A DNA stretch of 64,000 nt from a virus, in IMG/VR virus record IMGVR_UViG_3300025616_000004, positions 1-64,000 of that record; one strand, 5' to 3'. Shown here piece by piece: positions 1 to 64,000 of this stretch. How positions within the stretch are numbered: position 1 is the first letter of the stretch; every line of letters starts with the position of its first letter. The notes beneath the pieces are model-generated. The model had not been told where the DNA came from. It saw nothing but the letters and a program-made list of their open reading frames with translations, and made no database searches. The position numbers and the translations under genes are program-made.

Positions 1-93
1 ATCCCAGAAGTATAAGAATATATAAGGCTCTTCTGTCTTGTCCATGGGCTTTATTACAGCTAATATTATCTCCTCATCTTTTATTATTATCAT
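1..93 (-). CDS. Partial small phage protein, likely RELLK-tail family (3' end outside window)
   Basis: Only about 30 codons lie inside the window; the gene runs off the left edge. The ATG at 93 overlaps the TGA of the preceding gene by four bases, and GGGAG lies 8 nt upstream inside the last codons of that gene. The N-terminus (MIIIKDEEIILAVIKP) carries the hydrophobic strand seen in the paralogues to its right (LVAI type), so it is probably another member. The diagnostic C-terminal tail is out of view. Confidence 0.6.
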   Translation of the reverse strand, partial: MIIIKDEEIILAVIKPMDKTEEPYIFLYFWD

Positions 94-374
94 CTTAGTA
101 GCTCCCGAATCATTAGTAACTTTTTTATCTTCTTCTTAGACTTAGTAGTTTTAACATTTGTAAATAAGATTCTATCTCGTTGTAGCTCGGTATCTAGTTT
201 TCCGCTGGGCATAAAGGTGTGAACTCCGTTACTACTAATATCATGAGCTACAAGCTTTCCATCCTTATTATAGGAGTACCCGTATAATATTCTTGAACCT
301 GAGTACGAGAGAGCTATGTATTCTATACCTTCATCATTTTCTATCTTTTGTGTAGGATATAGTTTTGGTTTCAT
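90..374 (-). CDS. RELLK-tail family small protein (94 aa)
   Basis: Function unknown. The N-terminal part contains the strand EYIALSYSG and the C-terminus ends KKLLMIRELLR, the tail shared by about 20 genes in this region. Four-base ATGA overlaps join it to its neighbours on both sides. The end codons CGG GAG CTA CTA AGA TGA supply GGGAG as ribosome site of the next gene. Its own start at 374 is preceded by TTGGAGTTATTAAA inside the remnant upstream. Small, basic, no membrane segment. Confidence 0.8.
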   Translation of the reverse strand: MKPKLYPTQKIENDEGIEYIALSYSGSRILYGYSYNKDGKLVAHDISSNGVHTFMPSGKLDTELQRDRILFTNVKTTKSKKKIKKLLMIRELLR

Positions 375-516
375 TTTAATAACTCCAAAGTCATTAAATA
401 TTTACTGATAATACTAGTCTTGGTTGATACTGTTCTACACTTATCCATACGTAAAGTTGAAACATGGTAGTAAGATTGAGGACAGATGTTATATAAGTTA
501 ACTTGGGTCTAATCAT
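371..516 (-). pseudogene. Frameshifted RELLK-tail family member
   Basis: ATG at 516 has a good ribosome site (AAAGGAGTGTTAC). That frame gives a 40-codon ORF (start MIRPKLTYIT) stopping at 394. Another frame of the same stretch reads ISKYLMTLELLK up to a TGA at 371-373 that overlaps the next ATG, exactly as in intact family members. The distance from ATG to this TGA is 146 bases, not a multiple of three, so at least one indel separates start and tail. The tail codons with the embedded TTGGAG ribosome site survive. Confidence 0.6.
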
Positions 517-548
517 GTAACACTCCTTTCAATCAATCTTACCATATT

Positions 549-591
549 ATAATAGCACATGCCCGAAGATAGGTCAATCTCTTCGGGCATG
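549..591 (-). promoter_or_regulatory. Promoter inside a 12-bp perfect inverted repeat
   Basis: On the minus strand TTGACC (572-577) and TATTAT (549-554) are separated by 17 bp. The -35 box lies in the 10-nt loop of a perfect 12-bp inverted repeat (558-569 with 580-591, arms CATGCCCGAAGA/TCTTCGGGCATG). It lies upstream of the frameshifted gene starting at 516 and downstream of the gene ending at 607. The stem may act as an operator, or as the 3' end of the upstream transcript. Confidence 0.65.
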
Positions 592-606
592 GTTCGTTAC
601 ATTATG

Positions 607-867
607 TTATGCTAAGTATTCTCCAACTGTTTTAAAGTCGAGGGTCTTTCCAAATCTATCCAGTATTGGAAGTTCATGTATGTTCCTATGGTATAGGCTT
701 ATATGATTTAAGTGTTGTTTTCGTTCGTCCTCCGTTGGAAACCAACTAAATGACGGACTCTTTTTAACCTCATCTTGCCCGTCTTCTAATGCTTCGTCAC
801 TAATATATACACAGTCTTCTGCTATAATACTAACGAATATGAATTTTGCATCTTCTCGGTTTGTCAT
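607..867 (-). CDS. Small acidic phage protein (86 aa)
   Basis: Function not recognised. The start at 867 is preceded by AAGGAGAAGAATA. Near the N-terminus is a hydrophobic strand (FIFVSII) at the position of the LVAI strand of the neighbouring family, and the C-terminus FKTVGEYLA vaguely resembles the start of the family tail (KYLM), so it may be a truncated relative. It is the last gene before the hairpin promoter at 549-591. Confidence 0.65.
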   Translation of the reverse strand: MTNREDAKFIFVSIIAEDCVYISDEALEDGQDEVKKSPSFSWFPTEDERKQHLNHISLYHRNIHELPILDRFGKTLDFKTVGEYLA

Positions 868-883
868 TATTCTTCTCCTTATG

Positions 884-1198
884 TTATTTTAATAACTCCT
901 TCATCATTAAGAAATTGTTTATAACCTTTACATCCCTAGTTGTTTTATACCCTTGAGATCTGTCATAGCTAAGGTGTTGACTCAAAGACTTTCTAATATT
1001 AATACCTTCTGTATGAAGATTGGAATCCCATACATCTTTAGCATAATAAGGACAATCTTTATGTTCAATCATGCTTTCTGTGATACATTCGAGATAAGTC
1101 TTACCATCTCCTTTAAAGACATGAGTACTATACAGAACATATTCTATTATATCCCTACTGTCTATGAAGGTTGACAATGCTACATATTTCCTATTCAT
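884..1198 (-). CDS. RELLK-tail family small protein (104 aa)
   Basis: N-terminus MNRKYVALSTF carries the family strand, C-terminus INNFLMMKELLK the family tail. Its ATG overlaps the TGA of the frameshifted upstream copy (ATGA). Here the end codons AAG GAG TTA TTA AAA are followed by TAA and a 16-nt gap, and the next gene has its own ribosome site. The ELLK tail is therefore kept even where it is not needed as a ribosome site, which argues that the peptide itself also matters. Confidence 0.8.
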   Translation of the reverse strand: MNRKYVALSTFIDSRDIIEYVLYSTHVFKGDGKTYLECITESMIEHKDCPYYAKDVWDSNLHTEGINIRKSLSQHLSYDRSQGYKTTRDVKVINNFLMMKELLK

Positions 1199-1429
1199 TT
1201 CAATAACTCCCCCGCCATTAAGAACTTATTAGCTTCTTGAACTCCTTCCACTAAAAAAGGGTCAGTTAAAGTACTTTTATCATACTTAAAATTCTCCTCA
1301 AGACTCTGCTCAGATGCGTAGTTAGTAGTTCCATTATAAAACTCTATGTGTAATTCATTGCCTACCATAAAGTATTTGTACTTTATTTTGCCCTTGTCTA
1401 GGGTTAACGCTACATATTTTTTTACTCAT
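1195..1429 (-). pseudogene. RELLK-tail family member with a frameshift in an A7 run
   Basis: Start ATG at 1429 follows AGGTGGCAGGC. After ATG AGT comes a run of seven A; with six A the frame would read MSKKYVALTLDKGKIKYKYF and continue open to ANKFLMAGELLK and TGA at 1195. As written, the ATG frame stops after about 25 codons and the family frame has no start. This is a one-base insertion in a homopolymer: either a real mutation, a sequencing error or slippage-dependent expression. The tail overlaps the next ATG as usual. Confidence 0.6.
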
Positions 1430-1497
1430 GCCTGCCACCTATAATCTTTACAGTCGTACTTCTTCTTAGTATACCGATTATTTCAATAACTCCTTAA

Positions 1498-1770
1498 TTA
1501 ACCAAAATACTCCACAGGTTCACCGTCGTTCTCCTCAACTCTTCCCATGTAGTCTTCGAAATCAAGCCCCCTATCCTCAGCCCATAGAAGGGCTTCCTCA
1601 TCCGAGAAGCCACTGTCCCAATCTCTGTTATTATCTTTATCGATACTATCCAAGGCACTACTCAAATAAATATCAACGTAAGCATCCCTCATATACTCTA
1701 GGTATGCTCTCTCTAAACTCTTTTTATCATTTCTGGCTTTAGTTATTAACTCCCTGATCTTATTAATCAT
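1498..1770 (-). CDS. Acidic phage protein of unknown function (90 aa)
   Basis: Not recognised. A basic N-terminal helix (residues 1-25) is followed by a strongly acidic half with many Asp, Glu and Trp (DWDSGFSDEEALLWAEDRG). It lacks the family tail, but just after its stop, out of frame, stands AAGGAGTTATTGAAATAA, the DNA of a KELLK tail. This looks like a recombination scar. Start at 1770 follows AAAGGAGTTAATGAA. Confidence 0.7.
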   Translation of the reverse strand: MINKIRELITKARNDKKSLERAYLEYMRDAYVDIYLSSALDSIDKDNNRDWDSGFSDEEALLWAEDRGLDFEDYMGRVEENDGEPVEYFG

Positions 1771-1796
1771 TTCATTAACTCCTTTAATTAACCTAC

Positions 1797-2327
1797 CTAA
1801 ACTTTAAGGGTTAGTCCACAACTCTCGCAAACTAGGGAAGCTTCTCCCTTTATAACTCCCGCTAAGTTATACCAGCTATTTTCTTCGTTCTCATGCTCAG
1901 TGTATTCTTTACCACAAGAGCATTGTACCCTTAGCACTTTAATTATAGTAAAAGAGACTTTAGGAGCTACCGTTTTACCTTTGCTCTTTGCGTGTGTAAT
2001 CCTAAAAAGTAACTGTGGTTTAGATATTAGATCATGACTTGATAATCTAACACCCACAGTATTCCCTATATTCCATGCAAATACTATAGAATATAATTTT
2101 CCTTCAATGAAAGCTTTAAAGTTCTGTCCCCTAGGACATCTATTTCTTATAACCTCATACTCGTTACCTTTATAATCAGTAAGGTATATTACGGCTACGG
2201 ATATATCCCTGTCTTCATGTGTTTCTACCCTATAATTTCTTATACCATCAACTACTCCATATTTCTTTTCAGCTTGGGTGTAGACCTTAATTATATCTTC
2301 TAAAGTTTTAGCTTCTTTAATAATCAT
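1797..2327 (-). CDS. Zinc-ribbon phage protein (176 aa)
   Basis: Function not recognised. I place the start at ATG 2327 because AAAGGAGACTGTATT lies directly before it; an in-frame ATG seven codons upstream lacks a ribosome site. The C-terminal 40 residues hold CSCGKEY and CESCGL, two Cys pairs that would bind one zinc. The first 130 residues are mixed alpha/beta. It is the first gene after the hairpin promoter at 2361-2398. Confidence 0.7.
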   Translation of the reverse strand: MIIKEAKTLEDIIKVYTQAEKKYGVVDGIRNYRVETHEDRDISVAVIYLTDYKGNEYEVIRNRCPRGQNFKAFIEGKLYSIVFAWNIGNTVGVRLSSHDLISKPQLLFRITHAKSKGKTVAPKVSFTIIKVLRVQCSCGKEYTEHENEENSWYNLAGVIKGEASLVCESCGLTLKV

Positions 2328-2360
2328 AATACAGTCTCCTTTAATCAACCTTACATAGTT

Positions 2361-2398
2361 AGTATAGCATAAGGTAGACTCAGTTACAAGCCTACCTT
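2361..2398 (-). promoter_or_regulatory. Hairpin-embedded promoter, TTGTAA type
   Basis: Minus strand TTGTAA (2384-2389), 17 bp, TATACT (2361-2366). The -35 box straddles the 8-nt loop of an inverted repeat (AAGGTAGGCT / AGTCTACCTT, one mismatch, 2371-2398). The same layout recurs at 29898-29936 and 61068-61106 with different stem sequence but the same GACTTGTAA-type core. It drives the gene starting at 2327. Confidence 0.7.
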
Positions 2399-2413
2399 TC
2401 TAAGTTCGTTACA

Positions 2414-2731
2414 TTACTTTAACATTTTACCAGTAGCTATCCTAGGGTGCAAGTCCTTTATTTTTTGATGATATTCCCCCATTGCCCTCCGTATAGCTTC
2501 CCTATCAGTCAGTACTTCCCTATCTGTATAATCTTCAAATCTCTTGATAGCTTCTTCACGGCTATGTGAAGTCTTAACTAATACATGTTTAAACCTATCT
2601 TTAAATAATATCTCCTCAGTGAATTGCCATGGGCAGGTACTTATATAATACTTACCTTGCGAACTATAAAACGCAACGGAGGGCAAGGTGTCTAATATTA
2701 CTAATATCTCCAATGTAAAATCTTTATTCAT
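2414..2731 (-). CDS. Small phage protein, distant RELLK-tail relative (105 aa)
   Basis: Start chosen at ATG 2731, which overlaps the TGA of the upstream gene and has GGGGGTG 8 nt before it; an upstream in-frame ATG lies inside the previous gene. The end IATGKMLK keeps only the last residues of the family tail. The middle holds REAIKRF and REAIRRAMGE helices. Function unknown. Confidence 0.65.
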   Translation of the reverse strand: MNKDFTLEILVILDTLPSVAFYSSQGKYYISTCPWQFTEEILFKDRFKHVLVKTSHSREEAIKRFEDYTDREVLTDREAIRRAMGEYHQKIKDLHPRIATGKMLK

Positions 2732-3039
2732 TTCAACACCCCCTTCCATATTAGATTATCTATTGTATTATCCATAGGATCTCCATTAATATGGAAAGTA
2801 ATACATCCTTTATAAGGAGAGGGTTCTTTAAAATAACTAAGAACTAGTATGGGAATAGTATAGGAATATCGTTTGCCATTAGTCCTGATGCCTACACTGG
2901 AGCTAGTTAAATTGCCCTTACGAGTGTAGTTTTTTACTATATTTAAACAGACTCCAGTATCTCTTCTTATAAATCTACCATGACTTGAGATACAGTATTC
3001 ATTATCTTGACGAAAAACTTTCCACTGCTCTTCTTTCAT
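2728..3039 (-). CDS. Degenerate HNH/NUMOD4-like protein (103 aa)
   Basis: The first 30 residues (WKVFRQDNEYCISSHGRF) match the pattern of NUMOD4 DNA-binding segments, and the second half (VLSYFKEPS...ITFHINGDPMDNTIDNLIW) follows the HNH_3 layout xHxDGxxxxNxxxNLxW. The HRLVA part with the catalytic His and the second His-Asn context are altered, so nuclease activity is doubtful. It ends WKGVLK with TGA overlapping the next ATG, so this former homing gene has adopted the coupling tail of its neighbours. Confidence 0.6.
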   Translation of the reverse strand: MKEEQWKVFRQDNEYCISSHGRFIRRDTGVCLNIVKNYTRKGNLTSSSVGIRTNGKRYSYTIPILVLSYFKEPSPYKGCITFHINGDPMDNTIDNLIWKGVLK

Positions 3040-3122
3040 TTTAACAACATCCTATTTATTTTTAACTAAAACCAGTAACAAATGGATTAGAATGCCCTAG
3101 GGACGAGAAAGTTGTAATTCAT
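3036..3122 (-). pseudogene. Highly reduced RELLK-tail family remnant
   Basis: ATG at 3122 overlaps the TGA of the upstream gene and opens MNYNFLVPRAF followed by a stop, resembling the family N-terminus (LVAI strand). The stretch ends with codons for NRMLLK and a TGA overlapping the ATG at 3039. Only about 85 bp remain between the two coupling junctions, as expected from an internal deletion. Confidence 0.4.
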
Positions 3123-3391
3123 CTCATCAACTCCATAATCATAGAATACTTCCTAAGTTCTTTCTCCTCCTGTACGATACTAAAACTTGTACATTCAAAG
3201 ATAGCTAATCTCCTTCTAAGATCATGATCTACTTCCCTAAGAGTATGTAGGGTAGAACGGTCAAGGTAATCTTCTCCAAGATAAACACACTCCTCTACAT
3301 ACATCCCATACTCATCAAGGTGGAAAAACTTTGTATCAAGTCTCTGTAACGGAGGAATTGCCACAGCTACTAAATTTTTAACTACGTTCAT
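3119..3391 (-). CDS. RELLK-tail family small protein (90 aa)
   Basis: N-terminus KNLVAVAIPP contains the family strand; C-terminus LRKYSMIMELMR is a divergent form of the tail. Both ends overlap neighbours by four bases. The final codons GAG TTG ATG AGA TGA still provide a GGAG core for the remnant downstream. No catalytic motif can be seen. Confidence 0.75.
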   Translation of the reverse strand: MNVVKNLVAVAIPPLQRLDTKFFHLDEYGMYVEECVYLGEDYLDRSTLHTLREVDHDLRRRLAIFECTSFSIVQEEKELRKYSMIMELMR

Positions 3392-3714
3392 TTTAATAGC
3401 TCCCTTGTCATCATATATCTATCAATCTCTTGTTGTGAACTTACAGCTACTAATTCATATCCATTTAATGCATCCTTACTAAATTTAATTAGTTCTTTAA
3501 GACAGTCTTCCCTAGAGGGGTACTTATTACTTAGGTAGTGTTTACGGATCTTCCCTAGCCTACCCTCTTCTTTTATAGCTTGAAAGAAGAGGACACCCGA
3601 AGATATAAAGTAAGTATAAGTATGCCTATCCATCTCGGAGCTCATGGATATTGCTATATACTCTTGTTTCATTACTTTAGCATCGTTAAACATTTTACCA
3701 GTACCTTCTTTCAT
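3388..3714 (-). CDS. RELLK-tail family small protein (108 aa)
   Basis: C-terminus IDRYMMTRELLK, strand QEYIAIS near residue 17. The start at 3714 (MKEGTGKMFN) has AGAAGG upstream. The first 15 codons look like a translated junction: ACTGGTAAAATGTT and AAAGTAATG are shared with the end of the gene at 2414, so the original start may have been the ATG of MKQEYIAIS. Followed by a four-base overlap. Confidence 0.75.
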   Translation of the reverse strand: MKEGTGKMFNDAKVMKQEYIAISMSSEMDRHTYTYFISSGVLFFQAIKEEGRLGKIRKHYLSNKYPSREDCLKELIKFSKDALNGYELVAVSSQQEIDRYMMTRELLK

Positions 3715-3715
3715 G

Positions 3716-4009
3716 CTACCAATACCTTCTTTCTCTTATAGATCCATGTAGACCTGTAGGATTCCCATCTAAATCTAATAACTCCATGGTATCTCCTCGA
3801 AGTTGGCTCAGTTGGTAATGCTTTACGTCATGCTCTAAATGACCTAGGCTTTCTGTGCCGTCGAAGATCTCTTCACCTTTTCTGTATATTTTAAGGATAT
3901 AGCCTCTAAGTAGCCACTTTAGTAATAAGTCTTTCAAATCATCTCCATATTTCCCAATACCTATATCAAGAGAGAGGCAAGATATCTGTACTTTTTTATA
4001 GTAATACAT
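3716..4009 (-). CDS. Hypothetical phage protein (97 aa)
   Basis: Not recognised and without the family tail. Start at 4009 follows AGGGATTAGCTACA. Sequence shows a helix-rich centre (DDLKDLLLKWLLRGYILKIY) and a polar C-terminus ending RERRYW. AGAAGG in its last codons serves as ribosome site for the gene at 3714. Confidence 0.7.
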   Translation of the reverse strand: MYYYKKVQISCLSLDIGIGKYGDDLKDLLLKWLLRGYILKIYRKGEEIFDGTESLGHLEHDVKHYQLSQLRGDTMELLDLDGNPTGLHGSIRERRYW

Positions 4010-4054
4010 TGTAGCTAATCCCTAGACTGCCTTTGAATCACAGTATCATTTTAG

Positions 4055-4225
4055 TTATTGTTTGTTATTGTTTCTATCCAGTTTAGTTTTACTTTTAACT
4101 AGTCTGCTTCCAGTACCTCCACAATAGTCACATGTTCCCAAGTAGTTACCTATTAACAATCCTCTTGAATACGTATGCTTTATATTCCCAGTACCTAAAC
4201 ATTCCTTACATTGTTTCTCATTCAT
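4055..4225 (-). CDS. DnaJ-type zinc-finger miniprotein (56 aa)
   Basis: The 56-aa product holds two CxxCxGxG motifs, CKECLGTG at residues 6-13 and CDYCGGTG at residues 32-39, the repeat of the DnaJ central zinc domain, which would together bind one zinc. There is no J domain. Start at 4225 directly follows the previous stop, with AGGGGG in that gene's last codons as ribosome site. A role in protein folding or RNA binding is possible but unproven. Confidence 0.7.
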   Translation of the reverse strand: MNEKQCKECLGTGNIKHTYSRGLLIGNYLGTCDYCGGTGSRLVKSKTKLDRNNNKQ

Positions 4226-4411
4226 CTAGATAATCCCCCTGAACAACATGCTAAAGACAATTACAAGTATAGATGCTACAATGAATGCTATAATTTCTGA
4301 ATCATCAAATTCTGAATCATCTTTAATATACTTGCCCCTATCTACTCCTAGACGACTATCCATGGATTTAGTAGATTCACTTTTAATCCTCTGGTATTCT
4401 TCTTTGTTCAT
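4226..4411 (-). CDS. Small C-tail-anchored membrane protein (61 aa)
   Basis: A polar, charged N-terminal 38 residues is followed by one hydrophobic segment (IIAFIVASILVIVFSMLF, about residues 40-57) and a short end, suggesting a single membrane span with the N-terminus in the cytoplasm. Overlaps the preceding gene by 29 bases. Function unknown. Confidence 0.65.
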   Translation of the reverse strand: MNKEEYQRIKSESTKSMDSRLGVDRGKYIKDDSEFDDSEIIAFIVASILVIVFSMLFRGII

Positions 4412-4565
4412 GTATTTTTATCTCCTTACGTATTCTTTTATATGCTTTGCCTACTCCCTTATCATTTTCATCTTCAACTCTCATGTCACAATCAAATAAG
4501 TTTTCTTCTACCCAATCCAGTATAGCACATAAATCATCCAAAGTCAAGTTTATCTGTTCTCTCAT
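4383..4565 (-). CDS. Hypothetical acidic/basic helical protein (60 aa)
   Basis: Not recognised. Charged helical sequence (LTLDDLCAILDWVEENLF, then AYKRIRKEIKIHEQRR). Its ATG overlaps the TGA of the RELLK-tail gene upstream (AGGGAGTTATTAAAATGA), so it is translated by the coupling site encoded there although it is not itself a family member. Confidence 0.7.
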   Translation of the reverse strand: MREQINLTLDDLCAILDWVEENLFDCDMRVEDENDKGVGKAYKRIRKEIKIHEQRRIPED

Positions 4566-4876
4566 TTTAATAACTCCCTCACCATAAGATACTTATTGAT
4601 CTCTTTCTCATCTGTTATTACTTTGAAGCTACTATTATAATTACAAAACCTGCTACTATCTGAGGATAGTCTATCTCTAAGTTCTTCCGCAGATCTGTAA
4701 TGTATTCTATCAATATTATCATAAGGATTTACGTCTTGATAATAGTATAACTCTTTACAAGTCCTACAGTATAATCCAAAAAGGATTCCCTCTTCGTCCA
4801 TGTAAACACCTTCTATAAACCTAGACTCTCCTGGGCATATAACCAAGGCTACTCTTTCAGCTACTCTTGTTCTCAT
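4562..4876 (-). CDS. RELLK-tail family small protein (104 aa)
   Basis: Strand RVALVICPG near the N-terminus, tail ITDEKEINKYLMVRELLK at the end. Middle part has YYYQDVNPYD and SAEELRDRL, matching the helix before the tail in other members. End codons AGG GAG TTA TTA AAA TGA give a perfect ribosome site for the gene at 4565. Function unknown. Confidence 0.8.
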   Translation of the reverse strand: MRTRVAERVALVICPGESRFIEGVYMDEEGILFGLYCRTCKELYYYQDVNPYDNIDRIHYRSAEELRDRLSSDSSRFCNYNSSFKVITDEKEINKYLMVRELLK

Positions 4877-5133
4877 TTCAATAACTCCTCAAGCATTAAA
4901 TACTTTACTGTCTCCTCGGGGGTAGCTAATCTCCTGTTAGTATTTCCTGAGAGTAGTCTTCTCATATCTCCTTTGTCTTTATGGTTAAAGAATGAAGGAA
5001 GTCTTGTTCCAGTACCGTACCCGTCTGTAGTAACATAGTATGTTCCGTAGTTTCCTTCTCTCCTACTTGTTTCCTTTGTTAGTTTGATAAAAGTCATGTT
5101 ATCATCTATAATTAAGAGTATGAATTTTCTCAT
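4873..5133 (-). CDS. RELLK-tail family small protein (86 aa)
   Basis: N-terminus MRKFILLIIDDN is a more hydrophobic version of the family strand. C-terminus ATPEETVKYLMLEELLK keeps the tail. Its start shares one base with the upstream stop (TAATG) and its stop overlaps the next ATG by four bases, with GAGGAG in the final codons. Confidence 0.8.
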   Translation of the reverse strand: MRKFILLIIDDNMTFIKLTKETSRREGNYGTYYVTTDGYGTGTRLPSFFNHKDKGDMRRLLSGNTNRRLATPEETVKYLMLEELLK

Positions 5134-5510
5134 TATTTTAATAACTCCTGTGTCATTAGTATCTTATTTATTTCTTTAGGATCTGTAATAAGTTTATGAC
5201 TCTCTGGAATACAATCTAGGAGTATCTGGAGTGAAGTACATTCAGCACGACATCGTCCACTATCCCATACATGTTCTGATGGAGTGTAGTAGCATATTAC
5301 TTCTCGATAGTATTTCAGATTGATCTCGTTCATTATAACTCCAGATGGAAGTACCCGTCTCATCCAATACAGAAGGCTAACATCCTCATCACCAAAACTA
5401 CCGCTCCATGCTAGTAGACTATAAGGTAATACCTCGATAGCTACCAGTTCAATTTCTGGATGGCTAGTCTCCATGTTAATAGTTACGTATTTAATTCCGA
5501 GATATTTCAT
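5133..5510 (-). CDS. RELLK-tail family protein, YWMRR subgroup (125 aa)
   Basis: One of three closely related copies (with 5797-6165 and 6162-6467). Blocks in order: ELVAIEVL strand, LLYWMRRVLPSGVI hairpin, a Tyr-rich segment with ICYYTP, a helix SLQILLD, then LITDPKEINKILMTQELLK. The conserved blocks along the whole chain show that the family is a real protein fold, not only a shared end. Function unknown. Confidence 0.8.
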   Translation of the reverse strand: MKYLGIKYVTINMETSHPEIELVAIEVLPYSLLAWSGSFGDEDVSLLYWMRRVLPSGVIMNEINLKYYREVICYYTPSEHVWDSGRCRAECTSLQILLDCIPESHKLITDPKEINKILMTQELLK

Positions 5511-5797
5511 TTTAATAACTCCCTAGTCATCAAGTACCTATTGATCTCTTTCTCGTCTGTTATAACTTCTTTACTGTAATCATCTTCATAGTCTCTTACT
5601 ATACATTTTATATTAGTGTACCCATTGTAGAATATTCCTATACTACTACGATGTATTTTAAAGTCATAATAAGGTATAGTCTTTAATACTGTCTTACGAC
5701 TTCCCCACATAGAACCCAGCCTCTCATAGAAAGCATAGACTAGAGCACCTCCCTGCCTATATTTAACTATAGCTACTAATTTTAAATTGTCTTCCAT
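5507..5797 (-). CDS. RELLK-tail family small protein (96 aa)
   Basis: N-terminus DNLKLVAIVKYRQGG, C-terminus VITDEKEINRYLMTRELLK. It lies between two members of the YWMRR subgroup but lacks that block, so the neighbours are not simple tandem duplicates of each other. Start shares one base with the upstream TAA (TAATG). Confidence 0.8.
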   Translation of the reverse strand: MEDNLKLVAIVKYRQGGALVYAFYERLGSMWGSRKTVLKTIPYYDFKIHRSSIGIFYNGYTNIKCIVRDYEDDYSKEVITDEKEINRYLMTRELLK

Positions 5798-6165
5798 TAC
5801 TTTAGTAACTCCTTTGTCATTAATATCTTATTAATTTCTTTAGGATCTGTTATTAGATTATTAAGGGATGAGGTTGAATCTAGTAATTCTTTAAGTGATT
5901 TGCGTTCATACTGTCTTTCAGCTATGTTCCACATATAATCTAATGAAGAGTAACATATCAGTTTTGAATAGTACTCTCTATTAAAATCATTATCTATAAT
6001 TCCTTCTGGAGCTATCTTTCTCATCCAGTAGAGAGTTGTAATCTCTATCTCCCCCATCCCTCCACAGAAGCGGGGGTATGCTAGTTCTTCAATAGCTACT
6101 AGTTCACAAGGAGAGCCGTGCTTACTTAAATCTATATTCATTGTTGTTGTTAGTATAGGTTTCAT
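5797..6165 (-). CDS. RELLK-tail family protein, YWMRK subgroup (122 aa)
   Basis: Close paralogue of 5133-5510: CELVAIEEL, TLYWMRKIAPEGII, ICYSS, SLKELLD and LITDPKEINKILMTKELLK occur in the same order with similar spacing. The divergence is large enough to be old, or under diversifying pressure. Coupled to both neighbours by overlapping stop and start codons. Confidence 0.8.
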   Translation of the reverse strand: MKPILTTTMNIDLSKHGSPCELVAIEELAYPRFCGGMGEIEITTLYWMRKIAPEGIIDNDFNREYYSKLICYSSLDYMWNIAERQYERKSLKELLDSTSSLNNLITDPKEINKILMTKELLK

Positions 6166-6467
6166 CTCCGTAACTCCATGATCATTAATATCTTATTGAT
6201 CTCTTTTCTATCTATTATCAATTCGATAGCAACTGGGTTTATCTTAATTAGTTCTTCTAAAGAACTTCTCATATCTTCACAGATATTGTTCCAGTCATAG
6301 TTTATATAAGAATGTGCTTGGATAGCTTTAGGATCATGAAAGACTACACCTTCTATAGGAATTCTTCTAATCCAATAAGCACATAACCACCGTCCACTAA
6401 GTTCTTCTAGACGTTGGATAGCTACTATTTCACAAGGGATAACTGGTGTCCGAACCCATGTATTCAT
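6162..6467 (-). CDS. RELLK-tail family protein, YWIRR subgroup (101 aa)
   Basis: Shorter third copy of the subgroup: CEIVAIQRL, AYWIRRIPIEGVV, SLEELIK and IIDRKEINKILMIMELRR. The last residues are ELRR; the codons still leave GGAG-like sequence before the next ATG, and the stop overlaps it. Confidence 0.8.
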   Translation of the reverse strand: MNTWVRTPVIPCEIVAIQRLEELSGRWLCAYWIRRIPIEGVVFHDPKAIQAHSYINYDWNNICEDMRSSLEELIKINPVAIELIIDRKEINKILMIMELRR

Positions 6468-6817
6468 CTCAACAACTCCTTTATCATTAAAGCTTTCTTA
6501 AAGTCTTTATCTTTTATAGGAAGCTTTTTAGCGTAGTCTTCCAAATTTAGTTGATAGTAACATTCAATACTCGAAAGAATTAGATTACTGTTAATACTTT
6601 GACGTTTCCTCATAATATTTGTAATAAAAAATGAAAGTATTTCAGTATCATAGAGTACTACTATAGTATCCCTTATGGAGAAGTTAATATTTAGAATAGT
6701 CTTAAAACTTAAAGCCGTGTACGTAAGTTTAAAATCTCGTAGGTCTTTACTATTCTTAGGTTTATTTAGATTAATATAGAATATACTACTATCATCAGAA
6801 GCTTTGTAAATCTTCAT
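6464..6817 (-). CDS. RELLK-tail family small protein (117 aa)
   Basis: The N-terminal part is divergent (KIYKASDDSSIFYINLNKP) and AT-rich; the strand LTYTALSF lies later than usual. The C-terminus LPIKDKDFKKALMIKELLR is a clear tail. Four-base overlaps on both sides. Function unknown. Confidence 0.75.
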   Translation of the reverse strand: MKIYKASDDSSIFYINLNKPKNSKDLRDFKLTYTALSFKTILNINFSIRDTIVVLYDTEILSFFITNIMRKRQSINSNLILSSIECYYQLNLEDYAKKLPIKDKDFKKALMIKELLR

Positions 6818-7074
6818 TTCAGTAGCTCCCTAGTCATTAAATACTTGTCCAGTTCCTTAGAGTCTGTTATGAAGTATTTAGGGTTGGCTACCATCCATGC
6901 TAACTTTTTTATAGACCAATTACGATCTAAGCATATGTCCTGCATTCCTAAGGTCTTTGAAAATATAGAACTCCAATATATCTCACCCAGTTCATCACGG
7001 TAGTAGGCTAAGTTTGATTCATTATTAACAGACTTAGCTATAGCTACTAGAGTTAATATTGAAGGTCTCCTCAT
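6814..7074 (-). CDS. RELLK-tail family small protein (86 aa)
   Basis: Compact member: LTLVAIAKSVNNE strand, YYRDELGEIYW hairpin, helix and FITDSKELDKYLMTRELLK. The end codons AGG GAG ... TGA overlap the next ATG. It follows an unrelated gene (7078-7425) after a 3-nt gap. Confidence 0.8.
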   Translation of the reverse strand: MRRPSILTLVAIAKSVNNESNLAYYRDELGEIYWSSIFSKTLGMQDICLDRNWSIKKLAWMVANPKYFITDSKELDKYLMTRELLK

Positions 7075-7077
7075 CTG

Positions 7078-7425
7078 TTATCCTCTTGCATTTAATGTTA
7101 AGTAAAGACCTGTCTGAGCTCCTATCAAGTCCATCAATCCGTCACAATATATATCCTTGAACTCTATTCTTTTAGTTATCTTTACATCATATCCTTTTGT
7201 TATCTTCTTCATATAAAAAGTTACGTCATATAAATCTTTTCCGTTTAAGATAATGTCGATAGTATTAACTTTAGCAGATTTAATCTTACCTATCATCAAA
7301 CCATTACCCTGTACTTTATTATCTATTTGCATACAGTTAGCTACAGTAATTCCGAGCATAAGCATTAAAGTTCTCCCACCTATTTGATTAAAGATAGCCT
7401 TAGTTATTTCTTCTGGTTTACTCAT
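7078..7425 (-). CDS. Hypothetical phage protein (115 aa)
   Basis: Not recognised. The first 35 residues form a helix with a mildly hydrophobic stretch (RTLMLMLGITVANCMQI), followed by alternating beta-type sequence (VNTIDIILNGKDLYDVTFYM). AAAGGAGATAAAGCT precedes the start at 7425. It is the first gene of a transcript from the hairpin promoter at 7460-7494. Confidence 0.7.
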   Translation of the reverse strand: MSKPEEITKAIFNQIGGRTLMLMLGITVANCMQIDNKVQGNGLMIGKIKSAKVNTIDIILNGKDLYDVTFYMKKITKGYDVKITKRIEFKDIYCDGLMDLIGAQTGLYLTLNARG

Positions 7426-7459
7426 AGCTTTATCTCCTTTTAGTTAACAGTATCTAAAT

Positions 7460-7494
7460 ATAGTAGCAGAGTATTAACTCATTGTCAATACTCT
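7460..7494 (-). promoter_or_regulatory. Promoter inside an 8-bp inverted repeat
   Basis: Minus strand TTGACA (7483-7488), 17 bp, TACTAT (7460-7465). The -35 box starts in one arm of the perfect repeat AGAGTATT/AATACTCT (7468-7475 and 7487-7494). It precedes the gene at 7425. Confidence 0.65.
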
Positions 7495-7517
7495 CTTTCT
7501 CTATTATTAAATTATTG

Positions 7518-7757
7518 TTACTTTAGTAACTCTTCCACCATAAGATATTTATCAAATAGTTTTTGATCCAGTATTTTAAAATCTTGTCTCGTCTGTACAT
7601 ATTGGCGTAATAGATCACAAATATCTCCTAAGTACTCTGTAATAGGGAGTGAGCTCGTAACAGAAGAGTACTCCATTAAAATTGATAGAGTATCCGTCAT
7701 CCAATATACTCTTGAGAATATTCCGTTAGGTTCTTGGTATATAGCTATCTTTTTCAT
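7518..7757 (-). CDS. RELLK-tail family small protein (79 aa)
   Basis: Among the shortest complete members, showing the minimal family plan: strand KKIAIYQE, hairpin RVYWMTD, helix DICDLLRQYV, then FKILDQKLFDKYLMVEELLK. Its ATG overlaps the TGA of the EF-Ts-like gene upstream. Confidence 0.8.
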   Translation of the reverse strand: MKKIAIYQEPNGIFSRVYWMTDTLSILMEYSSVTSSLPITEYLGDICDLLRQYVQTRQDFKILDQKLFDKYLMVEELLK

Positions 7758-7939
7758 TTACTATCCCTAACTAACTTCCTAACTAATCTCTCGAGTTTTT
7801 CTATTCTAGCTTCTAAGCTGAGTATCCTATCTTCTCTTTCTTGTGAGAGTATTGCTTCCTTTGCCTCCATGATTCCACATCCATACTTGAGTCTATAGGC
7901 TTGAATCTTTTCTGAGGTTGTAGTTATAGGTTTAGCCAC
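7754..7939 (-). CDS. UBA-like and coiled-coil small protein (61 aa)
   Basis: Residues 10-30 (KIQAYRLKYGCGIMEAKEAI) resemble the UBA/TS-N helix bundle at the N-terminus of elongation factor EF-Ts (pattern LRxxTGAGxMDCKKAL). Residues 33-58 form a heptad-like basic coiled coil (ILSLEARIEKLERLVRKL). Start is GTG at 7939 with GGGGGGAAAATAAA before it. A link to the host translation machinery is only suggested by this similarity. Confidence 0.65.
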   Translation of the reverse strand: MAKPITTTSEKIQAYRLKYGCGIMEAKEAILSQEREDRILSLEARIEKLERLVRKLVRDSK

Positions 7940-7953
7940 TTTATTTTCCCCCC

Positions 7954-8202
7954 TTATTTTTCTAATTCTTCTATCATTAAATACTTATCGAATAGCTTAT
8001 TATCGTATATATAGAAATCAGGGTTGCCTCCAAACTCCTCCAATAGACACTTGAATCCTCCAAAATAAAAAAGATTTATGAGGGATGAATGCATTCCTCT
8101 TTCCATATCATACAAAATAGTATTAGTGTCTTTGTTTAAAAAGAACTTCTTAGTGTATCTCCTATAGAAATCATAATACTCTGCAAAGTACTTAGTATTC
8201 AT
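7954..8202 (-). CDS. RELLK-tail family small protein (82 aa)
   Basis: Aromatic N-terminus (YFAEYYDFYRRYTKKFF) replaces the usual LVAI strand; the tail FYIYDNKLFDKYLMIEELEK is nearly that of 7518-7757. It has a normal stop followed by a GGGG-rich ribosome site for the GTG-started gene downstream, so no overlap on this side. Confidence 0.75.
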   Translation of the reverse strand: MNTKYFAEYYDFYRRYTKKFFLNKDTNTILYDMERGMHSSLINLFYFGGFKCLLEEFGGNPDFYIYDNKLFDKYLMIEELEK

Positions 8203-8519
8203 TTTAATAGCTCCCTTGCCATCATGTATTTATTAACTTCCTTATACCCTCTTATGAGGTAATAGTTACCCACACCTGAGTATTCCTCAGCTAACTTATC
8301 TAAAAGATCTCCCGAAAATCTAGTGTCTCTTCCCCACAGAGGTTTTTCTAATAACTGGCTGTTTTCTTTATCAGCTATATAGAAAAGTTTATCTTGCATA
8401 ATATAGAACCTGTAAGATATTTCCTCTATCATTCGATCATATCCATATCTGAATATAGATATAGCTATCGGAGACATCCCTTCAAGTATCATTACCTCCC
8501 CTAGAGTTACTTTACTCAT
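8199..8519 (-). CDS. RELLK-tail family small protein (106 aa)
   Basis: Blocks: MSPIAISIFRYG strand, YRFYIMQDKLFYIAD hairpin, helix LLDKLAEEY and GYKEVNKYMMARELLK. Most similar to the next member 8516-8836 in layout. Four-base overlaps at both ends with AGGGAG in the last codons. Confidence 0.8.
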   Translation of the reverse strand: MSKVTLGEVMILEGMSPIAISIFRYGYDRMIEEISYRFYIMQDKLFYIADKENSQLLEKPLWGRDTRFSGDLLDKLAEEYSGVGNYYLIRGYKEVNKYMMARELLK

Positions 8520-8836
8520 TGTAGTAATTCCCTCATCATCATATGCCTTTTGATCTCTTTAGTATCTGTTGTAAAAGAAAAGTTCCTATAAGTTGCATAC
8601 GCTTCAGTAAGCTTCCCTAGGGTTTCTAATTTTTCTTTACTAGAACTAACAATCCAACAGGTAGGATCTCTAAAGTTATTATAGTGAGTTGAAGATATTA
8701 CACAAAGTTTACTACCTAGCACATAGAACATATAAGCTATTTCAGGTTGTCCGTCCCTAGGATTAAAGAGAGATAACCCGTCTGGAATAGTTCTCATACG
8801 TAGTGTATTAGTATTCTCAAGCGTAATCTTTGTCAC
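8516..8836 (-). CDS. RELLK-tail family small protein (106 aa)
   Basis: Blocks as in 8199-8519: YMFYVLGSKLCVISS hairpin, helix LGKLTEAYA, then FTTDTKEIKRHMMMRELLQ. The final codon change to Gln leaves the AGGGAA ribosome site before the next ATG. The upstream neighbour is a complete HNH endonuclease gene, two bases away. Confidence 0.75.
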   Translation of the reverse strand: MTKITLENTNTLRMRTIPDGLSLFNPRDGQPEIAYMFYVLGSKLCVISSTHYNNFRDPTCWIVSSSKEKLETLGKLTEAYATYRNFSFTTDTKEIKRHMMMRELLQ

Positions 8837-8838
8837 AT

Positions 8839-9543
8839 TTATAATCCCTTAACAAACTTAGTTACTAATACACTGATACCAGTACCTTTACCACTCTCTT
8901 TAAATACCCCATCAATCTTCTCTTGACACACTGAACTAGATTCTACAATACTCTGAAATTCCCTACATTCTAAAACAAACTCCCAATGTAAATGTCCTGC
9001 TGTCTTTACTCTACCCGCACAACAATTTGAAATATATTTGTCGAGTACGCCAGTTTTAGATTCCGCTTCAACTTGTGAGCTATAGACAATGCCTGTCTCA
9101 ATACACCTAACTGGTCTATGCCTAGATCTCTTGGTATTTATATGTATAGTCCTACCTTTAGCTTTTAACCCTATCTTATCCCTCGTTTCCTGAGAATGTT
9201 TATATCCTAGAGTATCAGATCTATGTCTCATGTTCTCTTCGGGAGTACACCATTCAATATTCTCAATAGAGTTATTGGATGTATTACCATCTATGTGATT
9301 TATGTAAGGTTTATCCTCATCATTAGGGATGAATGCGATAGCAACAAGCCTGTGCACTCTCTGTTGATTTTTTGTAGGTAACGTCACAAAGGGATAACCC
9401 TTACCATCTAACCTTAACTTTAGTAGTTGCTCTCTCCCAGTACGTGCATAGTTTAGACTTTTGACATTACCTAGATTCGAGACCAAGTATCTTCCTTCAT
9501 AACCTTTGATGTCTCTAAACAACTCTATGATATTATCATTCAT
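8839..9543 (-). CDS. NUMOD4-HNH homing endonuclease (234 aa)
   Basis: Free-standing homing endonuclease. Residues 6-35 fit NUMOD4 (IKGYEGRYLVSNLGNVKSL); residues 62-105 fit HNH_3 with VHRLVAIAFIP, NHIDGNTSNNS and NIEWCTPEEN, so the catalytic His and Asn are present; residues 110-135 look like NUMOD3 repeats and 143-192 like NUMOD1 (VRCIETGIVYSS ... GHLHWEF). It would nick or cut a cognate site in a related phage. It interrupts the small-gene array between two RELLK-tail genes, with no intron visible. Confidence 0.9.
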   Translation of the reverse strand: MNDNIIELFRDIKGYEGRYLVSNLGNVKSLNYARTGREQLLKLRLDGKGYPFVTLPTKNQQRVHRLVAIAFIPNDEDKPYINHIDGNTSNNSIENIEWCTPEENMRHRSDTLGYKHSQETRDKIGLKAKGRTIHINTKRSRHRPVRCIETGIVYSSQVEAESKTGVLDKYISNCCAGRVKTAGHLHWEFVLECREFQSIVESSSVCQEKIDGVFKESGKGTGISVLVTKFVKGL

Positions 9544-9553
9544 TATAGTTCTC

Positions 9554-9823
9554 CTACTTAATAAGTTCTCTTGTCATCAGATACTTCTTAAATCCAGCTA
9601 TATCTTCATATACTACATACTTTGGATCATTCTTAAATGTTTCCAATGCTTGTTCTGGAGTTGAGTTTGCCCATATCCTCGTTCTCGACCAATCATAGTT
9701 TCTATATTTAATTCTAGTTTGATAGTTTAATCCCTCGTATATGAAGAATTTGAAGTCAAGGGAATCCTCCAGACTGTGAGCTACGAAGAGTCCTTGAACA
9801 TCATCTCCGAATAGTTCATTCAT
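9554..9823 (-). CDS. RELLK-tail family small protein (89 aa)
   Basis: Strand GLFVAHSLEDSLDFKFFIY, helix TPEQALETFKND, tail IAGFKKYLMTRELIK. The stop is followed by 9 nt and the homing endonuclease gene. Its ATG shares a base with the upstream TAA (TAATG). Confidence 0.8.
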   Translation of the reverse strand: MNELFGDDVQGLFVAHSLEDSLDFKFFIYEGLNYQTRIKYRNYDWSRTRIWANSTPEQALETFKNDPKYVVYEDIAGFKKYLMTRELIK

Positions 9824-10098
9824 TACATGTCTCCCCAGATAAATTGAGCATGATCCCCATATCCCATCTCCTGTAGAGAATTTGCTTTGGCTACACTTTC
9901 AATTATATAGCTAGTGAAAGCATCGTGATCTACAACATGTTTTCCTATATTTTTCTCAGGGTGTTCTTTTTGGAAATTAATAACCATATTGTTAATAAAC
10001 TGAGAGTAGTGATGTAACATATGATTTCCGTAATGATAGTCTAGGAAAGCTTGGTATCTTGGGTTAGTTACATTCTCAGTAGGTGCTTGCTGTGACAT
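9823..10098 (-). CDS. Hypothetical phage protein rich in His (91 aa)
   Basis: Not recognised. His-, Asn- and Tyr-rich helical sequence (YHYGNHMLHHYSQF, then HVVDHDAF). Start at 10098 follows AAAGGAGACTGTC. First gene after the promoter/terminator element at 10134-10169. Confidence 0.65.
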   Translation of the reverse strand: MSQQAPTENVTNPRYQAFLDYHYGNHMLHHYSQFINNMVINFQKEHPEKNIGKHVVDHDAFTSYIIESVAKANSLQEMGYGDHAQFIWGDM

Positions 10099-10133
10099 GA
10101 CAGTCTCCTTTAATTAAATAACTTCACTTATAC

Positions 10134-10169
10134 ATAATAGCATAAAAAAAGAGAGCCGTCAAGGCTCTC
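10134..10169 (-). promoter_or_regulatory. Overlapping intrinsic terminator and promoter
   Basis: Minus strand: stem GAGAGCC, loop TTGAC, stem GGCTCTC, then seven T, a complete intrinsic terminator for the upstream gene. The same bases give a promoter: TTGACG (10157-10162), 17 bp containing the T run, and TATTAT (10134-10139) with an extended TGC before it. The same construction occurs at 11084-11119. Confidence 0.75.
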
Positions 10170-10197
10170 AATGATGTAAGGTTAATACTTTGTTACA

Positions 10198-10476
10198 TTA
10201 ATCTAACTTGTGTTGTTTAAGATAATAGCTAGGGATGTTGCCACCGTACATGGCTGAGTAAGCATAGCCCCAGTTTAGAGGTTCATCTATCTTATTGTTA
10301 ATCCATTTTCTTACCATAGAGTTTCCGTTGTTCCACACTTGACCTTCCCACTTATCAGGGTTAGTATCTCCCGCCAATTCTTTAATCTTGTCTATAGCTT
10401 TCTGCCTATCAAGAGTTCTGAAGACTATCTCGTTTCCTTCCCTAGAAGCTGACTTTGTTATTTCATAAACTGACAT
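10198..10476 (-). CDS. Hypothetical phage protein (92 aa)
   Basis: Not recognised. Pattern of an amphipathic helix (DRQKAIDKIKELAGD) between beta-type segments, then a Trp- and Tyr-rich end. GGGAGAGTTT precedes the start at 10476, inside the end of the HNH gene. Last gene before the terminator at 10151. Confidence 0.65.
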   Translation of the reverse strand: MSVYEITKSASREGNEIVFRTLDRQKAIDKIKELAGDTNPDKWEGQVWNNGNSMVRKWINNKIDEPLNWGYAYSAMYGGNIPSYYLKQHKLD

Positions 10477-11051
10477 AAACTCTCCCGTCTTTCCTTGTTA
10501 ACTATCTTTATTAGTTTAATGTGAAAAGGTGTTCTAACCTCATGAGGTATGTGTTTAATTTCAAGTTCCTTTAGGATATTACTCATTACTTTAAGATCTC
10601 TCTCTTCAACCTTATGACCCTTCCTAGAATTACAATCCATACACATAGTTTGGTAATTAATAAGATTATTAATTCCACCTAAAGTTTTAGGAAGTATGTG
10701 ATCTTGTGTGAATTCTACTTCACTTCCATCTCCTCTTACAGCCATAAGATGAAATCTATATTCATTTGATATGTTATATACATTCCCTTTACCCATCCAC
10801 ATACCATGCTTCTCCAGTATAAAGTACTGAGCTTCTAATCCACACTTAGCACATACATGACTCTTTTCAAATACTCTGTACTTGGATTTAGACAAGCCTA
10901 CTAAAGTTCCATCGAAGTTTATTTTATCTTTACTACATGCTTCAGTCAAATTATCTAGGATTTCTCTTACGCCATACTTTTTAAAGTCTGGATGTTTTAT
11001 TCTACCCTGTCTTTGAAGTCTTCCTGTTAGCCTTACTCGTTTAGTTTCCAT
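10458..11051 (-). CDS. HNH endonuclease (197 aa)
   Basis: Contains the zinc-stabilised HNH domain: CAKCGLEAQ at about residues 65-73, FTQDHILPKTLGG with the catalytic DH, NNLINYQTMCMDCNSRKG with Asn and the second Cys pair. Start taken at ATG 11051, eight bases after AAGG; an ATG two codons upstream is too close. It is probably a free-standing homing endonuclease, though phage HNH proteins can also serve in packaging. Confidence 0.85.
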   Translation of the reverse strand: METKRVRLTGRLQRQGRIKHPDFKKYGVREILDNLTEACSKDKINFDGTLVGLSKSKYRVFEKSHVCAKCGLEAQYFILEKHGMWMGKGNVYNISNEYRFHLMAVRGDGSEVEFTQDHILPKTLGGINNLINYQTMCMDCNSRKGHKVEERDLKVMSNILKELEIKHIPHEVRTPFHIKLIKIVNKERRESLCQFMK

Positions 11052-11083
11052 AAACATTTCCTTTTATCTAACCTTACACGAAT

Positions 11084-11119
11084 AGAATAGCATAAAAAAA
11101 GAGAGTCGTCAAGACTCTC
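11084..11119 (-). promoter_or_regulatory. Overlapping intrinsic terminator and promoter
   Basis: Stem GAGAGTC, loop TTGAC, stem GACTCTC and seven T on the minus strand. Promoter reading: TTGACG (11107-11112), 17 bp, TATTCT (11084-11089). Stem bases differ from the copy at 10134-10169 in a compensated way (T-A instead of C-G), which supports selection for the hairpin. Ends the RELLK-tail gene at 11150 and starts the HNH gene. Confidence 0.75.
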
Positions 11120-11149
11120 AGTAAGGTTATTGAAATGAAACTTTACAAT

Positions 11150-11389
11150 CTATTTTAATAATTCTTCGGTCATTAGAATTTTAGAAACTTCTATTGGATC
11201 TATTATCTCAGCATCAGGATATCTTTGTAGTAATTCAGTTAGAGTATTAAATATAGTTTCAACTCCTTGGCTGGCTATATGTGATAGTATCCTATGGCAG
11301 TAGTCTGTAAGTGGGATACCTGTCCCATCTTGTAGATATACAGAATATATAAAATCATTCTCACAGAATGTGACTAGTATATTTTTCAT
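11150..11389 (-). CDS. RELLK-tail family small protein (79 aa)
   Basis: Rightmost member. Strand NILVTFCEN, hairpin SVYLQDGTGIPL, helix TLTELLQRYPD, then IIDPIEVSKILMTEELLK. It stands apart from the main cluster, beyond the HNH genes, and ends directly before a terminator, so its tail has no coupled gene to serve. Start follows TTAGGAGAATCGCT. Confidence 0.8.
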   Translation of the reverse strand: MKNILVTFCENDFIYSVYLQDGTGIPLTDYCHRILSHIASQGVETIFNTLTELLQRYPDAEIIDPIEVSKILMTEELLK

Positions 11390-11399
11390 AGCGATTCTC

Positions 11400-11474
11400 C
11401 TAATATTCTGGGTAAAAAGTTATCCACATGAACATAGTACAAAGAATTAAAATCATTGTCTGAATATCTGTCAT
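11400..11474 (-). CDS. Membrane peptide (24 aa)
   Basis: ATG at 11474 overlaps the TGA of the deaminase gene; AGAGGATTCCTT precedes it. The product MTDIQTMILILCTMFMWITF plus four residues is almost entirely hydrophobic, a single membrane helix. Too short for homology, so the call rests on ribosome site, overlap and composition. Confidence 0.45.
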   Translation of the reverse strand: MTDIQTMILILCTMFMWITFYPEY

Positions 11475-11917
11475 AAGGAATCCTCTAGTTCTTTTTTTAT
11501 AGTTGAAATAGGGATGTATCTTATTTCAGATAGTTCATCCTTTCTCAAATAGACTCCAGTTATTCCAGACTGAACTATAAATCTCTTACAGAGTACGCAT
11601 ACAAAACTATGTCCGTATATGTACATGGTTGAACCTTTACATTTAGGAATTCCCGCTTGTATTATAGCATTCATTTCTGCATGTAAACTTTGGCAATCCT
11701 CATATCTAGTTCCCGATGGAATACTATTCTCTATGCGATAACAATACTTCTTATCTACACAGCTTGTTACTCCCGAAGGAGTTCCGTTATATCCTGTTGC
11801 AACTATGAACTTACCCTCGTTAACTATAATAGCCCCTACTTGAGCCCTAATACAATTAGATCTCAATGAAGCAGTCTTAGCCATCTCTAAAAAGTAGTTG
11901 TTCCACTCTAATACCAA
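11471..11917 (-). CDS. dCMP deaminase
   Basis: Deaminates dCMP to dUMP for phage dTTP supply. Zinc-deaminase motifs: HAEMNAI (His ligand and catalytic Glu, about residues 79-85) and VCVLCKRFI (two Cys ligands, in place of the usual PCxxC). The N-terminal NYFLEMAKTASLRSNC and AQVGAIIV match the ComEB/T4 gpcd family; 148 aa is the usual length. Start is TTG at 11917, six bases after GGAG. The usual partner thymidylate synthase is not in the window. Confidence 0.88.
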   Translation of the reverse strand: MVLEWNNYFLEMAKTASLRSNCIRAQVGAIIVNEGKFIVATGYNGTPSGVTSCVDKKYCYRIENSIPSGTRYEDCQSLHAEMNAIIQAGIPKCKGSTMYIYGHSFVCVLCKRFIVQSGITGVYLRKDELSEIRYIPISTIKKELEDSL

Positions 11918-11925
11918 AATATCTC

Positions 11926-12024
11926 CTACTTAAATAAACTTTTAAGGGAATTGTAGAGTCCAAATATTATTAAGTATAAGACTCCATACATGGATAATAA
12001 TAATTCTTGTGATATGTTTAACAT
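11926..12024 (-). CDS. Small membrane peptide (32 aa)
   Basis: ATG at 12024 after AAAGGATATATAATC. The product has one hydrophobic stretch (LLLSMYGVLYLIIFGL) and a short basic end. It lies between a 53-aa membrane protein gene and dCMP deaminase, all in one direction. Support is ribosome site and composition only. Confidence 0.45.
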   Translation of the reverse strand: MLNISQELLLSMYGVLYLIIFGLYNSLKSLFK

Positions 12025-12086
12025 GATTATATATCCTTTAGCAACTTTCTTATCCCCAATGTTTTTTGAATCAGAGCAGTATATAT

Positions 12087-12248
12087 TTAATATATCCTAT
12101 CTCTTGGGTATACATACTCCTCATTCTCTACAACCTTGTCTTCTTTTTTAGAATCTGGTTGAAATATATAACATACTACCATCATTAAAGCTCCTATCAT
12201 AGGATAGAATAAAGTACAGAACCAAAGTATCTCAGGTTTAATTATCAT
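12087..12248 (-). CDS. Small membrane protein (53 aa)
   Basis: ATG at 12248 overlaps the end of the upstream gene and has GGGGAA before it. Residues 8-29 are hydrophobic (WFCTLFYPMIGALMMVVCYIF), followed by a charged tail (QPDSKKEDKVVENEE). Predicted single-span protein with cytoplasmic C-terminus. Function unknown. Confidence 0.55.
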   Translation of the reverse strand: MIIKPEILWFCTLFYPMIGALMMVVCYIFQPDSKKEDKVVENEEYVYPRDRIY

Positions 12249-12522
12249 CTAACAATTCCCCTTCTGTTATTATAGTATGCTCTCTTACATTAATATCCAC
12301 TTCCATGCCTTCAAATTTGTCTATAGACTCTACCATGAATATTAAACTCTCAAGTGTAACGTCTTCATAATAGTCTGGTTCGAATGTAGGTCTCTTCAGA
12401 TATGTATCTATTAAGAAATCTCTTATGGAATATGAGTCTACTATGTCAACAGTTTCAGTACTCCCATCCCCAAAATAAACTGAATGTTCAATTCTATAAT
12501 ACTTACCTGTTACTCTTGCCAT
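12238..12522 (-). CDS. Hypothetical acidic phage protein (94 aa)
   Basis: Not recognised. Start MARVTGKYYRIEHSV after GGGGAAGGTAAAAC; beta-type N-terminus, acidic centre (FEPDYYEDVTLESLIF) and acidic end. Overlaps the preceding membrane-protein gene by 13 bases. Confidence 0.65.
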   Translation of the reverse strand: MARVTGKYYRIEHSVYFGDGSTETVDIVDSYSIRDFLIDTYLKRPTFEPDYYEDVTLESLIFMVESIDKFEGMEVDINVREHTIITEGELLDDN

Positions 12523-12677
12523 GTTTTACCTTCCCCTTTAGTAACTTGAATTAATGAGCCTGCTGTAGGAGTTTCATATGATACATTCCAATAAAGAATA
12601 CTAATTTTTAATACAGCTATGGATAACGTCATAAGTATCATTGTAATAATTATTATTCTAATAAAAGATTCCCACAT
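12510..12677 (-). CDS. Small membrane protein (55 aa)
   Basis: I start it at ATG 12677, preceded by GAGGGGAGGGTAAC; a longer reading frame runs back into the tRNA-like gene at 12705-12772 and is not credible. Residues 6-27 form a hydrophobic helix (IRIIIITMILMTLSIAVLKI). The gene follows the tRNA array on the same transcript. Confidence 0.6.
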   Translation of the reverse strand: MWESFIRIIIITMILMTLSIAVLKISILYWNVSYETPTAGSLIQVTKGEGKTWQE

Positions 12678-12704
12678 GTTACCCTCCCCTCTTAGATAGT
12701 AAAG

Positions 12705-12772
12705 TATGCTTGGAGAGACTTGAACTCTCAACAGCCTCAGACAAGACCGTTCTACCGTTGAACTACAAGCAT
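12705..12772 (-). tRNA. tRNA-like gene with shortened anticodon/variable region
   Basis: Acceptor ATGCTTG/CAAGCAT, D arm GTTC/GAAC, T arm GAGAG-TTCAAGT-CTCTC are all intact. Between D and T arms only 19 nt remain, 3-4 fewer than normal, and no 5-bp stem with a 7-nt loop can be drawn. Possible stems are GGTCT/AGGCT (6-nt loop) or CGGTC/GGCTG (8-nt loop, GTC in the middle). Amino acid undetermined; probably a deletion derivative. Confidence 0.5.
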
Positions 12773-12785
12773 ACTTTATTAAACG

Positions 12786-12881
12786 CCACCCCATGGAGAA
12801 TCTCACTACCAAGTACAACACGAGTACTCTTGTCTCCACCTTCTGTTGATCAAACAGTTGTTCTGATTAAACTAATGGGGC
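12786..12881 (-). tRNA. Degenerate tRNA-like gene with insertion in the T arm
   Basis: Acceptor GCCCCAT/ATGGGGT pairs over 7 bp, D stem GTTT/GAAC with a 5-nt loop lacking GG, anticodon loop TTGATCA (GAT, Ile) on a stem with one mismatch. T stem GGAGA/TCTCC is separated by about 33 nt instead of 7 and lacks TTCRA. This is a tRNA broken by roughly 26 extra bases, or one carrying a tiny intron-like insert. Confidence 0.35.
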
Positions 12882-12920
12882 GAAGTACGTACATTGAGTT
12901 ATATACATACTGGTAAAAAT

Positions 12921-12992
12921 TAGAGGTGGGAGGGATCGAACCTCCGTTACACAGGTTCAAAACCTGTTGCCTTACCGCTTGGCTACACCTCT
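12921..12992 (-). tRNA. tRNA-Gln (anticodon TTG)
   Basis: Full cloverleaf: acceptor AGAGGTG/CACCTCT, GCCAAGCGGTAAGGC D arm typical of glutamine tRNAs, anticodon stem ACAGG/CCTGT with loop TTTTGAA, T arm GGAGG-TTCGATC-CCTCC, discriminator A. CCA is not encoded. Reads CAA/CAG codons. Confidence 0.93.
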
Positions 12993-13002
12993 ATGAAAAT
13001 AA

Positions 13003-13083
13003 TATGTGATAAGAGACTTGAACTCTTACGGGTTTCCCCACTAGCATCTAAAACTAGCATGTCTACCATTCCATCAATCACAT
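13003..13083 (-). tRNA. tRNA-Leu (anticodon TAG)
   Basis: Acceptor ATGTGAT/ATCACAT, D-loop with GGTAGAC, anticodon stem CTAGT/GCTAG and loop TTTAGAT giving TAG, a long variable arm (GGGGAAACCC) as in class II tRNAs, T arm AAGAG-TTCAAGT-CTCTT. 81 nt. CCA is not encoded. Confidence 0.9.
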
Positions 13084-13093
13084 ATGTAATAAC

Positions 13094-13164
13094 CACGCCA
13101 GCAGAGAATTGAACTCTGTCCAAAAGCTTTGGAGGCTCTTGTGCTCCCGTAACACTTCTGACGC
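13094..13164 (-). tRNA. tRNA-Trp (anticodon CCA)
   Basis: Acceptor GCGTCAG/CTGGCGT with two G-T pairs, D arm GTGT/GCAC, anticodon stem AGAGC/GCTTT with loop CTCCAAA, T arm CAGAG-TTCAATT-CTCTG, discriminator G as expected for Trp. Position 8 is A rather than T, an oddity. Confidence 0.9.
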
Positions 13165-13174
13165 ATAAAGTATT

Positions 13175-13246
13175 AAGGGAAGGTGAGACTCGAACTCACG
13201 ATGGAGAATTTGCAGTCCTCCGCCTTAACCACTTGGCTACTTCCCT
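13175..13246 (-). tRNA. tRNA-Cys (anticodon GCA)
   Basis: Acceptor AGGGAAG/CTTCCCT, D arm GCCAAGTGGTTAAGGC, anticodon stem GAGGA/TTCTC with loop CTGCAAA, T arm GTGAG-TTCGAGT-CTCAC. Discriminator T, the normal Cys identity base. Confidence 0.93.
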
Positions 13247-13258
13247 AGGTTAGTTAAA

Positions 13259-13332
13259 TGGGGTGGCTAACGAGATTTGAACTCGTACTATCAGTACCAC
13301 AAACTGAGGTGCTACCATTACACCATAGCCAC
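13259..13332 (-). tRNA. tRNA-His (anticodon GTG), with encoded CCA
   Basis: Acceptor GTGGCTA/TAGCCAC, D arm GTGT-AATGGTA-GCAC, anticodon stem TCAGT/ACTGA with loop TTGTGGT, T arm ACGAG-TTCAAAT-CTCGT, discriminator C followed by CCA in the DNA. The base before position 1 is T, so the extra G-1 that bacterial histidine tRNAs normally encode is missing. Confidence 0.9.
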
Positions 13333-13359
13333 AATAATGTCCCCATTTTATGTTAGTAT

Positions 13360-13430
13360 TTGCGAGAGGCAGAATCGAACTGCCAGCATAAGGGTATGAA
13401 CCTCATAAGTTACCGTTACTCTATCTCGCA
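13360..13430 (-). tRNA. tRNA with anticodon CAT (Met or Ile2)
   Basis: Acceptor TGCGAGA/TCTCGCA, anticodon stem TGAGG/CCTTA with loop TTCATAC, T arm GGCAG-TTCGATT-CTGCC, discriminator A. The 1-72 pair T-A and lack of GGG/CCC in the anticodon stem argue against the initiator. Whether it is elongator Met or a lysidine-modified Ile tRNA cannot be decided from sequence alone. Confidence 0.85.
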
Positions 13431-13447
13431 TTGTATTAGAAGAAAGA

Positions 13448-13520
13448 TATATAGAGTGGAAGTCGAATCCACACCGTTCCCGCTAATGGAGAACATTCTA
13501 TCCTGTTAAACTATCTATAT
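13448..13520 (-). tRNA. tRNA with noncanonical anticodon loop CATTAGC (TTA at 34-36)
   Basis: Every arm is regular: acceptor ATATAGA/TCTATAT, positions 8-9 TA, D stem GTTT/GAAT, anticodon stem TTCTC/GGGAA, T arm GTGGA-TTCGACT-TCCAC. The loop at 32-38 is CATTAGC, so position 33 is A instead of the near-universal T and positions 34-36 are TTA, which would pair with the stop codon TAA. Amino acid undetermined. Confidence 0.65.
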
Positions 13521-13534
13521 ACCTCTCCTCCGTT

Positions 13535-13548
13535 CTTATAATATAAAC
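13535..13548 (-). promoter_or_regulatory. Late-promoter-like motif between tRNA genes
   Basis: Minus strand TTTATATTATAAG, matching the motif found before several virion genes (see 48296-48314). In this position it would drive only the downstream tRNA genes. It may equally be chance in AT-rich spacer. Confidence 0.25.
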
Positions 13549-13566
13549 TAACTGCTTGTTTTAAAA

Positions 13567-13639
13567 AGCCCCCTGTCAGATTCGAACTGACGACATACCG
13601 CTTACAAGGCGGTTGCTCTACCAACTGAGCTAAAGGGGC
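13567..13639 (-). tRNA. tRNA-Thr (anticodon TGT)
   Basis: Acceptor GCCCCTT/AGGGGGC, D arm GCTC-AGTTGGTA-GAGC, anticodon stem ACCGC/GCGGT with loop CTTGTAA, T arm GTCAG-TTCGAAT-CTGAC, discriminator T. Very regular bacterial-type tRNA. Confidence 0.95.
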
Positions 13640-13644
13640 AAGAA

Positions 13645-13717
13645 GACACTGGGCAAGATTTGAACTCACATCTTCCCTCACCATTGAGGGTTACTCTTCT
13701 TGTTGAGCTACCAGTGA
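13645..13717 (-). tRNA. tRNA-like gene with a 6-nt anticodon loop (possible Pro, TGG)
   Basis: Acceptor TCACTGG/CCAGTGT (first pair T-T mismatched), D arm GCTC/GAGT, T arm GTGAG-TTCAAAT-CTTGC. The anticodon stem CCCTC/GAGGG is perfect but closes a 6-nt loop AATGGT; in the canonical register the stem would have two mismatches. TGG (Pro) is the most obvious anticodon but lacks T33. First gene of the tRNA transcript. Confidence 0.55.
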
Positions 13718-13754
13718 ATAGAGAAAGGATACACATTGCTACGTGTATATTTCT

Positions 13755-13783
13755 ATTATAGCATACTCTAATTAATAAGTCAA
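13755..13783 (-). promoter_or_regulatory. Promoter of the tRNA array
   Basis: Minus strand TTGACT (13778-13783), 17 bp, TATAAT (13755-13760) with TGC before the -10 box. About 35 bp upstream of the first tRNA gene. No inverted repeat. Confidence 0.8.
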
Positions 13784-13808
13784 GTGTTGAAGTCTTATCT
13801 TTACAAAA

Positions 13809-14078
13809 CTAAATACAATCTGATATGTTTGTAAATCTTTCTAATGTCTTTAGATAGCTATAACATTGAGTTAAAACATTGTCAGTAGATACTAAATCAT
13901 AAATAAAACTATAAGAATTTGACTCAACGGGTGTCATATGTTCTTTGTCCATGAATATGCCGAAATCAAATCTAACTTCAAGTTCTGTATTATCTTCCCA
14001 TCTTATACTATTTATTTTTAGGTATGCTTGTGTTAGGGATATTCCTGATTGGGTTGTATAATCTAATTTTAAAGACAT
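13809..14078 (-). CDS. Small fibre-associated phage protein (89 aa)
   Basis: Not firmly recognised. The pattern LDYTTQSGISLTQAYLKINSIRW followed by beta-type sequence resembles short proteins that accompany fibre genes in Gram-positive phages. It lies just downstream of a LamG-type fibre gene with AAGGAGAAAAAT before the start. Confidence 0.55.
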   Translation of the reverse strand: MSLKLDYTTQSGISLTQAYLKINSIRWEDNTELEVRFDFGIFMDKEHMTPVESNSYSFIYDLVSTDNVLTQCYSYLKTLERFTNISDCI

Positions 14079-14088
14079 ATTTTTCTCC

Positions 14089-15078
14089 TTATAAAAATGC
14101 GTTATCCTGACCTGTATAACATAATAAAATATTTGAGATTGCTTTTGATTGTGCTGCTGATAGTTTAATATTAAATAAAAATATCGCCCCGCCTTTATAG
14201 TTCCCTTGACTTACTTTTACACCTGAGCTATTTAATACATAATTTCCTAATTTAGAAGTTGTATTTGACATTGCTACATACGTTCCAGACGTAGCAGAAC
14301 TATCATCAATTCTTACACCATCTCTATGTATTTCCATATCTGTAATAACAGAAGTACCACCATATAATGCACTATATACATGATTCGTACCAATATCTGC
14401 TGATAAAGTAGCATTATGGTATCTCATGAGATAGTTAGCAGTAATGTTTTGAGATGTTAATAGAAGTGCAAGACTTCCACCTGAAAAATAAAATTGATAC
14501 CCTCTTTGGATACTACCTGAAGTAGCATCCTCTTTACAAAGTATTGCTAAATTACCACTTACAGAATTTGGATTAATTAATGATACTATACTAAATGGAC
14601 TATCTGTTGTACCATTACCAAAACTTAGATCATTAGCATCTGCAAAATCAAATGTATTTGTTGCTCCCATGTTTAAGAACCTACAATCACCTGAAATACT
14701 TGGACTTAATGTTGAGGCATTTGCAGATAAAGTAGCATTAGCTAAATTAGCTGATCTATCTTTTAAAGTTGTAGTTGCTCCAGTTTCATCAAAAAATAAT
14801 GCTCTTTTAATATAAGATGACCCTCCTACAGCTGTAGATATTTGATTTAGTACATCTAATTGTTTTGATCTTGAGAACATATTATTAACATTATTGTTAG
14901 TTAAAGCACCTGTCATGGTACCGCCTGCTGACGGTAACTTACTCGAAAATGAAATATAATCCACATCACTGTACCCTTTATATTCAGGGATCCCATTGTT
15001 AGTCCTAAAAGATATTTTATTAACCTCTGTACCTATACTAAATTCATTCTTAGTAGTACCACTATTATTATTGAACAC
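14089..15078 (-). CDS. LamG-type tail fibre/appendage protein (329 aa)
   Basis: Residues 1-50 resemble the start of the broken gene next to it (NEFSIGTEVNKISFRTNNG against SVFSLGRDTNSASFRVKDG). GGTMTGALTN at residues 51-60 is the GGTMTG motif of fibre shafts. Residues 90-325 have the beta-sandwich pattern of concanavalin/LamG domains (FDFADANDLSFG, ALLLTSQN, DMEIHRDGV), probably for binding host surface glycans. AAGGGGATG supplies the start. Confidence 0.75.
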   Translation of the reverse strand: MFNNNSGTTKNEFSIGTEVNKISFRTNNGIPEYKGYSDVDYISFSSKLPSAGGTMTGALTNNNVNNMFSRSKQLDVLNQISTAVGGSSYIKRALFFDETGATTTLKDRSANLANATLSANASTLSPSISGDCRFLNMGATNTFDFADANDLSFGNGTTDSPFSIVSLINPNSVSGNLAILCKEDATSGSIQRGYQFYFSGGSLALLLTSQNITANYLMRYHNATLSADIGTNHVYSALYGGTSVITDMEIHRDGVRIDDSSATSGTYVAMSNTTSKLGNYVLNSSGVKVSQGNYKGGAIFLFNIKLSAAQSKAISNILLCYTGQDNAFL

Positions 15079-15097
15079 ATCATCCCCTTAGTATTTT

Positions 15098-15401
15098 TTA
15101 ATTAAACTCAATATCTATTAAAGCTAATTCTTCTAAAGTAGTTGCACTTGCGATAGATAACTTATTAGCACTCAACTTCTGCTGGATATTAAATATAACC
15201 GTAGCTACTCTCTACCTTAGTACTAGACCATGTAGTTATCAAATCAGTAGTTGTATCATCTATATTCGACATGGGAAGGTAGCCGTCAGTAGTGTAATCA
15301 CTCCATTCAAGCACACCATCCTTAACACGAAAAGAAGCAGAGTTGGTATCTCTACCTAAACTAAAAACTGAATTAAGGGTTCCGCCTAAATTTTGGTACA
15401 T
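15098..15401 (-). pseudogene. Frameshifted fibre gene fragment
   Basis: The start frame gives 70 aa (MYQNLGGTLNSVFSLGRD ... TWSSTKVESSYGYI). Immediately beyond, another frame continues with IFNIQQKLSANKLSIASA and TTLEELALIDIEFN to a stop at 15098. The continuation is typical of fibre linkers (SSTKVE...I..L), so one indel near 15190 probably split a protein of about 100 aa. Programmed frameshifting or a sequence error are alternatives. Confidence 0.55.
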
Positions 15402-15448
15402 GGTACTTATACCTCCTAGTTTAATTATATTTGTAGTGGCTGAGAGTA

Positions 15449-16054
15449 TTATGAATATATCGTATGGTATGTGAAAGGAGCTTTAACATTTATTATAAAG
15501 TTGGCTGCACATTCGAGAGCCTCTGTTACTTTTTCAGTTGGGGATAGGCTAGAATCTCTTTGAGCGTAGAGAGATGCTTTAGCATGATTAGCTCCACTAC
15601 CTATTGCAGAGTAATTTTTAAAGTTCTCAGTTACACTAAACTGTTCATCTATTTCAAAAAGTCTACCTTTAAACCCTACCATAACACTTAGAGGTTCAGT
15701 CTCTCCTAAGTCTGCTAAGTCTTTAATAGCAGGGGCTACATCCCTAACCATGTATCCTACTAAATCTTGACCTACATACTCAGGTACTTCTAAGTTATAC
15801 ATAATCTGTTGGATAACTGCCCACGTTCCTGCGAAACCTAAAACCATCTCTTCAGTTGTTACTTTTTCTGCAACCTCTTTAACGGCTTTGAGTTTTCTTT
15901 TCTTCTTACCTTCTGATGAAGAAGTTGTAACCTTGAATACTTTTATTTTATCCGAGACTTTTTCAAATTCCATAGAACCGTAAACTATGCAAGTATCTGC
16001 ACCCATGATTATCTTCTTGTTAGATTCATCTACGTATGCCACTACTACTGTCAT
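15449..16054 (-). CDS. Proteasome/HslV-type Ntn hydrolase
   Basis: Fold of the self-compartmentalising proteases: after removal of Met1 the chain begins with Thr2 (TVVVAYVDE), followed by MGADTCIVYG (Asp20), DKIKVF (Lys36), LGFAGTWAVIQQ and SAIGSGANHAKASLYA, the conserved blocks of proteasome beta and HslV subunits. A Lys-rich insertion (about residues 42-66, SSSEGKKKRKLKAVKE) is unusual. No HslU or other AAA unfoldase gene lies nearby. It may be an ATP-independent protease or process virion proteins. Confidence 0.8.
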   Translation of the reverse strand: MTVVVAYVDESNKKIIMGADTCIVYGSMEFEKVSDKIKVFKVTTSSSEGKKKRKLKAVKEVAEKVTTEEMVLGFAGTWAVIQQIMYNLEVPEYVGQDLVGYMVRDVAPAIKDLADLGETEPLSVMVGFKGRLFEIDEQFSVTENFKNYSAIGSGANHAKASLYAQRDSSLSPTEKVTEALECAANFIINVKAPFTYHTIYS

Positions 16055-16120
16055 ATTGAATATCCTCCCACTAGTTCTATCCCACTACTCAAATAATAAT
16101 TGTATGTTCTCAAAATCTCG

Positions 16121-16138
16121 CTACTTAAAATATAAAAG
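16121..16138 (-). promoter_or_regulatory. Late-promoter-like motif
   Basis: Minus strand CTTTTATATTTTAAGTAG, similar to the motif before virion genes (TTTTATATTATATTTAG at 60432-60448). It lies about 70 bp upstream of the Ntn-hydrolase start at 16054, which would fit a late function for that protease. Confidence 0.35.
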
Positions 16139-16143
16139 ATTAG

Positions 16144-16821
16144 TCAATTTTCCACACCCTTTCTCGAGGAAATTGTGGAGAGTGTTCCCCCGCAGTTAGG
16201 ACAGAAGTTTGACCTGAACTCGAAGCTTCTCTTACACTTAGGACATGTCTTTTCAAAGTAGTGTTTAACACATCTCAAATCTGACATTAAATCGGATATG
16301 TCTTTTACTTTATCGTAAAGAGTATCACTCCAGATACGTCCTGTCATCACTATCTCAAGGTCTGGTCTCTCTGTACGAATCCTCTTTATGAAGTCAAAGA
16401 ATACCCTCTGTCTTATCAATCCTAAGTTCAAAGATCCTAATATCTCATCGAGTACTAACATGTTGTAAGGTTCAGTCTCTCCTGTAAATACATTGACTTC
16501 CTTACCGTTAGCTAGTTCCATTTCCATAGCATCCCAAGTTTTTTCAAGTAGGAGTCTGTCTTCTCCAGACTTATTATTTTCTAATACAATCTTATACGGA
16601 ATCCCCTCATGAGATTGTAACACAGTTATATTTCTTTTGAACTGGGTACACGCTTGTAGTTCTCCATACATCTTATCATCTGAGTCCTCACCTTTCATGA
16701 ACTGGATTACAAGTATGTTCCATCCATGCCCCACTGCTCTAAACGTAAGACCAAATGCTGATGTAGACTTTCCTTTTCCGCTTCCAGTATATGTTTGTAC
16801 TAGTCCTACTTTTTTTAACAT
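16144..16821 (-). CDS. CobA/BtuR-type P-loop ATPase with C-terminal zinc ribbon
   Basis: Resembles ATP:cob(I)alamin adenosyltransferases: P-loop TGSGKGKSTSAFG (residues 12-24), RAVGHGW, VIQFMKG and the Walker B-like YNMLVLDEI, in that order. The family is normally about 180-200 aa; here residues 190-212 add CPKCKRSF and CPNCGG, a zinc ribbon. The fusion suggests another substrate than cobalamin, perhaps nucleic acid or protein. A role in vitamin B12 use cannot be excluded. Confidence 0.75.
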   Translation of the reverse strand: MLKKVGLVQTYTGSGKGKSTSAFGLTFRAVGHGWNILVIQFMKGEDSDDKMYGELQACTQFKRNITVLQSHEGIPYKIVLENNKSGEDRLLLEKTWDAMEMELANGKEVNVFTGETEPYNMLVLDEILGSLNLGLIRQRVFFDFIKRIRTERPDLEIVMTGRIWSDTLYDKVKDISDLMSDLRCVKHYFEKTCPKCKRSFEFRSNFCPNCGGTLSTISSRKGVEN

Positions 16822-17067
16822 CTATCTCTCTCTTGTTTTCTTTCCTTTAGTTAAATCCTTCTCCAACTTCATTACTAGGTCATTAGGCTCGTACAGTTCA
16901 CAAAAGTCTCGAGTAGGTATATCTTTTCCATCAGTACTAACTATGTAATAATTATCCAGTGCGTGGATTAATGGACACTTATCACTATGCAGACAATATC
17001 TACATCTATCTTTATCGGAGAATACTAGGATATCTTTGTTAAAAAATTCTTCAAATTCTAATCTCAT
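16822..17067 (-). CDS. Cys-rich hypothetical protein (81 aa)
   Basis: Contains CRYCLHSDKCPLIHALD and a later FCELY, four Cys that could hold a metal (Cys-x2-Cys-x5-Cys plus Cys). Ends in a Lys/Arg-rich tail. The stop directly abuts the start of the CobA-type gene, suggesting a joint function. Not otherwise recognised. Confidence 0.65.
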   Translation of the reverse strand: MRLEFEEFFNKDILVFSDKDRCRYCLHSDKCPLIHALDNYYIVSTDGKDIPTRDFCELYEPNDLVMKLEKDLTKGKKTRER

Positions 17068-17095
17068 ATCTTAGACTCCTTAGTCTACTAGGCTA

Positions 17096-17467
17096 TTACA
17101 CAGACATTCTGTTGAGGTCAACAAGAATTACGCCATTATGTACTGGATAAGCCACAGGTGCTGTACCCAATATCCCCGCATAGTTAGTCAATCTTGTAGT
17201 TGTCTTATTCTTTAATACCCAAATATATAAACCTAAGGGGAGACACATTAGAAAGAAAGTTTTAACGTCTAACTTAAATCTATTCCAATCAAACTTAGTT
17301 ACTTTTTTCTTATATCGTTTCTCTAGCTCTAAGAAGAGCTCGTATTCTTCATGTTGTTGAATTCCATAATTAACTATGTGGTTTGTAACCTTCTCTTCAT
17401 TTTTAGGCTTATTCTTTACTACCTTCTTAGGATTTAGTTTATCCATCCTTCTCTCTTTGTTTGACAT
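17096..17467 (-). CDS. Hypothetical membrane-associated protein (123 aa)
   Basis: Strongly basic N-terminal 40 residues, a helix, then a hydrophobic stretch (FFLMCLPLGLYIWVL, about residues 71-85) that may span or dip into the membrane, and a beta-type end. Start at 17467 follows AGGAGTCTTAC. Function unknown. Confidence 0.6.
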   Translation of the reverse strand: MSNKERRMDKLNPKKVVKNKPKNEEKVTNHIVNYGIQQHEEYELFLELEKRYKKKVTKFDWNRFKLDVKTFFLMCLPLGLYIWVLKNKTTTRLTNYAGILGTAPVAYPVHNGVILVDLNRMSV

Positions 17468-17476
17468 GTAAGACTC

Positions 17477-17767
17477 CTATTTAACTAATTCATCTTCTAA
17501 CTTCATCTCTATTAAGTCTAATAAGTCTTCTTCGGTTTCTTTACTAAACTGGTTACTTCCCTTGACTCCACCTAACGGAAACTTTTCCCAATCAATCCTC
17601 TGAACTAGGAAATAATCTTTAGCTTTAACATAGAAAATATGTTCTTCGTAATGACAATCATTTAGGAGGTTGACTTCCTTAGTGATGCAGTATGAGATTC
17701 CTTTAGTCTTAATACTTTTTAGAATCCTCTTAGCTTTATTTTTTAAGTCTATAGTCTTCTTTTCCAC
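17477..17767 (-). CDS. Hypothetical basic/acidic protein (96 aa)
   Basis: Not recognised. Basic N-terminus (KKTIDLKNKAKRILKSIK), beta segments with YCITKEVNLL and YFLVQRIDW, acidic C-terminal helix (EEDLLDLIEMKLEDELVK). AAGGAGAACTCCTG precedes the start. First gene after the promoter at 17803-17831. Confidence 0.65.
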   Translation of the reverse strand: MEKKTIDLKNKAKRILKSIKTKGISYCITKEVNLLNDCHYEEHIFYVKAKDYFLVQRIDWEKFPLGGVKGSNQFSKETEEDLLDLIEMKLEDELVK

Positions 17768-17802
17768 AGGAGTTCTCCTTTAAATACTAACATCTTCTGA
17801 TA

Positions 17803-17831
17803 AGTATAACATATTCTATTTAATATGTCAA
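17803..17831 (-). promoter_or_regulatory. Sigma-70-type promoter
   Basis: Minus strand TTGACA (17826-17831), 17 bp, TATACT (17803-17808), with TGT before the -10. The -35 box overlaps the stop region of the phosphoesterase gene. Serves the genes at 17767 and onward. Confidence 0.8.
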
Positions 17832-18715
17832 TAGTAGAATCCAAGTTCTTCATGGATTTTTGCTAAATAACAAATGCATGATTCACTGGCTTTCATGGTT
17901 ATCAATACTTCTCTAGTAGACATGTTACTCTTAGACTTGCCTTCTTGTATATTCTGCATTAATAATTCTAAGTTACTAAAATCACATATTATTTTTGACT
18001 TAGGCTTGCTAAAGGACTCAGGAGTAAATACAAGATTGGGGTCAGCTATTTTAAGGTCTCTTAATGAAACGTCCCCATTGTAACTAAACTCTAAGTAAAC
18101 TATAGAGTTTCTTTGTAGGTTATCTTCGTCCGCATCTTTTCTAGTGAGAGACCCGTTCCTAAAGATCGTAGTATCCCCTGCTTGGATGGGTTCATGAGGA
18201 CAGTGTTCATGACCTAGCACAACATATTTATAGTCAAGTAGTTCCTTTCTATCCAAACTCTCTTGAGGAGTTCTAGTATTCTCTAGGAAGAAGTGTCCTA
18301 ATAGTATTTCAGATTTCTTCTCGGGCAGTTCCAGCTTAGGAACTACTGAAGCTACATCGAAAGATAGACCTTCTATTGAGAAAGTATCTAGTTTTAGTTG
18401 AACTATCCCTATCTTGTTGAGTAGTCCTAACGATGTCTTATTAAGATTTAATGTTCTATAGTGTGCATCATGGTTTCCTAGGATTGAATATAGTCTCCCA
18501 GAGTATCTTGATAACCTATCTATCGTCTCATTCAATCCTTCAACAGGCATGCCCGACTTATCAAAGAAGTCGCCAAGTATGATAACATATTTATGTCTTT
18601 CCATTAACATATCTATCTTATGCATACAGGTGTCAAAGTAATTATCTATTCTGGAACGGGGCGGGTCTGTTCTTAAATGTAAATCTCCGACTACCACTAT
18701 CGATTCAAAAGTCAT
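17828..18715 (-). CDS. SbcD/Mre11-type nuclease (gp47-like)
   Basis: Calcineurin-like phosphoesterase of the Mre11/SbcD class, partner of the Rad50-type ATPase encoded upstream. Motifs in order: GDLHLR, LGDFFDKSG, LGNHDAHYR, GHFFLE, LGHEHCPHE, giving all metal ligands. The complex resects and processes DNA ends during phage recombination. Start is ATG 18715 (AAAGGAATACT upstream); a longer frame overlaps the preceding gene. 295 aa, shorter than bacterial SbcD. Confidence 0.88.
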   Translation of the reverse strand: MTFESIVVVGDLHLRTDPPRSRIDNYFDTCMHKIDMLMERHKYVIILGDFFDKSGMPVEGLNETIDRLSRYSGRLYSILGNHDAHYRTLNLNKTSLGLLNKIGIVQLKLDTFSIEGLSFDVASVVPKLELPEKKSEILLGHFFLENTRTPQESLDRKELLDYKYVVLGHEHCPHEPIQAGDTTIFRNGSLTRKDADEDNLQRNSIVYLEFSYNGDVSLRDLKIADPNLVFTPESFSKPKSKIICDFSNLELLMQNIQEGKSKSNMSTREVLITMKASESCICYLAKIHEELGFYY

Positions 18716-18726
18716 AGTATTCCTTT

Positions 18727-18927
18727 CTAGTATGCAACGTCTCCATAACAATCTCTTACTACCCAATTAGAGCTCCCGCAGCCCATACAACCTCCTGATG
18801 AAGTTGTAGGATCCTCATCCCAATCAAAAGTAAATCTAATTTTGCATTCATTGCAGAAGAATGTTATCGAGCTTGAGGAACGTAACTCCTCCCTAATAGT
18901 CTCTACTGTTTTATCAAACTCATCCAT
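18727..18927 (-). CDS. Small zinc-finger protein (66 aa)
   Basis: Holds CNECKIRF (residues 25-32) and CMGCGSSN (47-54), one four-Cys zinc site. It lies between the two recombination nuclease subunits in the same operon, with no space to its neighbours. Function unknown. Confidence 0.65.
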   Translation of the reverse strand: MDEFDKTVETIREELRSSSSITFFCNECKIRFTFDWDEDPTTSSGGCMGCGSSNWVVRDCYGDVAY

Positions 18928-19167
18928 TTATTCTATGTCTCCTAGAATTTCTAATATTAAACCTAAATCTCTTCTAAGTTCTTTTGGAATATGGTTATCT
19001 AGTAGCAGGGAGCTTACGTCAATGCAGAAAAGTCTTATGCCGTCTATATCCTCTAAATCAAATAGTATAGTATCTACCACTTCTATCAAGTAGCTTATAG
19101 AAGGTTCATACGTAGATGACACTAGTATTGTCTTAATCAATATCATCTTTTCCCTTACGTTATTCAA
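18928..19167 (-). CDS. Hypothetical helical protein (79 aa)
   Basis: Not recognised. Hydrophobic-helical sequence (ISYLIEVVDTILFDLEDI). Start overlaps the end of the Rad50 C-half gene by 8 bases, so it is part of the recombination operon. Confidence 0.65.
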   Translation of the reverse strand: MNNVREKMILIKTILVSSTYEPSISYLIEVVDTILFDLEDIDGIRLFCIDVSSLLLDNHIPKELRRDLGLILEILGDIE

Positions 19168-19804
19168 TAGATACCTCCTCTCCCATAACTAACTCAACCT
19201 TCCCATCAACCACACGATACGATCTGTTAGCGAACTCTAAAAACCTTTCATCATGTGTTATAAGTACAATCTTAAACTGGTTACTAATACAAATTTTGTC
19301 TATGAATGTAAATAGGTTTTGAAGGTAATCGACGCTTAAATTAGAATACTTCTCATCGAGTATTAGTTTAGTGCTCCCAGCGTTTATAAGGACAAATAAG
19401 TTGAGGACTACTGAGACTACGGAACGAACTCCGTTGCCACATCCATTCCTTAAACTAACCTTAAAGCCTCCATTATCTAAATCTATAACGCTAAAAGATA
19501 AATTCTTAGTCCCCCGCTTGTCTTCTAAGTCTATGTCTATCTCATAGTTCTTATCATAAAATACAAATCTTAGAGCAGAGTTTATTAATTCTTTTAAAGC
19601 TCCTATACTTTTTTCATAGAGTATATCTTGGGATTTCTTATAGTACACTGCTGAGTCCTGCACTATCTTTAACTCAGCTTCCTCTACTTTAATCGTAGTC
19701 TCCAATGTTTCAATAGTAAATTGAAACTTCTTAGAGTAGTTCTCGAAATCCTCATACATCTTAATAGTATATGATAAAGTGTCTATCACTTCTTGGTTGT
19801 TCAT
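19160..19804 (-). CDS. SbcC/Rad50-type ATPase, C-terminal half
   Basis: Carries the second half of an ABC-type ATPase head: a coiled-coil N-terminus, signature region NGCGNGVRSVVSVVLNLF, Walker B with STKLILDEKYSNLS and the H-loop LITHDERFLEF. There is no Walker A, which is encoded separately at 20628-21737. Start taken at ATG 19804, overlapping the upstream stop (ATGA) with GAAAGGATTCTATCG before it. 214 aa. Confidence 0.82.
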   Translation of the reverse strand: MNNQEVIDTLSYTIKMYEDFENYSKKFQFTIETLETTIKVEEAELKIVQDSAVYYKKSQDILYEKSIGALKELINSALRFVFYDKNYEIDIDLEDKRGTKNLSFSVIDLDNGGFKVSLRNGCGNGVRSVVSVVLNLFVLINAGSTKLILDEKYSNLSVDYLQNLFTFIDKICISNQFKIVLITHDERFLEFANRSYRVVDGKVELVMGEEVSIE

Positions 19805-20346
19805 CGATAGAATCCTTTCAAACGTGCTAAAGCACTCCCCCAAAATCCCATGTCTTTTAATATTATACTTGTAGCTACTATTCTACTAGGATCTACTTTT
19901 TGGATCTCGCTCCTCTTAATCTCTTCTTCATCATCTATGTAGAAATCATCGCCATATAAACTAGGTTGAGAGTAGTCTAATATCTTATTTTTTAGGGAGT
20001 TAATTTCACTTTCAAAGTACTCAATGTATGGATTGACTCCTGAAAATCCCTCAGGTAGTCGTACGCTCTCTATCATCTCAGATAGGTCATTAAGTCTTTT
20101 TTCCAAGACTTCTTTTTTAGAGAGTTCCTGTTTCACTACTTCAACATGCTCTGATGATATGTTAAATGTTCTTGGTTTTGTAAGCTCATGATTATCTTTA
20201 AGTTGACTATCGGATCGTACATAACTAAACTTATAACCATCACTGTCAAAGTTGCTATAACACACACATGTTCTACAGCAACAGTACTGATAGCCATACC
20301 CAATAACATGGTTATGATTACAGTAGGAACATCCTTTAATTACCAT
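19801..20346 (-). CDS. Cys-rich coiled-coil protein inside the split Rad50 locus (181 aa)
   Basis: N-terminal 30 residues hold many Cys and His (CSYCNHNH, CCCRTCVCY), a likely metal site. Residues 65-110 are charged and helical (EVVKQELSKKEVLEKRLNDL). It lies between the two Rad50 halves. Start at ATG 20346, ten bases after AGGAGG; a GTG three codons earlier is too close. May contribute coiled-coil or a hook-like metal contact. Confidence 0.65.
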   Translation of the reverse strand: MVIKGCSYCNHNHVIGYGYQYCCCRTCVCYSNFDSDGYKFSYVRSDSQLKDNHELTKPRTFNISSEHVEVVKQELSKKEVLEKRLNDLSEMIESVRLPEGFSGVNPYIEYFESEINSLKNKILDYSQPSLYGDDFYIDDEEEIKRSEIQKVDPSRIVATSIILKDMGFWGSALARLKGFYR

Positions 20347-20361
20347 TATCAACACACCTCC

Positions 20362-20631
20362 TTATGAAATCAAATCATTCTTAACTTCTGCTATCTTAGG
20401 CTGAACTTCTTTAAGATATTCCTTAGCTTTTCTAAACTCCTCGGACACATGCTCACTTAAATCATCCCTTAACTTCTTTAACTCCTGCGGAGTCTTAACT
20501 CCATGCTTCATAAGTTTCTCTTTAACATTAGAAGCTACTACCTTAGCTGTGGCTTCCATACTTGTTATATCATTATATGTGGATTCTAATTCCTTCTTCA
20601 ATGCTTCGAACTCTTTTACATCTATGTTCAT
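20362..20631 (-). CDS. Coiled-coil protein inside the split Rad50 locus (89 aa)
   Basis: Almost entirely heptad-like helix (FEALKKELESTYNDITSMEA ... FRKAKEYLKEVQPKIAEVKN). The ATG overlaps the TGA of the Rad50 N-half gene. It has the length and composition of a coiled-coil arm segment, so it may complete the arm of the divided ATPase. Confidence 0.65.
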   Translation of the reverse strand: MNIDVKEFEALKKELESTYNDITSMEATAKVVASNVKEKLMKHGVKTPQELKKLRDDLSEHVSEEFRKAKEYLKEVQPKIAEVKNDLIS

Positions 20632-21737
20632 GCTACCCCCTTACTTATACTTTGACTACATAACGGACATACCTTAATACTTGACAGTTTCTTTTCTAAT
20701 TCAATCTTCTTATCCGTAGCTATCCTTATATTCTCTTTTAACTTCTGATGACTGCCTATTAACTTTGCTAAGTCTTCTAGGTCATGGTTTAATTCATTCA
20801 AGTTACTTATCTTTGAGAAATCAAATCTCTGAATAGGTATATCTAAATCTATAAGCTTACTATTTGACTCTATGTATTTGATGTCCTTATCAATATCTCC
20901 TAGCTTATCGATTCCAGATAAATCAAACCTAACTATCTCTTCGTTAAAGTTTGCTACCTTTTCGTAGCCGTCTATATATTTTATATCCTTATCTAACGAA
21001 ACTAGCTTAGACATGCCTGATAAATCAAACTGTTTTCTTTCTAGCGTCTTCAACTTATTTAAAGTTTTAATACCTTCTGTTACTATATTCATATCGTTAT
21101 TCATACTTGTGTACTTGATAGCTATCTGAGTTAGTTCTTCCTTCTTCTTATGTAATGATTGGAGTGGATTCTCTTCTATGAATTGAGTCACCTTAGATAA
21201 CTTATCAGTGTTCTTTTTTAACTCCGTACTATGTCCAGTTATTAATCTTCTACGAGAAGTTTCATCATCCTTTATATACTTTAATACTTCTGATGAATTA
21301 TTTATAGAGAAAGTACTTTCAAACAGTTTATACATCTGAGCTGGGTTTCTATCAAAAGGGAACAGTATAGACCACTCGTCTTGTATGTTTATTATGTTAC
21401 CTTCATCATCTCTAAGAAATCCTGTATCCTCTACGAGATCGAATAGGTCTGTCTTACCTACCTTCTGATGTAACTCTCCTTTTATCTCGTAGAATGACCC
21501 CTTAGTCGTCCTAGACCAAGTAACATTAAGTTTATCGTCATTCAATGTAACTTCTGTCTTATCCTCCCCATGCTTAATAAACGATTTAGCGTCGGAGCTA
21601 TTTGTAAGTACACACGTCAACGCCCTGATGATTGAGGTCTTGCCCGAATTCGAAGGTCCTACTATGGTGGTGACTCCTTGAGGAAAATAAAGTCGGGCAC
21701 TTTTTATACTTTGGAAATTTGATATTTTTATCTTCAA
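20628..21737 (-). CDS. SbcC/Rad50-type ATPase, N-terminal half with zinc hook
   Basis: Walker A GPSNSGKTS (residues 27-35) after MKIKISNFQS, the typical start of SMC/Rad50 proteins. Then a long coiled coil with repeated units around LSGMSKL/LSGIDKL/FSKISNL, and near the end CPLCSQ (about residue 358), the zinc-hook Cys pair that joins two arms. The chain stops just after the hook, so the returning arm and second head half must come from other genes. Confidence 0.85.
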   Translation of the reverse strand: MKIKISNFQSIKSARLYFPQGVTTIVGPSNSGKTSIIRALTCVLTNSSDAKSFIKHGEDKTEVTLNDDKLNVTWSRTTKGSFYEIKGELHQKVGKTDLFDLVEDTGFLRDDEGNIINIQDEWSILFPFDRNPAQMYKLFESTFSINNSSEVLKYIKDDETSRRRLITGHSTELKKNTDKLSKVTQFIEENPLQSLHKKKEELTQIAIKYTSMNNDMNIVTEGIKTLNKLKTLERKQFDLSGMSKLVSLDKDIKYIDGYEKVANFNEEIVRFDLSGIDKLGDIDKDIKYIESNSKLIDLDIPIQRFDFSKISNLNELNHDLEDLAKLIGSHQKLKENIRIATDKKIELEKKLSSIKVCPLCSQSISKGVA

Positions 21738-21757
21738 ACTAGTTCTCCTTCAGAATC

Positions 21758-21806
21758 ATTGTAGCACATTCCTAATAAAAAGTCTAGCCCCTTAGCTAGA
21801 CTTTAT
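21758..21806 (-). terminator. Terminator hairpin overlapping a weak promoter
   Basis: Minus strand AAGTCTAGC-TAAGGG-GCTAGACTT followed by TTTTTATT: an intrinsic terminator for the small gene upstream. Seventeen bases beyond TAGACT (21781-21786) stands TACAAT (21758-21763) with TGC before it, so the same element probably starts transcription of the Rad50 N-half gene. Confidence 0.65.
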
Positions 21807-21828
21807 CTATTTATTTTAACTTTAGATT

Positions 21829-21969
21829 CTAATCTGGAAATTCCGTACCTTCTAATTTGTCAATGAGTTTCTTTAGTAAGTTTCTTATATGCTTTAAATT
21901 AGTTATGAGTACTTTAACCACCTTCAATGATCTCTTTAATAATATTAATTTTATTCTACCTAATTTCAT
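21829..21969 (-). CDS. Small basic helical protein (46 aa)
   Basis: ATG at 21969 follows GAGGAAGGTGCA. The product is rich in Lys, Leu and Ile (RIKLILLKRSLKVVKVLI), an amphipathic basic helix. It ends just before the terminator hairpin at 21758-21806. Too short for assignment. Confidence 0.5.
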   Translation of the reverse strand: MKLGRIKLILLKRSLKVVKVLITNLKHIRNLLKKLIDKLEGTEFPD

Positions 21970-21979
21970 TGCACCTTCC

Positions 21980-22270
21980 TCACTCTTTGAATTCTATGTA
22001 TTCTTCGTACTCTTTAAATTTTGATTCTAAATCTTCACCAACCAAAGCTACTGCTCCGTCTATCTCTTTTTTATCTATCGGCATTCTTTGAACTGATGAA
22101 GGATTTTTGAAAATATGTATCATCCTCTCTTTTGTATCCACATGACTGCCTCGATCAATACCCAAAACTAGATCATCCCTTACTATTGTTAGTGCCTCTT
22201 GTATCTCTGTAGATCTTCTACGAATACTTTCTACTACATACATTAGGGATAATACAAAATGCAGTCTCAT
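21980..22270 (-). CDS. Hypothetical phage protein (96 aa)
   Basis: Not recognised. Helical N-terminus (SLMYVVESIRRRSTEIQEAL), acidic C-terminus (EDLESKFKEYEEYIEFKE). GGGGAAGGGGAAAATATA precedes the start at 22270. Downstream of the recA homologue. Confidence 0.65.
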   Translation of the reverse strand: MRLHFVLSLMYVVESIRRRSTEIQEALTIVRDDLVLGIDRGSHVDTKERMIHIFKNPSSVQRMPIDKKEIDGAVALVGEDLESKFKEYEEYIEFKE

Positions 22271-22287
22271 TATATTTTCCCCTTCCC

Positions 22288-22545
22288 CTATTCTGTCGGT
22301 ATCGTTAAAAATGGAAACTTGGCACTAGACTCAATGATATAATTCTTGAACTCATCTGTTCCGAAGATATCCTCAGTCAAGGCTTTCTCTATGAAGTATG
22401 TGAACATTAATGTATCCATAGTACTATGAACCTCTGCTATCACATCACGAGGTTGCTCCTCTCCTTCTAGAACTATTAGATAAGTTTCCGTAGTTCCTTC
22501 TTTCTTCTCAATCTTTACCATTTCTTTAGTCAAAGTCATATTCAT
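22288..22545 (-). CDS. Hypothetical phage protein (85 aa)
   Basis: Not recognised. Beta-type N-terminal half (MVKIEKKEGTTETYLIVLEG) and helical second half (FTYFIEKALTEDIFG). GAAGGAGAATATG places the start at 22545; lies 30 nt after the RecA stop. Confidence 0.65.
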   Translation of the reverse strand: MNMTLTKEMVKIEKKEGTTETYLIVLEGEEQPRDVIAEVHSTMDTLMFTYFIEKALTEDIFGTDEFKNYIIESSAKFPFLTIPTE

Positions 22546-22575
22546 ATTCTCCTTCTTTTTATCGACTATCTACTC

Positions 22576-23724
22576 CTAAAAGTTAACTACGAAATCGTCA
22601 TCATTTTCTACAGTCACTTCTTCATCTGTAACATCTAATACATCTTTTGATATCATTAACTCAAATGCCCCCTCTGATTTTAGTATAGCATTTATAGCGT
22701 CATAGTTTTGATCTACCCACTCCTCAAGACCTGCCTTACCTTTTAGACTCCACTCCCCTCCTTTAGGGTTAGGAAGTAATGAAGTTTTAGTATACGCCCC
22801 TGCTGTTTTAACATACCCTTTATCTTTCAACATCTTAGCTAAGAACATTACATTTGAAATACCTGCTCCGAATCTTATAGGGAATTGTACAGTTATCTTG
22901 CCGTTACCTTTTCTATTCTTAATAGCAACTGCTTTTAAGAAACGACCTACCTCAATCTCCTCTATACCATTTATTGTCTTTCTATTCTCTTTGATAGGCT
23001 CCCCATTAGATAACTTAATAGTTACATCGGGTGTGTAAACTATCGCCTTACATCCTGCTACTTTAAAAGCTGGATCATATTTTGTTTGAGCTTTTAAGTT
23101 AGCTCTCTCTTGGTTAATTATTAAGAAAATAATTCCTCTTTCTTTAAAGAGTACTCTATACTTTTGAAGTAATGATGTTATCTCTTTAGCTTGTCCTGCC
23201 ATCATAGGGTCTACGACAGAACGAGTTAATAGAGTTGAGGGAATTACGTTAGATATAGAATCTAATATCAGTACATCAAAAGGCAACTCCTTCTTAGCTA
23301 ATATACCATCAAATAGTTTTTCAATCTCATCTACAGATTTAAGTCTATCAATGTAGTTAAAATTTCTATCCTCTAGATGTTTCTTGAGTTTAAAATCTTC
23401 TATTTGATTTCTTACCCCAGATTCAACATCTATATACAATACTTTCTTATTGTGTTTCTCTATCATTTTTCTTGACAACTGAAGACATATTGTAGACTTA
23501 CCAACTCCTTCTCCAGAGTAGAACATTATAATATCTCCGAGACGAATTCCTCCATGAAGTATTATATCTAAAGGAATTAGACCTGTCTCTATCGGAGGGA
23601 TATCAACTTCCTTAAGTTTCTTATCGACATCCCCAAAGACATACTCATTGAGAAAGTCTTCATCACTCATAGATATATCGGCTCTATAATTGTTTGTTGT
23701 AGTTTTAGCTTTAGCTTTAGCCAT
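22576..23724 (-). CDS. RecA/UvsX-type recombinase
   Basis: Strand-exchange protein for phage recombination and recombination-dependent replication. Walker A GEGVGKST at about residue 73, LYIDVESG, Walker B DVLILDSISN, and the L2-region glutamine-type block IFLIINQE. The C-terminal tail is acidic and ends DDDFVVNF, as in proteins that contact SSB. Start at ATG 23724 (AGAGGAGACTAGGA before it); a longer frame overlaps the preceding gene. 382 aa. Confidence 0.92.
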   Translation of the reverse strand: MAKAKAKTTTNNYRADISMSDEDFLNEYVFGDVDKKLKEVDIPPIETGLIPLDIILHGGIRLGDIIMFYSGEGVGKSTICLQLSRKMIEKHNKKVLYIDVESGVRNQIEDFKLKKHLEDRNFNYIDRLKSVDEIEKLFDGILAKKELPFDVLILDSISNVIPSTLLTRSVVDPMMAGQAKEITSLLQKYRVLFKERGIIFLIINQERANLKAQTKYDPAFKVAGCKAIVYTPDVTIKLSNGEPIKENRKTINGIEEIEVGRFLKAVAIKNRKGNGKITVQFPIRFGAGISNVMFLAKMLKDKGYVKTAGAYTKTSLLPNPKGGEWSLKGKAGLEEWVDQNYDAINAILKSEGAFELMISKDVLDVTDEEVTVENDDDFVVNF

Positions 23725-23738
23725 TCCTAGTCTCCTCT

Positions 23739-24254
23739 TTATTTTACAAATTCTTTTAGGTACAGGGCTAGCAAGCATGCTTCTGCTTTCCCGTCATCTT
23801 TTCTTAACTTAACTTTATCCTTACAGCTAGGTATCAATTCTTGAGCCATAGCTATCGAAAGGTACTTATCACTGTTGAGTTTCATTTTACTTTTCCAGAC
23901 TGGTGCACTCACTTCTATATAGTCTATTCCTAATGTTTCTAACACTCCTCGATAGACTCCATACCCCTCTCCATAATTGAATATGGATACTCCACCTTGA
24001 CCTGGCATACTCTGCGAATGTTCTATTACAAATTTAACTTTAGTATAGGGTCTTAGTATCTCTGCTAACTTAGTTCCATCTACTCTTTTTCTAGTCTCTT
24101 CTACTTTTTTAAGATTTACAATCTTCTTCTTACCTGTCTTTATGATAAGGAGTGGACATGGTATTACATCTATTAAGTTGCACTTATCATCTATAATTCC
24201 AATAGCCCCCGAAAATCCAGGATCAATTCCACCGTACATTTTGATTACACCCAT
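23739..24254 (-). CDS. RuvC-like Holliday junction resolvase
   Basis: RNase H-fold resolvase: GIDPGFSGAIGIID (first catalytic Asp), FVIEHSQSMPGQG (Glu), DKYLSIAMAQELIP and RKDDGKAEACLLALY (last acidic pair) follow the RuvC pattern. 171 aa. Placed between SSB-like and RecA genes, as expected for a junction-resolving enzyme. Confidence 0.88.
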   Translation of the reverse strand: MGVIKMYGGIDPGFSGAIGIIDDKCNLIDVIPCPLLIIKTGKKKIVNLKKVEETRKRVDGTKLAEILRPYTKVKFVIEHSQSMPGQGGVSIFNYGEGYGVYRGVLETLGIDYIEVSAPVWKSKMKLNSDKYLSIAMAQELIPSCKDKVKLRKDDGKAEACLLALYLKEFVK

Positions 24255-24318
24255 CTAATCTCCTTAATGGTGGGGAATGTGTGGGAAGATTAAAATCTTC
24301 CCACTCTTAACACTTCAA

Positions 24319-25110
24319 CTAATCATTCATAAATTCATCATCAAGTACTGAGTTCAAATCTATACCGTCATAGTCAAACTCGTCCTCTTCGATAACTGGA
24401 AAATTCATTTTTTCATCGGGAAGGTTTTGTGTTTTAGGAGCTGTGTTTGGTTCATTCTCAGTTATCTCTCCTTCAACTATATTCAAATCATCTATCAACT
24501 CAAATAATTTAGCCTCGGTTATAGTTTTACCTAAAGAATCTTTAATTGTCTCATTGTATTTAGCTAAGAACTCTTGAGCTTGTACCTTAAGAGATGGATC
24601 TGATTTAATAAGACTTGTTCCCTTAACCCTAAACTCCATAGCGACGTGGGCAAATTTTCCAGTACCCGAAGCGACTCCAGTTACCTTTATTACTTTAGTA
24701 ACTGCTTCCTCTATGGTAACTTCTTCCTCTTCCAAGGCTCTCACAAGTTGATCATATGCTTTAGAGGTCAGTTCAAGTCTTGCAAATTGTACTGGAGGAG
24801 CACATGTATTCTTACCCGTTGGGGTATATATTGCTACTGGAAGGATTAACTTCTCACCACATTTAGGATTACCGTCGGGTAGGCTTCCTATTGCTTTACA
24901 ACAACTTCCTTGTTTTACAATTCCATCGTCATCTATGGTTTGCCAACAGTTGAAATATCCTAAGGGTTGAATGTAGTGAGTTCTAGATACTATAGTGTCA
25001 TTTATATCCAGTATCGTGATAAACTTATTCTCTCCGTCAACTAGCTTAAACTTAGGAACACCGTTTCCTGTAGTCTTTTCTCCGAATTTAAAATCTTTTC
25101 CAAATGCCAT
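24319..25110 (-). CDS. Single-stranded DNA-binding protein (gp32-type)
   Basis: Position beside recombinase and resolvase, a beta-rich core with CCKAIGSLPDGNPKCGEK (Cys residues that may bind zinc as in T4 gp32), and an acidic C-terminal tail (FDYDGIDLNSVLDDEFMND) typical of SSBs that recruit partners. I found no exact family motif, so the assignment rests on size (263 aa), tail and neighbours. Confidence 0.7.
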   Translation of the reverse strand: MAFGKDFKFGEKTTGNGVPKFKLVDGENKFITILDINDTIVSRTHYIQPLGYFNCWQTIDDDGIVKQGSCCKAIGSLPDGNPKCGEKLILPVAIYTPTGKNTCAPPVQFARLELTSKAYDQLVRALEEEEVTIEEAVTKVIKVTGVASGTGKFAHVAMEFRVKGTSLIKSDPSLKVQAQEFLAKYNETIKDSLGKTITEAKLFELIDDLNIVEGEITENEPNTAPKTQNLPDEKMNFPVIEEDEFDYDGIDLNSVLDDEFMND

Positions 25111-25134
25111 GTTAAAATCTCCTCTTCACTATTA

Positions 25135-25449
25135 CTACTTAAACTTATCAAACACTTCTGAAAACATATGATCAAATACTCTTATACTTGTAGCATCAGT
25201 CATGCGAATAATCTTCTTTGTATTCCTATACCCCTTATTAAATATTACTTTAATTCCTCGTATATAGGGACTTACAACTATATCTTTATTACCTCCTATG
25301 TATACCTTACTCTCAGTACTTTTTACAGTATCGAATAAACTTCCCAGAACTATCTTAACTAAAGCAAATATATCCCTACTATCCAGATAGATACCTAAAC
25401 TTGCTAACTCTTCTTGGATTCTACGATAATATTCGGGAGTTGGTCTCAT
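25135..25449 (-). CDS. Hypothetical phage protein (104 aa)
   Basis: Not recognised. RPTPEYYRRIQEELASLGIY at the start, then beta-type segments with many Arg/Lys (YRNTKKIIRMTD). Part of the recombination operon with GAGAGGATTTAGAAT before the start. Confidence 0.65.
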   Translation of the reverse strand: MRPTPEYYRRIQEELASLGIYLDSRDIFALVKIVLGSLFDTVKSTESKVYIGGNKDIVVSPYIRGIKVIFNKGYRNTKKIIRMTDATSIRVFDHMFSEVFDKFK

Positions 25450-25463
25450 ATTCTAAATCCTCT

Positions 25464-25841
25464 CTATTGTTGAAACTTGACATCAGGATTTGATAATAAT
25501 TTTGACTTTAGTAAGTCACTCAAAACTTTTGCCCGAGATGAGAAAGTGTACACATGACCTCTATAATATTCCAACCATGTCTGTAAGTTGTCGTTCTCTT
25601 TTCGGTACTTCAAAGCATCAGATCCTTTTATGTTTTCCTTATTAAGATGTAACATTCTAGTTGTTATACTAACTAAGTATGTTGCCTGATACTGAAGATC
25701 AAGGCTGTTGTTTATCCTCAGCTCGTAGTCCTTAATAGTTGTATTATAATCTGTAAGTTCTGATCTTAGTGAACTTTCAAAAGCCATAGAAGCATCCTTA
25801 AGTTGTACCTGAAGCATTGAAGACGCTGTTAAATTCTCCAT
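25464..25841 (-). CDS. Helical phage protein (125 aa)
   Basis: Not recognised. Long helical segments (TDYNTTIKDYELRINNSLDL, LLKSKLLSNPD). First gene of the transcript from the promoter at 25881-25909, upstream of SSB, resolvase and RecA. Confidence 0.65.
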   Translation of the reverse strand: MENLTASSMLQVQLKDASMAFESSLRSELTDYNTTIKDYELRINNSLDLQYQATYLVSITTRMLHLNKENIKGSDALKYRKENDNLQTWLEYYRGHVYTFSSRAKVLSDLLKSKLLSNPDVKFQQ

Positions 25842-25880
25842 TATTGCCCTCTCTATTTTCGTATAAAAGCGTTCCTAACT

Positions 25881-25909
25881 AGTATAACACATGATTTAAT
25901 GGAAGTCAA
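25881..25909 (-). promoter_or_regulatory. Sigma-70-type promoter of the recombination operon
   Basis: Minus strand TTGACT (25904-25909), 17 bp, TATACT (25881-25886) with TGT before the -10 box. It lies between the Dam-type methyltransferase gene and the helical protein gene at 25841. No repeat around it. Confidence 0.82.
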
Positions 25910-25931
25910 GTGGGTGTTTTGTAAAGTTTTA

Positions 25932-26636
25932 TTACTTTAGCGTGAAGAGTCTCTCAACTCTTCTAAGTCCGTTTGTTTTACAATCCATTCCCATACGGAC
26001 TTGCTTTTCCCAAATACACTTAAAATAACTAGGCATCTCATACTCTGAGATGAATATTTGATGCCCCTCTGACCTCTTCTGGATACACCATTGGTAGAAT
26101 AAATCGTAATCAAATTGAATATTCTTGTACTTCTCCGTTCCCTTATATGGGGGGTCACAGTATATTATGGAGTTACATGGGAGGGGTAGTTCAGAGTATT
26201 CACAACATGTAAAATGGATGTGCTTTATTTTCTCGGATTGTCTAAGAACATGTATATACCCAGCTGCTACCAAGTCATCTCCTCTCTTATTGGACTGCCA
26301 TCCCCCAAACCACTTGCCTCCGAAAGAAAGATTATAAGCTACATGCCCTATAAGATAAGGTTCATAGTTATCTAAGTTATCTCTTATCTCATAGTAATTC
26401 TCACGTTTAAAGTCTTTAGCTGATTCATATACCCATGAAGTATCTTCTTTTATCTTATTCAAATGGGCTATTACGTATTTATTAGAGTCCCCTCCAATAC
26501 AATTTCCATCTACAAATTGTATTAAATTAGCTCCTCCCACAAAAGGTTCTACATAGTATTGACCCCCTACTCGATCCTTTAGAATAATAGGTATCAGTTC
26601 TTTAGCCAACATTCTTTTGCTCCCTTGATACATCAT
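25932..26636 (-). CDS. Dam-type DNA adenine N6-methyltransferase
   Basis: D12 class methyltransferase. MMYQGSKRMLAKELIPIIL matches the family start (YxGSK), YVEPFVGGANL is motif I for SAM binding, and SIIYCDPPYKGTEKY carries the DPPY catalytic motif. 234 aa. No restriction partner in the window, so it probably protects phage DNA from host restriction. Target sequence cannot be read from the protein. Confidence 0.9.
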   Translation of the reverse strand: MMYQGSKRMLAKELIPIILKDRVGGQYYVEPFVGGANLIQFVDGNCIGGDSNKYVIAHLNKIKEDTSWVYESAKDFKRENYYEIRDNLDNYEPYLIGHVAYNLSFGGKWFGGWQSNKRGDDLVAAGYIHVLRQSEKIKHIHFTCCEYSELPLPCNSIIYCDPPYKGTEKYKNIQFDYDLFYQWCIQKRSEGHQIFISEYEMPSYFKCIWEKQVRMGMDCKTNGLRRVERLFTLK

Positions 26637-26676
26637 AACTATGACTACCTTTCAAGATTTAATGTAACTATGAATT

Positions 26677-27933
26677 CTAGAGTACTTGACTCATAAGATC
26701 TTCTCGAGTCATTAAGCAATCTGATGAATTCTTATCCGATCTAAATGCCCAAGATAAGGCTCTGGCATGGCTAAGGCGGAGATTTACAGAGCTTATATCT
26801 TGTCCTTCAACCACCATGACCTTGCCGTAGTATTCTGGATTTAATGTAGGATTTCCGAACTCATCTTCGATAGTCATTTTTTTCCGTAATGAATCTGTAA
26901 TCCCTGAGACTGTACCAATCCAATGCTCCGTCTCAGTCCCATCAAGTTCTTTTATAAATAAGGATACTTTAATACCCCCTATTAAATTTAAGACATGTAG
27001 AGCTGAGTTCTTCTTAGGAAGTATACTTCCAGAGATGAATACGTCGATATCTTGATTCAAAGCTCCCGACATGGTTCTCTTCATTTTAACTTGAACTCTT
27101 CTATTCCTAGACGTTGTAGCATGGTAAGGTTCATTCATATTCTTAAGAACCACTCCTTCGTTTCCCTCTGAAACTAGCCTATCAAAGAACTCTTGTTTAT
27201 TTTCAATAGTACTCTCAGGTAGTTCAAAAGGAGTAACTCCCTTAACCATGCTTAAAAGTTTGAGTAGGTACTTTCTTCTCTCTCTATATGGTTTCTTAGA
27301 TATATCAGTATCTCCTATCTCTAGGCAATCAAACACACAGAATTTTAGAGGGTTGCCATCTAGTTGAATCTCTCTTGCTCTTTCTGGAAGAGAACCAAGA
27401 ATTGAGACTGTAGCATTTAATTCTGTTATTGAGAAGCCTCCTCCATGGGCTGTAGTATCTAACATCTTATTAGATACTAACACTTCCCCGTCTAGTATAA
27501 AAGATTGCTTAAATACTCCTTTATAGCTCTTAGGATACTTAACAATGTTATCCTTTATCATGACTATTTTATCAGTATAGTTATTCGGTAAGAAAGTTAA
27601 TTCAGATATATCCCTTGAGAAGAATTCAAATCCGTAGTCTGGGTGGTATGTTATTATACATCTCATTCCATCAATCTTAGTTTCAGCAAGCCAGTCTGGA
27701 CTCTTGAGCATATCTTCTTGCTCTTGAGGTTTTAATTCTTTAAAGTTAAAACAGAGTTGGGGATTCTGTAAATCAAATAGTCTTCTCTTCATGCCCCATG
27801 TCTGTACTTCGGGATGCTTATTGAAGTAATCTGTTCCCATGACCATCTCTAAGTCTTTATTGGTAGCCCTCTCAGGTATTAAGTGTGTAAGTTCTAACTC
27901 TTCTATTTTATCTAGTAAGTCACTTTTTTTCAA
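26677..27933 (-). CDS. ATP-dependent DNA ligase
   Basis: Nucleotidyltransferase motif I AETKIDGMRCI, with Lys104 as AMP acceptor; motif III FEFFSRDISEL; FILDGEVLV; motif IV NEGVVLKN; motif V VQVKMKRTM. An OB-like C-terminal domain follows. 418 aa, similar to T4-type small ligases. Seals nicks in replication and recombination. Confidence 0.92.
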   Translation of the reverse strand: MKKSDLLDKIEELELTHLIPERATNKDLEMVMGTDYFNKHPEVQTWGMKRRLFDLQNPQLCFNFKELKPQEQEDMLKSPDWLAETKIDGMRCIITYHPDYGFEFFSRDISELTFLPNNYTDKIVMIKDNIVKYPKSYKGVFKQSFILDGEVLVSNKMLDTTAHGGGFSITELNATVSILGSLPERAREIQLDGNPLKFCVFDCLEIGDTDISKKPYRERRKYLLKLLSMVKGVTPFELPESTIENKQEFFDRLVSEGNEGVVLKNMNEPYHATTSRNRRVQVKMKRTMSGALNQDIDVFISGSILPKKNSALHVLNLIGGIKVSLFIKELDGTETEHWIGTVSGITDSLRKKMTIEDEFGNPTLNPEYYGKVMVVEGQDISSVNLRLSHARALSWAFRSDKNSSDCLMTREDLMSQVL

Positions 27934-28685
27934 TTAGATTTCTCCTTATGTTCTTTAATACGTTTATTAGCTATACCAAAGTAGCTTTCATCTTTTTCTA
28001 TACCTATATAATTTCTGTTAGTATTTATTGCTGCTATACATGTTGTTCCACTACCCGCACAATTATCCAAAACTAAGTCCCCTTCGTTGGTGTAAGTCTT
28101 AATCATATACTCCATGAGAGCTAAAGGTTTCTGTGTCTGATGGAAGGAACTTGTCTGAGTATCTGACTTGAATTTAAGTACACTTCTAGGATATCTTTCA
28201 GTACTCCCTCCGCCTGAGAACTCTACGTTACTTTTTCCATACACTTCTGACTTATTAGCTACATCTAAGTACTTTGTATAACTATTGACAGGTTTATGTC
28301 CTTGTGTTTTTTGAGCATTGTATGTGGGTTGTTTCTTATAGAAGATATTTACAAACTCATGTGCAGCTAGTGGACGTTTCTTACAATTAAAAAATCCAGT
28401 AGCCTTAGTTTTTTCCCAAATCCATTCATATTTAAATAAATCTAAGTTGCTTCCTACAAGTTTATATTGAAATTTATTCGAAGCTGTCAAGGCGATACAA
28501 CCGTTATCTTTTATCACTCTCTCATATTGTTCCCACAAAGGTTCAAAGGGTATTAATATGTCCCACTTACAGGAGTTTGTAACAGCGTAAGGGAGGTCTC
28601 CTAGAATCATATCTACGGACTTATTATCTATAACCTTCATAACTTCTAGGCAATCTCCGAGATATACACTATTTAGCTGGAGCAT
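27930..28685 (-). CDS. DNA methyltransferase, beta class (N6-A or N4-C)
   Basis: Motif order typical of the beta class: MILGDLPYAVTNS near the N-terminus (motif IV, with DLPY instead of DPPY), then HQTQKPLALMEYMIKTYTN and VLDNCAGSGTTCIAAINTNR (motif I with GSGTT) and YIGIEKDESYF. 251 aa. Stop overlaps the ligase start by four bases. Second orphan methyltransferase in the operon. Confidence 0.88.
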   Translation of the reverse strand: MLQLNSVYLGDCLEVMKVIDNKSVDMILGDLPYAVTNSCKWDILIPFEPLWEQYERVIKDNGCIALTASNKFQYKLVGSNLDLFKYEWIWEKTKATGFFNCKKRPLAAHEFVNIFYKKQPTYNAQKTQGHKPVNSYTKYLDVANKSEVYGKSNVEFSGGGSTERYPRSVLKFKSDTQTSSFHQTQKPLALMEYMIKTYTNEGDLVLDNCAGSGTTCIAAINTNRNYIGIEKDESYFGIANKRIKEHKEKSN

Positions 28686-29266
28686 TGAATAATCTCTCCT
28701 CTTTTAATAGACTTAGTTATACCATCTGTAAGTAACCTCATGGCTTCAATCTTGGATTCAGTATCCCCGTCTGTGAATTGAATACCGTAGTCCCCGCATA
28801 TCGTTCTAAATTTTGCATCCTTAAAGTAATGTCTAGTACTTATTTCTACAAAAGGTATTACCTCTTTAATACTTAAAGGTCTACTACTTAAATAGTTAGT
28901 AAATGAATACTCTGTGTTTGTTTTTATAAAATTAGCTAGGAAAGCTAGAGTAAACTTTAAATTATAAGTTACCAATCTAAGCCTACTTTTTCCATTGTTA
29001 CTATTCTCTTTTAAGAATGATATTACTGAGTAGGCTACTCTCTCTGGATCTGTTCCATTTCTTAAATCATCTAACTTAATACCATTTATGGCTAGAGATT
29101 CTTTTGATATAGAGGATGGAAGTCTTCCTGATCTAGGCTTAATAAGATTTATTTTAAAGTTCTCTTTTACCCTGCCACCTTCTTCAACAAGCATGGCTAT
29201 CCTTATTATATCATCTTCATGAACATTTAGACCTGTCGTTTCTATTCCTATATACAAATTTCCCAT
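28673..29266 (-). CDS. DnaQ-fold exonuclease-like protein lacking catalytic acids
   Basis: Layout of the DEDD exonuclease family: LYIGIETTGLNVHEDDIIRI at the start, YNLKFTLAFLANFI in the middle, TDGDTESKIEAMRLL near the end. Active enzymes have DxETTGL, HNxxFD and HxAxxDA; here the first Asp is Gly8, the Asp of the second motif is Thr and the last His/Asp pair is not kept. It may bind DNA or polymerase without cutting. Confidence 0.7.
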   Translation of the reverse strand: MGNLYIGIETTGLNVHEDDIIRIAMLVEEGGRVKENFKINLIKPRSGRLPSSISKESLAINGIKLDDLRNGTDPERVAYSVISFLKENSNNGKSRLRLVTYNLKFTLAFLANFIKTNTEYSFTNYLSSRPLSIKEVIPFVEISTRHYFKDAKFRTICGDYGIQFTDGDTESKIEAMRLLTDGITKSIKRGEIIQCSS

Positions 29267-29269
29267 ATA

Positions 29270-29374
29270 CTAATCCTCCAATAGTTTTTGTATCTCAGTG
29301 ATGTCATCTAGGGAAATATCTAACTGATCTATAAGGAGACTAGCTTTGTTAACCTTACCCCTTGTATTCTTCAT
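29270..29374 (-). CDS. Possible small protein (34 aa)
   Basis: ATG at 29374 inside the end of the previous gene, then an open frame with KASLLIDQLDISLDDITEIQ and stop at 29270. Its last codons (GGAG) form the ribosome site of the DnaQ-like gene, so it may be a coupling leader. Weak own ribosome site (GACGAG). Confidence 0.4.
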   Translation of the reverse strand: MKNTRGKVNKASLLIDQLDISLDDITEIQKLLED

Positions 29375-29594
29375 ACTCGTCTACCTTATTACCTAACTCA
29401 GAGTTCTCTTCCTCTAAAGATTCTATCTGACTTTCTAAGTCTGATATTTTATCTACTAACTCCTCCCTAGTAGACTCACATTTATATTTAGACCTAGCGT
29501 TATAGAAGCATTCCAAGGAGCAATAGTAATTATCCTCATACTTCAAAGAGTCTTTATCTATTCTAGGTGAATGGCAATAGTTACACATGCTCAT
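29355..29594 (-). CDS. Treble-clef zinc finger with coiled coil (79 aa)
   Basis: CNYCHSPRI and YYCSLECFYNA (residues 4-36) give two Cys pairs of a TRASH/treble-clef type finger. Residues 40-75 form an acidic coiled coil (ELVDKISDLESQIESLEEEN). Possibly an adaptor protein. Start follows AGAGGAGATTTAAT. Confidence 0.65.
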   Translation of the reverse strand: MSMCNYCHSPRIDKDSLKYEDNYYCSLECFYNARSKYKCESTREELVDKISDLESQIESLEEENSELGNKVDEYEEYKG

Positions 29595-29615
29595 ATTAAA
29601 TCTCCTCTTTATTTA

Positions 29616-29643
29616 AGTATAGCATATCTGAAAATAAAGTCAA
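29616..29643 (-). promoter_or_regulatory. Sigma-70-type promoter
   Basis: Minus strand TTGACT (29638-29643), 16 bp, TATACT (29616-29621) with TGC before the -10 box. Starts the transcript of the zinc-finger, DnaQ-like, methyltransferase and ligase genes. Confidence 0.75.
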
Positions 29644-29647
29644 TAGC

Positions 29648-29863
29648 CTACTTATCTTTATTCATAAATTCTTTTCTAAACTCGAGGCTTCTTAGAGTTA
29701 CTGCTAGTTTCTTAACTGTTAGTTTTTTAAGTCCTACTATGTAATCCCCTTTATCACAGAATAGCTCAGTCTCTTCTGCAATCTCTACACATAAGCTAAT
29801 CAACTCTTTTTTAGGTAACTTAGTATAATGCTCACATATTTCATAACCTTTATCATATGCCAT
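29648..29863 (-). CDS. Hypothetical phage protein (71 aa)
   Basis: Not recognised. Small helical, Lys-rich protein (MAYDKGYEICEHYTKLPKKE), with two further helices. First gene after the hairpin promoter at 29898-29936, with AAAAGGGGACTAGATT before the start. Confidence 0.65.
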   Translation of the reverse strand: MAYDKGYEICEHYTKLPKKELISLCVEIAEETELFCDKGDYIVGLKKLTVKKLAVTLRSLEFRKEFMNKDK

Positions 29864-29897
29864 AATCTAGTCCCCTTTTAATTAATCTTACATAACT

Positions 29898-29936
29898 AGT
29901 ATAACAAAAGATAGACTCAATTACAAGTCTATCTTT
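29898..29936 (-). promoter_or_regulatory. Hairpin-embedded promoter, TTGTAA type
   Basis: Minus strand TTGTAA (29921-29926), 17 bp, TATACT (29898-29903). Perfect 11-bp inverted repeat AAAGATAGACT/AGTCTATCTTT (29907-29936) with an 8-nt loop that the -35 box straddles. Separates the GroES-like gene from the gene at 29863. Confidence 0.72.
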
Positions 29937-29959
29937 CTAATTTATTAAGTTATTGTTAC

Positions 29960-30277
29960 TTATTCTACATCTCTTATGATGGCTATGATGTTTCGCTCAG
30001 CTACTATCAATATTTTTTTTCTATTCATCTTTGTTGTAAGTCCTGTCATATTGTCTAACATGACTATATCTCCCACACTAACTTCAGTTTTTGTCCTCGT
30101 TCCGTTAGCTAATAAGGCACCTGCTCCAACACTTAAAACTTTAGCTCTAATGGTTATATCCTTCTTGTCTTCCTTAGGTATGAATAGACCTCCTGCTGAT
30201 TCTTCAAAACCTTTCAAGTCTTGATCAAGAATCTCTAAAATTATACGGTCTGCTAAAGGTATAAATTCTTCTGACAT
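29960..30277 (-). CDS. GroES-like co-chaperonin
   Basis: Hsp10 fold: FIPLADRIILEIL at the start, the mobile loop with ESAGGLFIPKED that contacts GroEL, KVLSVGAGALLANG, VSVGDIVMLDN and IIAIIRD at the end. 105 aa, slightly longer than GroES. Probably replaces host GroES for folding a phage protein such as the capsid, like T4 gp31. Confidence 0.88.
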   Translation of the reverse strand: MSEEFIPLADRIILEILDQDLKGFEESAGGLFIPKEDKKDITIRAKVLSVGAGALLANGTRTKTEVSVGDIVMLDNMTGLTTKMNRKKILIVAERNIIAIIRDVE

Positions 30278-30292
30278 GTTTTTAATCCCCTC

Positions 30293-30532
30293 TTAATCTA
30301 ATTTATTCAAAGTATTCTTAACTGAAGTGTCTGCTACTCTTTCGATCTCTGTGAGCAAGGAGTCCCTACTGGCTATTAAGGATGCAGTAGCTTCTGGTGT
30401 TAGATTATCTAGTGCCTGTTTAGTATCCTTAGGTATTCTTTCGAGGTCCATTCTTACTGAATTACATGTAAAATTCGATACAACCTTTTTAATATTAGTC
30501 GTTAATGTTTTAAAAATGTTTAGAAAACCCAT
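30293..30532 (-). CDS. Hypothetical helical protein (79 aa)
   Basis: Not recognised. Start MGFLNIFKTLTTNIKKVVSN is an amphipathic helix, then acidic/basic helices (LTPEATASLIASRDSLLTEI). Lies between GroES-like and phosphoesterase genes. Confidence 0.65.
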   Translation of the reverse strand: MGFLNIFKTLTTNIKKVVSNFTCNSVRMDLERIPKDTKQALDNLTPEATASLIASRDSLLTEIERVADTSVKNTLNKLD

Positions 30533-30551
30533 GTCTTAATCTTCCCCTTCT

Positions 30552-31967
30552 CTAAATTACTATTTTAAATATCGTCTTATTCTTACATAGTTTATCATGA
30601 CTCTTAGCATTATAAGATTCTAATTCTTTTGTAACTGTATATCCCTCAACTCCTTCCACATGCTGTAAGTCAACTTTGATAATGTCTCTATTCTTATTCT
30701 TATAGAATATACCTATGTTTTGACTAGCCCTACCTGAAAGTTGTAATCCCTTATCTGAGTAAGAATTTTGACCACACATGCCTGAGCTTCTAGAATAGTT
30801 ATCTGAAATATAAGCTTCATGTAAATGCCCACTTAGTACGTAGTCTATTTGAATTCCCTCATATGAATACTTAGCTACCGCCTTCTTAACACCGTTTGCT
30901 AAGTCTCTACCTAATTGATGTCCATGCATTAGTAATACATTATTACCTGCTACTTCTATAACTTGCTCTAACGGATCATCTACATGGAATACTACAGACT
31001 CTGAACCCATAAACCTAGCTCGTAACATGTTGTATAGCATTAAGTCATAGTTGTCACTTACTACTTGGTCTGACCAAGCTATGTCCTTACTCATTCTTGT
31101 TTCGTTGCCAGTAACTCCACAGAAGGTTATTTTTTTGAAATGTGCATTAAGATGTAGTAAGAATTGAGATAATATACTTGTAGCTAATAAGCAAGCATTC
31201 ATTCTGTTAGTTGCGTTACTTAAAAGTTTATCGAGAATATCATCCTTGTTAAGTAGATCTCCCGTACTAGCTACAACAACATGAGTAATGCCCTGCATTT
31301 TAAAATATGATATTGATTTCTCGGCTAGTAAGTATAGTCTTTGAGAGGCTATATTAAAATCATACTTGTTATTCTTTAGGTTTATAAGCTCATTGAAGTG
31401 AATATCTGAGAGTTGTATCAGTCCCATCTTCTCAGTACTAGACTCTACCTTATGGAAAACTGTTTTCTCAGATAGGTTAACGGTCTCTAATAATTTAACC
31501 AACTCTTTGTTAGCTTCCCCCAGAGCATTGTCTAACCTATTATTTTCCCTCCAACCTTTGTTCTTTATTCTTTCGGTATCCTGAAGTTTCTGTACTCTCT
31601 TCTGGAGAATAGTATTGGCAAGGATTACCTCGGCATCTGCTTCTTCCCATGAATGAAGTGTGCAGTTTCCCTCAGACATGTATTGACCTATTTCAGATTC
31701 CTGTTCTACTACCTTTGATTTCTTACCCTTACCTGTAAGCCCTCTAGCTACCATCTCATTGTAAAGAGAACTGTATCCAAATTCAAAGACCCAAGATGGA
31801 CATTTATCATCGAATGCATGCAATCCTTGACAATAGTGATCCCTCATCTTCCGTATTTTATCCCAACATTTTTTAAAGTTTAACTCTGGACAATTCGTTT
31901 CTCTCCAAAGTAGAAAGTTGCTAATCTCTTCGTTAATTTTTAGTTTCTTATTCTCTGACTTACCCAT
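30552..31967 (-). CDS. Calcineurin-like metallophosphoesterase (471 aa)
   Basis: Residues 184-400 hold phosphoesterase motifs: IQLSDIHFNEL, ASTGDLLNKDD, GVTGNETRMS, LLMHGHQLG, VLSGHLHEAY. The N-terminal 180 residues are helical and basic (HTH-like start with WRETNCPELNF). It differs from the SbcD-type enzyme at 17828 and lacks a Rad50 partner. Such proteins are common beside phage polymerases; substrate unknown. Confidence 0.82.
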   Translation of the reverse strand: MGKSENKKLKINEEISNFLLWRETNCPELNFKKCWDKIRKMRDHYCQGLHAFDDKCPSWVFEFGYSSLYNEMVARGLTGKGKKSKVVEQESEIGQYMSEGNCTLHSWEEADAEVILANTILQKRVQKLQDTERIKNKGWRENNRLDNALGEANKELVKLLETVNLSEKTVFHKVESSTEKMGLIQLSDIHFNELINLKNNKYDFNIASQRLYLLAEKSISYFKMQGITHVVVASTGDLLNKDDILDKLLSNATNRMNACLLATSILSQFLLHLNAHFKKITFCGVTGNETRMSKDIAWSDQVVSDNYDLMLYNMLRARFMGSESVVFHVDDPLEQVIEVAGNNVLLMHGHQLGRDLANGVKKAVAKYSYEGIQIDYVLSGHLHEAYISDNYSRSSGMCGQNSYSDKGLQLSGRASQNIGIFYKNKNRDIIKVDLQHVEGVEGYTVTKELESYNAKSHDKLCKNKTIFKIVI

Positions 31968-32005
31968 GCCCTCTCCTTTATTAATAAATAGTAGTCTTTG
32001 CTATT

Positions 32006-32034
32006 ATTATAACATATATCTTTACACATTGCAA
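32006..32034 (-). promoter_or_regulatory. Sigma-70-type promoter
   Basis: Minus strand TTGCAA (32029-32034), 17 bp, TATAAT (32006-32011) with TGT before the -10 box. Located between the DNA polymerase stop and the phosphoesterase start at 31967. Confidence 0.7.
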
Positions 32035-32049
32035 CATTTTGTTACAAAC

Positions 32050-35000
32050 TCAAGCTCTCTTAGGTATTAATTTCAATCTCTCAGATGTTTCCCACACAAA
32101 TCCAAACAGTTCTCCTAAATTGTTACCCAACTCTATACTACAATCTATGGGAATTGGAGATCCTTTAGGTTTATATATCATCTCATCTTCTAACATCCTA
32201 ACATCATCTATTATATTTTCTTTCTTAAAAGCTACATTCATTTCATCGTGAACTTCTGATATAAACCTTGCTCTATCTTTATAAACTGGGTTGCTAAATA
32301 CTTTTTTCTCCAAATTTATAGTTAGTCTACGGATTATTGAAGACCCAGAACCTTGAATTTGATGCGACGGGATACTACGACAACCAAAATTATACACTCC
32401 CTTCTCCTCTGAGCAAAGATATGATTTTACTCTCCTTGGTCGGCCAAACATATCCTTAACGGTGAAGTTATTTTCTTTGATTAAGTCTAAGTTAGTCTGT
32501 ATCCATGATTTTAAGATTGAGTTAGCTCTCCACCACTTATTAAATAATTCCTTAGACTCTTTCTCTGAAAGTATTAACCCCTGTGAAGCAGCTACAGCCC
32601 TTAATACATTCGGGCTTCCCCCGTATAACATCCCAAAGTTACAATTATGACTAACTATACAAGAACTTACGTACTCCCTGTGTGTAGTCTGAATTGCGTG
32701 TATTCTACCATTACCCATCTTTTTGGATATAACTTTTGAGGGTTGGTAATCTCCACTAATGTCAAGGATTATCCCTAGCGATTCTAATTCAGTTAGTACA
32801 TTTCTTGTAAGCCCGCATCCCTTTTTCTTAATGTTATAGATGTTATCTCTAATAGTCTTTGATGTTTTAGGAATAGAAAATACTTTACTATGTAAAATAT
32901 CAGCAAGTTTACTTGTACAATTCCAACTTATATTAGTGTACTTGGACTTAGTTACATTCTTGTAATCATTTGATAAATTTAGGTTAACGTCTCCTATTTC
33001 ATATAATACAAGAGTGTGAAAATCGAACGGAATTCCTTTGTACTTAGGTGTTTCTTTTATATACCTAGTTTTTATTCCTAATAAAGAACATGTTAGTGCA
33101 AAGTTATTTATGATATTCATGTTCTTATTCCCAAAGAATAATCTATTCCCTTTTCGGGTTCCATCTGAATCTAGTAGACCTGAAATAAAGTTAGTAAGAC
33201 ATCCAGAATCCCAGTGGGTGTATATCCAATCAGGTATCTTTTTAGATTCCTTCCTGCCAAAATTAATTTCAAACACTTCTGCTAGAGGTCTATTATTAAG
33301 TTTTAATATATTTAGTACTTTGTTCTTACCAACTTTGTAGGGAGTTAATTTTCCAAGTCCCAAGCTACTTAGGTAAGGTAATACTCTAGTTAATACTTTA
33401 TCCGAGCATCCTAAAGTAACTCCCACATAATGATCTTCTTTGTTACTATAGTCTATGCTCCCGTCCCCTAAATAGAGTCCAGCTATGTATGCAAATTCTG
33501 GAGTAGCCATATCTATTAAAGTATCCTTCATGTTCTTAAATTTTCTTTTATAGTACTCTTTAAGATTCACTATTTTTGATGTTCTACTGCCTTTATGTAT
33601 ATTTGTTCTAGTTAACACTTGATCTAAACCTGTTAAATCTCCCACTTTTTTCCAAGATGTCTTATCTCCATCCCATGTTAAGACAGGGTGATCTGTCTTG
33701 TACTCCTCAACTATGCCTGAATCATATAACACTTCAATAGTATCCGAAAAATCCTCTGCATAAATAAAATCCTGTTCTCTCTCAAACCTATCTATTATTT
33801 TATCCGTGCTTAATAATGAGTAAGGTCTAACCAAGCCTCTATTTGTTAAAACAAATGAGTTATCCCCCAAACAAACTTTTGCTGCTTTTCTCTTCTCTTT
33901 ATTATAGTTAGCTTCTCCAAATAACTTCTTAGCCATTTCTGTGTGAACATCTAAACCTAATCTGAAAGGTTCTATAAAATTAGGCTCTCCTGATAATATC
34001 CCTGCGATCTTTAACTCTTCCCCATTGTAATCTAATGAGGCAATAAGTTCAGTATCATCTTTAACTCTTATAGCTTTTCGTACATTGATCTCTGGGGAGA
34101 ATCCTTCTATAATATAAGCATCTTTATTATTAGTAATGAATTCTTTGACTTCATTACTTCCTGGTTTTCCTAATAGATCAAATCTATAACCTAAAATACC
34201 TTCTCTAAAATCATCAGATATTTTTACAGCATTATACATGGCTGGTTTGGGTTTGGTCAGATTTTGAATATTCAAATTGATAAAGTAATCATCCTCCAAT
34301 ACCTTAGACTTAGCTCCGCCTCCAGATGCAAGCCTTCCTGAGGCTGTGCCGAAGAGTTTATAGTTTACCCTACACATCCCTACATCTGGATTCTCATCGG
34401 ACACTGAGTTGGCATTGGCTAGTTTATGTATATAAGTGTTTAAAGCTTTCTCAAGACCGCTTAACTCTATAAGTTCTTTTGCTATGGGATGTTTATCTGA
34501 TATTGCAAGTAGGGAATCCTTGGAGGTACTCATCTTACCTCCATCAGTTTTTACTCCTGTATCTATCCCCATACTTTCTAACGCTTTTACTAGTTCGTTA
34601 GATTTTGAAGCTATGTTAAAAGGGTATCCTACCGCCTTGTAGATAGACATCTCAAGATCTTTTTTTCTTCTTAAAATCTCTTCCTCATATTCTCTCATTA
34701 TCTTCTTATCGATATAAATAGGAACTGAGGTATAGTAATTTATAAAAGACTTAACTAAAGCATTGTCCATTTTAAGAATGCTTTCACATCCTTCTGCTCT
34801 AAGCATAGGATACAATTTTTTAAACAGTCCGTAAGTATTTATTGCATCCGAACATGCATACTCAAAGCAATCTGTTGGGTTTATATATTGAAAAGTTTTA
34901 GACTTTCCTAATACCTCTTTGAACTTCTGGGCTCTTCTGCCTAGGAAGAGTTCAGAAGCAGGTTTCAGACCAAATTGACCTGAGGCGTTAGTATCTGAAT

Positions 35001-35544
35001 TATAGGTCAAAACCATAGTATCAAATAAGTTAATCTTTGACATGTCGTAATCTTCTTTTTTTATCATCATGCTGTCAAAAATAGCATTGTGCATTAAAAC
35101 AAGCTTGGCGTTGAGCATGGTTTCATATATTAAATCTAAGGCTACCTTAGGATCAAGATTGCAATTGTAAGGAGTGTACTCTTCAAGAGTTATCTTCTTC
35201 ATCTGAGGAAGTCCCGTTTTCTTGTATAAAACCTTGTTACCCTCTTTATCTATCTTAGGCACTTCAGTTTCTATCCGACTAACCTCTTCATGTCTTATAG
35301 GAACATAGTAACCTTTCCATTCATCAAAAGAGAATGAAAATCCAACTACCTTGTCCATGCCTAGATCCAATCCAGTCGTTTCGGTATCCACAGCCATTGT
35401 CTTACCTTTATTTTCTGAGAGTATCTGATGTAACTCGAGTACGTTAGTTACGAGGTTAAACTTAGCCTTACTCTCCCAATTCCAATCTAAAGGCACTTGT
35501 CCACTAAAGAAGTGAGTATACCCTAGTTTATTATCTAATGCCAT
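32050..35544 (-). CDS. Family A DNA polymerase with 3'-5' exonuclease, interrupted by an intein
   Basis: Replicative polymerase. Exonuclease domain: VDTETTGLDLG, LMHNAIFDSMM, YACSDAINTYG. Polymerase motif A ASLDYNGEELKI (usual DYSQIELR), motif B RKAAKV-CNFGMLYGGS broken by the intein, motif C ISEVHDEMN. The precursor is 1164 aa: 557 aa, a 410-aa intein, then 197 aa, giving a spliced enzyme of 754 aa. It has no 5' nuclease domain, which is encoded separately at 41119-42036. Confidence 0.93.
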   Translation of the reverse strand: MALDNKLGYTHFFSGQVPLDWNWESKAKFNLVTNVLELHQILSENKGKTMAVDTETTGLDLGMDKVVGFSFSFDEWKGYYVPIRHEEVSRIETEVPKIDKEGNKVLYKKTGLPQMKKITLEEYTPYNCNLDPKVALDLIYETMLNAKLVLMHNAIFDSMMIKKEDYDMSKINLFDTMVLTYNSDTNASGQFGLKPASELFLGRRAQKFKEVLGKSKTFQYINPTDCFEYACSDAINTYGLFKKLYPMLRAEGCESILKMDNALVKSFINYYTSVPIYIDKKIMREYEEEILRRKKDLEMSIYKAVGYPFNIASKSNELVKALESMGIDTGVKTDGGKMSTSKDSLLAISDKHPIAKELIELSGLEKALNTYIHKLANANSVSDENPDVGMCRVNYKLFGTASGRLASGGGAKSKVLEDDYFINLNIQNLTKPKPAMYNAVKISDDFREGILGYRFDLLGKPGSNEVKEFITNNKDAYIIEGFSPEINVRKAIRVKDDTELIASLDYNGEELKIAGILSGEPNFIEPFRLGLDVHTEMAKKLFGEANYNKEKRKAAKVCLGDNSFVLTNRGLVRPYSLLSTDKIIDRFEREQDFIYAEDFSDTIEVLYDSGIVEEYKTDHPVLTWDGDKTSWKKVGDLTGLDQVLTRTNIHKGSRTSKIVNLKEYYKRKFKNMKDTLIDMATPEFAYIAGLYLGDGSIDYSNKEDHYVGVTLGCSDKVLTRVLPYLSSLGLGKLTPYKVGKNKVLNILKLNNRPLAEVFEINFGRKESKKIPDWIYTHWDSGCLTNFISGLLDSDGTRKGNRLFFGNKNMNIINNFALTCSLLGIKTRYIKETPKYKGIPFDFHTLVLYEIGDVNLNLSNDYKNVTKSKYTNISWNCTSKLADILHSKVFSIPKTSKTIRDNIYNIKKKGCGLTRNVLTELESLGIILDISGDYQPSKVISKKMGNGRIHAIQTTHREYVSSCIVSHNCNFGMLYGGSPNVLRAVAASQGLILSEKESKELFNKWWRANSILKSWIQTNLDLIKENNFTVKDMFGRPRRVKSYLCSEEKGVYNFGCRSIPSHQIQGSGSSIIRRLTINLEKKVFSNPVYKDRARFISEVHDEMNVAFKKENIIDDVRMLEDEMIYKPKGSPIPIDCSIELGNNLGELFGFVWETSERLKLIPKRA
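32644..33873 (-). mobile_element. Intein with LAGLIDADG homing endonuclease in polymerase motif B
   Basis: Begins with Cys (CLGDNSFVLTNRG, block A) after RKAAKV and ends VSSCIVSHN before extein Cys (CNFGMLYGG). TDHPVLTW is block B. Two dodecapeptide motifs, IAGLYLGDGS and ISGLLDSDGT, show an apparently intact homing endonuclease. 1230 bp, exactly 410 codons. Splicing restores the O-helix motif of the polymerase active site, the most conserved position available. Confidence 0.93.
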
Positions 35545-36026
35545 TATTTAATCTCCTCTCTAACCTCTTTGACCGTATACCCAAAATACAGATCATCTAA
35601 AAATGTAGATAAGTCTTCATCACTATCTACCCACTTATTATGAATTTCTTTTGAAAAATCATCTATATGTTTATCGAAACTTCCAGTATCTCTGAGTATC
35701 TTTAGGATATCTTTTAACTCTTTCTCGGTGAATTGCATGCCTATGATTTTCAAAGGGTCTTGTCCTTGTATTTTTGTAATGTAGTCATAGGATGTAAATT
35801 GTTTATTACAACTCCAACACTGTAATCTAGTTATTCCATCCTCATCATGGAACCATTTAGCTGCGGGACTATTTTTATTATCATGAAATAAGCAAAAACA
35901 AGTACCTAATTTAATATCTATAGGTCTTCCCGTATGAACATCTGTTAACTCTTCAAAGGGTACCAGCCTTTCTATTAAAGTTTTAAGCTGTCTTTTATCT
36001 AATTTACCTATTTCATTATTACACAC
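35544..36026 (-). CDS. Primase-type CHC2 zinc-binding protein without catalytic domain
   Basis: Residues 36-80 resemble the zinc domain of DnaG-type primases: LGTCFCLFHDNKNSPAAKWF, LQCWSCNKQF with Cys, His and CxxC ligands, and KIQGQDPLKII. The chain is only 160 aa and has no TOPRIM domain, and no separate TOPRIM gene is seen in the window. It sits between DnaB-like helicase and polymerase genes, with single-base overlaps. Confidence 0.75.
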   Translation of the reverse strand: MCNNEIGKLDKRQLKTLIERLVPFEELTDVHTGRPIDIKLGTCFCLFHDNKNSPAAKWFHDEDGITRLQCWSCNKQFTSYDYITKIQGQDPLKIIGMQFTEKELKDILKILRDTGSFDKHIDDFSKEIHNKWVDSDEDLSTFLDDLYFGYTVKEVREEIK

Positions 36027-37486
36027 TAGTCTTCAAAATCCATACTGCCGAAATCCATATCGTATTCCTCATCTACGTTCTCAGCATCCTGTTCTTCTTC
36101 CATAATTTCTTCCGTTGTTTTAGAAGATGCTGGATTAGTTATTAGTTCTGCCATTGCTTCTGGATTTCCCATCTCTGGGAATTGGCTTTTGGCTACACCT
36201 ACTGAGAAATACTCAGGTAGTACTATTGTATTTATAGGATTCTCAGGAGTGTCTCCATCTCTATTTTTAACTATAAATATGTCAACATTTCCTGCATTTT
36301 TCTGAGCTTTTGATGCATACAGTATCAAAGCTACAGATGCAGACCTTTCTATCTCGTTAGCCTCTGCAAAATAGGTAGTACTTGCTAACTTTTTACCCCC
36401 ATCCTGCTCACCTTGTTTCTCTAACAATTCAGTTCCCGCCCTGCTAACCTGACATAACATTAACAAGATAAAATTCATCCGAATACTCAAATCTGTAAAA
36501 AACTGAATGTAATGGTTAAGTGCGGAGTATTGATCTAGTTTTAATGAAGGAGGAATTCTGTTCTTAAAGAGATTTATATAATCGATAACCACTAGATCTA
36601 GTTCTCCACCCATCTCCTCTTTCTTTTTTTGGATAAATGCCTCTAGGTATGCAGGAGTGCATTCCTCTAAATCTTCACTACCTACAACAGTTATCTGACC
36701 CTTAGCATTAGATTTCCAATCCTTAACTGCCTTTTCTAATTGTATCTCCTGTTTTGGGGTTAGTATTGTTTTCTTTATATGGCTTGCTTTTATATCATAA
36801 CCTATCTCATGAGCATGTCTAGCAATCAAATTATAAAATATCCTCATTGTAGTTACTTCTAAGGTTATATACAGTACCTTTTTGCCTTCTTTTACGGCAG
36901 CACGGTAAGCTATAGACAGGGCAAATGTAGTTTTAAATCTTCCGACAGGTGCTGCTACTACATTTAAGGTTCCGTAGTCTAGCCCCTTAGTATACCTATC
37001 CAAGTCAGGTATTCCAAACTTTAAGCCCTTAGGAGCTAGTTTAGCTGCTGCATATCCAGATATAACGCTGTCTATTGTTATAGGGTTTTTATTTCTACAT
37101 TTTATGTTTCCTGATACAATATCCTGAACTGCGTCTAAATCCTGATTATTAATAGCCTCCATTATTTGTTTAAGTTGTTTATGTTTCTTAAGCTGGTTCG
37201 TAAGCTGTATAAATATATCAGGGCTATAGGGCATTTCTGGATCATAAAATTTATTCGGATGTTTGGCTTCTAAGTAAACTGCATCTGGAAACCTGCCTTC
37301 TTCTTTATGAAAAGAAATAGCGTCTTCAAAGATAACCCTCATCCATGTAATAGGCGAAGAATCTAACAAAGTGATAGTTTCTTTTATAGAATCAAGAGAG
37401 TGTACTTTATCTAAACTAGATAGAACTAAAGTAGCTAGTTTAGTAAGCTCTTCTGCATTAAATATTCTATTATCTAAATTACTCAT
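36026..37486 (-). CDS. DnaB-like replicative helicase
   Basis: RecA-fold hexameric helicase: Walker A APVGRFKTTFALSIA, YITLEVTTMRIFYNLIARH, Walker B LDLVVIDYINLF, FILLMLCQVSR and the NRDG-type block IVKNRDGDTP. N-terminal helical domain of about 150 residues as in DnaB. The acidic tail (EEEQDAENVDEEYDMD) may contact other replisome parts. 486 aa. Confidence 0.9.
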   Translation of the reverse strand: MSNLDNRIFNAEELTKLATLVLSSLDKVHSLDSIKETITLLDSSPITWMRVIFEDAISFHKEEGRFPDAVYLEAKHPNKFYDPEMPYSPDIFIQLTNQLKKHKQLKQIMEAINNQDLDAVQDIVSGNIKCRNKNPITIDSVISGYAAAKLAPKGLKFGIPDLDRYTKGLDYGTLNVVAAPVGRFKTTFALSIAYRAAVKEGKKVLYITLEVTTMRIFYNLIARHAHEIGYDIKASHIKKTILTPKQEIQLEKAVKDWKSNAKGQITVVGSEDLEECTPAYLEAFIQKKKEEMGGELDLVVIDYINLFKNRIPPSLKLDQYSALNHYIQFFTDLSIRMNFILLMLCQVSRAGTELLEKQGEQDGGKKLASTTYFAEANEIERSASVALILYASKAQKNAGNVDIFIVKNRDGDTPENPINTIVLPEYFSVGVAKSQFPEMGNPEAMAELITNPASSKTTEEIMEEEQDAENVDEEYDMDFGSMDFED

Positions 37487-37520
37487 ATATTAATATACCC
37501 TTATAAATAACTAATAATCA

Positions 37521-38129
37521 TCATGCATCATGCACAAACCCATCACCTTGAGTCGAGGTTGTTCTAGTTTCTAAGGATACTTCTTTTGTTTCTAAAGACA
37601 TATCCTCGTTTCTTACGGTATTTGGACTATCCTCGAAAAGATCAATAGCTTTCATAAAAGGGATAGTTCTTACAAAAGGCAAGGCATTTCTTAACTCACA
37701 GAGGACTATTGTTTTGTTTCCATTTGCATATCTATTATGGAATACTGAAGTCATGTGTTTATCATTTCCCAAATGAGAAGTGTTTAAGTTCACGTAGATA
37801 AGTAATAGAGGATGTAGAGGATTTGAAAAACCACTTGATATCTCGTATTTCTTAGAAAATAGACCTTCTGCTAATTGCTCGAATGTATATTTCAAAGGTT
37901 CTCTACTACAACCTGACCAAAGATTTATAATATGCATCCCTGCTTTATTAAGTGTATCGGCGTTTCCGTATATTATAAAATTATCTATCTTAGGGATGGC
38001 TTCTTTGAACTTATTAAATTCTTCAAGGGTTATCTTACCCATAAATTTATCATAAGGCTTTAATATGCCCCTACAACTTTTAATCTTATAATTTTCGGGT
38101 GTCTCTCTAAGCTTTCTGTTATTATTCAT
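37521..38129 (-). CDS. DnaC/DnaI-like helicase-loader homologue lacking P-loop (tentative)
   Basis: The layout recalls AAA+ helicase loaders: NFIIYGNADTLNKAGMHI at residues 50-67 where a GxxGxGKT P-loop is expected, YTFEQLAEGLF, then LLLIYVNLNTSHLGND at the Walker B position (Asp lost), and NRYANGNKTIVLCEL like the sensor I strand. All ATP-binding residues are missing. It adjoins the DnaB-like gene. Inference from pattern only. Confidence 0.5.
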   Translation of the reverse strand: MNNNRKLRETPENYKIKSCRGILKPYDKFMGKITLEEFNKFKEAIPKIDNFIIYGNADTLNKAGMHIINLWSGCSREPLKYTFEQLAEGLFSKKYEISSGFSNPLHPLLLIYVNLNTSHLGNDKHMTSVFHNRYANGNKTIVLCELRNALPFVRTIPFMKAIDLFEDSPNTVRNEDMSLETKEVSLETRTTSTQGDGFVHDA

Positions 38130-38152
38130 ATTTACCTTCTCCTATGTAAGGA

Positions 38153-38181
38153 ATTATAACATACGTATCTTAATAAGTCAA
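38153..38181 (-). promoter_or_regulatory. Sigma-70-type promoter of the replisome operon
   Basis: Minus strand TTGACT (38176-38181), 17 bp, TATAAT (38153-38158) with TGT before the -10 box. The gene downstream starts at 38129; the operon continues through helicase, primase domain and polymerase. Confidence 0.83.
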
Positions 38182-38197
38182 GTGCTTTAAGTTATTT

Positions 38198-39712
38198 CTA
38201 CTCAAATCCTTTGAAAGCTTTCTTACCCTTAGTTCCAGCATCCCAAAGATTAGCCTTCCTAATTTTGTCCATTAAATTTTTGTTAAAACTTTTGAGGTCG
38301 CCTTCTGGGATTTCATCAGCCTCAAGTATCGTGTTTGTGAGTTGTTTATAGGAGGATACCAGTTCATATTTGTAGGCATCTACTGTTCCTACTAACTTCC
38401 CGCCTAGTTCTATTTCAGTTGTTATAAAATGTATCTTAAAATTAGGATGCTTGCTAAACAAACGGACTATGCGTCCCCTAGCTTGTAAAAATGCTCCAAT
38501 TCCTTGAGGTACGTTATAGAAAAATAAGTTATTCACGCTCTGCAAATTAAGTGAGGTCGAGCCTGCTGCACTTATCAGTAATACTTTATTGGAAGGGTCG
38601 GAGTTAAACCATTCTTTAATCTCACGTCTTTCCTTTGTACTAACAGTTCCATTTATCTTCCTATGATCTATATTCAACTTATCAAATATCTTAGATAACA
38701 TGTCCATAGTTTCATGGTAATGTACGTACGTTAAAAGTCCTGTCTTAAGATAGGGTTTTATAGTTTCTAAGTATAGTTTAATCTTCGACCTATCTTTATC
38801 TACAGTATGTTGTAAATCTACTAATCTTGCTCCGTGTGTTTTAGCATCCTTTGAGTTAAGTAATCCTTCTGAAGCTGTCATGTAGTCATTTGGATTACTT
38901 AAAGTACACTTATGGACAAGGTACTCAGTATCCTGTTTAGGGTAGTAGTCAAAACATATGGGTTTTATCTTCTCACGCATGAGCTCTAAATTTTTGTACC
39001 CTACTATCTCGGGGTACTGTCTTCCAGTTTTCCAATTTTTAACCATCTTCTCTTCTATAAATGTTGAGGAAAATACTGTTCTATTCTTAAAGATTTTAGA
39101 GTCAAGTATCTGAACTTGATAGAATAAATCAATTAATTTTGACATAATGGGGGTAGCTGTTAAGAATGTTAAATATTTTATAGGTTTTCTTATAGCTACA
39201 AAACACTTTGTAAGCATCGCAGTAGGCGTTTTTAGACGTTGTGATTCATCACAGTAGACTGCTGTGGGATATTTATTCAATCCTTTAAACAACGTCCTCA
39301 AATCTAAAGAGGTTAACTTCTCATATTGTATGATTGCAACATCTTCCTCAGGATTTGTAAAGAAACCTTCAAGACTCTCGTCACTAGATATTAGAAGAGG
39401 CTTAAATGAGCTTCCATCGTCATACTCTATTTTACTTTGCATTTCATCATGTAGTTCTAGGCATGATGACTTTGTTCCAAATACAATTGCTTTCTTAACA
39501 TCTCCCCTATTCAACAAATCTATTGCGGATTTTATAAAACAGATTGATTTTCCAGTGCCTGTAGACAAGCTTATCAGGGATGCAGGTCTACTCGTAGAGA
39601 AGTTTATAGCGTCCTCTTGATAGTCTCTTAGTGTGATACTATCTATTAACTTTAACATTCTATTCTCATTCTTTCTAGTATCCCTCTCCACAATGTAGGG
39701 TAAATATGCCAT
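38198..39712 (-). CDS. UvsW/SNF2-type DNA helicase
   Basis: Superfamily 2 helicase: LRDYQEDAI Q-like motif, Walker A SLSTGTGKSICF, motif II AVYCDESQRLKTP, motif III TATPIMS, motif V AAGSTSLNLQSVNN, motif VI QARGRIVRLF. Likely remodels branched DNA as T4 UvsW. Start uncertain: ATG 39712 overlaps the preceding gene by 38 bases and lacks a clear ribosome site; ATG 39658 (MLKLIDSIT) is an alternative. Confidence 0.88.
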   Translation of the reverse strand: MAYLPYIVERDTRKNENRMLKLIDSITLRDYQEDAINFSTSRPASLISLSTGTGKSICFIKSAIDLLNRGDVKKAIVFGTKSSCLELHDEMQSKIEYDDGSSFKPLLISSDESLEGFFTNPEEDVAIIQYEKLTSLDLRTLFKGLNKYPTAVYCDESQRLKTPTAMLTKCFVAIRKPIKYLTFLTATPIMSKLIDLFYQVQILDSKIFKNRTVFSSTFIEEKMVKNWKTGRQYPEIVGYKNLELMREKIKPICFDYYPKQDTEYLVHKCTLSNPNDYMTASEGLLNSKDAKTHGARLVDLQHTVDKDRSKIKLYLETIKPYLKTGLLTYVHYHETMDMLSKIFDKLNIDHRKINGTVSTKERREIKEWFNSDPSNKVLLISAAGSTSLNLQSVNNLFFYNVPQGIGAFLQARGRIVRLFSKHPNFKIHFITTEIELGGKLVGTVDAYKYELVSSYKQLTNTILEADEIPEGDLKSFNKNLMDKIRKANLWDAGTKGKKAFKGFE

Positions 39713-40112
39713 TCTCTCTGAATAAATTGACTACTGAGATCCTATCTTCAATGGCAAAGAGTATGTCGAAGTTTGGGATTATACTTTTTTGAATTAGTTC
39801 CAGTTTTATTACACTATCTTCTCGATCGTCTCCTGTCTTCTTAAGAATGAGTTTGTCATAGTATATTCTATATCTAACTAACCAGTCTTCTGTCTCCTGC
39901 CTTGCTGACTCAGGACGGGCTGAAAGTATAACTATCCTATGACTAAGCATGAATTTCTCCATGATTTCTAACACAGGTTTATTAGGCACGTCTGTATAGC
40001 TGAGATCTATATACTTTTGAAAATTAATATCTCTCCATTTAGCACGAGATTTATAGTCACTCAAAGTACCATCAAAGTCTACTATTATACACTTTTCTTT
40101 TTTATTTACCAA
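39675..40112 (-). CDS. HAD-superfamily phosphatase (PNK 3'-phosphatase type)
   Basis: Motif I VDFDGTLSD (two catalytic Asp), motif II IVILSARPES, and motif III/IV FAIEDRISVVNLF. 145 aa, the size and pattern of the C-terminal phosphatase domain of T4 polynucleotide kinase; no kinase P-loop is attached. Probably removes 3' phosphates from DNA or RNA, or dephosphorylates nucleotides. TTG start at 40112 after GGGAGG. Confidence 0.82.
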   Translation of the reverse strand: MVNKKEKCIIVDFDGTLSDYKSRAKWRDINFQKYIDLSYTDVPNKPVLEIMEKFMLSHRIVILSARPESARQETEDWLVRYRIYYDKLILKKTGDDREDSVIKLELIQKSIIPNFDILFAIEDRISVVNLFRENGIFTLHCGEGY

Positions 40113-40119
40113 AGATTGA

Positions 40120-40260
40120 CTACCTCCCTACTATCTCCATTATCAACTCTTGTATCTTGTTGAATACTCTCTTTGAATCTTTTTCTTTAAGTCTAAGTTC
40201 TTCTTCGAGCATGCTTAATTTCTTTCTTAGATAATTAAGCTCTATTCCATCCCTATCCAT
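40120..40260 (-). CDS. Small coiled-coil protein (46 aa)
   Basis: ATG at 40260 after ACAGGAGTTTAGGA. The product is a highly charged coiled coil (LRKKLSMLEEELRLKEKDSK). Its last codons GGG AGG TAG contain the ribosome site of the HAD gene, so translation is likely coupled. Confidence 0.6.
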   Translation of the reverse strand: MDRDGIELNYLRKKLSMLEEELRLKEKDSKRVFNKIQELIMEIVGR

Positions 40261-40312
40261 TCCTAAACTCCTGTAACTTAAGTTCAGTCAATCTCCTCAA
40301 GACATCTTCATA

Positions 40313-40582
40313 TCATTCAGTTACATTTCTAGGACTACTAGATGTCATACCTTTAGTGTGCACATCCTTCTTCCCTATTTTAAAACTCTCTTGAATTCGA
40401 TTGCCTTCTAGGTGCATATATCCGTAAGTAGTTATTCCACGTTTATAAAATATATAAGTCTTGTACCCATACTCTACCAACCTAATAGGATCCAAATCTC
40501 TTATTTTAGTATAATGCTCTAAAAGTACTTCATTACTTTGAGCTAAACTTCTTTCACCTAAGTTGTTGTTATTGATTTTCAT
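40313..40582 (-). CDS. Hypothetical basic phage protein (89 aa)
   Basis: Not recognised. Polar protein with beta-type centre (LVEYGYKTYIFYKRGITTYG). Overlaps the end of the dNMP kinase gene by 14 bases. Confidence 0.65.
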   Translation of the reverse strand: MKINNNNLGERSLAQSNEVLLEHYTKIRDLDPIRLVEYGYKTYIFYKRGITTYGYMHLEGNRIQESFKIGKKDVHTKGMTSSSPRNVTE

Positions 40583-41126
40583 TTGTAATCTCCTTCATTA
40601 TTCTATCTATCTTACCATAAAAATCTTCAATCGTTCCATCATTTATGATAGTGTAGTCCCATGGGTAATCATTTAGTTTGCCTTCTGACTCATGTTCTTC
40701 TGTGATTACAGCACTAGGTCTTACTATCTTTATAAGCTTAAATCCTTTTTCTCTAAAAGTATCTGCTTCGTTTAGGAATCTAACATCCTCACAAATATGA
40801 TTTATATTTTTATCCAGATTGTTAGTACCTATATCCAACCACACTGAATCCCCTATATAAGCCCGCCCCCACTGAGTTCCGATCGTTTGTTGTAGATACC
40901 TAGGAGTCTTTCCTATCTCGAGTATAACTGTTTCTTTTAAATCTCCGTAAACCATTCTCTGAATCATATCTTCGCTATATCCTAGCCCTCTTATGAAAGC
41001 CTCTGTCATTTTTTTAAGAGTCTTAGCTAATACTATTCTCTTATATCCGTAAAAAGCCATAAGATAGTCTGCCGTAGTAGTTTTCCCAGATTGCATTGAA
41101 GGGGAGTATAAACCTATATTAACCAA
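40569..41126 (-). CDS. Deoxynucleoside monophosphate kinase
   Basis: Phosphorylates dNMPs to dNDPs. GLYSPSMQSGKTTTADYLM is the P-loop segment, FYGYKRIVLAKTLKKM and TPRYLQQTIGTQWGR match T4 gp1/T5-type dNMP kinases, and VRFLNEADTF follows as in the family. 185 aa. TTG start at 41126 after AAAGGAGACTAGTA. Confidence 0.88.
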   Translation of the reverse strand: MVNIGLYSPSMQSGKTTTADYLMAFYGYKRIVLAKTLKKMTEAFIRGLGYSEDMIQRMVYGDLKETVILEIGKTPRYLQQTIGTQWGRAYIGDSVWLDIGTNNLDKNINHICEDVRFLNEADTFREKGFKLIKIVRPSAVITEEHESEGKLNDYPWDYTIINDGTIEDFYGKIDRIMKEITNENQ

Positions 41127-42036
41127 TACTAGTCTCCTTTTTTCTACTTAAATCGTACATGTAGCCTTCTAACTGTGAGAGCTTATAGTAGGATATCAAA
41201 GATCTATCTGGATTTTTAATCCGAGTCATGTTATAACTTAGCTGAAGTTCTGGATTAGAATATTTTTTCAAATCCATAATCAATAAGTTTGTCTCTACTG
41301 TATCGATGGCTTCTAGATACTTATCTGCTATCTTCTCATTTGGAGTCCCTCTATAAGAATACATTATTTCAGTAAAGTTATCAATAGTCAAATCGTCTTT
41401 CCATTTATCCGATATCTCTACTTTAAACTCAGTTTTTACCCTAGATACGGGTTTAGGTAAATTGTCAGATGAGTCGCCATCCAGTACCCTAAAGGCTAGT
41501 AGGGATTGGGTATCAACTCCAAACTTATTTAAAACATCTATAGGTTTTATTTTCTTAAATCCTTTTTCATACTCTTTCGATACTGTAAAAGTATCACTCA
41601 ATTGCCAGAAATCACAATCCCCTGAGTGTATGATAACTTCCTTAAATGTATCTTTAAATTTATATGCCATGCTTGCAATAAGATCATCAGCCTCCTGTTT
41701 ATCATTGATAGCAAAATATACTTTAGGTACGTTACTTAGTATGTTAATTATCTCCTTATCATTAACATGGACATCTTCCTTCTTAACCCTCCCAGCTTTG
41801 TAGTCTTCGTTTAATGTTTTCTTAGTACACTTTCCGTCCATGATAAATACTATCTTAGCTTCTGGATATTTCTTAGATACTTTTTCAGTAAATAAGGATA
41901 GTCCCAGTATGGAACCTATGTAAACTTTCTCACCTTCTATGTTAATATGACAAGACGGATGTTTTGAATACCCCCAATGACAACGATTCAGTAGCCAAGA
42001 GTAGTCTATAAGTATCAATAAATCTTTATTCCCCAT
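41119..42036 (-). CDS. 5'-3' exonuclease (FEN/T4 RNase H type)
   Basis: Removes RNA primers and flaps. LLILIDYSWLLNR (first Asp), KIVFIMDGKCTKKTLNEDYKAGR with the arch residues, NDKQEADDLIASMAYKF and IIHSGDCDFWQL give the acidic cluster of the FEN family; KFGVDTQSLLAFRVLDGDSSDN is the H3TH region. 305 aa. Supplies the 5' nuclease missing from the polymerase. Confidence 0.92.
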   Translation of the reverse strand: MGNKDLLILIDYSWLLNRCHWGYSKHPSCHINIEGEKVYIGSILGLSLFTEKVSKKYPEAKIVFIMDGKCTKKTLNEDYKAGRVKKEDVHVNDKEIINILSNVPKVYFAINDKQEADDLIASMAYKFKDTFKEVIIHSGDCDFWQLSDTFTVSKEYEKGFKKIKPIDVLNKFGVDTQSLLAFRVLDGDSSDNLPKPVSRVKTEFKVEISDKWKDDLTIDNFTEIMYSYRGTPNEKIADKYLEAIDTVETNLLIMDLKKYSNPELQLSYNMTRIKNPDRSLISYYKLSQLEGYMYDLSRKKETSIG

Positions 42037-42379
42037 CCTTTAAGTCACCCCTTAGATATGTCATGAGAGTCATGGCATTCTCCTTATTTATAAGATAGTA
42101 ACTCAGGATGGCATTAGTTATCATGAGACTATCCTTTCTTTGGATAATACTCGTGAATATTTTAACAACTGTTCTTAAGTTGAACTCTATCATGTTCTTA
42201 TCAGAATCCCCAAAAAGATTACTGTCATAGACTATATCTATAAGACGATCAAACTTTCTAGGATTTAATCTATAATAGCTAGTTCCACTCTCCTTATCTA
42301 ACAGTCTACCTTGAAATACATCTTCTTGTAACAGATATTGAATGTCTTCCTCTTCTAAAATTATCTCTGGGAAAAACAT
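42026..42379 (-). CDS. Hypothetical phage protein (117 aa)
   Basis: Not recognised. Start at ATG 42379 with AAAAGGAGTATAACT before it; a longer frame runs through promoter and terminator DNA. Acidic N-terminus (FPEIILEEEDIQYLLQED), then helices. First gene of the replication block. Confidence 0.7.
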   Translation of the reverse strand: MFFPEIILEEEDIQYLLQEDVFQGRLLDKESGTSYYRLNPRKFDRLIDIVYDSNLFGDSDKNMIEFNLRTVVKIFTSIIQRKDSLMITNAILSYYLINKENAMTLMTYLRGDLKDGE

Positions 42380-42410
42380 AGTTATACTCCTTTTACTGTG
42401 ACATAACAAT

Positions 42411-42439
42411 ATATTATCATACTTAAACCTTAAAGTCAA
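42411..42439 (-). promoter_or_regulatory. Promoter A of the 42.5-kb stack
   Basis: Minus strand TTGACT (42434-42439), 17 bp, TAATAT (42411-42416). Expected start near 42404, about 25 bases before the ATG at 42379. The last of three tandem promoters. Confidence 0.78.
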
Positions 42440-42448
42440 TATATAGAG

Positions 42449-42475
42449 AAAAACTCCCCTCGTCAGGAGAGAGTT
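42449..42475 (-). terminator. Terminator 2 of the 42.5-kb stack
   Basis: Minus strand AACTCTCTCC-TGAC-GAGGGGAGTT followed by TTTTC: a stable hairpin with a short T run. It stops the transcript of promoter B after about 75 nt. Confidence 0.7.
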
Positions 42476-42521
42476 ATGTAAGTAGAGTTGACTAGGAGAC
42501 AAAGTACTCGTCAATACCTAT
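42453..42521 (-). ncRNA. Predicted short RNA from promoter B to terminator 2
   Basis: If transcription starts about 7 nt past the TATAAT box (near 42521) and ends at terminator 2, the product is about 70-75 nt. No ribosome site or convincing ORF lies in it. Prediction only, based on the promoter and terminator positions. Confidence 0.4.
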
Positions 42522-42527
42522 AGTATC

Positions 42528-42556
42528 ATTATAGCATATATTAATTACTATGTCAA
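42528..42556 (-). promoter_or_regulatory. Promoter B of the 42.5-kb stack
   Basis: Minus strand TTGACA (42551-42556), 17 bp, TATAAT (42528-42533) with TGC before the -10 box: a consensus match, so probably among the strongest promoters here, yet followed after about 50 nt by a terminator. Confidence 0.85.
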
Positions 42557-42562
42557 TAGGAT

Positions 42563-42592
42563 AAAAAAAATCCTCCTTATTTAAGGGAGGAT
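42563..42592 (-). terminator. Terminator 1 of the 42.5-kb stack
   Basis: Minus strand ATCCTCC-CTTAAATAA-GGAGGAT and a run of eight T (42563-42570). The stem arm AAGGAGGAT looks like a consensus ribosome site hidden in the hairpin. It lies directly between promoters C and B. Confidence 0.85.
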
Positions 42593-42616
42593 ACAAATGA
42601 CAAATTTTTGAAACAC
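42565..42616 (-). ncRNA. Predicted short RNA from promoter C to terminator 1
   Basis: Promoter C and terminator 1 define a transcript of roughly 50-55 nt, most of it the terminator hairpin, which contains an anti-ribosome-site/ribosome-site pair (CCTCC/GGAGG). No coding potential. Prediction only. Confidence 0.4.
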
Positions 42617-42622
42617 ATTATT

Positions 42623-42651
42623 ACTATAACACATGTCTATTATAAAGTCAA
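42623..42651 (-). promoter_or_regulatory. Promoter C of the 42.5-kb stack
   Basis: Minus strand TTGACT (42646-42651), 17 bp, TATAGT (42623-42628) with TGT before the -10 box. It lies just after the terminator of the virion operon. Confidence 0.8.
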
Positions 42652-42660
42652 TAGTCTTGC

Positions 42661-42692
42661 AATAAAAAAAGAGCCTCATTTTCATGAAGCTC
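42661..42692 (-). terminator. Terminator of the virion gene operon
   Basis: Minus strand GAGCTTCAT-GAAA-ATGAGGCTC followed by TTTTTTTATT. A GAAA tetraloop on a 9-bp stem, 25 bases after the stop of the last gene of the block (42717). Closes late transcription before the replication genes. Confidence 0.9.
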
Positions 42693-42716
42693 AAAGAAGG
42701 GTGTTGGAGGGAAGTT

Positions 42717-43355
42717 CTAAAAAGTAGGTGTATTGACTTCTATAAGATATAGTATGTGTGCTTCTTTCTCTGCATCAGTCATATTATAGACCCTAGCTAC
42801 TAATTCATCTGGAGCTGTCAGTATTGAATTAGTTAAGTTTATTATAGTACAAGTTAGCACATCAACCGAGTTTGTTAAGAATGTATTAAGTCTTAATATC
42901 TCTTCCTCTGTTAATGGTACGAACTCTTGCATAAGTGTATCTTTATTTAACACTTGTACATATCTTACATTAGTAGCTATAACATTCCCATCTACATCTT
43001 TTAAGTCTTTAGGTATTTTATTCTTTACAATAAGCCATTGACCTAGGGTAGTATCCTTTAAATCAGTAGCTATGTTTATAACTTTATTATCTGCTGTATT
43101 TATAGGAATTATAAATTCTACAGCCTTATGTTCTAGTACCCTCTTTGTTAGATAGTCTATCCCTTGCTGTCTTATTGCGGGCATGTCTAAAACACTCTCT
43201 ACGATCATGCCGTTCTTAAAGGCATAGTTTTTACCATTATTTGAAATCTCTACTAAATGGTAGAAATCTAAACCTTCAAATTCAGTATCTATCATTCCGA
43301 AATAGTTAGCTCCAGTTCTTTTGTCAAGTATTCGACATGATCTATTAACATTCAT
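42717..43355 (-). CDS. Hypothetical virion/fibre-associated protein (212 aa)
   Basis: Not recognised. Last gene of the structural operon, directly after the long fibre gene, which is the usual place of fibre assembly or anchor proteins. The centre (FIIPINTADNKVINIATDLK) is beta-rich, the second half helical (LTEEEILRLNTFLTN). AGAGGAGAAAATATAT before the start. Confidence 0.6.
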   Translation of the reverse strand: MNVNRSCRILDKRTGANYFGMIDTEFEGLDFYHLVEISNNGKNYAFKNGMIVESVLDMPAIRQQGIDYLTKRVLEHKAVEFIIPINTADNKVINIATDLKDTTLGQWLIVKNKIPKDLKDVDGNVIATNVRYVQVLNKDTLMQEFVPLTEEEILRLNTFLTNSVDVLTCTIINLTNSILTAPDELVARVYNMTDAEKEAHILYLIEVNTPTF

Positions 43356-43373
43356 ATATATTTTCTCCTCTAT

Positions 43374-46300
43374 TTAATTTTTTCCCCTAGTATCAATCCA
43401 ACCATAGGTATCATATTCAAAAGTAGCCCAAGTTTGCCCAGCTGTAGTCTCTTTTCTATGTATTCTAGATGCTGTATCCGTAAATATAGAAATACCACTA
43501 CTATCTCTACTTCCTACATAATCTCCTCCACCGTCTGCTCTTGGGTATATTCCTACAAAATGCTGCGGAGTATTCATAAATGTAGGTTTTACATATATAA
43601 GAGCTTCTAATCCATTCCCAGGAGCTCCTCCTACAATAGAAATGTTCATGAGGGCTTCACAACGAACTCCGTATGGAGTTCCTAGGGGTAAAAGTGTCCA
43701 AGATCCAGAAGGAGTTCCAGGAGTTCCTGAATAATAATCGGTTCTAGGGTTTAAGTAATAAAACTTGTCCCCCCTCTGTTGAAATTTTACTATTCCACCG
43801 TATAAGTCTGTAAGAATACTTCCAACCCTTCTTTGGTATACAAAGTCTGTAGGCATTATGGGAGATACTGCGTTTTGAGAAAATAATATATCACTAGTAC
43901 CGTCTAGTTTAGAGATAACATATACATGATACCAAGTGTTTATTGTTTTTACCCCTTCATCCAATCCGCCATTCCCAGTACCTTCTATAAAAAGGCTATC
44001 TAATGTTTTAAAAGATGAAGATAAACTTGTAAATTCGATATTAGCCGTGTCATCATCAGATCTGGCTTTACCTGCGGATATGTCTATCCCTACTCCAGAA
44101 TCTACGGATAGTTGCATTACATCACCTAAGCTGAAATTCTCATAGGAGAAGCTCCCTGCGTCCCAACTCTCCCCACCATTAGTAGACCTGTATATCCTAT
44201 TCGAAGAATTTCCAGCTACTAGAATATCTCCATTTGTTATTTGGGTTATGCCCGTAGCACTATCCCCTATCAGAATTCCTGTTTGCCATGGAGATACATT
44301 CCCTCCATTCCATGTTAGTCCATCGTCGGTGGACTTGTATACTTTGTGGGAAGTACTTCCCGTAACTAACAAGTTTCCGTTAGTATCCTCAGTTATTCCA
44401 AAAATACCTGCCCCAGCAGATACTAATATCCCAGTAAGCCAAGGATTTCCACTACCTCCACCGCCATTCCATGTTACTCCATTATCTGTAGACATGTATA
44501 CTTTGTTAGTATGCTCTCCCGTAGCAAATATACGTCCCGAAGATATCCCAATTGTTGACTGAACTAAATTACGTATTCCAGCTCCTGTGGATATGACAGT
44601 TCCAGTATTCCATGTAGCTCCATTATCTATGGACTTATAGACCTTATCATTATTATGGGCTACTGCTAGTATACTTCCATTGCTTAGTTGTATTATTCCG
44701 TCTAAAAAGAATCCAGAAGCTACTACAATCCCAGTATCCCAAGTAACTCCATAGTCTGTAGACTTAAATACCCTATTTGACATTTCATTAGTTGCAAGGA
44801 GGTCTCCATTGGCTAACTGAATAACTGACATTAGTCCTGTTCCATTGGATACTAAAGAACCACTATCCCAAGTGGATCCATTATCCTCAGACAGGTATAT
44901 CCTATCAGAACTGTAACCACATACAGCTACATCTCCGTTGGTTAAAACATTAACTGATATTGGGCGAGGATTTACATAAGAAGAAACTCCACTACTCCAG
45001 TTGAGTCCGTTATTCCTAGACCTATATACTTTTTTAGATAATGCTCCTGTAACTACTAAATCTCCATAATCTGTCTGAATTATCCCTATAAGCCCTGCCC
45101 CACTAGCCACTAAAACTCCAGAGTCCCATGTATTCCCGTTGTCTGTAGACGTGTACACTTTATTTGAAGTATATCCGAGTACCCTTATACTTCCATTAGC
45201 TGTTTGTATGATGTCGCATATACCTGCTCCAGAATCAATTAAAGTTCCAATATCCCATGTAGCCCCGTTATCAAACGACTTGTATACTTTACCTGAGTCT
45301 TCTCCAGTAACTAGTATACTTCCGTTAGATGTTTGGAGTATTCCTCGAATAGAGTTACTTGTAGACTTTTTAAGTAGTGTCCCTCCAGCATATAAGGCTC
45401 TATCAATAGGGTCTATCTCGAGACTATCATCTCTAAATATGTTAGTGATATCGTTTATGCCATCATAAGTAGCACTCACTACATATTCTATTCCAGAACC
45501 TCCTTGCATCTTAACTGTGGAGTGGTCTGGTATTTGGGATGTAACATCTCCATTTATGCTAAAATTATAGCTATTCGATCCAGAAACTTGCGTGTTTGGA
45601 GTTACGGCTATTAAATTTTCTATTAAAACCCCTGAGTCCCATGTATCTCCTTTATCGATGGATTTATATACTTTATCTGTTACTCTATCAGTTACTAGAA
45701 TACTTCCATTTACTAACTGAGTAATATCCCCGATACTAGAGGCATCTGTTATGAGAACTCCCGAGTCCCATGTATCTCCTTTATCGATGGATTTATATAC
45801 TTTATTAGAAGTATTACCTGTTACAAGTAGCTCACTACTGGCTAGTTGTACCATGCTATCTAATCCTGATCCATATTCCACTAAAGAGCCAGAATCCCAG
45901 TTAAGTCCTTGATCGCTTGATCTATGGATACTGTCAGATTGGTATCCTGTAGCTAATATATCTCCAGATGTTCTTACCTGTACTAAGCCTGTAACACTAG
46001 CTCCAGTCGCTATAAAAGTTCCAGCATCCCAATCAGCTCCGTTACTAGGGTATAGGGATCTAAATATTTTATTTCCATTTCCAGAGACTAGTATGTCTCC
46101 AGTTATTGTTTTGCATAACCCGTGTAAGCTAGTACCAACAGGTACGGGTATTGAAGTTCCAGGATCCCAGGTAGTTCCTAGATTTCCCACATCCGTAGAT
46201 TTATATATTTTACGATCATTCCTCGCTAAAACTAGGATAGGACCGTCTTTTGATTGAACTATGTTGGATAATGATGTAGCACTCGGTACTAGTACCCCGT

Positions 46301-47567
46301 CACCCCATGTTACTCCATTATCCTTAGAAGTATAAACTTTTTTAGTTGTATCCCCTGTAGCGAGTATGTATCCGTTAGCTAGTTGAGTTATATTCTGAAG
46401 ACCCGCCCCAGTTCTTACTAAAACTCCAGGGTCCCATGTAACTCCATTATCGATGGATCTGTACACTTTATTAGATGTGAATCCTGTGGCTAGTACATCC
46501 CCGTTAGTAAGTTGAGTAATTCCCCTTAATGAGATAACTACTGAAGGGTCTACTTTTGTACCACTTGTCCAAGTGTATCCCCTATCTGTAGATCTATATA
46601 TTAACTGTGTGACGTTTCCAGTAGCTAGTAGGTCCCCATTCATTAACTGAGTTATACTATCTACTGCTGAATTACTTATTTCGGTAGGTATTGGAACTCC
46701 GAGGTCCCATGTAGCTCCATTATCAAGGGATCTATAAGCTGTATTAGAAGTAGTACCTACAGCTATTATCTCAGTCGCTCCTGAAGAATTACTATTAGAT
46801 AATGTTAATCCTGACAAGAAAGTTGGGGGTAGTTTTGCCTCAAGTATACTCCCCAATTGACCTAGATTCACAGCATGCCCGCTTAAAGTACCATCTGGAA
46901 TAGTTAAATTTCCAGTCATGGTATCTCCAGCTCTATCAACTTTTGCGTCTAATTGTCCCTTATTCACAGCATGTCCACTTAAAGTACCTTCTGGAATGGT
47001 TAAATTTCCAGTCATGGTATCTCCGACTCTATTAACTTTACCGTCTAACTGGGGTTGGATAGGTGAAGTTACTCCGTCAAGACACTGGAACTCTTCATTA
47101 CTTACAGAACCGTTGCCTATGCTGGTAGCATCCAGAGTCGACATAGGATTCAGGGTTATATTTACCTCTGTAAGGTTTCCTATCTTAATTATAAATTTTT
47201 CTTTAAATTCTATGGTGGTTCCATCGATAGGTATTGACTTATAAAATTCAGGGTGTTCCGCTACTGCGAACAGACTACCATCTTGAGTAAATATCCCAAC
47301 TTCTCTTACAGTAAATCCCCCAACGTCACTTGGAATTATAGTTAGAACATCTAACCAGTTAATCATGTTTGGATCCAGAAAAACATAGTCTATTTCTTTT
47401 CTATACACTTCATGATTTAAGGCAGTCTGTATAGGATTAGGAGGAGTCTGAAATCCGTTACTATCCCCCCAAGCAAAATACTTCAATGTTATATTGGTAC
47501 CGTTTGCTAAACTATCTAAAATTAACTGACTTCCTAACTCGGTGAGTATGGGTGTATACCTACTCAT
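43374..47567 (-). CDS. Long tail fibre with 18 Asp-box repeats (1397 aa)
   Basis: N-terminus MSRYTPILTELGSQLI fits the P2 gpH-type fibre anchor domain. Two GDTMTGNLTIP ... SGHAVN shaft repeats follow (about residues 185-235). The main part has 18 repeats of 40-50 aa built around S-x-D-x-G-x-T-W (for example VYKSIDNGATWNTG), the Asp-box of beta-propellers: nine before and nine after a 75-aa inserted domain (around 45430-45590). The C-terminal 230 residues (INTWYHVYVISKLDG, YLNPRTDYY) resemble prophage receptor-binding tips. Host attachment; no sialidase active site. Confidence 0.85.
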   Translation of the reverse strand: MSRYTPILTELGSQLILDSLANGTNITLKYFAWGDSNGFQTPPNPIQTALNHEVYRKEIDYVFLDPNMINWLDVLTIIPSDVGGFTVREVGIFTQDGSLFAVAEHPEFYKSIPIDGTTIEFKEKFIIKIGNLTEVNITLNPMSTLDATSIGNGSVSNEEFQCLDGVTSPIQPQLDGKVNRVGDTMTGNLTIPEGTLSGHAVNKGQLDAKVDRAGDTMTGNLTIPDGTLSGHAVNLGQLGSILEAKLPPTFLSGLTLSNSNSSGATEIIAVGTTSNTAYRSLDNGATWDLGVPIPTEISNSAVDSITQLMNGDLLATGNVTQLIYRSTDRGYTWTSGTKVDPSVVISLRGITQLTNGDVLATGFTSNKVYRSIDNGVTWDPGVLVRTGAGLQNITQLANGYILATGDTTKKVYTSKDNGVTWGDGVLVPSATSLSNIVQSKDGPILVLARNDRKIYKSTDVGNLGTTWDPGTSIPVPVGTSLHGLCKTITGDILVSGNGNKIFRSLYPSNGADWDAGTFIATGASVTGLVQVRTSGDILATGYQSDSIHRSSDQGLNWDSGSLVEYGSGLDSMVQLASSELLVTGNTSNKVYKSIDKGDTWDSGVLITDASSIGDITQLVNGSILVTDRVTDKVYKSIDKGDTWDSGVLIENLIAVTPNTQVSGSNSYNFSINGDVTSQIPDHSTVKMQGGSGIEYVVSATYDGINDITNIFRDDSLEIDPIDRALYAGGTLLKKSTSNSIRGILQTSNGSILVTGEDSGKVYKSFDNGATWDIGTLIDSGAGICDIIQTANGSIRVLGYTSNKVYTSTDNGNTWDSGVLVASGAGLIGIIQTDYGDLVVTGALSKKVYRSRNNGLNWSSGVSSYVNPRPISVNVLTNGDVAVCGYSSDRIYLSEDNGSTWDSGSLVSNGTGLMSVIQLANGDLLATNEMSNRVFKSTDYGVTWDTGIVVASGFFLDGIIQLSNGSILAVAHNNDKVYKSIDNGATWNTGTVISTGAGIRNLVQSTIGISSGRIFATGEHTNKVYMSTDNGVTWNGGGGSGNPWLTGILVSAGAGIFGITEDTNGNLLVTGSTSHKVYKSTDDGLTWNGGNVSPWQTGILIGDSATGITQITNGDILVAGNSSNRIYRSTNGGESWDAGSFSYENFSLGDVMQLSVDSGVGIDISAGKARSDDDTANIEFTSLSSSFKTLDSLFIEGTGNGGLDEGVKTINTWYHVYVISKLDGTSDILFSQNAVSPIMPTDFVYQRRVGSILTDLYGGIVKFQQRGDKFYYLNPRTDYYSGTPGTPSGSWTLLPLGTPYGVRCEALMNISIVGGAPGNGLEALIYVKPTFMNTPQHFVGIYPRADGGGDYVGSRDSSGISIFTDTASRIHRKETTAGQTWATFEYDTYGWIDTRGKN

Positions 47568-47608
47568 ATCTATATTCCTCCAACTTTATCTTATATTAAT
47601 TACTGTAA

Positions 47609-48265
47609 TTAAGCCCAATTTTTTTGATTCCAGTTTCCCTCATTCCATATTAATGTAGATGGAATATCTGTATCTGGTTGTAGTGTTATATATACAGCCT
47701 GTTGACTCACTATAGCCCAGTTTAAGAAAAGATCATCTAATACGAATTGTATTGTTAAATTATTTAGTATGGGGTATACATAGTTCCTGGTGAAATCTAT
47801 TATCTTATTTATTACTTCAAAACCCCTTATATCATTGGGAGAAAAACTTAATAGGTCTATATTGAATGTATGTTGTTCTCCCATAGGGGACTGCTCCCAC
47901 CATTCAGATACTTCATAATCCATATTTAGAAGTCTAAATACAAATTCCATACCTTTTCTAGTTCCTTTATTCATATGAATAAAGTTTAGAAATCCTAGAA
48001 AAGTTCTTATAGAGTCCTCATCTGAGTTTAGAATCTCCGTCATGTGTTGATATCCGAATTCACTTATTATTTCATATACGTCCTCTAAAGGAATATCTTG
48101 CATGCTTCTATATTTATTCTTAACAGAGTCAAACCTAGCTGACATTTTATCAGAGTACGGATAATCAACACTTAAAAGCCAGTCTACGGAATCCGCAAAC
48201 TGCTTTACAAGTTCTCTTTCCGAGAAACTTTGTGGTATCCAACGTCTTACTGAATGGTTGAACAT
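47609..48265 (-). CDS. Baseplate/tail protein I family (P2 gpI-like)
   Basis: 218 aa with the pattern of tail protein I: KQFADSVDWLLSVDYPYSDK helix, LGFLNFIHMNKGTRKGMEFVFRLL, and LLNMDYEVSEWWEQ. The order J-like wedge, gpI-like, fibre is that of P2-like baseplates, supporting the call. Links fibre to wedge. Confidence 0.78.
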   Translation of the reverse strand: MFNHSVRRWIPQSFSERELVKQFADSVDWLLSVDYPYSDKMSARFDSVKNKYRSMQDIPLEDVYEIISEFGYQHMTEILNSDEDSIRTFLGFLNFIHMNKGTRKGMEFVFRLLNMDYEVSEWWEQSPMGEQHTFNIDLLSFSPNDIRGFEVINKIIDFTRNYVYPILNNLTIQFVLDDLFLNWAIVSQQAVYITLQPDTDIPSTLIWNEGNWNQKNWA

Positions 48266-48295
48266 TCTCTAAATCCCACTACTTCTAACACCCTA

Positions 48296-48314
48296 CATAT
48301 AATATAATATAAAA
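48296..48314 (-). promoter_or_regulatory. Candidate late promoter motif
   Basis: Minus strand TTTTATATTATATTATATG, between the J-like wedge stop and the gpI-like start at 48265. Similar sequences precede genes at 63653, 60406, 50424 and 16054. No TTGACA box stands 17 bp upstream, so a phage-specific factor would be needed. Confidence 0.45.
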
Positions 48315-48315
48315 T

Positions 48316-50424
48316 CTAAGACAGTATTACATTATTCTTTATTTTTATATAATTATTCCAGCCATAATTGAACAAGACTTCATTCTCATCGAAATATTTC
48401 CAAAGAATATCTCCGTCTCTAGTTAATGTATCTTCAAGGTAGAGTTTTCCATCTATAACACTTGAAGGAATAACTTGACTAACTACCACGTCAGTATTTC
48501 CTCCCGAAAAGGTAGAACTGACTACTGTATAATATCCATCATTTCCAGTAGACTCTTGAACTTGTATTGTATCGTTAACTAATATATGTTGTGTTTTATC
48601 CCCAGCTATTCTAAAAGTATAGTTAGGAATGTCTACCCAGATTAATTCGTAGTATTCTATATCCTTAAATACGGGTAGTGATCCAGAAGAGGTTCCTCTA
48701 AATCCGACTACTTCATAGGAAAATTCTCCCTCTAATATAGAGTCCCCAATATTATACATAGTGCTAGGAGTCCAAGCTAAACCACTAGCTATCTTAGACT
48801 TACATACCCATATCAATCCGTTATCCTCAGTAAAGTCTTGGAGTACTGTCGTAAAACTAGGTATTATAGTACCTGAATATTTCTGAATAGCTATACATTC
48901 AAACATAAACTCTATAGACGGATCAACTATTGAAGTACTTCTAACTAGATCCCCAAGTTTATAACTCCTCGAAGCATACCAAGTAGGTGGATTTTTTCCG
49001 TATCTCGGGATACACTGCCACACTAATCCATTATCTACTATTAAACTTCCATCAGTATACACCCAAGAAGGTTCTAAAGTATCAGAGTTTCTAATAAAAT
49101 CATAAGCCATGTACACCTTACTACCTGACAAAGGAGAAGCTATAAAATCTCCTAACCTATACTTTGTGCTATTTATCCTATTGGTAGCGTGTACGCTTAT
49201 TCTAGTTCTCTTAACGTATGAAAAATCATCTATATTCTTTTCAAGAAGTTCTAAATCTATGGAAGGTCTCATGGTCTTTTCATAGGATTCAGTAATACTT
49301 GCCACGTCAGCTTCAACATCTATAATATTCACAATACTATTTGAGTTTCTTTTTATATCAAAGTCTATCTCTAACTTGAAATGGACGGGTTCCTTTATTA
49401 TAGGGATAGGAACTCCCATGGCTCTCATGTTATCTAGTTGACTCACAATGCTAGTTTCTTCGGATGAAGTCATGATAGTATAATCATTCCTTACATAACT
49501 AAGATCGACTATGGCAGGTGTGAAATCCCTACTATTTGTATCTGAAAAGTTATATCCTAAGTTTTTGAATTCTTTTAAGTAGTCATTTCTAGCTCTTACG
49601 AGAACTTGAGTTTCATGACATAAAGGTGCTTTTATTCTTATACTGTCATTAGGTTCTGGAGTTATGTAAGATAGTACTTTATTTACGGAGGTTATAGTCC
49701 CCTTATCAATAATAAGATCGGTTATTTTATAAGATACATTTGATAATTCTATATACTCCAGAGTTAAGATGTCGGTAGGTTTATACTTATATACACCCTC
49801 TTGGATATAAGCTACATCTACTGCCCCTAATGGATTAGATATAGTAAGATACATGTCATTCCACAGGTCTTTAGAGTTTATGGATGACGGAATAACTATA
49901 TCATTTAATTTTAATCTCACATAGTCACTGACATTAGAAGATATAAATCTAAATATTTTTAATCCTTCTGTATCTATTGTAATACTTTCGCTCATTAAGT
50001 TGCCGAGATAGACGCTAATAGTGGAAGAAACCCCTTTGTTAAGTTGAGTACCTTCTACCGTGACTATTTCATAGTTCTTAACAGTACCTATACTTGTATA
50101 TGCAGGAATTAGTCCAGTCATATTTGGAGTTATTACTAACTGAACTACTTCATTTTTACCCCTAGATACTGAATATCCTAAGTTCTGTGCTATCCCTATT
50201 AAACTTGTACGATTCTGTGCATACGATAAATATACTTCTCTTCTAGCCACCGTGACTAAATAGCTTATGAAACTCCCAAACGTAGAAAGAAGTCTAATAA
50301 ATATGCTACCTGTTGAGCTGGCATAGAAATCTTTCCACTTACCACTATCCGTCTGTGAGTTGAAGTAATTTGTTAAACTTAACTGTACTTGGCTAAATGA
50401 TAAACTATCTAATTTTAAAGCCAT
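48316..50424 (-). CDS. Baseplate wedge protein, J/gp6-like (702 aa)
   Basis: Start DSLSFSQVQLSLTNYFNSQ and FIRLLSTFGSFISYLVTVARREVYLS correspond to the N-terminal helix region of gp6/gpJ; LVRARNDYLKEFKNLGYNF and DFTPAIVDLSYVRND match the central fold. Carbohydrate-module-like WYASRSYKLGDLVR and AWTPSTMYNIGDSI repeats follow. Residues 602-662 are a domain also found in sheath and fibre (STGNDGYYTV). Forms the dimeric ring-organising wedge. Confidence 0.82.
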   Translation of the reverse strand: MALKLDSLSFSQVQLSLTNYFNSQTDSGKWKDFYASSTGSIFIRLLSTFGSFISYLVTVARREVYLSYAQNRTSLIGIAQNLGYSVSRGKNEVVQLVITPNMTGLIPAYTSIGTVKNYEIVTVEGTQLNKGVSSTISVYLGNLMSESITIDTEGLKIFRFISSNVSDYVRLKLNDIVIPSSINSKDLWNDMYLTISNPLGAVDVAYIQEGVYKYKPTDILTLEYIELSNVSYKITDLIIDKGTITSVNKVLSYITPEPNDSIRIKAPLCHETQVLVRARNDYLKEFKNLGYNFSDTNSRDFTPAIVDLSYVRNDYTIMTSSEETSIVSQLDNMRAMGVPIPIIKEPVHFKLEIDFDIKRNSNSIVNIIDVEADVASITESYEKTMRPSIDLELLEKNIDDFSYVKRTRISVHATNRINSTKYRLGDFIASPLSGSKVYMAYDFIRNSDTLEPSWVYTDGSLIVDNGLVWQCIPRYGKNPPTWYASRSYKLGDLVRSTSIVDPSIEFMFECIAIQKYSGTIIPSFTTVLQDFTEDNGLIWVCKSKIASGLAWTPSTMYNIGDSILEGEFSYEVVGFRGTSSGSLPVFKDIEYYELIWVDIPNYTFRIAGDKTQHILVNDTIQVQESTGNDGYYTVVSSTFSGGNTDVVVSQVIPSSVIDGKLYLEDTLTRDGDILWKYFDENEVLFNYGWNNYIKIKNNVILS

Positions 50425-50455
50425 TATAAAACACCCTATATATTCTACATTCTAC

Positions 50456-50472
50456 CTATATAGAATATAAAA
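50456..50472 (-). promoter_or_regulatory. Candidate late promoter motif
   Basis: Minus strand TTTTATATTCTATATAG, about 35 bp before the J-like gene start at 50424 and after the homing endonuclease stop. Matches the motif at 63679-63695 in all but one or two bases. Confidence 0.4.
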
Positions 50473-50486
50473 TAAGTGTTTAGCAA

Positions 50487-52334
50487 CTAAATATCCATTT
50501 CGAATTTCCAATTACCACTATTATGTATTGAATAGATACTATTTTCTTCCAATATCTGATCTGCTGTTTTGGTATCTGAATATGACTTTGGAAACATTTT
50601 TTTAAGTTTATGTTTCTGATATTTCTCTCTACTAACTACTTCCCTACGTTCATTGTAATATTTTAATTGAACTCCAGTATCCCCTATAAATCTAAAACCA
50701 TTTTTAAAATATACTGAATCTTTATAATTAGGTGTCCAGTCTCGATCACAATACGTTATTATTTTAGTATAACCTTGCATTTTATATTCATGGATACTAC
50801 TTTTTAATAATCTTGAAAATCCTCCTACACATGATGAGTTTAAGAGTGTGGCGAACCTAGCTATCTCAATGATTTCCCTACACTTCCTGAAAGATATACA
50901 ACTTACTAATTTAGAACCCTCGTATAATCCTAAAGCCAAGTTACTACTTACATCCCCGTGAAGATGATTATTGTTAAAGAAGTCTCTACGTTCTCTAATG
51001 CTTACTTCTTTAACTTTAAGTTTACGAGCATGATACCTACACTCACATCTCCCCAATGTTGATCTGATCATGCTCTTTATTATATCTTCGTTGTCATGTT
51101 CCCATATATGATATAACTTAATCTCTTTCGCTAGTGAAGACTCCGTTTTTACTTTGTGGTAAGAGCTAGATACCTTAAACTTAGAACTATGGTAGTAACT
51201 CCCGTTATACTCAAATCCAATGCCCAACTTAGGTATTAAAATATCTATCTCTAGGGGATATATAGTCCCCCTATCATTAACTACAGTGTCAATATTTAAA
51301 GAATTTATAAATTCTTGTATTTTACTCTGAGATTCTCCCCTCATCTGAGGAAAACATATTGGACATTTTATATCAGCTTTCATGGCACTTTTAAAAACAG
51401 AACCACATACCCTATGCTTTACGCTATATTTAACCCATTTTAGTTTATTACCTACGTTGTAGAATACGCCTTTATAGCTATCTAATAACGTGTACTCGGA
51501 TTCCTTCGAATTAAATCTATTTTTAATACTCTCTAATACGGACTCTTTCTTAAATTTTCTTACTTTACTGGCTATCTTAGAAGATTGCATAGCGTATGGA
51601 TATCCATATTTAAATATATTTGTACTTCTCAATTTACTCATGGATTCTTCTGTTTGGAGAGCATGAATACAGCCATATTTCTCTAAATTAGTTTTTCTTA
51701 TCCTACTTTTTATCAATTCGGATTGGGTAGCTGATGAAAATCCATACTTATCTAGATTAGTTTTCTTTATTTTATTCTTAATATCTTCTGATTGGAACGG
51801 GTTGATTACTCCGTACCTTTCTAAATTAGTAGACTCTTTTTTAGCTACAGATTCTTTAGACTGAACAGCATACTCAACCCCATATTTATGAATGCAAGTA
51901 GCCTTTATCTTATCTTTGACTTTTTCAGATTTGGTAGCTGATGAAAATCCATACCTTTCGAGATTAGTATCCTTTATTTTGTCTCTAATCTCTTCGGCTT
52001 GTGAGGCATAGTCGGTTCCATATTTCTCTCTATTGGTAGTTATGCCTTTATCTTTAATCTCTTTAGATTGTAACACATATGGAACTCCATATTTAAGTAT
52101 ATTTGTTTTTACTCTCTGTTCTTTACTCTCTTCTGCGTTTCTTAAGGAAAACCCAAATTTTAAGAAATACTTTTTAAAAGTTCCCTCACTAATGCCCAGT
52201 AACCCTTCCAATACCTTTAATGATTTTCCATCTAAGTATTCTAGATATGCAGGTTTCCAACATTCTATACTATCTTTGAGATAAATAAGACCTGTCTTTG
52301 ATATTATAAAGTTAGTTCCAGTTTTCTTCAACAT
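50487..52334 (-). CDS. Repeat-containing homing endonuclease (PD-(D/E)XK type, 615 aa)
   Basis: Residues 75-275 hold eight repeats of about 23 aa around TNLEKYG...A.QSE, presumably DNA-binding. After residue 330, PLEIDILIPKLGIGFEYNGS is the EDxHD/Vsr-like PD-(D/E)XK core, with YHIWEHDNEDI. The C-terminal part (NHLHGDVSSNLALGLYEGSK, GGFSRLLKSSIHEY) looks like a GNAT-type accessory domain. Start at ATG 52334 after ATGGAGAATT. Inserted between two baseplate genes, with its own promoter. Confidence 0.82.
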   Translation of the reverse strand: MLKKTGTNFIISKTGLIYLKDSIECWKPAYLEYLDGKSLKVLEGLLGISEGTFKKYFLKFGFSLRNAEESKEQRVKTNILKYGVPYVLQSKEIKDKGITTNREKYGTDYASQAEEIRDKIKDTNLERYGFSSATKSEKVKDKIKATCIHKYGVEYAVQSKESVAKKESTNLERYGVINPFQSEDIKNKIKKTNLDKYGFSSATQSELIKSRIRKTNLEKYGCIHALQTEESMSKLRSTNIFKYGYPYAMQSSKIASKVRKFKKESVLESIKNRFNSKESEYTLLDSYKGVFYNVGNKLKWVKYSVKHRVCGSVFKSAMKADIKCPICFPQMRGESQSKIQEFINSLNIDTVVNDRGTIYPLEIDILIPKLGIGFEYNGSYYHSSKFKVSSSYHKVKTESSLAKEIKLYHIWEHDNEDIIKSMIRSTLGRCECRYHARKLKVKEVSIRERRDFFNNNHLHGDVSSNLALGLYEGSKLVSCISFRKCREIIEIARFATLLNSSCVGGFSRLLKSSIHEYKMQGYTKIITYCDRDWTPNYKDSVYFKNGFRFIGDTGVQLKYYNERREVVSREKYQKHKLKKMFPKSYSDTKTADQILEENSIYSIHNSGNWKFEMDI

Positions 52335-52360
52335 AATTCTCCATACTATTAATAATACAT

Positions 52361-52389
52361 AGTATAACATACTAATAAAGAAAAGTCAA
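52361..52389 (-). promoter_or_regulatory. Sigma-70-type promoter of the homing endonuclease gene
   Basis: Minus strand TTGACT (52384-52389), 17 bp, TATACT (52361-52366) with TGT before the -10 box. An early-type promoter inside the late structural block, as expected for an inserted gene. Confidence 0.8.
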
Positions 52390-52392
52390 TAG

Positions 52393-52749
52393 TTAGATAA
52401 CTCTATTCACTGAAAAATTACCAGTCATTCCTTTTATTTGAAAAGCTATCACAGCGTTGTATGAGTTATTATCATAGTCTGGGGTGACTGAGGACTGTGC
52501 TAAGTTTAAAGTTACTCGTGGTTCATACGCATTAATATTGTTTATTATTGATTGAAACATTAGAAGAGACCCTACGACATCGACTATTTCAAATATATAA
52601 CTTTCTTCTTTACCCCCAAATTCAGGTAGGAATGGCATTTCGCCCTTAGTACATGTCATTATATTTGTAACACTTTGCATTATAGAGTCTAGATCCTCCA
52701 CTATGGGATTGTCATAAGCGTTATTACTATTTATATCTGAGTATAACAT
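52393..52749 (-). CDS. Baseplate wedge protein, gp25/GPW-like (118 aa)
   Basis: CTKGEMPFLPEFGGKEESYIFE is the conserved GE..F.P.FG block of the gp25 family, followed by the helix-strand pattern INAYEPRVTLNL. 118 aa is the typical length. Sits with spike, hub and gp6-like genes; part of the sheath-initiating wedge. Confidence 0.88.
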   Translation of the reverse strand: MLYSDINSNNAYDNPIVEDLDSIMQSVTNIMTCTKGEMPFLPEFGGKEESYIFEIVDVVGSLLMFQSIINNINAYEPRVTLNLAQSSVTPDYDNNSYNAVIAFQIKGMTGNFSVNRVI

Positions 52750-52764
52750 TCTAATATCCTTTCT

Positions 52765-53469
52765 TTATAGAGGTGCTGATGAGATACCTGCGTGTTCTGG
52801 AACGGTATGGGTATGAGTAGCTCCAGATTTTCCACTTGATAGACAGTCTGGAGTTGTTATTATCCCAGTTACGTTTAGATCTCCAGATATATTCGTAGTC
52901 GTTGCAGTTATGTTGAGAGTTGTAGTTATTAAATCCACCGTTCCGTCTGGATTCATCTTTAAGGTGTTCCCAGAAGCCTGATAGATGTCTATTGTCTCAT
53001 CTTGGTTCATCTTGACATAGTTTCCTGAGGGATGTTTAAACTCCCATGTGCCTTTAGTTTTATTCACCTTGAAAATATTACCAGTACTGTCTGTGAATCC
53101 ATAGGAGTTTGGGTAATCCTCATCAAAAGCATCGTTTCTATTCAAAATCGTATTACTTCCACCCTTATAATATCCGAAATATGAGTCAGATGTGGGAAAT
53201 TCTACGGATACTTCAGTTCCTATTTCAGGCACTGCAAATGATGAAGTCTCTATACTATTTCCTAGAAAACTAGCGGGTTGTTGGTTTATCCATGGTAAGT
53301 CTTCGTCTAATATGTGATCTTCTCCATAACCCCCATACATCTCTTTAACTCTTACAGTAACTCTTCCTATTTTAAGAGGATCATTGTTGTCTATAATAGT
53401 TCCAGAGTATGTTATTGGTTTGGTCAAAGTCGATTCCCTGAGCCATTTTGTTGGATTTGCTAACATCAC
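52765..53469 (-). CDS. Baseplate spike protein, gp5/gpV-like (234 aa)
   Basis: OB-fold N-terminus (GTIIDNNDPLKIGRVTVRVK, VSVEFPTSDSYFGYYKGG) followed by repeated beta-helix-like strands (GNTLKMNPDGTVDLITTTLN) and the tip GATHTHTVPEHAG. HxH at the tip is the iron-binding motif of membrane-piercing spikes such as P2 gpV. No lysozyme domain is inserted. Confidence 0.88.
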   Translation of the reverse strand: MMLANPTKWLRESTLTKPITYSGTIIDNNDPLKIGRVTVRVKEMYGGYGEDHILDEDLPWINQQPASFLGNSIETSSFAVPEIGTEVSVEFPTSDSYFGYYKGGSNTILNRNDAFDEDYPNSYGFTDSTGNIFKVNKTKGTWEFKHPSGNYVKMNQDETIDIYQASGNTLKMNPDGTVDLITTTLNITATTTNISGDLNVTGIITTPDCLSSGKSGATHTHTVPEHAGISSAPL

Positions 53470-55490
53470 AATACCTCAATTAGCGTTTTACTAGAAAATA
53501 GATCCTTAGTACGATATACGAAATAATTTCTAAATGTACCGTCTAATTTTAAACTTCTAGTCTTCATTTCTAAATTAGTATATACTTTTCCGTTTATCTT
53601 GATGGTGGCTTCGCCTAAGTTTGTAGAATATATTAAATAAATATAACCCTTCTTAACTGTTATCATTTTATTCAAGTATCTTCTCTTAGTTTCGTCACTA
53701 TATAAATTCTTAATATCTAATTCATTTATAATATCCTTATCTAAGCATCCCCAATATCTTCTAGACATTGAATTGTCCACTTGTGATACGATTCCAGTAG
53801 TCTTTAAGTAAGTAACTGTATCCTTTAATATGCCGTCTAGATCTGTATTACCTGTATTAGCATTATCTTCATCTATTAATCCAGAAGAGTACCATGAGAA
53901 AACACTGGATGTAAAACTATCTGGGAGCAGTCCAGTATTTCCTAGATTCGGAATTCTTAATACGCTATTAGTAATATACTCACTAAAATCCCCACTAAGA
54001 AGTCTCGTCATTATACTACTGTCTGCTGCTAATATGACAGTCTCTCCCCGCTCAGACAGGAATGAGAATATTTGCCTAAGTATAGAATCGTTAAGATTAG
54101 CTTCTTTTACTGTTTTAAGATAATCTTGTTTAATCCAAATACCCTGTTCGTCGTAACCGAACATACCCTTAAATACATCAATTAAATTTTGTGCAAGTAT
54201 TCTCATAGACGGAATATCTAACTTAATACCTAGGATATCAAAGAAAGCTTTGATATTTGTAATTGCGTCTTGAAGTTTCTGCATGGCATCTGTGTATTCC
54301 GTATCCTCAGTTATCATCTGTGGTTGTTGTGATTCCAGTTCACTCATATAATCTCTAACCTCGTTGAATGATTCCCTGCTAAGTGTTACATGTGTCTTAA
54401 GATTTCTACCTGCTCCTATTATCCTGACTATTTGAGATATTAAGTACTTACCTGAATATACACTTTCAGTCTCTCCAGATCTATCAAGTTTAGTGGGAAG
54501 ATAACTAGCTACGTCTAGAACTTGCATAGTATCTATAAGCCTATCAGTGTAAGATAGTATCGCCCTAGCCCCTGAGAACAGTGTGAGGAATCCTAAGTTA
54601 TGTATATAGGAATTCCAATAACTAGTATGTACATTTCCATTAGTAATGTAATTTATACTATCTTTAAGTTGAGACGATGACTCTTCTACCATAGCAGTGT
54701 TGGCTAACATTGATTTACCTTCAAATGTAAATTCATCCTTACTTCCTGAATCCATGTCATATACATTGTTCTTCTTATTCTGAATTAGAAGGCTAACTAT
54801 TCCAGAGTCATTTATTATTTCTGGATGTCCTGATGTTTTAACGCTATTGCTTAAATTACTTGATACGTCAGTAAATACCCACTTAGGTTCCTCTGACACT
54901 GACTTAGCTATGTCTTTGAATAGAAACTTACCATCTTTGGTTATAGCTACTGCTGGAAATGAATCATTGAGTGTAGAATGTAACCACATATCCATAGCAA
55001 AATCTCTAGTAGTTTTTTTACATCTTAGCCATTTTTGATTACTTGTATCCTTAGTAACATTAGTATCAAATTTAAAATATCTAGAAGTTACTTTACTCAA
55101 CGCTTCTGTTGCTGAGATATTTTCTCCACTATCCCCTTTTATACATTCAGTCCCTGTCTCTTCTAGAAAGGATACCGCATCGTAGACTCCTCCTATGGAA
55201 GCTCTCCATGCCCCATGACCAAATTCAACTATATTCTTAACTTTTATACGAAAAGGTAGTGTCCTCATATCGTCTCTGCTAGAGCCAAAAGTGATAGACA
55301 ACACGTTATCTTCCACTAAGTAGTTTCTTAGATCAGGTATAGCAAACTTAAATATTAAGTCAAAATAGGGTAGCACGCATCCAGCCTCTTCAAATAAAGC
55401 AAACTCTGTGAGATCACTATCTTGTATGAAGTCCTTATATTTTCCTATGGAGACTGAAAATACATATTGTCCCACTATTTCAATTGTCAT
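53466..55490 (-). CDS. Baseplate hub protein (gp27/gpD-like, 674 aa)
   Basis: Sits directly before the spike gene, overlapping it by four bases, the position of the trimeric hub in contractile tails. The N-terminal half has the hub-type strand pattern (LTEFALFEEAGCVLPYFDLI, PFRIKVKNIVEF, FPAVAITKDGKFLFKD). The C-terminal half is helical then beta-rich. Assignment relies on size, order and pattern. Confidence 0.72.
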   Translation of the reverse strand: MTIEIVGQYVFSVSIGKYKDFIQDSDLTEFALFEEAGCVLPYFDLIFKFAIPDLRNYLVEDNVLSITFGSSRDDMRTLPFRIKVKNIVEFGHGAWRASIGGVYDAVSFLEETGTECIKGDSGENISATEALSKVTSRYFKFDTNVTKDTSNQKWLRCKKTTRDFAMDMWLHSTLNDSFPAVAITKDGKFLFKDIAKSVSEEPKWVFTDVSSNLSNSVKTSGHPEIINDSGIVSLLIQNKKNNVYDMDSGSKDEFTFEGKSMLANTAMVEESSSQLKDSINYITNGNVHTSYWNSYIHNLGFLTLFSGARAILSYTDRLIDTMQVLDVASYLPTKLDRSGETESVYSGKYLISQIVRIIGAGRNLKTHVTLSRESFNEVRDYMSELESQQPQMITEDTEYTDAMQKLQDAITNIKAFFDILGIKLDIPSMRILAQNLIDVFKGMFGYDEQGIWIKQDYLKTVKEANLNDSILRQIFSFLSERGETVILAADSSIMTRLLSGDFSEYITNSVLRIPNLGNTGLLPDSFTSSVFSWYSSGLIDEDNANTGNTDLDGILKDTVTYLKTTGIVSQVDNSMSRRYWGCLDKDIINELDIKNLYSDETKRRYLNKMITVKKGYIYLIYSTNLGEATIKINGKVYTNLEMKTRSLKLDGTFRNYFVYRTKDLFSSKTLIEVL

Positions 55491-55502
55491 AGTATTCCTC
55501 TC

Positions 55503-55844
55503 TTAAGATTTGTTTTCAAATGATCGAAGATTAAAAAATAAATTTTCTAAATCCATAACCCCAAAGTATTTTAAAGAAGTTCCTGTAATCAAATCTTCTA
55601 AGTCTATTATGTCATTGTACATTAATATTAAAGACCAGTAATATACATTTTCATATATTTTATACGATATTAGGTCAGGTCTGTATTCTTCAGTACTTAT
55701 AGTGAAAGTTCCAACTTGGGGGAGTTTTATAAAATTCTCTAGAAAGTAGGAGTTTAGTACGTCAAAATTATCTAACTCGAAAGGCATGAACTTACCTAAA
55801 TCGTATTTCTCGTTACTTATGTAGTCTGAATTAACGTAAAACAT
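55503..55844 (-). CDS. Baseplate wedge protein, gp53-like (113 aa)
   Basis: EYRPDLISYKIYENVYYWSLILMYN is the hallmark LysM-like segment of gp53 (RPDLIS..Y....YWW.I...N), followed by DLEDLITGTSLKYF. Shorter than T4 gp53. Lies between hub and tube-end genes. Confidence 0.85.
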   Translation of the reverse strand: MFYVNSDYISNEKYDLGKFMPFELDNFDVLNSYFLENFIKLPQVGTFTISTEEYRPDLISYKIYENVYYWSLILMYNDIIDLEDLITGTSLKYFGVMDLENLFFNLRSFENKS

Positions 55845-55857
55845 TTACTAACTCCAT

Positions 55858-56523
55858 CTAATCAACTAAAAACATACTTGCAAACTCATCCGCGTATGGA
55901 AGTCTTCTTGGCATTACTATAACACTCACTTTTACCCATAGAGGCTTTCCATTAGTACCCACAGTATCTGAGTATGTTAAAACTGGGTTCTTTAAAATCA
56001 TATTTATAGCCCTGAACCATTTACCTATGGTAACTATAACTGTTCCTTTAGTGGGTTGCTGTGTTAGGGAACTACCTCCTGACTCTGCAAGAGCGTTTGG
56101 AACAAACCCCCAGTGGTATTTCACTGTACCTACACTTACTCTTTCTGGAAACGTAGACTCATAAAGACGTAATACTTTTTTCATAGGATTGTCGTCTTTT
56201 TTAGTAGCTATTACATAAAATTCAAGTTTAAATTCGGGTATCCTTGTTGCTATGGGTGTTTGCATAGTATCTAATATATTGAGGACTTGTATATCTCCCC
56301 CTAATTGCCCTACTAACTTGTTCAAATTTGTAGCATAGTCTCTTCCAAATAGCTTATCCGACCACTCTAAGGAGGTATTTACCTCAAAAGGATTTTCAAG
56401 ATACCCATAGATAACAGAGTCGTTCTTAGCTGACTTCTCATCTGGAGATTTTCCAGATTCGGGGGGGATTATTAACATAACCCTCAAACTCTCATTATTT
56501 ATAACTGAATCGTATATATTCAT
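55858..56523 (-). CDS. Tail/baseplate structural protein (221 aa)
   Basis: Not firmly recognised. Beta-rich protein (PEFKLEFYVIATKKDD, GTVIVTIGKWFRAINMIL, PLWVKVSVIVMPRRLP) overlapping the tape measure gene by one base. Its position between tape measure and gp53 fits a tube-initiator or central spike-associated protein such as gp48/gp54, which have a tube-like fold. Confidence 0.6.
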   Translation of the reverse strand: MNIYDSVINNESLRVMLIIPPESGKSPDEKSAKNDSVIYGYLENPFEVNTSLEWSDKLFGRDYATNLNKLVGQLGGDIQVLNILDTMQTPIATRIPEFKLEFYVIATKKDDNPMKKVLRLYESTFPERVSVGTVKYHWGFVPNALAESGGSSLTQQPTKGTVIVTIGKWFRAINMILKNPVLTYSDTVGTNGKPLWVKVSVIVMPRRLPYADEFASMFLVD

Positions 56524-59003
56524 TATCCTAAAACTCCGTGTACATTATACATATCTACCATTGCATGATCCGACTTTGTTTTTCTTTCAGACTTTTGTCT
56601 ATCTGGAGGAGCACTCGCTACTACTGGACTAGGTGCTGGAGCTATTTTAGTTCCCTGTTCTTTTGGCGGTGTTTTAGGGGGGGCTACTATAACATCTGGT
56701 CTTGCTTTAGCTACTAATACTTCTTTTTTCTTAGCATTAGCTACTAACTCTTCATTTTTCTTAACATTCTCATACACTGACTTTGCAATCTGAACGTCAA
56801 CATGTGCGTTATCGGTTCCCTTATTCTCTATACTTACTTCTGAGAATCTTGGATTCTTTAATGCTTTCTCATAAAGACCTTCAAGAGTTTCTCCAGTCTT
56901 AGGGACTATATCGAATTTAGAACCAGACTCATGACCTTTTCCAGAACCTTTTCCAGTATGCTTACTTGCAGACGTACCCATAGCTCCAGAAAGTGTAAAT
57001 TTAGCTCCTTGCCCTGCGAATTCATTTAATACTGTGGAGGTTCCTTTTTTACCGTAGGCTATATCTTGACTAAACTGACTAGGACGATACCAAGAACTTT
57101 TACCCCCTAAACTTTCAAATTCTTTATTCTTGTTGAGAGACTTAGCTAATTTACCCCTCTCTATGTCTCCTGAGGTAATGTCCTCTCCCCTAGAATTTTT
57201 TCCAAAAGTAGTTCTTTGAGCTTTATCTTCTGGGTTCGTAGATAAAACTCTCCTATTCCCGTATTGGTCTATTATTTCTTTTCCTCTATGAAATCCAGTT
57301 TTGCCTATATCGTATACCTTAGCTCCTACTTCCGTTCCTAGTTTCTCACCTTCTTTTTTCTTACCTACTAAGCCACCTAGAAATCCACCTACTCCCCCCC
57401 CTGCCTCAGTGTAAGTTTCTTTCTTTTTAATCGTATTCACGAATTCCTTATCCTTCTTAGCAAGTCCAGCTTGTTCATTAGCATAGTCTATTTTAATTTG
57501 TTCAGTTGATTTACCCTCACCTAGAAAAGGAAAAAGAGTCTTAAGGCTATTTGTAAAAATTTGACCTAAATCTAAGTTAGGACCGTATATTTTTCTATTT
57601 TCCTCTTTTATCACATCCCCTAATGTATCATTACCCATGCCTCCCAAGATGTTGTTGGTGCCATCTGCCTTGTTATTTTTAACACCTGAATTAAAATCCC
57701 ACATTTTTTTAACTTGACCAGATTCTAATCTCTTTTGAAATTCTTTAGATGGCTTTAAAGCTCCAAATAGTTTATCAGATAGTCCTAAAGTCATGGAAGA
57801 TGTGAAACCTTCCGCAAATTTTGTAGGAACACTTAAAGTTTTATCTAAAACATTCCCCTTACCCCTATTGATTTCCTCAGTAGCTCTTGTAACTCCTTCA
57901 ATACCAGCTAAACCTAACGCTAGTGGTTTAGCTACCATGCCTACCCCCTTTAGAACTGTCATTGTCTTAGCTAGAGGTCCTATGGCACTGCCCAAATTCT
58001 TAAAGGTAGCCCAACCTGCATTAGCTGTTAAGGCTGTCATGACAGCCTCAGATATTAAAGGTGCAGATGAAGCTGTTATGGCAGCCACTGGCTTTAGGGG
58101 TTCAGGTAGCATCTCTGAAGCACCCACTGCAAGATTTCTTACAGAAGCTGTAGTGGCTTCCCCAGTTCTTTCAGTAACAAATCGTTGTATTCTTTCTGCA
58201 AATCCATGCCCTCCTCCACCTTGATTTCCACCTTGATTTCCACCTTGATTTCCACCTTGTCTTTGTTGGTTAGACGTTAAGGAAGTTACCATACCTTGCA
58301 TAGTAAGGTTAGTAGTATCTAAGGTTCTTCTCAGTCTCGCAAAAGGAGAGAAAGCTGTGGACTGATTTCGACTATATTCCTCTATAGTATTTGATAATTC
58401 TTGATTTAACCTGACCCTATCCTCATCAGATATTTTATTGGATCTCAAAACTTCGGATATCAGGGTTTTTAAATCCTCAGATACTGCTATATCTTCCTTA
58501 GCATATTCCCTTAAAAAGTCTAATAGATCTAGTTGATAATTCACACTAGCATCACTACTATTTAATAATGTTTTGAAATTATTGAGGACATCCTTGGTAG
58601 GAATGCCAACTTTCTCTTTAGTTTCTCTAAGAGATTCCTGCATTCCTTCCAAAAATTTAGATAGGTCTACTTTCTCACCCTTAACTAAATTCTTACCCTT
58701 TAAATATTTATCTATAACCTTCTCTAACTTAGAGTCAACCCCGTCCATGAGCTCAAGAAGTTTAAAGAATCCCTTATCATTATATAAGTCTTCTTCTTTC
58801 CCCTTCTTAGCTGTAATATTCCCTTTCTCATAAGCAGTCCTCAGGAGTTTATACTGAATAGCCATTTCCTTCATAAGTTTTTCCGTGTTTACATTCCTAC
58901 TTCTGTCTACAGACTCAGAATATTTCATGAAGTTAGTAAAGTTCTTAGAAAATTCTAAGAATGGGTTTTTAATATTCGGATTTTCAGGTTGACCGTTAGC
59001 CAT
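56523..59003 (-). CDS. Tape measure protein with C-terminal M15-type peptidase-like domain (826 aa)
   Basis: Longest helical protein of the tail block, in the standard place after the tube genes. N-terminal 240 residues are charged helices; a GGNQ repeat (58205-58262) is followed by a hydrophobic stretch (residues 300-380, Ala/Leu/Gly-rich). Near the C-terminus, GHESGSKFDIVP and AHVDVQ fit the HxxGxxxD and HxD zinc ligands of M15 peptidases, so the tip may cut peptidoglycan on infection. It probably sets tail length. Confidence 0.8.
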   Translation of the reverse strand: MANGQPENPNIKNPFLEFSKNFTNFMKYSESVDRSRNVNTEKLMKEMAIQYKLLRTAYEKGNITAKKGKEEDLYNDKGFFKLLELMDGVDSKLEKVIDKYLKGKNLVKGEKVDLSKFLEGMQESLRETKEKVGIPTKDVLNNFKTLLNSSDASVNYQLDLLDFLREYAKEDIAVSEDLKTLISEVLRSNKISDEDRVRLNQELSNTIEEYSRNQSTAFSPFARLRRTLDTTNLTMQGMVTSLTSNQQRQGGNQGGNQGGNQGGGGHGFAERIQRFVTERTGEATTASVRNLAVGASEMLPEPLKPVAAITASSAPLISEAVMTALTANAGWATFKNLGSAIGPLAKTMTVLKGVGMVAKPLALGLAGIEGVTRATEEINRGKGNVLDKTLSVPTKFAEGFTSSMTLGLSDKLFGALKPSKEFQKRLESGQVKKMWDFNSGVKNNKADGTNNILGGMGNDTLGDVIKEENRKIYGPNLDLGQIFTNSLKTLFPFLGEGKSTEQIKIDYANEQAGLAKKDKEFVNTIKKKETYTEAGGGVGGFLGGLVGKKKEGEKLGTEVGAKVYDIGKTGFHRGKEIIDQYGNRRVLSTNPEDKAQRTTFGKNSRGEDITSGDIERGKLAKSLNKNKEFESLGGKSSWYRPSQFSQDIAYGKKGTSTVLNEFAGQGAKFTLSGAMGTSASKHTGKGSGKGHESGSKFDIVPKTGETLEGLYEKALKNPRFSEVSIENKGTDNAHVDVQIAKSVYENVKKNEELVANAKKKEVLVAKARPDVIVAPPKTPPKEQGTKIAPAPSPVVASAPPDRQKSERKTKSDHAMVDMYNVHGVLG

Positions 59004-59125
59004 TATCTATTCTCTTCTTTTAGTTTTTTAATTAAAGATCCGTAATGTACTCTGACTTCACTATACAGAAGCTCATTAACATGCCAAGCATCTACTACCC
59101 CGTTAGTCGCCAAAAGAAATTTCAT
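59003..59125 (-). CDS. Overlapping 40-aa ORF in tail assembly chaperone position
   Basis: ATG at 59125 lies inside the end of the preceding gene in another frame and runs as MKFLLATNGVVDAWHVNELL... to a TAA that shares a base with the tape measure ATG (TAATG). The tail chaperone and its frameshift product occupy this place in many phages. Either it starts at its own ATG, or ribosomes enter by shifting frame in AAATTTCTTTTGG. GGAGAAG upstream is rather distant. Confidence 0.5.
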   Translation of the reverse strand: MKFLLATNGVVDAWHVNELLYSEVRVHYGSLIKKLKEENR

Positions 59126-59837
59126 CTCGTATAATGACTTCTTCTCCACGAAAGGGTTTGAGAATCTCTACCTCCGAGGAGTCTGTTATTCTTATAGCAT
59201 ACTCTTGACCACAACCTCTACATGTCACATTTATGGGCTTTACTCCATGATATAGAATTCTATTAAGTGTCTCTAACTTATCTACGTCATTCCCCATAGC
59301 ACTGGATATAATCTCATAGGCTTCCTCGTAACTCCTATTGGTTACTGATTTAGCATACACAGCTAGTACGTCTTTATGTAGATCTTTAGATTGTAACTCC
59401 ATATAGTCTTTTATCGTAATAAATCCAAAATGTAATTCTTCTCCACATATCACAGTTTTAGCGGGCATCGCCTTCATCTCAACATCTATATACTTTAACT
59501 CTGTTAAATCAAAAACAGTTATGTTGGTTGTATCACAGTTGGGGCAGTATGATTTTATGTCTAACATGGACACGCCTAGACTAGCTGTCTTTCGTCTCCA
59601 CCCTAAGTATAAAGCGTCGTAGAAAGTTAAATCCTCTACTGGCATACCTATTATTTCAACACCTTCTAACATCATATTATACATAGCTATCTCATCCAGA
59701 TTTGATTGATTTATCTTTAGAATTTCTCCAAAAGAAAAAGGATAGTAATGTATGTTAACTCCATCGGGGTATTGCAAGTTTCCCGAAGGTAGCCATTTTT
59801 CTTGATATTTAGGTAAATACTTTCTTGAATTTTCCAT
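59103..59837 (-). CDS. Baseplate protein of T4 gp26 type, zinc-binding (244 aa)
   Basis: Matches the T4-type baseplate/hub-assembly family pattern: NIHYYPFSFGEILKI, FYDALYLGWRRKTASLG, YCPNCDTTN (about residues 87-95), and a second Cys pair NVTCRGCGQEY near residue 205. HFGFITIKDYMEL lies between. Usually encoded just before the tape measure, as here. Helps hub assembly and may bind zinc with the four Cys. Confidence 0.75.
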   Translation of the reverse strand: MENSRKYLPKYQEKWLPSGNLQYPDGVNIHYYPFSFGEILKINQSNLDEIAMYNMMLEGVEIIGMPVEDLTFYDALYLGWRRKTASLGVSMLDIKSYCPNCDTTNITVFDLTELKYIDVEMKAMPAKTVICGEELHFGFITIKDYMELQSKDLHKDVLAVYAKSVTNRSYEEAYEIISSAMGNDVDKLETLNRILYHGVKPINVTCRGCGQEYAIRITDSSEVEILKPFRGEEVIIRDEISFGD

Positions 59838-59860
59838 CCCTTAAACCCCTTTTCCCCCAA

Positions 59861-60406
59861 TTAAACGGTAAAATCCTCCCTAGGATATATATAAACAACA
59901 TTGAAATTTACATTCAACTCTTTTAATGTAATATTGGAACCCATTGTTACTTGACAATCCCCTTCTGGGTATACTTCATAACTCGTCATTAGTGTTATCT
60001 TCTTATTTGATGATAGTTTAAATACCGTTAGCTTCGTGGTATTTTCATCTAAGGTTCTTATAGAAGTTCCCGTGTAAAATATGTCATTTATCCAGTCTTT
60101 TATAGATTTCTCGACAATACAATTCTCGTCATCATATAAAGATACTGTTAATGTAGGTAACTCTATCCCAATGGGAATATTAAAGTTTCCGTACATGGGT
60201 AACTTTACTTGCATAGACTTCATTAATGGGATCTTCTCTTGTACTTGATAACAAGGTATGACATTCCCAAGAGCAACATTCCCCGTAAATGGTGATTTTA
60301 TCCTATCAATAGTTACTAGATAATTAAACCCTAAACCCCAAGCTACGGAACCTATATCAGATATAGATTGGCCTTTGAGATTATTAGATGTAAAACCGTT
60401 TGCCAA
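59861..60406 (-). CDS. Tail tube-like structural protein (181 aa)
   Basis: The pattern of tube proteins of the gp19 superfamily: NYLVTIDRIKSPF near the start, MKSMQVKLPMYGNFNIPIG, a helix IKDWINDIFYTG, KITLMTSYEVYPEGD and ELNVNFNVVYIYP at the end. Differs from the main tube at 61147. Possibly a baseplate-proximal tube initiator. AGGGATTTTAAA precedes the start. Confidence 0.65.
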   Translation of the reverse strand: MANGFTSNNLKGQSISDIGSVAWGLGFNYLVTIDRIKSPFTGNVALGNVIPCYQVQEKIPLMKSMQVKLPMYGNFNIPIGIELPTLTVSLYDDENCIVEKSIKDWINDIFYTGTSIRTLDENTTKLTVFKLSSNKKITLMTSYEVYPEGDCQVTMGSNITLKELNVNFNVVYIYPREDFTV

Positions 60407-60431
60407 TTTTAAAATCCCTAGTTAGTTACTC

Positions 60432-60480
60432 CTAAATATAATATAAAATATCCTATACTCGTTAATAAGCACAGGATATT
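60432..60480 (-). promoter_or_regulatory. Hairpin plus candidate late promoter motif
   Basis: Minus strand AATATCCT/AGGATATT arms (60447-60480, 18-nt loop) end in TTTTATATTATATTTAG (60432-60448). The hairpin may terminate the membrane-protein transcript, and the AT motif resembles those before other virion genes and would restart late transcription at 60406. Confidence 0.45.
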
Positions 60481-61037
60481 CTTAATAGTGATCTGACCCT
60501 AGAGTCGGAGTTGTATCTAGCTCTTACTTCCATAGTATTTCGGGCTTGTACTATTTCAGTTATAGTACATCCATGGTTGTAGGTTAGAAAGTCTACTCTA
60601 TACTTGGGAGGTTCTTGGGATTTTCTAAATTTTTCTCGAGATAGTTCTAAATCATTTTGATACTTAGCTTCTTTTATCTGCCTCTCTTGGTACTCTATAT
60701 CTCTTTTTAAAATATCTGATAATCTATCTCGGTATACTGGAATGTAGTTTTCAGTATTCGGGGATACAGAGTCTACCCAAACTATAAATAATATTATTAA
60801 TATTACCAAACCTATCTGGAATACTAATGATATAATAGACATAAAGACTGTTCCTAAGTTAGTGATTATTTCGTAAAATACGGGGGATTTTATTAATAAA
60901 CATGTTAAACATAGTACAAATAAAATGGCATATGTCATGGGCTTAGTGTATAAAACATATAGTTTTTCTAAGTAATATATATGTTTTGAGGACACTTCTT
61001 GCTCTTCCGTATAATATCCATAATCGTAATTCAACAT
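60462..61037 (-). CDS. Two-span membrane protein inserted in the tail operon (191 aa)
   Basis: Residues 34-49 (MTYAILFVLCLTCLLI) and 66-88 (ISLVFQIGLVILIILFIVWV) are hydrophobic spans; the C-terminal 100 residues are charged and helical (RQIKEAKYQNDLELSREKF), then beta-type. It is unrelated to virion parts and has its own early-type promoter and a terminator-like end, so it looks like an inserted cargo gene, possibly acting on the host membrane. Confidence 0.7.
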   Translation of the reverse strand: MLNYDYGYYTEEQEVSSKHIYYLEKLYVLYTKPMTYAILFVLCLTCLLIKSPVFYEIITNLGTVFMSIISLVFQIGLVILIILFIVWVDSVSPNTENYIPVYRDRLSDILKRDIEYQERQIKEAKYQNDLELSREKFRKSQEPPKYRVDFLTYNHGCTITEIVQARNTMEVRARYNSDSRVRSLLRISCAY

Positions 61038-61067
61038 GGGATTATTCCTTATATTTGTTATATTAAC

Positions 61068-61106
61068 ACTATACCAAGAGACAGACTCTTTTACAAGTCT
61101 GTCTCT
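61068..61106 (-). promoter_or_regulatory. Hairpin-embedded promoter, TTGTAA type
   Basis: Minus strand TTGTAA (61091-61096), 17 bp, TATAGT (61068-61073). Perfect 11-bp inverted repeat AGAGACAGACT/AGTCTGTCTCT (61077-61106) with the -35 box straddling the 8-nt loop. Same core as at 2361 and 29898. Drives the membrane protein gene starting at 61037. Confidence 0.72.
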
Positions 61107-61146
61107 CTATTTTATTAAGATATTGTTACCTTACTAGGTTAGAATG

Positions 61147-61659
61147 TTAATCAAAATAATCAAATCTCAAAGTAATTTCTGGTTTGATAGTCTCATTCGC
61201 ACTACCATCTGGGTTTCCTATCGTGTGAGTCTGCATCCAACAATTCACAAGGTTGTATGAAGCCAGATTACCTCCGTCAGCCTTTAACGGGGAAAGTTGT
61301 ATCTGGCATACGTAATCTTTCTTAGCTTTTTGACCTTCTTCGTTGGGAGTATTTATGAGAGCTGCCCAAGCTTTTATAAACTTCTGTATAATTGCACTAT
61401 TATTTTCTATAAAAGTTATAGTTATTGGATCATACGTTCTCATGCCAGCTTGATAGACCTTCTTACCATGCATTGTGGTCTCTATCTCTTCTTCGGAAAA
61501 TTTAGGGTATTCCGAGGAGAGGGCGTATAGATTTAAAAGCCCTCCTAGATACTTATCCAGTCCTGCTGGCACCTTAGAGAATACAATTTTCCACTTGTAT
61601 AGAACTGCGAAATCCTGTATTCCTACTACATCTGTAATACTTGGTCTGATATCAGACAT
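61147..61659 (-). CDS. Tail tube protein (gp19-like, 170 aa)
   Basis: Directly follows the sheath gene. VLYKWKIVFSKVPAGLD, MHGKKVYQAGMRTYDPITITF, a helix FIKAWAALINTP and VNCWMQTHTIGN, PEITLRFDYFD give the beta-barrel with one helix of tube proteins. 170 aa is close to T4 gp19. Polymerises inside the sheath. Confidence 0.88.
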   Translation of the reverse strand: MSDIRPSITDVVGIQDFAVLYKWKIVFSKVPAGLDKYLGGLLNLYALSSEYPKFSEEEIETTMHGKKVYQAGMRTYDPITITFIENNSAIIQKFIKAWAALINTPNEEGQKAKKDYVCQIQLSPLKADGGNLASYNLVNCWMQTHTIGNPDGSANETIKPEITLRFDYFD

Positions 61660-61681
61660 ATTTTTATCTCCTATAACTAAT

Positions 61682-63472
61682 CTAAGTTGTAATCGTAAAT
61701 CCAGTTCTTGTTATAATGACGGATAAGGTTATAAATTCAGATGTTTTTGTGGGTTGTACATACAAGAATACATTTAATTTATTATTATCTATATCCTCAG
61801 CCGTATTATTACTCTCGTCACATACCACAGTATAAGCATAGACTCCTTTTCTAGATTTTATACCATCCATGTAAGACTCTATTCCAGATCTGACAAGAAG
61901 TCTTGTCAGAGTATCATTAAACTCGAATAGGAAATCTTCTAGGAATACAGAAACTGCTGGTTCTACCGTGACAAGCATTAGTCTTACATTCAATCTATCT
62001 AATGCAGAAGGTCTAGATGATAATGTTTTCTGACCCCATATTGCAATACCCCTTCCATGTAGGAATTTAATTGGGTTTATTCCATTATCATATAATAAGT
62101 CAAGTTCTCCCTCTGAGAATCTTCTTTTTACGTCTAGTACGTTAAGCATGCCTCTTCTAGTACCTGCTGGAGCATACCATATTTCGTAATTAGAAGCCGT
62201 TTCTGCTATAGCTGCTGCTGCATATCCGTCTGGAGATACGAATATTTTTCTTGAATTAAACCTATCCTGTATCTGAAGATTTGGAGTATATAAAGCTGAA
62301 TAAGAACTATTTAAGTTTAAATCAGTCTTTCTATATGCCACTATATCTGTCATATAAGTAGAACTATTTTCTGCTGAATACGGAGTGGATAAACATGATA
62401 CACAATCTTTTCTACTTTGACATAGAGCATCCATAGCCCTTTGATAAGCTACTGTAGTCCAGCCCCCGTCCATTATAATAGTTAGAGGTATTTCATTTTT
62501 ATTTTGTAGTTTAGATAGTGCTGTTTGCATATGACTATCTGATATCGTTCCACCATCCAAAGCTCCTAGTAGAGATAATGGAGTTGTTTGTTCAATTAAT
62601 GCTGTATCAGAAGGCACGTCTACGTTATCAATAATGTTAATATAGTTAGAAGAAGTTACTATATCCTCTACGTAAATATTTTGACCGTAGCCGTCTTTAG
62701 CCCCAACTACTCTTGAACAAATAAATGTTTCTAGTAAGTCACCTGTTGATTTTTTAAGTACATTTATTTGGAAAGCTCCTTCTTCTTTTACGATGTCTGG
62801 GCTTACTGCATAGGTAAATAGGGTTATCTGAATGTCATTAGCCCATGAACCTTGGTTAGATCCTGTTATCAATAACGCATCTGTAACCTCAAATTCATAA
62901 TTAGTGGGAGTGACTATTGAATTCCTATTAACATGTCCATCTACAGTATCATCCAGTACTTCTTCATTAACTATTATGTCTGTATTTGGGGTATTAAAAG
63001 TAGCACTTGCCACAGTGTACACACCGTCGTTTGCAGTAGATCCTTCTATTTTTATAGAATCCCCTATTTTAAATTTTGCAGAAACGTCTCCCGCAATCGA
63101 GAAAAATCCAGTACCTGCTCCTGTATTTACGTATGAAATATTCCCCAGATTTACAGATGTTAGACTCGTATTAGAAACTGTTCCCATGATAGCTCCACCA
63201 TAGGTAGAACCATTGTCAGCTCTAACTACCCATAACTTATTTGTCTTAGATAGATAAGCCAATGCTGAATAGAATGCCATGTCATACCCTACTTCGACCC
63301 TCTCATTAGGAGTAAGATACTTTAGTAAATCAGTATCTGATGTCATGAAGAGAGGCTTACCTACTTCTCCTTTAGGAGAACGGACTACAATGCCTCCGTA
63401 AACATCTCCCGCAGAAGACGGAACTCTTGTGGATATATCTATTTCTTTTGTAAAAATGTTTGGAGCTGTCAT
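61682..63472 (-). CDS. Contractile tail sheath protein (596 aa)
   Basis: NIFTKEIDISTRVPSSAGDVYGG and GIVVRSPKG at the start, LWVVRADNGSTYGG, then the conserved C-terminal half (NYEIWYAPAGTRRGMLNVLD, IWGQKTLSSRPSALDRLNVRLML, VIITRTGF). Residues 120-183 are an inserted domain (GSTANDGVYTV) also present in wedge and fibre. Contracts to drive the tube through the cell envelope; defines the phage as a myovirus. Confidence 0.95.
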   Translation of the reverse strand: MTAPNIFTKEIDISTRVPSSAGDVYGGIVVRSPKGEVGKPLFMTSDTDLLKYLTPNERVEVGYDMAFYSALAYLSKTNKLWVVRADNGSTYGGAIMGTVSNTSLTSVNLGNISYVNTGAGTGFFSIAGDVSAKFKIGDSIKIEGSTANDGVYTVASATFNTPNTDIIVNEEVLDDTVDGHVNRNSIVTPTNYEFEVTDALLITGSNQGSWANDIQITLFTYAVSPDIVKEEGAFQINVLKKSTGDLLETFICSRVVGAKDGYGQNIYVEDIVTSSNYINIIDNVDVPSDTALIEQTTPLSLLGALDGGTISDSHMQTALSKLQNKNEIPLTIIMDGGWTTVAYQRAMDALCQSRKDCVSCLSTPYSAENSSTYMTDIVAYRKTDLNLNSSYSALYTPNLQIQDRFNSRKIFVSPDGYAAAAIAETASNYEIWYAPAGTRRGMLNVLDVKRRFSEGELDLLYDNGINPIKFLHGRGIAIWGQKTLSSRPSALDRLNVRLMLVTVEPAVSVFLEDFLFEFNDTLTRLLVRSGIESYMDGIKSRKGVYAYTVVCDESNNTAEDIDNNKLNVFLYVQPTKTSEFITLSVIITRTGFTITT

Positions 63473-63494
63473 GTGTATATCTCCTAATTAATAA

Positions 63495-63653
63495 CTAATA
63501 ACTTACCATTCTTAATTCAGAAGGTAACACACCCTCTATGTCTGATTTTTTAACTACATTAAATTGTTCCCTTGGGCTTACTACCTTGAACTCTCCCTTG
63601 TACTTTATGACTACGGGGTAGTCAGCTTTAGAGATTATTCTTGCTTCGTACAT
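63495..63653 (-). CDS. Small virion-operon protein (52 aa)
   Basis: ATG at 63653 after TTAGAGGAGAATATAAGA, stop at 63495 just before the sheath gene. Beta-type sequence (YPVVIKYKGEFKVVSPREQF). Good ribosome site and candidate late promoter upstream. Function unknown. Confidence 0.6.
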   Translation of the reverse strand: MYEARIISKADYPVVIKYKGEFKVVSPREQFNVVKKSDIEGVLPSELRMVSY

Positions 63654-63678
63654 TCTTATATTCTCCTCTAAGTTTCAT

Positions 63679-63695
63679 CTATATATAATATAAAT
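63679..63695 (-). promoter_or_regulatory. Candidate late promoter motif
   Basis: Minus strand ATTTATATTATATATAG, about 25 bp before the ATG at 63653 and 10 bp after the stop of the partial gene at the right edge. One of six similar elements. Confidence 0.45.
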
Positions 63696-63704
63696 CTTAG
63701 CAAT

Positions 63705-64000
63705 TTATTCTATGATTATTTCTTCATATGGGGTTGTCATGTCGGACGCTGTTACATTGGATACGTCAGCTACCGTTTTAGTTTTATAGTGGATGTGTTT
63801 TATGATTTTTTTAGGTAATCCGCCTGTCCCTCCGTTATTTGTCCTAGTTTTATTCATAAGTATCGGATATTGTAAATCCATAGTACTAGTTAAAAAGGTC
63901 ATCTCTCCCCTATCTAAGGGCTCCAACTTATTAAATTCTGAAAAAGCTATATTAGTCAGGTATGCTTTAGCATCTAATTCCCAAACTCCGTTATTCTTAA
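63705..64000 (-). CDS. Partial virion gene at right edge (5' end outside window)
   Basis: The reading frame is open to the right edge (…KNNGVWELDAKAYLTNIAFS) and ends DMTTPYEEIIIE at 63705; 98 codons are visible. A start at TTG or ATG further left would be artificial. Upstream of the sheath such genes usually encode neck or tail-completion proteins; not recognised here. Confidence 0.65.
   Translation of the reverse strand, partial: KNNGVWELDAKAYLTNIAFSEFNKLEPLDRGEMTFLTSTMDLQYPILMNKTRTNNGGTGGLPKKIIKHIHYKTKTVADVSNVTASDMTTPYEEIIIE

Follow-up and report, generated by a model that had tools for sequence, protein, structure and literature searches.

The window analysed here, 64,000 nt of phage DNA, is part of a 97,230-base IMG/VR virus record. 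This record matches a longer one of 170,200 bases (G001) at 99.98% over its full length in reversed orientation, and a window position x converts to approximately 100,800 - x in G001. The phage is contractile-tailed, with a tail sheath gene (phrog_23; window 61682-63472) whose best relatives, in Rhizobium and Vibrio phages, are less than 50% identical; a tail tube gene lies at 61147-61659 and a GroES-like gene at 29960-30277. A phage collection searched by DNA contained zero close relatives. Two related phage genomes, G011 (190,151 bases; 65-84% identity to G001 over the pieces that align) and G013 (158,517 bases; 87% identical to G011), were included. No phage sigma factor was found in G001 or G011, as judged by the Pfam sigma70 r2 and r4 domains, and an Rfam scan of the window returned tRNAs only. 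Nine tRNA-like genes are clustered at 12704-13639, and one of them (13446-13521), read by ARAGORN as a stop tRNA with anticodon tta, is absent from Rfam's list. A large homing-endonuclease-like gene (phrog_3339; 50487-52370) has its own strong promoter near 52366. The motif TATATTATATTTAG, found at 2919, 32855, 40354 and 169260 of G001 and near 60445 of the window (minus strand), often stands directly after terminators and before structural genes; it occurs on the gene strand only (4/0 in G001, 7/0 in G011 and 7/0 in G013) and is a candidate late promoter.

Three elements of one design lie on the minus strand, which is the strand of the surrounding genes, each of them between two minus-strand genes. 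E1 (2361-2398) consists of a 10-bp stem-loop (2398-2371), a -35 box TTGTAA (2389-2384) that straddles the border of stem and loop, and an extended -10 box TATACT (2366-2361). E2 (29898-29936) has an 11-bp stem-loop (29936-29907), the -35 box TTGTAA at 29926-29921 and the -10 box TATACT at 29903-29898, and E3 (61068-61106) has an 11-bp stem-loop (61106-61077), TTGTAA at 61096-61091 and TATAGT at 61073-61068. Their loops, each of 8 nt, are TGTAACTG, TGTAATTG and TGTAAAAG, respectively, and the spacer is 17 nt and the -10 box TG-extended in all three. Stems, loops, boxes and spacers were all re-read at the coordinates given for them in an earlier note, which had described inverted repeats of 10-11 bp. 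The lengths of 10, 11 and 11 stand, with the correction that one of the ten pairs of E1, which reads GGCTTGTAA, is G-T, a wobble in gene-strand RNA and not a DNA base pair. E1 begins 15 nt past the stop codon of ORF 2749-2414, between two unknown small genes, and is the candidate promoter of the ORF starting at 2327. E2 begins 23 nt past the stop of the GroES-like gene and E3 40 nt past that of the tail tube gene, and they are candidate promoters of ORFs 29863-29648 and 61037-60462, respectively.

A search of the 97,230-base record with a 14-base core at up to one mismatch hit E1, E2 and E3 only (three matches vs one for a reversed control pattern). A 16-base core likewise picked out exactly these three in the window with 0-1 mismatch. 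At up to three mismatches it was not enriched there (8 matches, shuffled mean 6.6; 33 of 100 shuffles reached 8), and the core alone was dropped as a family finder because it performs at chance level at that setting. Among eleven viral-contig stretches with the core plus a -10 box, those in L006, L008, L015 and L016 represent a single recurring sequence that lacks a hairpin; they were set aside as unrelated.

Strong evidence for selection on pairing, with the sequence itself drifting, comes from ten TTGTAA or TTGAAA elements with an 8-nt TGWAA loop (seven from G001, three from G011), aligned without gaps. In this set 98% of cells are paired, and the covariation of 0.558, compared with 0.259 for shuffled sets, was reached in 0 of 500 shuffles and collapses when the register is slid. 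Six of the ten pairs change on both sides, and 93 of 100 pairs are Watson-Crick (arm-swapped mean 71.9, maximum 87 in 10,000), the remainder being five G-T with the G in the 5' arm, two other mismatches and no A-C. The outer bases covary, and the inner core ACTTG..AG is almost invariant. Furthermore, among 28 CTTGWAANNNAG cores in G001, G011 and G013, some of those in the latter two being orthologues, the stem has 8-13 pairs in the 14 that precede an extended -10 box at the right distance and at most six in the remaining 14. The claim that the stem bases vary while staying paired, and that the palindrome is selected, is therefore well supported by covariation, together with the stem enrichment described below. 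The direction of the wobble pairs was considered as proof of a gene-strand RNA and rejected: the bias of 5 to 0 is confined to the fixed-register set of ten and, since neutral scoring of 35 elements gave only 15 G-U to 10 A-C, it lends little weight to RNA.

The TTGTAA promoters described in the earlier note do form a family, but one that was drawn too narrowly, since TTGACG, TTGACC, TTGACT, TTGACA and TTGAAA boxes are also found in such stems. Scanning the gene strand of G001 for consensus promoters yielded 53 candidates. Of these, 16 carry a stem on the -35 box at a score of at least 18, and the other 37 have no such stem; when the upstream 30 bases and the spacer were shuffled, the count averaged 1.0 and never exceeded 4 in 60 rounds. 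All 16 lie in non-coding sequence according to an ORF mask. On the other strand one of 15 candidates has a stem on the -35, and it is inside coding sequence. At a score of 20 the design is present in 13/53 promoters vs 5.3% of random intergenic positions, a control that may itself include elements, and 1.0% of all positions. The start of the loop peaks on the -35 box, with 15 of the 53 at offset 0, 8 at +5 and 0-3 at most other offsets. The -35 stem design is thus far above chance in G001. The corresponding counts are 6/71 in G011 (shuffled mean 1.27, maximum 4) and 7/75 in G013 (shuffled mean 1.38, maximum 5).

We list 17 members in G001, namely the 16 scan hits and a looser member at 79035 (window 21804-21758); a decayed-looking copy at 104085 was excluded. 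The members have -10 and -35 hexamers about 17 nt apart, as in sigma70 promoters, and 11 of the 17 fall within a region of small ORFs that spans 89.7-130.9 kb of G001. Besides E1-E3, five members lie on the minus strand of the window. At 549-591 a 12-bp stem-loop (591-558) holds the -35 box TTGACC (577-572) in its loop and precedes TATTAT (554-549), and at 7460-7494 an 11-pair stem-loop (7494-7468) holds TTGACA (7488-7483) in its 5' arm and precedes TACTAT (7465-7460); neither has a U-run. The elements at 10134-10169 (GAGAGCC[TTGAC]GGCTCTC then T7; -35 TTGACG 10162-10157, -10 TATTAT 10139-10134) and 11084-11119 (GAGAGTC[TTGAC]GACTCTC then T7; -35 TTGACG 11112-11107, -10 TATTCT 11089-11084) have the form of canonical terminators, and the latter has a 113-bp near-duplicate elsewhere in G001 (94.7%). 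In the looser member (21758-21804) the 3' arm of a terminator-like stem (21804-21779) holds a -35-like TAGACT (21786-21781), followed by an extended -10 box TACAAT (21763-21758). An unfused form is also present at 42692-42533, where each of two terminators has a strong promoter behind it as a distinct signal (42628 and 42533). At 145962-145999 of G001 (L040:5962-5999) a 14-bp stem holds a -10 box in its loop.

With ORFs picked automatically, 16 of the 17 members start 15-40 nt past the upstream stop codon, the remaining one at 178 nt, and all 17 have the chosen start codon 38-60 nt downstream, usually with a purine-rich ribosome site. The boundary between a stop and the next start is where a terminator and a next-gene promoter are both wanted. 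In three of the G001 copies, which have the form of textbook terminators, a T7 run falls within the spacer; in the TTGACG copies the stem is followed by T7 and the T-run is the spacer. The U-rich tail exceeds the 95th percentile of random positions (3.94) in 8/17 members, including E2, and termination by such strong-tail copies is likely, judging from their sequence. The tails of E1 (3.48) and E3 (3.33) lie above the 75th and below the 90th percentile; four members of the class score near 3. Since the tails of E1 and E3 are below the 95th percentile, for these and the other weak-tail copies we infer termination that is possibly partial.

We consider it fairly probable that the elements are compact boundary cassettes, in which an RNA hairpin for incoming transcripts is combined with the promoter of the next gene. 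As DNA, each would be a sigma70-type promoter, with a poor to good -35 box, a 17-nt spacer and an extended -10 box, for the gene 38-60 nt downstream. As RNA transcribed from the upstream gene, the same bases would fold into a stem-loop soon after the stop codon, serving to terminate transcription or to mark the 3' end, so that the hairpin probably ends the message of the previous gene. The -35 box would sit in the loop or in the upper part of the stem, with the spacer taken up by the 3' arm plus the U-run where present, and about 40 bp would thereby pack both signals into one gene boundary. The position of the elements, the stems enriched at the -35, the covariation, the gene context and the canonical tails of some copies can be read from the DNA itself; from sequence we infer that transcription starts at the elements and that transcripts arriving from upstream are stopped or trimmed at the hairpin. 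Of the two options offered earlier for the palindrome, the better fit is a hairpin in the RNA transcribed from upstream, and a dimeric regulator site is disfavoured for the reasons given below.

The main rival to termination is nuclease processing, in which the hairpin would be cut, for example by RNase III, or would shield the upstream 3' end, with the promoter restarting transcription. The gene context and covariation are equally expected on this account, and it suits copies without a strong U-run (591-558, 7494-7468, E1 and E3). However, several copies are canonical terminators and 8/17 have U-rich tails, and the stems of the class are short for RNase III; we therefore regard processing or protection as rather unlikely to be the main role.

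The gap behind the tail tube gene allows the same boundary to be compared between relatives. Six G011-type loci (L068-L072 and L075, with two distinct stems) keep the design with a different stem, AAAGRGGGTTG[ACAR]CAACCCTCTTT ahead of TATACT, in which all the stem bases of importance are unlike those of E3; L068 and L069 have G-U at one pair where the other four have A-U. In the more distant L024, L078 and L091 (the last two alike, giving two distinct sequences) the gap holds a plain hairpin, and in L020, L023, L073, L074, L076 and L077 it holds neither the fused design nor a plain hairpin; in L018 the tube gene was not found. In G011 the counterpart gaps keep the design for E3 and for 79035, where a terminator with an extended -10 box is retained. 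The G011 counterparts of E2, 30305, 130872 and 157182 are without the design, which was either lost or never there. The layout has therefore persisted at some boundaries and undergone turnover at others.

These comparisons bear on the possibility that the palindrome over the -35 box is an operator, bound by a dimeric phage or host protein that represses or activates. The -35, which the palindrome overlaps, is where repressors and activators like T4 MotA bind, and the near-invariant inner core ACTTG..AG of the ten TTGTAA/TTGAAA elements goes beyond what a -35 box needs. Against this, the outer pairs covary across both arms, the other class members in the same phage share no stem core with E1-E3, the tail tube gap of relatives has an entirely different stem and -35 variant with the layout unchanged, and CTTGWAANNNAG cores without a promoter also lack the outer stem. 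A common half-site is confined to the inner four pairs of the TTGTAA/TTGAAA subset and does not extend to the class. Since stem bases covary, no stem sequence is shared and the tail tube gap stem is replaced, an operator is disfavoured for the class and we think it unlikely, although the inner core of that subset could still act as one.

It is very unlikely that the promoter-hairpin repeats are kept mainly because they favour the reshuffling of early genes, the role proposed for the PeSL cassettes discussed below: 11 of the 17 members do lie in the small-ORF stretch at 89.7-130.9 kb and one has the 113-bp near-duplicate, but the stems are not alike in sequence from copy to copy, a feature unfavourable to recombination, and other members stand between conserved genes, such as E3 after the tail tube gene. 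Least credible of all is regulation of the promoter by a cruciform or folded single-stranded DNA, which would explain why pairing rather than sequence is conserved but leaves the U-run tails and the position after stop codons unexplained; short stems with 8-nt loops also make poor cruciforms.

If the elements are boundary cassettes, then since the 3' arm of the terminator and the release point lie inside the promoter, a terminating polymerase would be released on top of the next promoter. Post-termination recycling on DNA has been shown in vitro with E. coli polymerase (PMC6978380). It is conceivable, but decidedly doubtful, that polymerase released here restarts at once after sigma binding; such a self-recycling stop-and-go station would pass polymerase on to the next gene at each boundary without merging the messages. 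The elements are natural templates for asking whether polymerase, once it has terminated, starts again from the promoter on which it was released, and they offer compact insulating parts.

The nearest described kind is the PeSL (promoter-early stem-loop) cassette of the T4-type phages RB49 and phi1 (Arbiol 2010; Comeau 2014). As described in papers that cite it, a PeSL is an intergenic sigma70-type promoter fused with a stem-loop, and the combination of a sigma70-like promoter and a stem-loop in one intergenic unit is seen here too. PeSL stem-loops are reported to be effective terminators. As with PeSLs, there are many copies per genome, with sequence-variable stems, in regions of small early genes; in G001 there are 17 copies, 11 of them in the small-gene stretch, where plasticity is judged from the few G011 homologues. 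Two 50-kb parts of RB49 (L064 and L065) were scanned directly. For 72 minus-strand promoter candidates the best stem is in the spacer in 9, on the -10 box in 7 and upstream in 5, and only one gap on that strand has a stem overlapping the -35. On both strands together 4/75 reach a score of 18 at the -35 (shuffled mean 0.85, maximum 3); by annotation three of the four fall within genes, and the fourth is at an early promoter. In contrast to the spacer or -10 stems of RB49, the stem here is centred on the -35 box, the use of register as a family criterion being our own judgement. The stems that fill RB49 spacers, such as AGGGGATC[GGT]GATCCCCT, vary as pairs between promoters and would lend themselves to covariation analysis, and the -10-centred stems of RB49 resemble the G001 stem at 145962-145999. 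PeSL phages are T4-type; the contractile tail shown by the sheath gene does not by itself make the present phage T4-like.

Related arrangements occur elsewhere. In Staphylococcus phage K the stem-loop of an annotated terminator (32909-32928) contains TTGACA, with a T-run in the spacer and an extended -10 box TATAGT. Over 50 kb of that genome 4/37 promoter candidates have a -35 stem, one of them at the annotated terminator, and these are suggestive only, because four is also the shuffled maximum (mean 0.87). T5, SPO1 and Kayvirus 515A1 have a terminator directly upstream of a promoter, as in 515A1, where the early promoter p98 is described as coming right after terminator t97, and the T5 annotation has some that overlap. 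Unlike here, the parts of the T5 and SPO1 genomes scanned have no stem on the -35 (0/20 promoter candidates each), and part of phiLo gave 0/6. The haloarchaeal virus HGTV-1 has a repeated TATA-like box with an inverted repeat before many ORFs, which has been likened to PeSLs; as described, that motif is of the archaeal promoter type, unlike the elements here. No description of a -35-centred fused element was found in a literature search that covered few subscription papers and neither PeSL paper. From the counts per phage among those examined, the -35 register is not unique to the G001 clade, yet it is by far most frequent there. The elements carry the idea of a fused promoter and hairpin, in a new register, apparently outside the T4 group.

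Follow-up and report, generated by a model that had tools for sequence, protein, structure and literature searches.

The array and its genetic setting

The window, i.e. the whole stretch of 64,000 nucleotides analysed here, belongs to a virus record of 97,230 bases and carries an array of minus-strand genes, about 19 of which end in a C-terminal tail of the type K-x-LM-x-x-E-L-L-K (Table 1). A 170,200-base IMG/VR contig overlaps the record with 99.95% identity over 14.8 kb, the window's array included, and carries the array on beyond the window; a 62.7-kb contig covers some of the rest of this phage. Genes were recognised for a tail sheath, for baseplate-type and RecA-like proteins, for a DnaB-like helicase and for a DNA polymerase that seems to contain an intein (names given by eye from the sequence, except for the genes searched). 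Because of these genes and of the matches of the tail sheath to myophages, the source is considered a tailed phage. The apparent intein lies in the polymerase gene at 32050–35544, running from CLGDNS... to ...IVSHN-C. ARAGORN placed an ochre-type tRNA (anticodon UUA) at 13446–13521, which was unconfirmed by the Rfam tRNA model, and a recombination nuclease-like ATPase at 19160–21737 is seemingly split across separate ORFs, where an intron or an insertion may interrupt it.

Table 1. Tail genes, remnants and tail-like sequences of the window
Position	Strand	Feature	Tail	Last codons	Coupling and remarks
90..374	-	tail gene	LMIRELLR	CGG GAG CTA CTA AGA TGA	coupled
371..508	-	decayed gene, start unclear	LMTLELLK	GGAG-ATGA	coupling to 90-374 retained
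884..1198	-	tail gene	LMMKELLK	AAG GAG, TAA stop	uncoupled; neighbour has own AAGGAG
1195..1442	-	tail gene	LMAGELLK	GGG GAG TTA TTG AAA TGA	coupled to 884-1198; one-base frameshift near likely start
1478..1492	-	tail-like sequence		GAGTTATTGAAATAA	end of 13-codon open frame
1767..1781	-	tail-like ribosome site		AAGGAGTTAATGAAATG	after in-frame stop; DNA signal without peptide
3119..3391	-	tail gene	SMIMELMR	ATG GAG TTG ATG AGA TGA	11-codon ORF behind, scored uncoupled
3388..3714	-	tail gene	MMTRELLK	AGG GAG CTA TTA AAA TGA	coupled
4562..4876	-	tail gene	LMVRELLK	AGG GAG TTA TTA AAA TGA	coupled (ATGA) to untailed 4383-4565
4873..5133	-	tail gene	LMLEELLK	GAG GAG TTA TTG AAA TGA	coupled to 4562-4876
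5133..5510	-	tail gene	LMTQELLK	CAG GAG TTA TTA AAA TAATG	coupled
5507..5797	-	tail gene	LMTRELLK	AGG GAG TTA TTA AAA TGA	coupled
5797..6165	-	tail gene	LMTKELLK	AAG GAG TTA CTA AAG TAATG	coupled
6162..6467	-	tail gene	LMIMELRR	ATG GAG TTA CGG AGA TGA	coupled
6464..6817	-	tail gene	LMIKELLR	AAG GAG TTG TTG AGA TGA	coupled
6814..7074	-	tail gene	LMTRELLK	AGG GAG CTA CTG AAA TGA	coupled
7518..7757	-	tail gene	LMVEELLK	GAA GAG ... TAA	uncoupled
7954..8202	-	tail gene	LMIEELEK	GAA GAA ... TAA	uncoupled
8199..8519	-	tail gene	MMARELLK	AGG GAG CTA TTA AAA TGA	coupled
8516..8836	-	tail gene	MMMRELLQ	AGG GAA TTA CTA CAA TGA	coupled
9554..9823	-	tail gene	LMTRELIK	AGA GAA ... TAG	uncoupled
11150..11389	-	tail gene	LMTEELLK	GAA GAA ... 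TAG	uncoupled; then terminator-like stretch

An earlier note on this DNA had described 4562–8836 as a chain of coupled genes whose last codons are, in many copies, AGG GAG TTA TTA AAA TGA, with AGGGAG standing 8 nt (TTATTAAA) before an ATG that overlaps TGA. The arrangement was confirmed, but the exact string is present only at 4562 and 5507; at 3388, 6814 and 8199, AGG GAG is followed by other, synonymous codons for Leu, and the real pattern is the general form NNG-GAR-L-L-K with ATGA. Exceptions in the interval are the uncoupled genes at 7518 and 7954 and two genes that lack the tail (7078–7425 and 7754–7939). The ends ascribed to every gene as identical are not so at the DNA level, where synonymous codons vary freely. 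As the note had stated, 884–1198 and 11150–11389 keep ELLK with no overlapping gene.

The gene at 5133–5510 is a duplicate of that at 5797–6165 (47% amino acid identity over the aligned stretch). The frameshift in 1195–1442 (at about 1430–1442) is caused by a single additional base in a run of A behind the likely ATG, as compared with its sister in the long contig (at 102600), and could reflect decay or slippage. HNH endonucleases are encoded inside the array at 8839–9543 and 10458–11057 (NUMOD4/HNH_3 and HNH_5). The ORF at 2728–3039, with a sub-threshold match to HNH_3, ends in AAG GGG GTG TTG AAA TGA, i.e. with an embedded Shine-Dalgarno (SD) site without the tail peptide. Terminator-like intergenic elements are repeated at 10117–10208 and 11064–11145 of the window and recur in the long contig near 120.3 kb.

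Extent of the tail family

A regular expression followed by a profile search across all ORF ends of the 170-kb contig identified 71 ends with the tail, of which 69 lie in the region from 89.6 to 133 kb and the other two singly at 143 and 148 kb. The pattern ATGNNNNNNGARYTNYTNAARTRR had 41 matches in this contig, all on one strand, and none in the reversed control, while GARTTAYTRAARTRA, with 1 mismatch allowed, had 17 matches in the window (mean of 0.98 in shuffled sequences, 0 of 100 reaching 17). About 60 copies of the family are intact and have diverged strongly; besides them there are remnants. Six remnants or mini-ORFs retain both the tail and the overlap, and given these, part of the tail conservation may reflect recent ancestry.

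Searches of Pfam, PHROGs and PDB sequences, as well as tblastn against phages, returned no credible relatives, and no diverged relatives were detected in the phage, IMG/VR and GTDB collections searched. Besides scattered single matches, the tail patterns were found in IMG/VR in this phage only; in GTDB, the stricter pattern had no match and the looser one matched 82 stretches once each, which was taken as chance. In Rhizobium phage RHph_TM30, whose tail sheath is 43% identical, no C-terminus in common with the array occurs within the first 50 kb, and a literature search for a comparable phage gene family found nothing close. The multi-copy family with its common ending is new to the collections searched.

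Two constraints on the same codons

A tail was scored as coupled when its stop is overlapped or directly followed by a start codon with an ORF of 13 codons or more behind it, giving 50 coupled and 21 uncoupled tails; two of the latter have ATGA with an ORF of only 10 or 11 codons, and their placement there is conservative. Of all 71 tails, 48 have an ATGA/GTGA junction and 2 a TAATG junction, with overlaps of 4 or 1 nt. Against a null given by the family's own synonymous codon use, 44 of the 50 codons preceding Glu in coupled tails have G as their last base (17.9±3.0 expected, maximum 28 in 1000), with 6 exceptions, although this position encodes eleven different amino acids. Glu itself is GAG in 39 of 50 (20.4±3.5 expected, maximum 31), and pairing with the anti-SD has a mean energy of −7.15 kcal/mol versus −3.92 under the null (0/300). 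Uncoupled tails (n=21) have a G-ending pre-Glu codon in 7 cases (7.6 expected), GAG in 12 (8.7 expected) and an SD energy of −4.24 versus −3.69 (38/300). The two sets differ in the G-ending pre-Glu codon (Fisher p=8.7e-6) and do not differ in the adjacent variable codon (p=0.41).

At the peptide level, coupled and uncoupled tails are alike: L(-3) is present in 50/50 and 21/21, E(-4) in 49/50 and 21/21, M(-7) in 49/50 and 20/21 and K(-10) in 42/50 and 19/21, the invariance of E and M being partly built in by the first regular expression. The profile search, run on every ORF end, contributed at most 9 tails, one without E and two without M. Since the peptide is kept in both sets and the SD signal only in coupled tails, the ribosome site is conserved only where it is used. 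This comparison of synonymous codons supports the proposal in the earlier note that the same DNA serves as peptide and translation signal, and its further claim that the peptide is selected separately is borne out by the uncoupled tails, which retain the peptide without the ribosome-site signal. Two constraints act on these codons and are separable.

Coupling is not clustered on the family tree (16 changes versus 15.5 when shuffled). The tree is poorly resolved and star-like, with a median end branch of 1.45 changes per column, and its supported branches yield only one independent pair for testing, which left the pair test without power; as coupled tails are dispersed over a star-like tree, common descent is unlikely to be the cause. 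Untailed overlapping genes of the same phage also embed an SD site (mean −7.6). An embedded ribosome site is thus the ordinary rule at overlaps, and what is unusual is that one conserved peptide meets this rule about 50 times.

Predicted structure

The tail is predicted to be the C-terminal helix of a small domain consisting of four strands, a helix, a strand and a helix. In the model of one member, based on the paralog alignment (pLDDT 92.8, pTM 0.81), the elements are E5-10, E17-24, E27-34, E37-43, H49-58, E62-64 and H67-80; the model of 4562–4876 has a similar element order and a pLDDT of 67.9 overall, about 90 at the tail. The top viral match in a BFVD fold search was a WGR protein (E 5e-3, TM 0.56), a weak resemblance, and a PDB fold search gave no match at E≤0.001. 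Membership in the WGR domain family (PF05406) was rejected, since 0 of 46 members match the Pfam profile; the best PF05406 hit in the contig is below the cut-off and outside the array. The likeness to WGR is one of weak fold resemblance; neither a fold nor a sequence match of significance was obtained in PDB. The family probably consists of accessory or host-interaction proteins that diversify rapidly and have a common core helix or partner.

Rearrangements at gene junctions

Several rearrangements are centred on junctions. The tail plus terminator-like block at 11064..11176 (minus strand) is 94.7% identical over 113 nt to about 120,297–120,409 of the 170-kb contig, with 47 nt exact (junctions 89648/120323); the identity spans the tail interior to about 80 nt past the stop, and the upstream bodies are unalignable. 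Junctions 107971/132329 are identical over 41 nt, which begin at codon −8 and end 14 nt beyond the stop, between diverged flanks. In a column-permutation null, 35 nt was never reached in 200 runs; exact blocks longer than 35 nt occur in 2 of 2346 junction pairs. In addition, the block 94545–95016 is duplicated at 95204–95678, with both ends near tail junctions, and the short ORF 102600–102692 is a sister of 1195–1442 in the window in which 155 nt of the interior are missing, with the end of the gap inside the tail. The suggestion that recombination at the ends adds, deletes or shuffles members is plausible in view of this handful of events, i.e. the exact blocks, the cassette duplication and the deletion, but most junctions show no excess linkage. 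The breakpoint cases are few and tie the rearrangement ends tentatively to short repeats. No gene gain or loss was found between the two array-covering contigs (99.95% identical, same phage).

Proposed mechanism and alternatives

The tail is, very probably, a protein helix under selection that also forms a reinitiation-type SD site where the genes are coupled, with the junctions acting as occasional breakpoints. It is proposed that i) selection at the protein level holds K-x-LM-x-x-E-L-L-K, ii) a second selection, at the nucleotide level, acts where the next start overlaps the stop (ATGA, GTGA or TAATG), iii) its targets are the pre-Glu codon (NNG, with any amino acid) and Glu (GAG over GAA), which together form a GGAG-type SD site about 8 nt before the next start, iv) the terminating ribosome would then re-initiate on the next gene, and v) the junctions may sometimes serve as breakpoints for duplication, deletion or copying.

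If the ending were conserved as a translation signal only, ELLK would be a by-product of GGAG-TTATTAAA-ATG. Coupled tails are the majority, remnants with decayed bodies retain tail and overlap, and a tail-like ribosome site occurs outside the family frame at 1767–1781, all of which would suit such an origin. The uncoupled tails, however, retain E, L, M and K with their SD-forming bases at chance, which largely refutes it; moreover, the first Leu after Glu changes among Leu codons only, M and K are encoded before the SD is reached, and the tail is modelled confidently as a helix, so that this explanation is very improbable. The likeness of the tails could instead result from homogenising gene conversion or recombination rather than selection, as the 47- and 41-nt blocks exceed the permutation null and the identity of the former begins inside the tail. 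Yet such blocks are confined to the two junction pairs, synonymous codons are well mixed, and the SD bases differ sharply with the coupling state, a contrast which homogenisation would erase; we regard it as improbable.

A stronger role for recombination is somewhat less improbable, although still doubtful. The array might be one of plug-in cassettes, each ending combining a helix that binds one partner common to all, the ribosome site of the next gene and a recombination joint at which genes could be gained, lost or rearranged while translation stays intact, a picture we consider unlikely. Its junctions would then be active recombination joints and the tail would be retained mainly for gene shuffling, which we likewise hold to be unlikely. 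The duplication with both ends near junctions, the deletion mini-gene with its gap ending in the tail, the exact junction blocks and the two HNH endonucleases inside the array are in its favour, as is the amplification of T4 (PMC9391042) and T6 (PMC13096335) through short homologies. However, the events are few, perfect homology is typically below 20 nt, the array contigs are unchanged in gene content, and the tail is explicable without selection for shuffling.

Comparison with known systems

Where gene pairs overlap, termination-reinitiation with the help of an SD site is an established process (PMC6728339, PMC10666635), and the translation part of our reading is this known mechanism. As in other ATGA systems, the overlap is 4 or 1 nt and the SD is embedded in the terminal codons of the preceding gene; here, in contrast, about 50 upstream genes are paralogs with one C-terminal peptide, and uncoupled paralogs serve as natural controls. 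Overlap of protein and translation signal is usually argued from single genes, whereas this one genome offers 50 coupled and 21 uncoupled endings, a natural experiment in which the two constraints can be separated codon by codon. The analysis also exposes a phage gene family of about 70 copies with no relatives detected in the collections searched, and its array organisation would permit gene gain or loss while the neighbours stay translated.

T4 amplifies and deletes segments (dmd-tifA) via homologies of 2–10 bp (PMC9391042), and such short repeats can therefore suffice in a phage; T6 (segB) amplifies through microhomology and a homing endonuclease (PMC13096335). The present array may resemble this segmental amplification in that a few duplications or deletions seem to end at short repeats, with homing endonucleases nearby, but differs in that the repeats are gene junctions and that the copies are old and diverged rather than recent identical tandem repeats.
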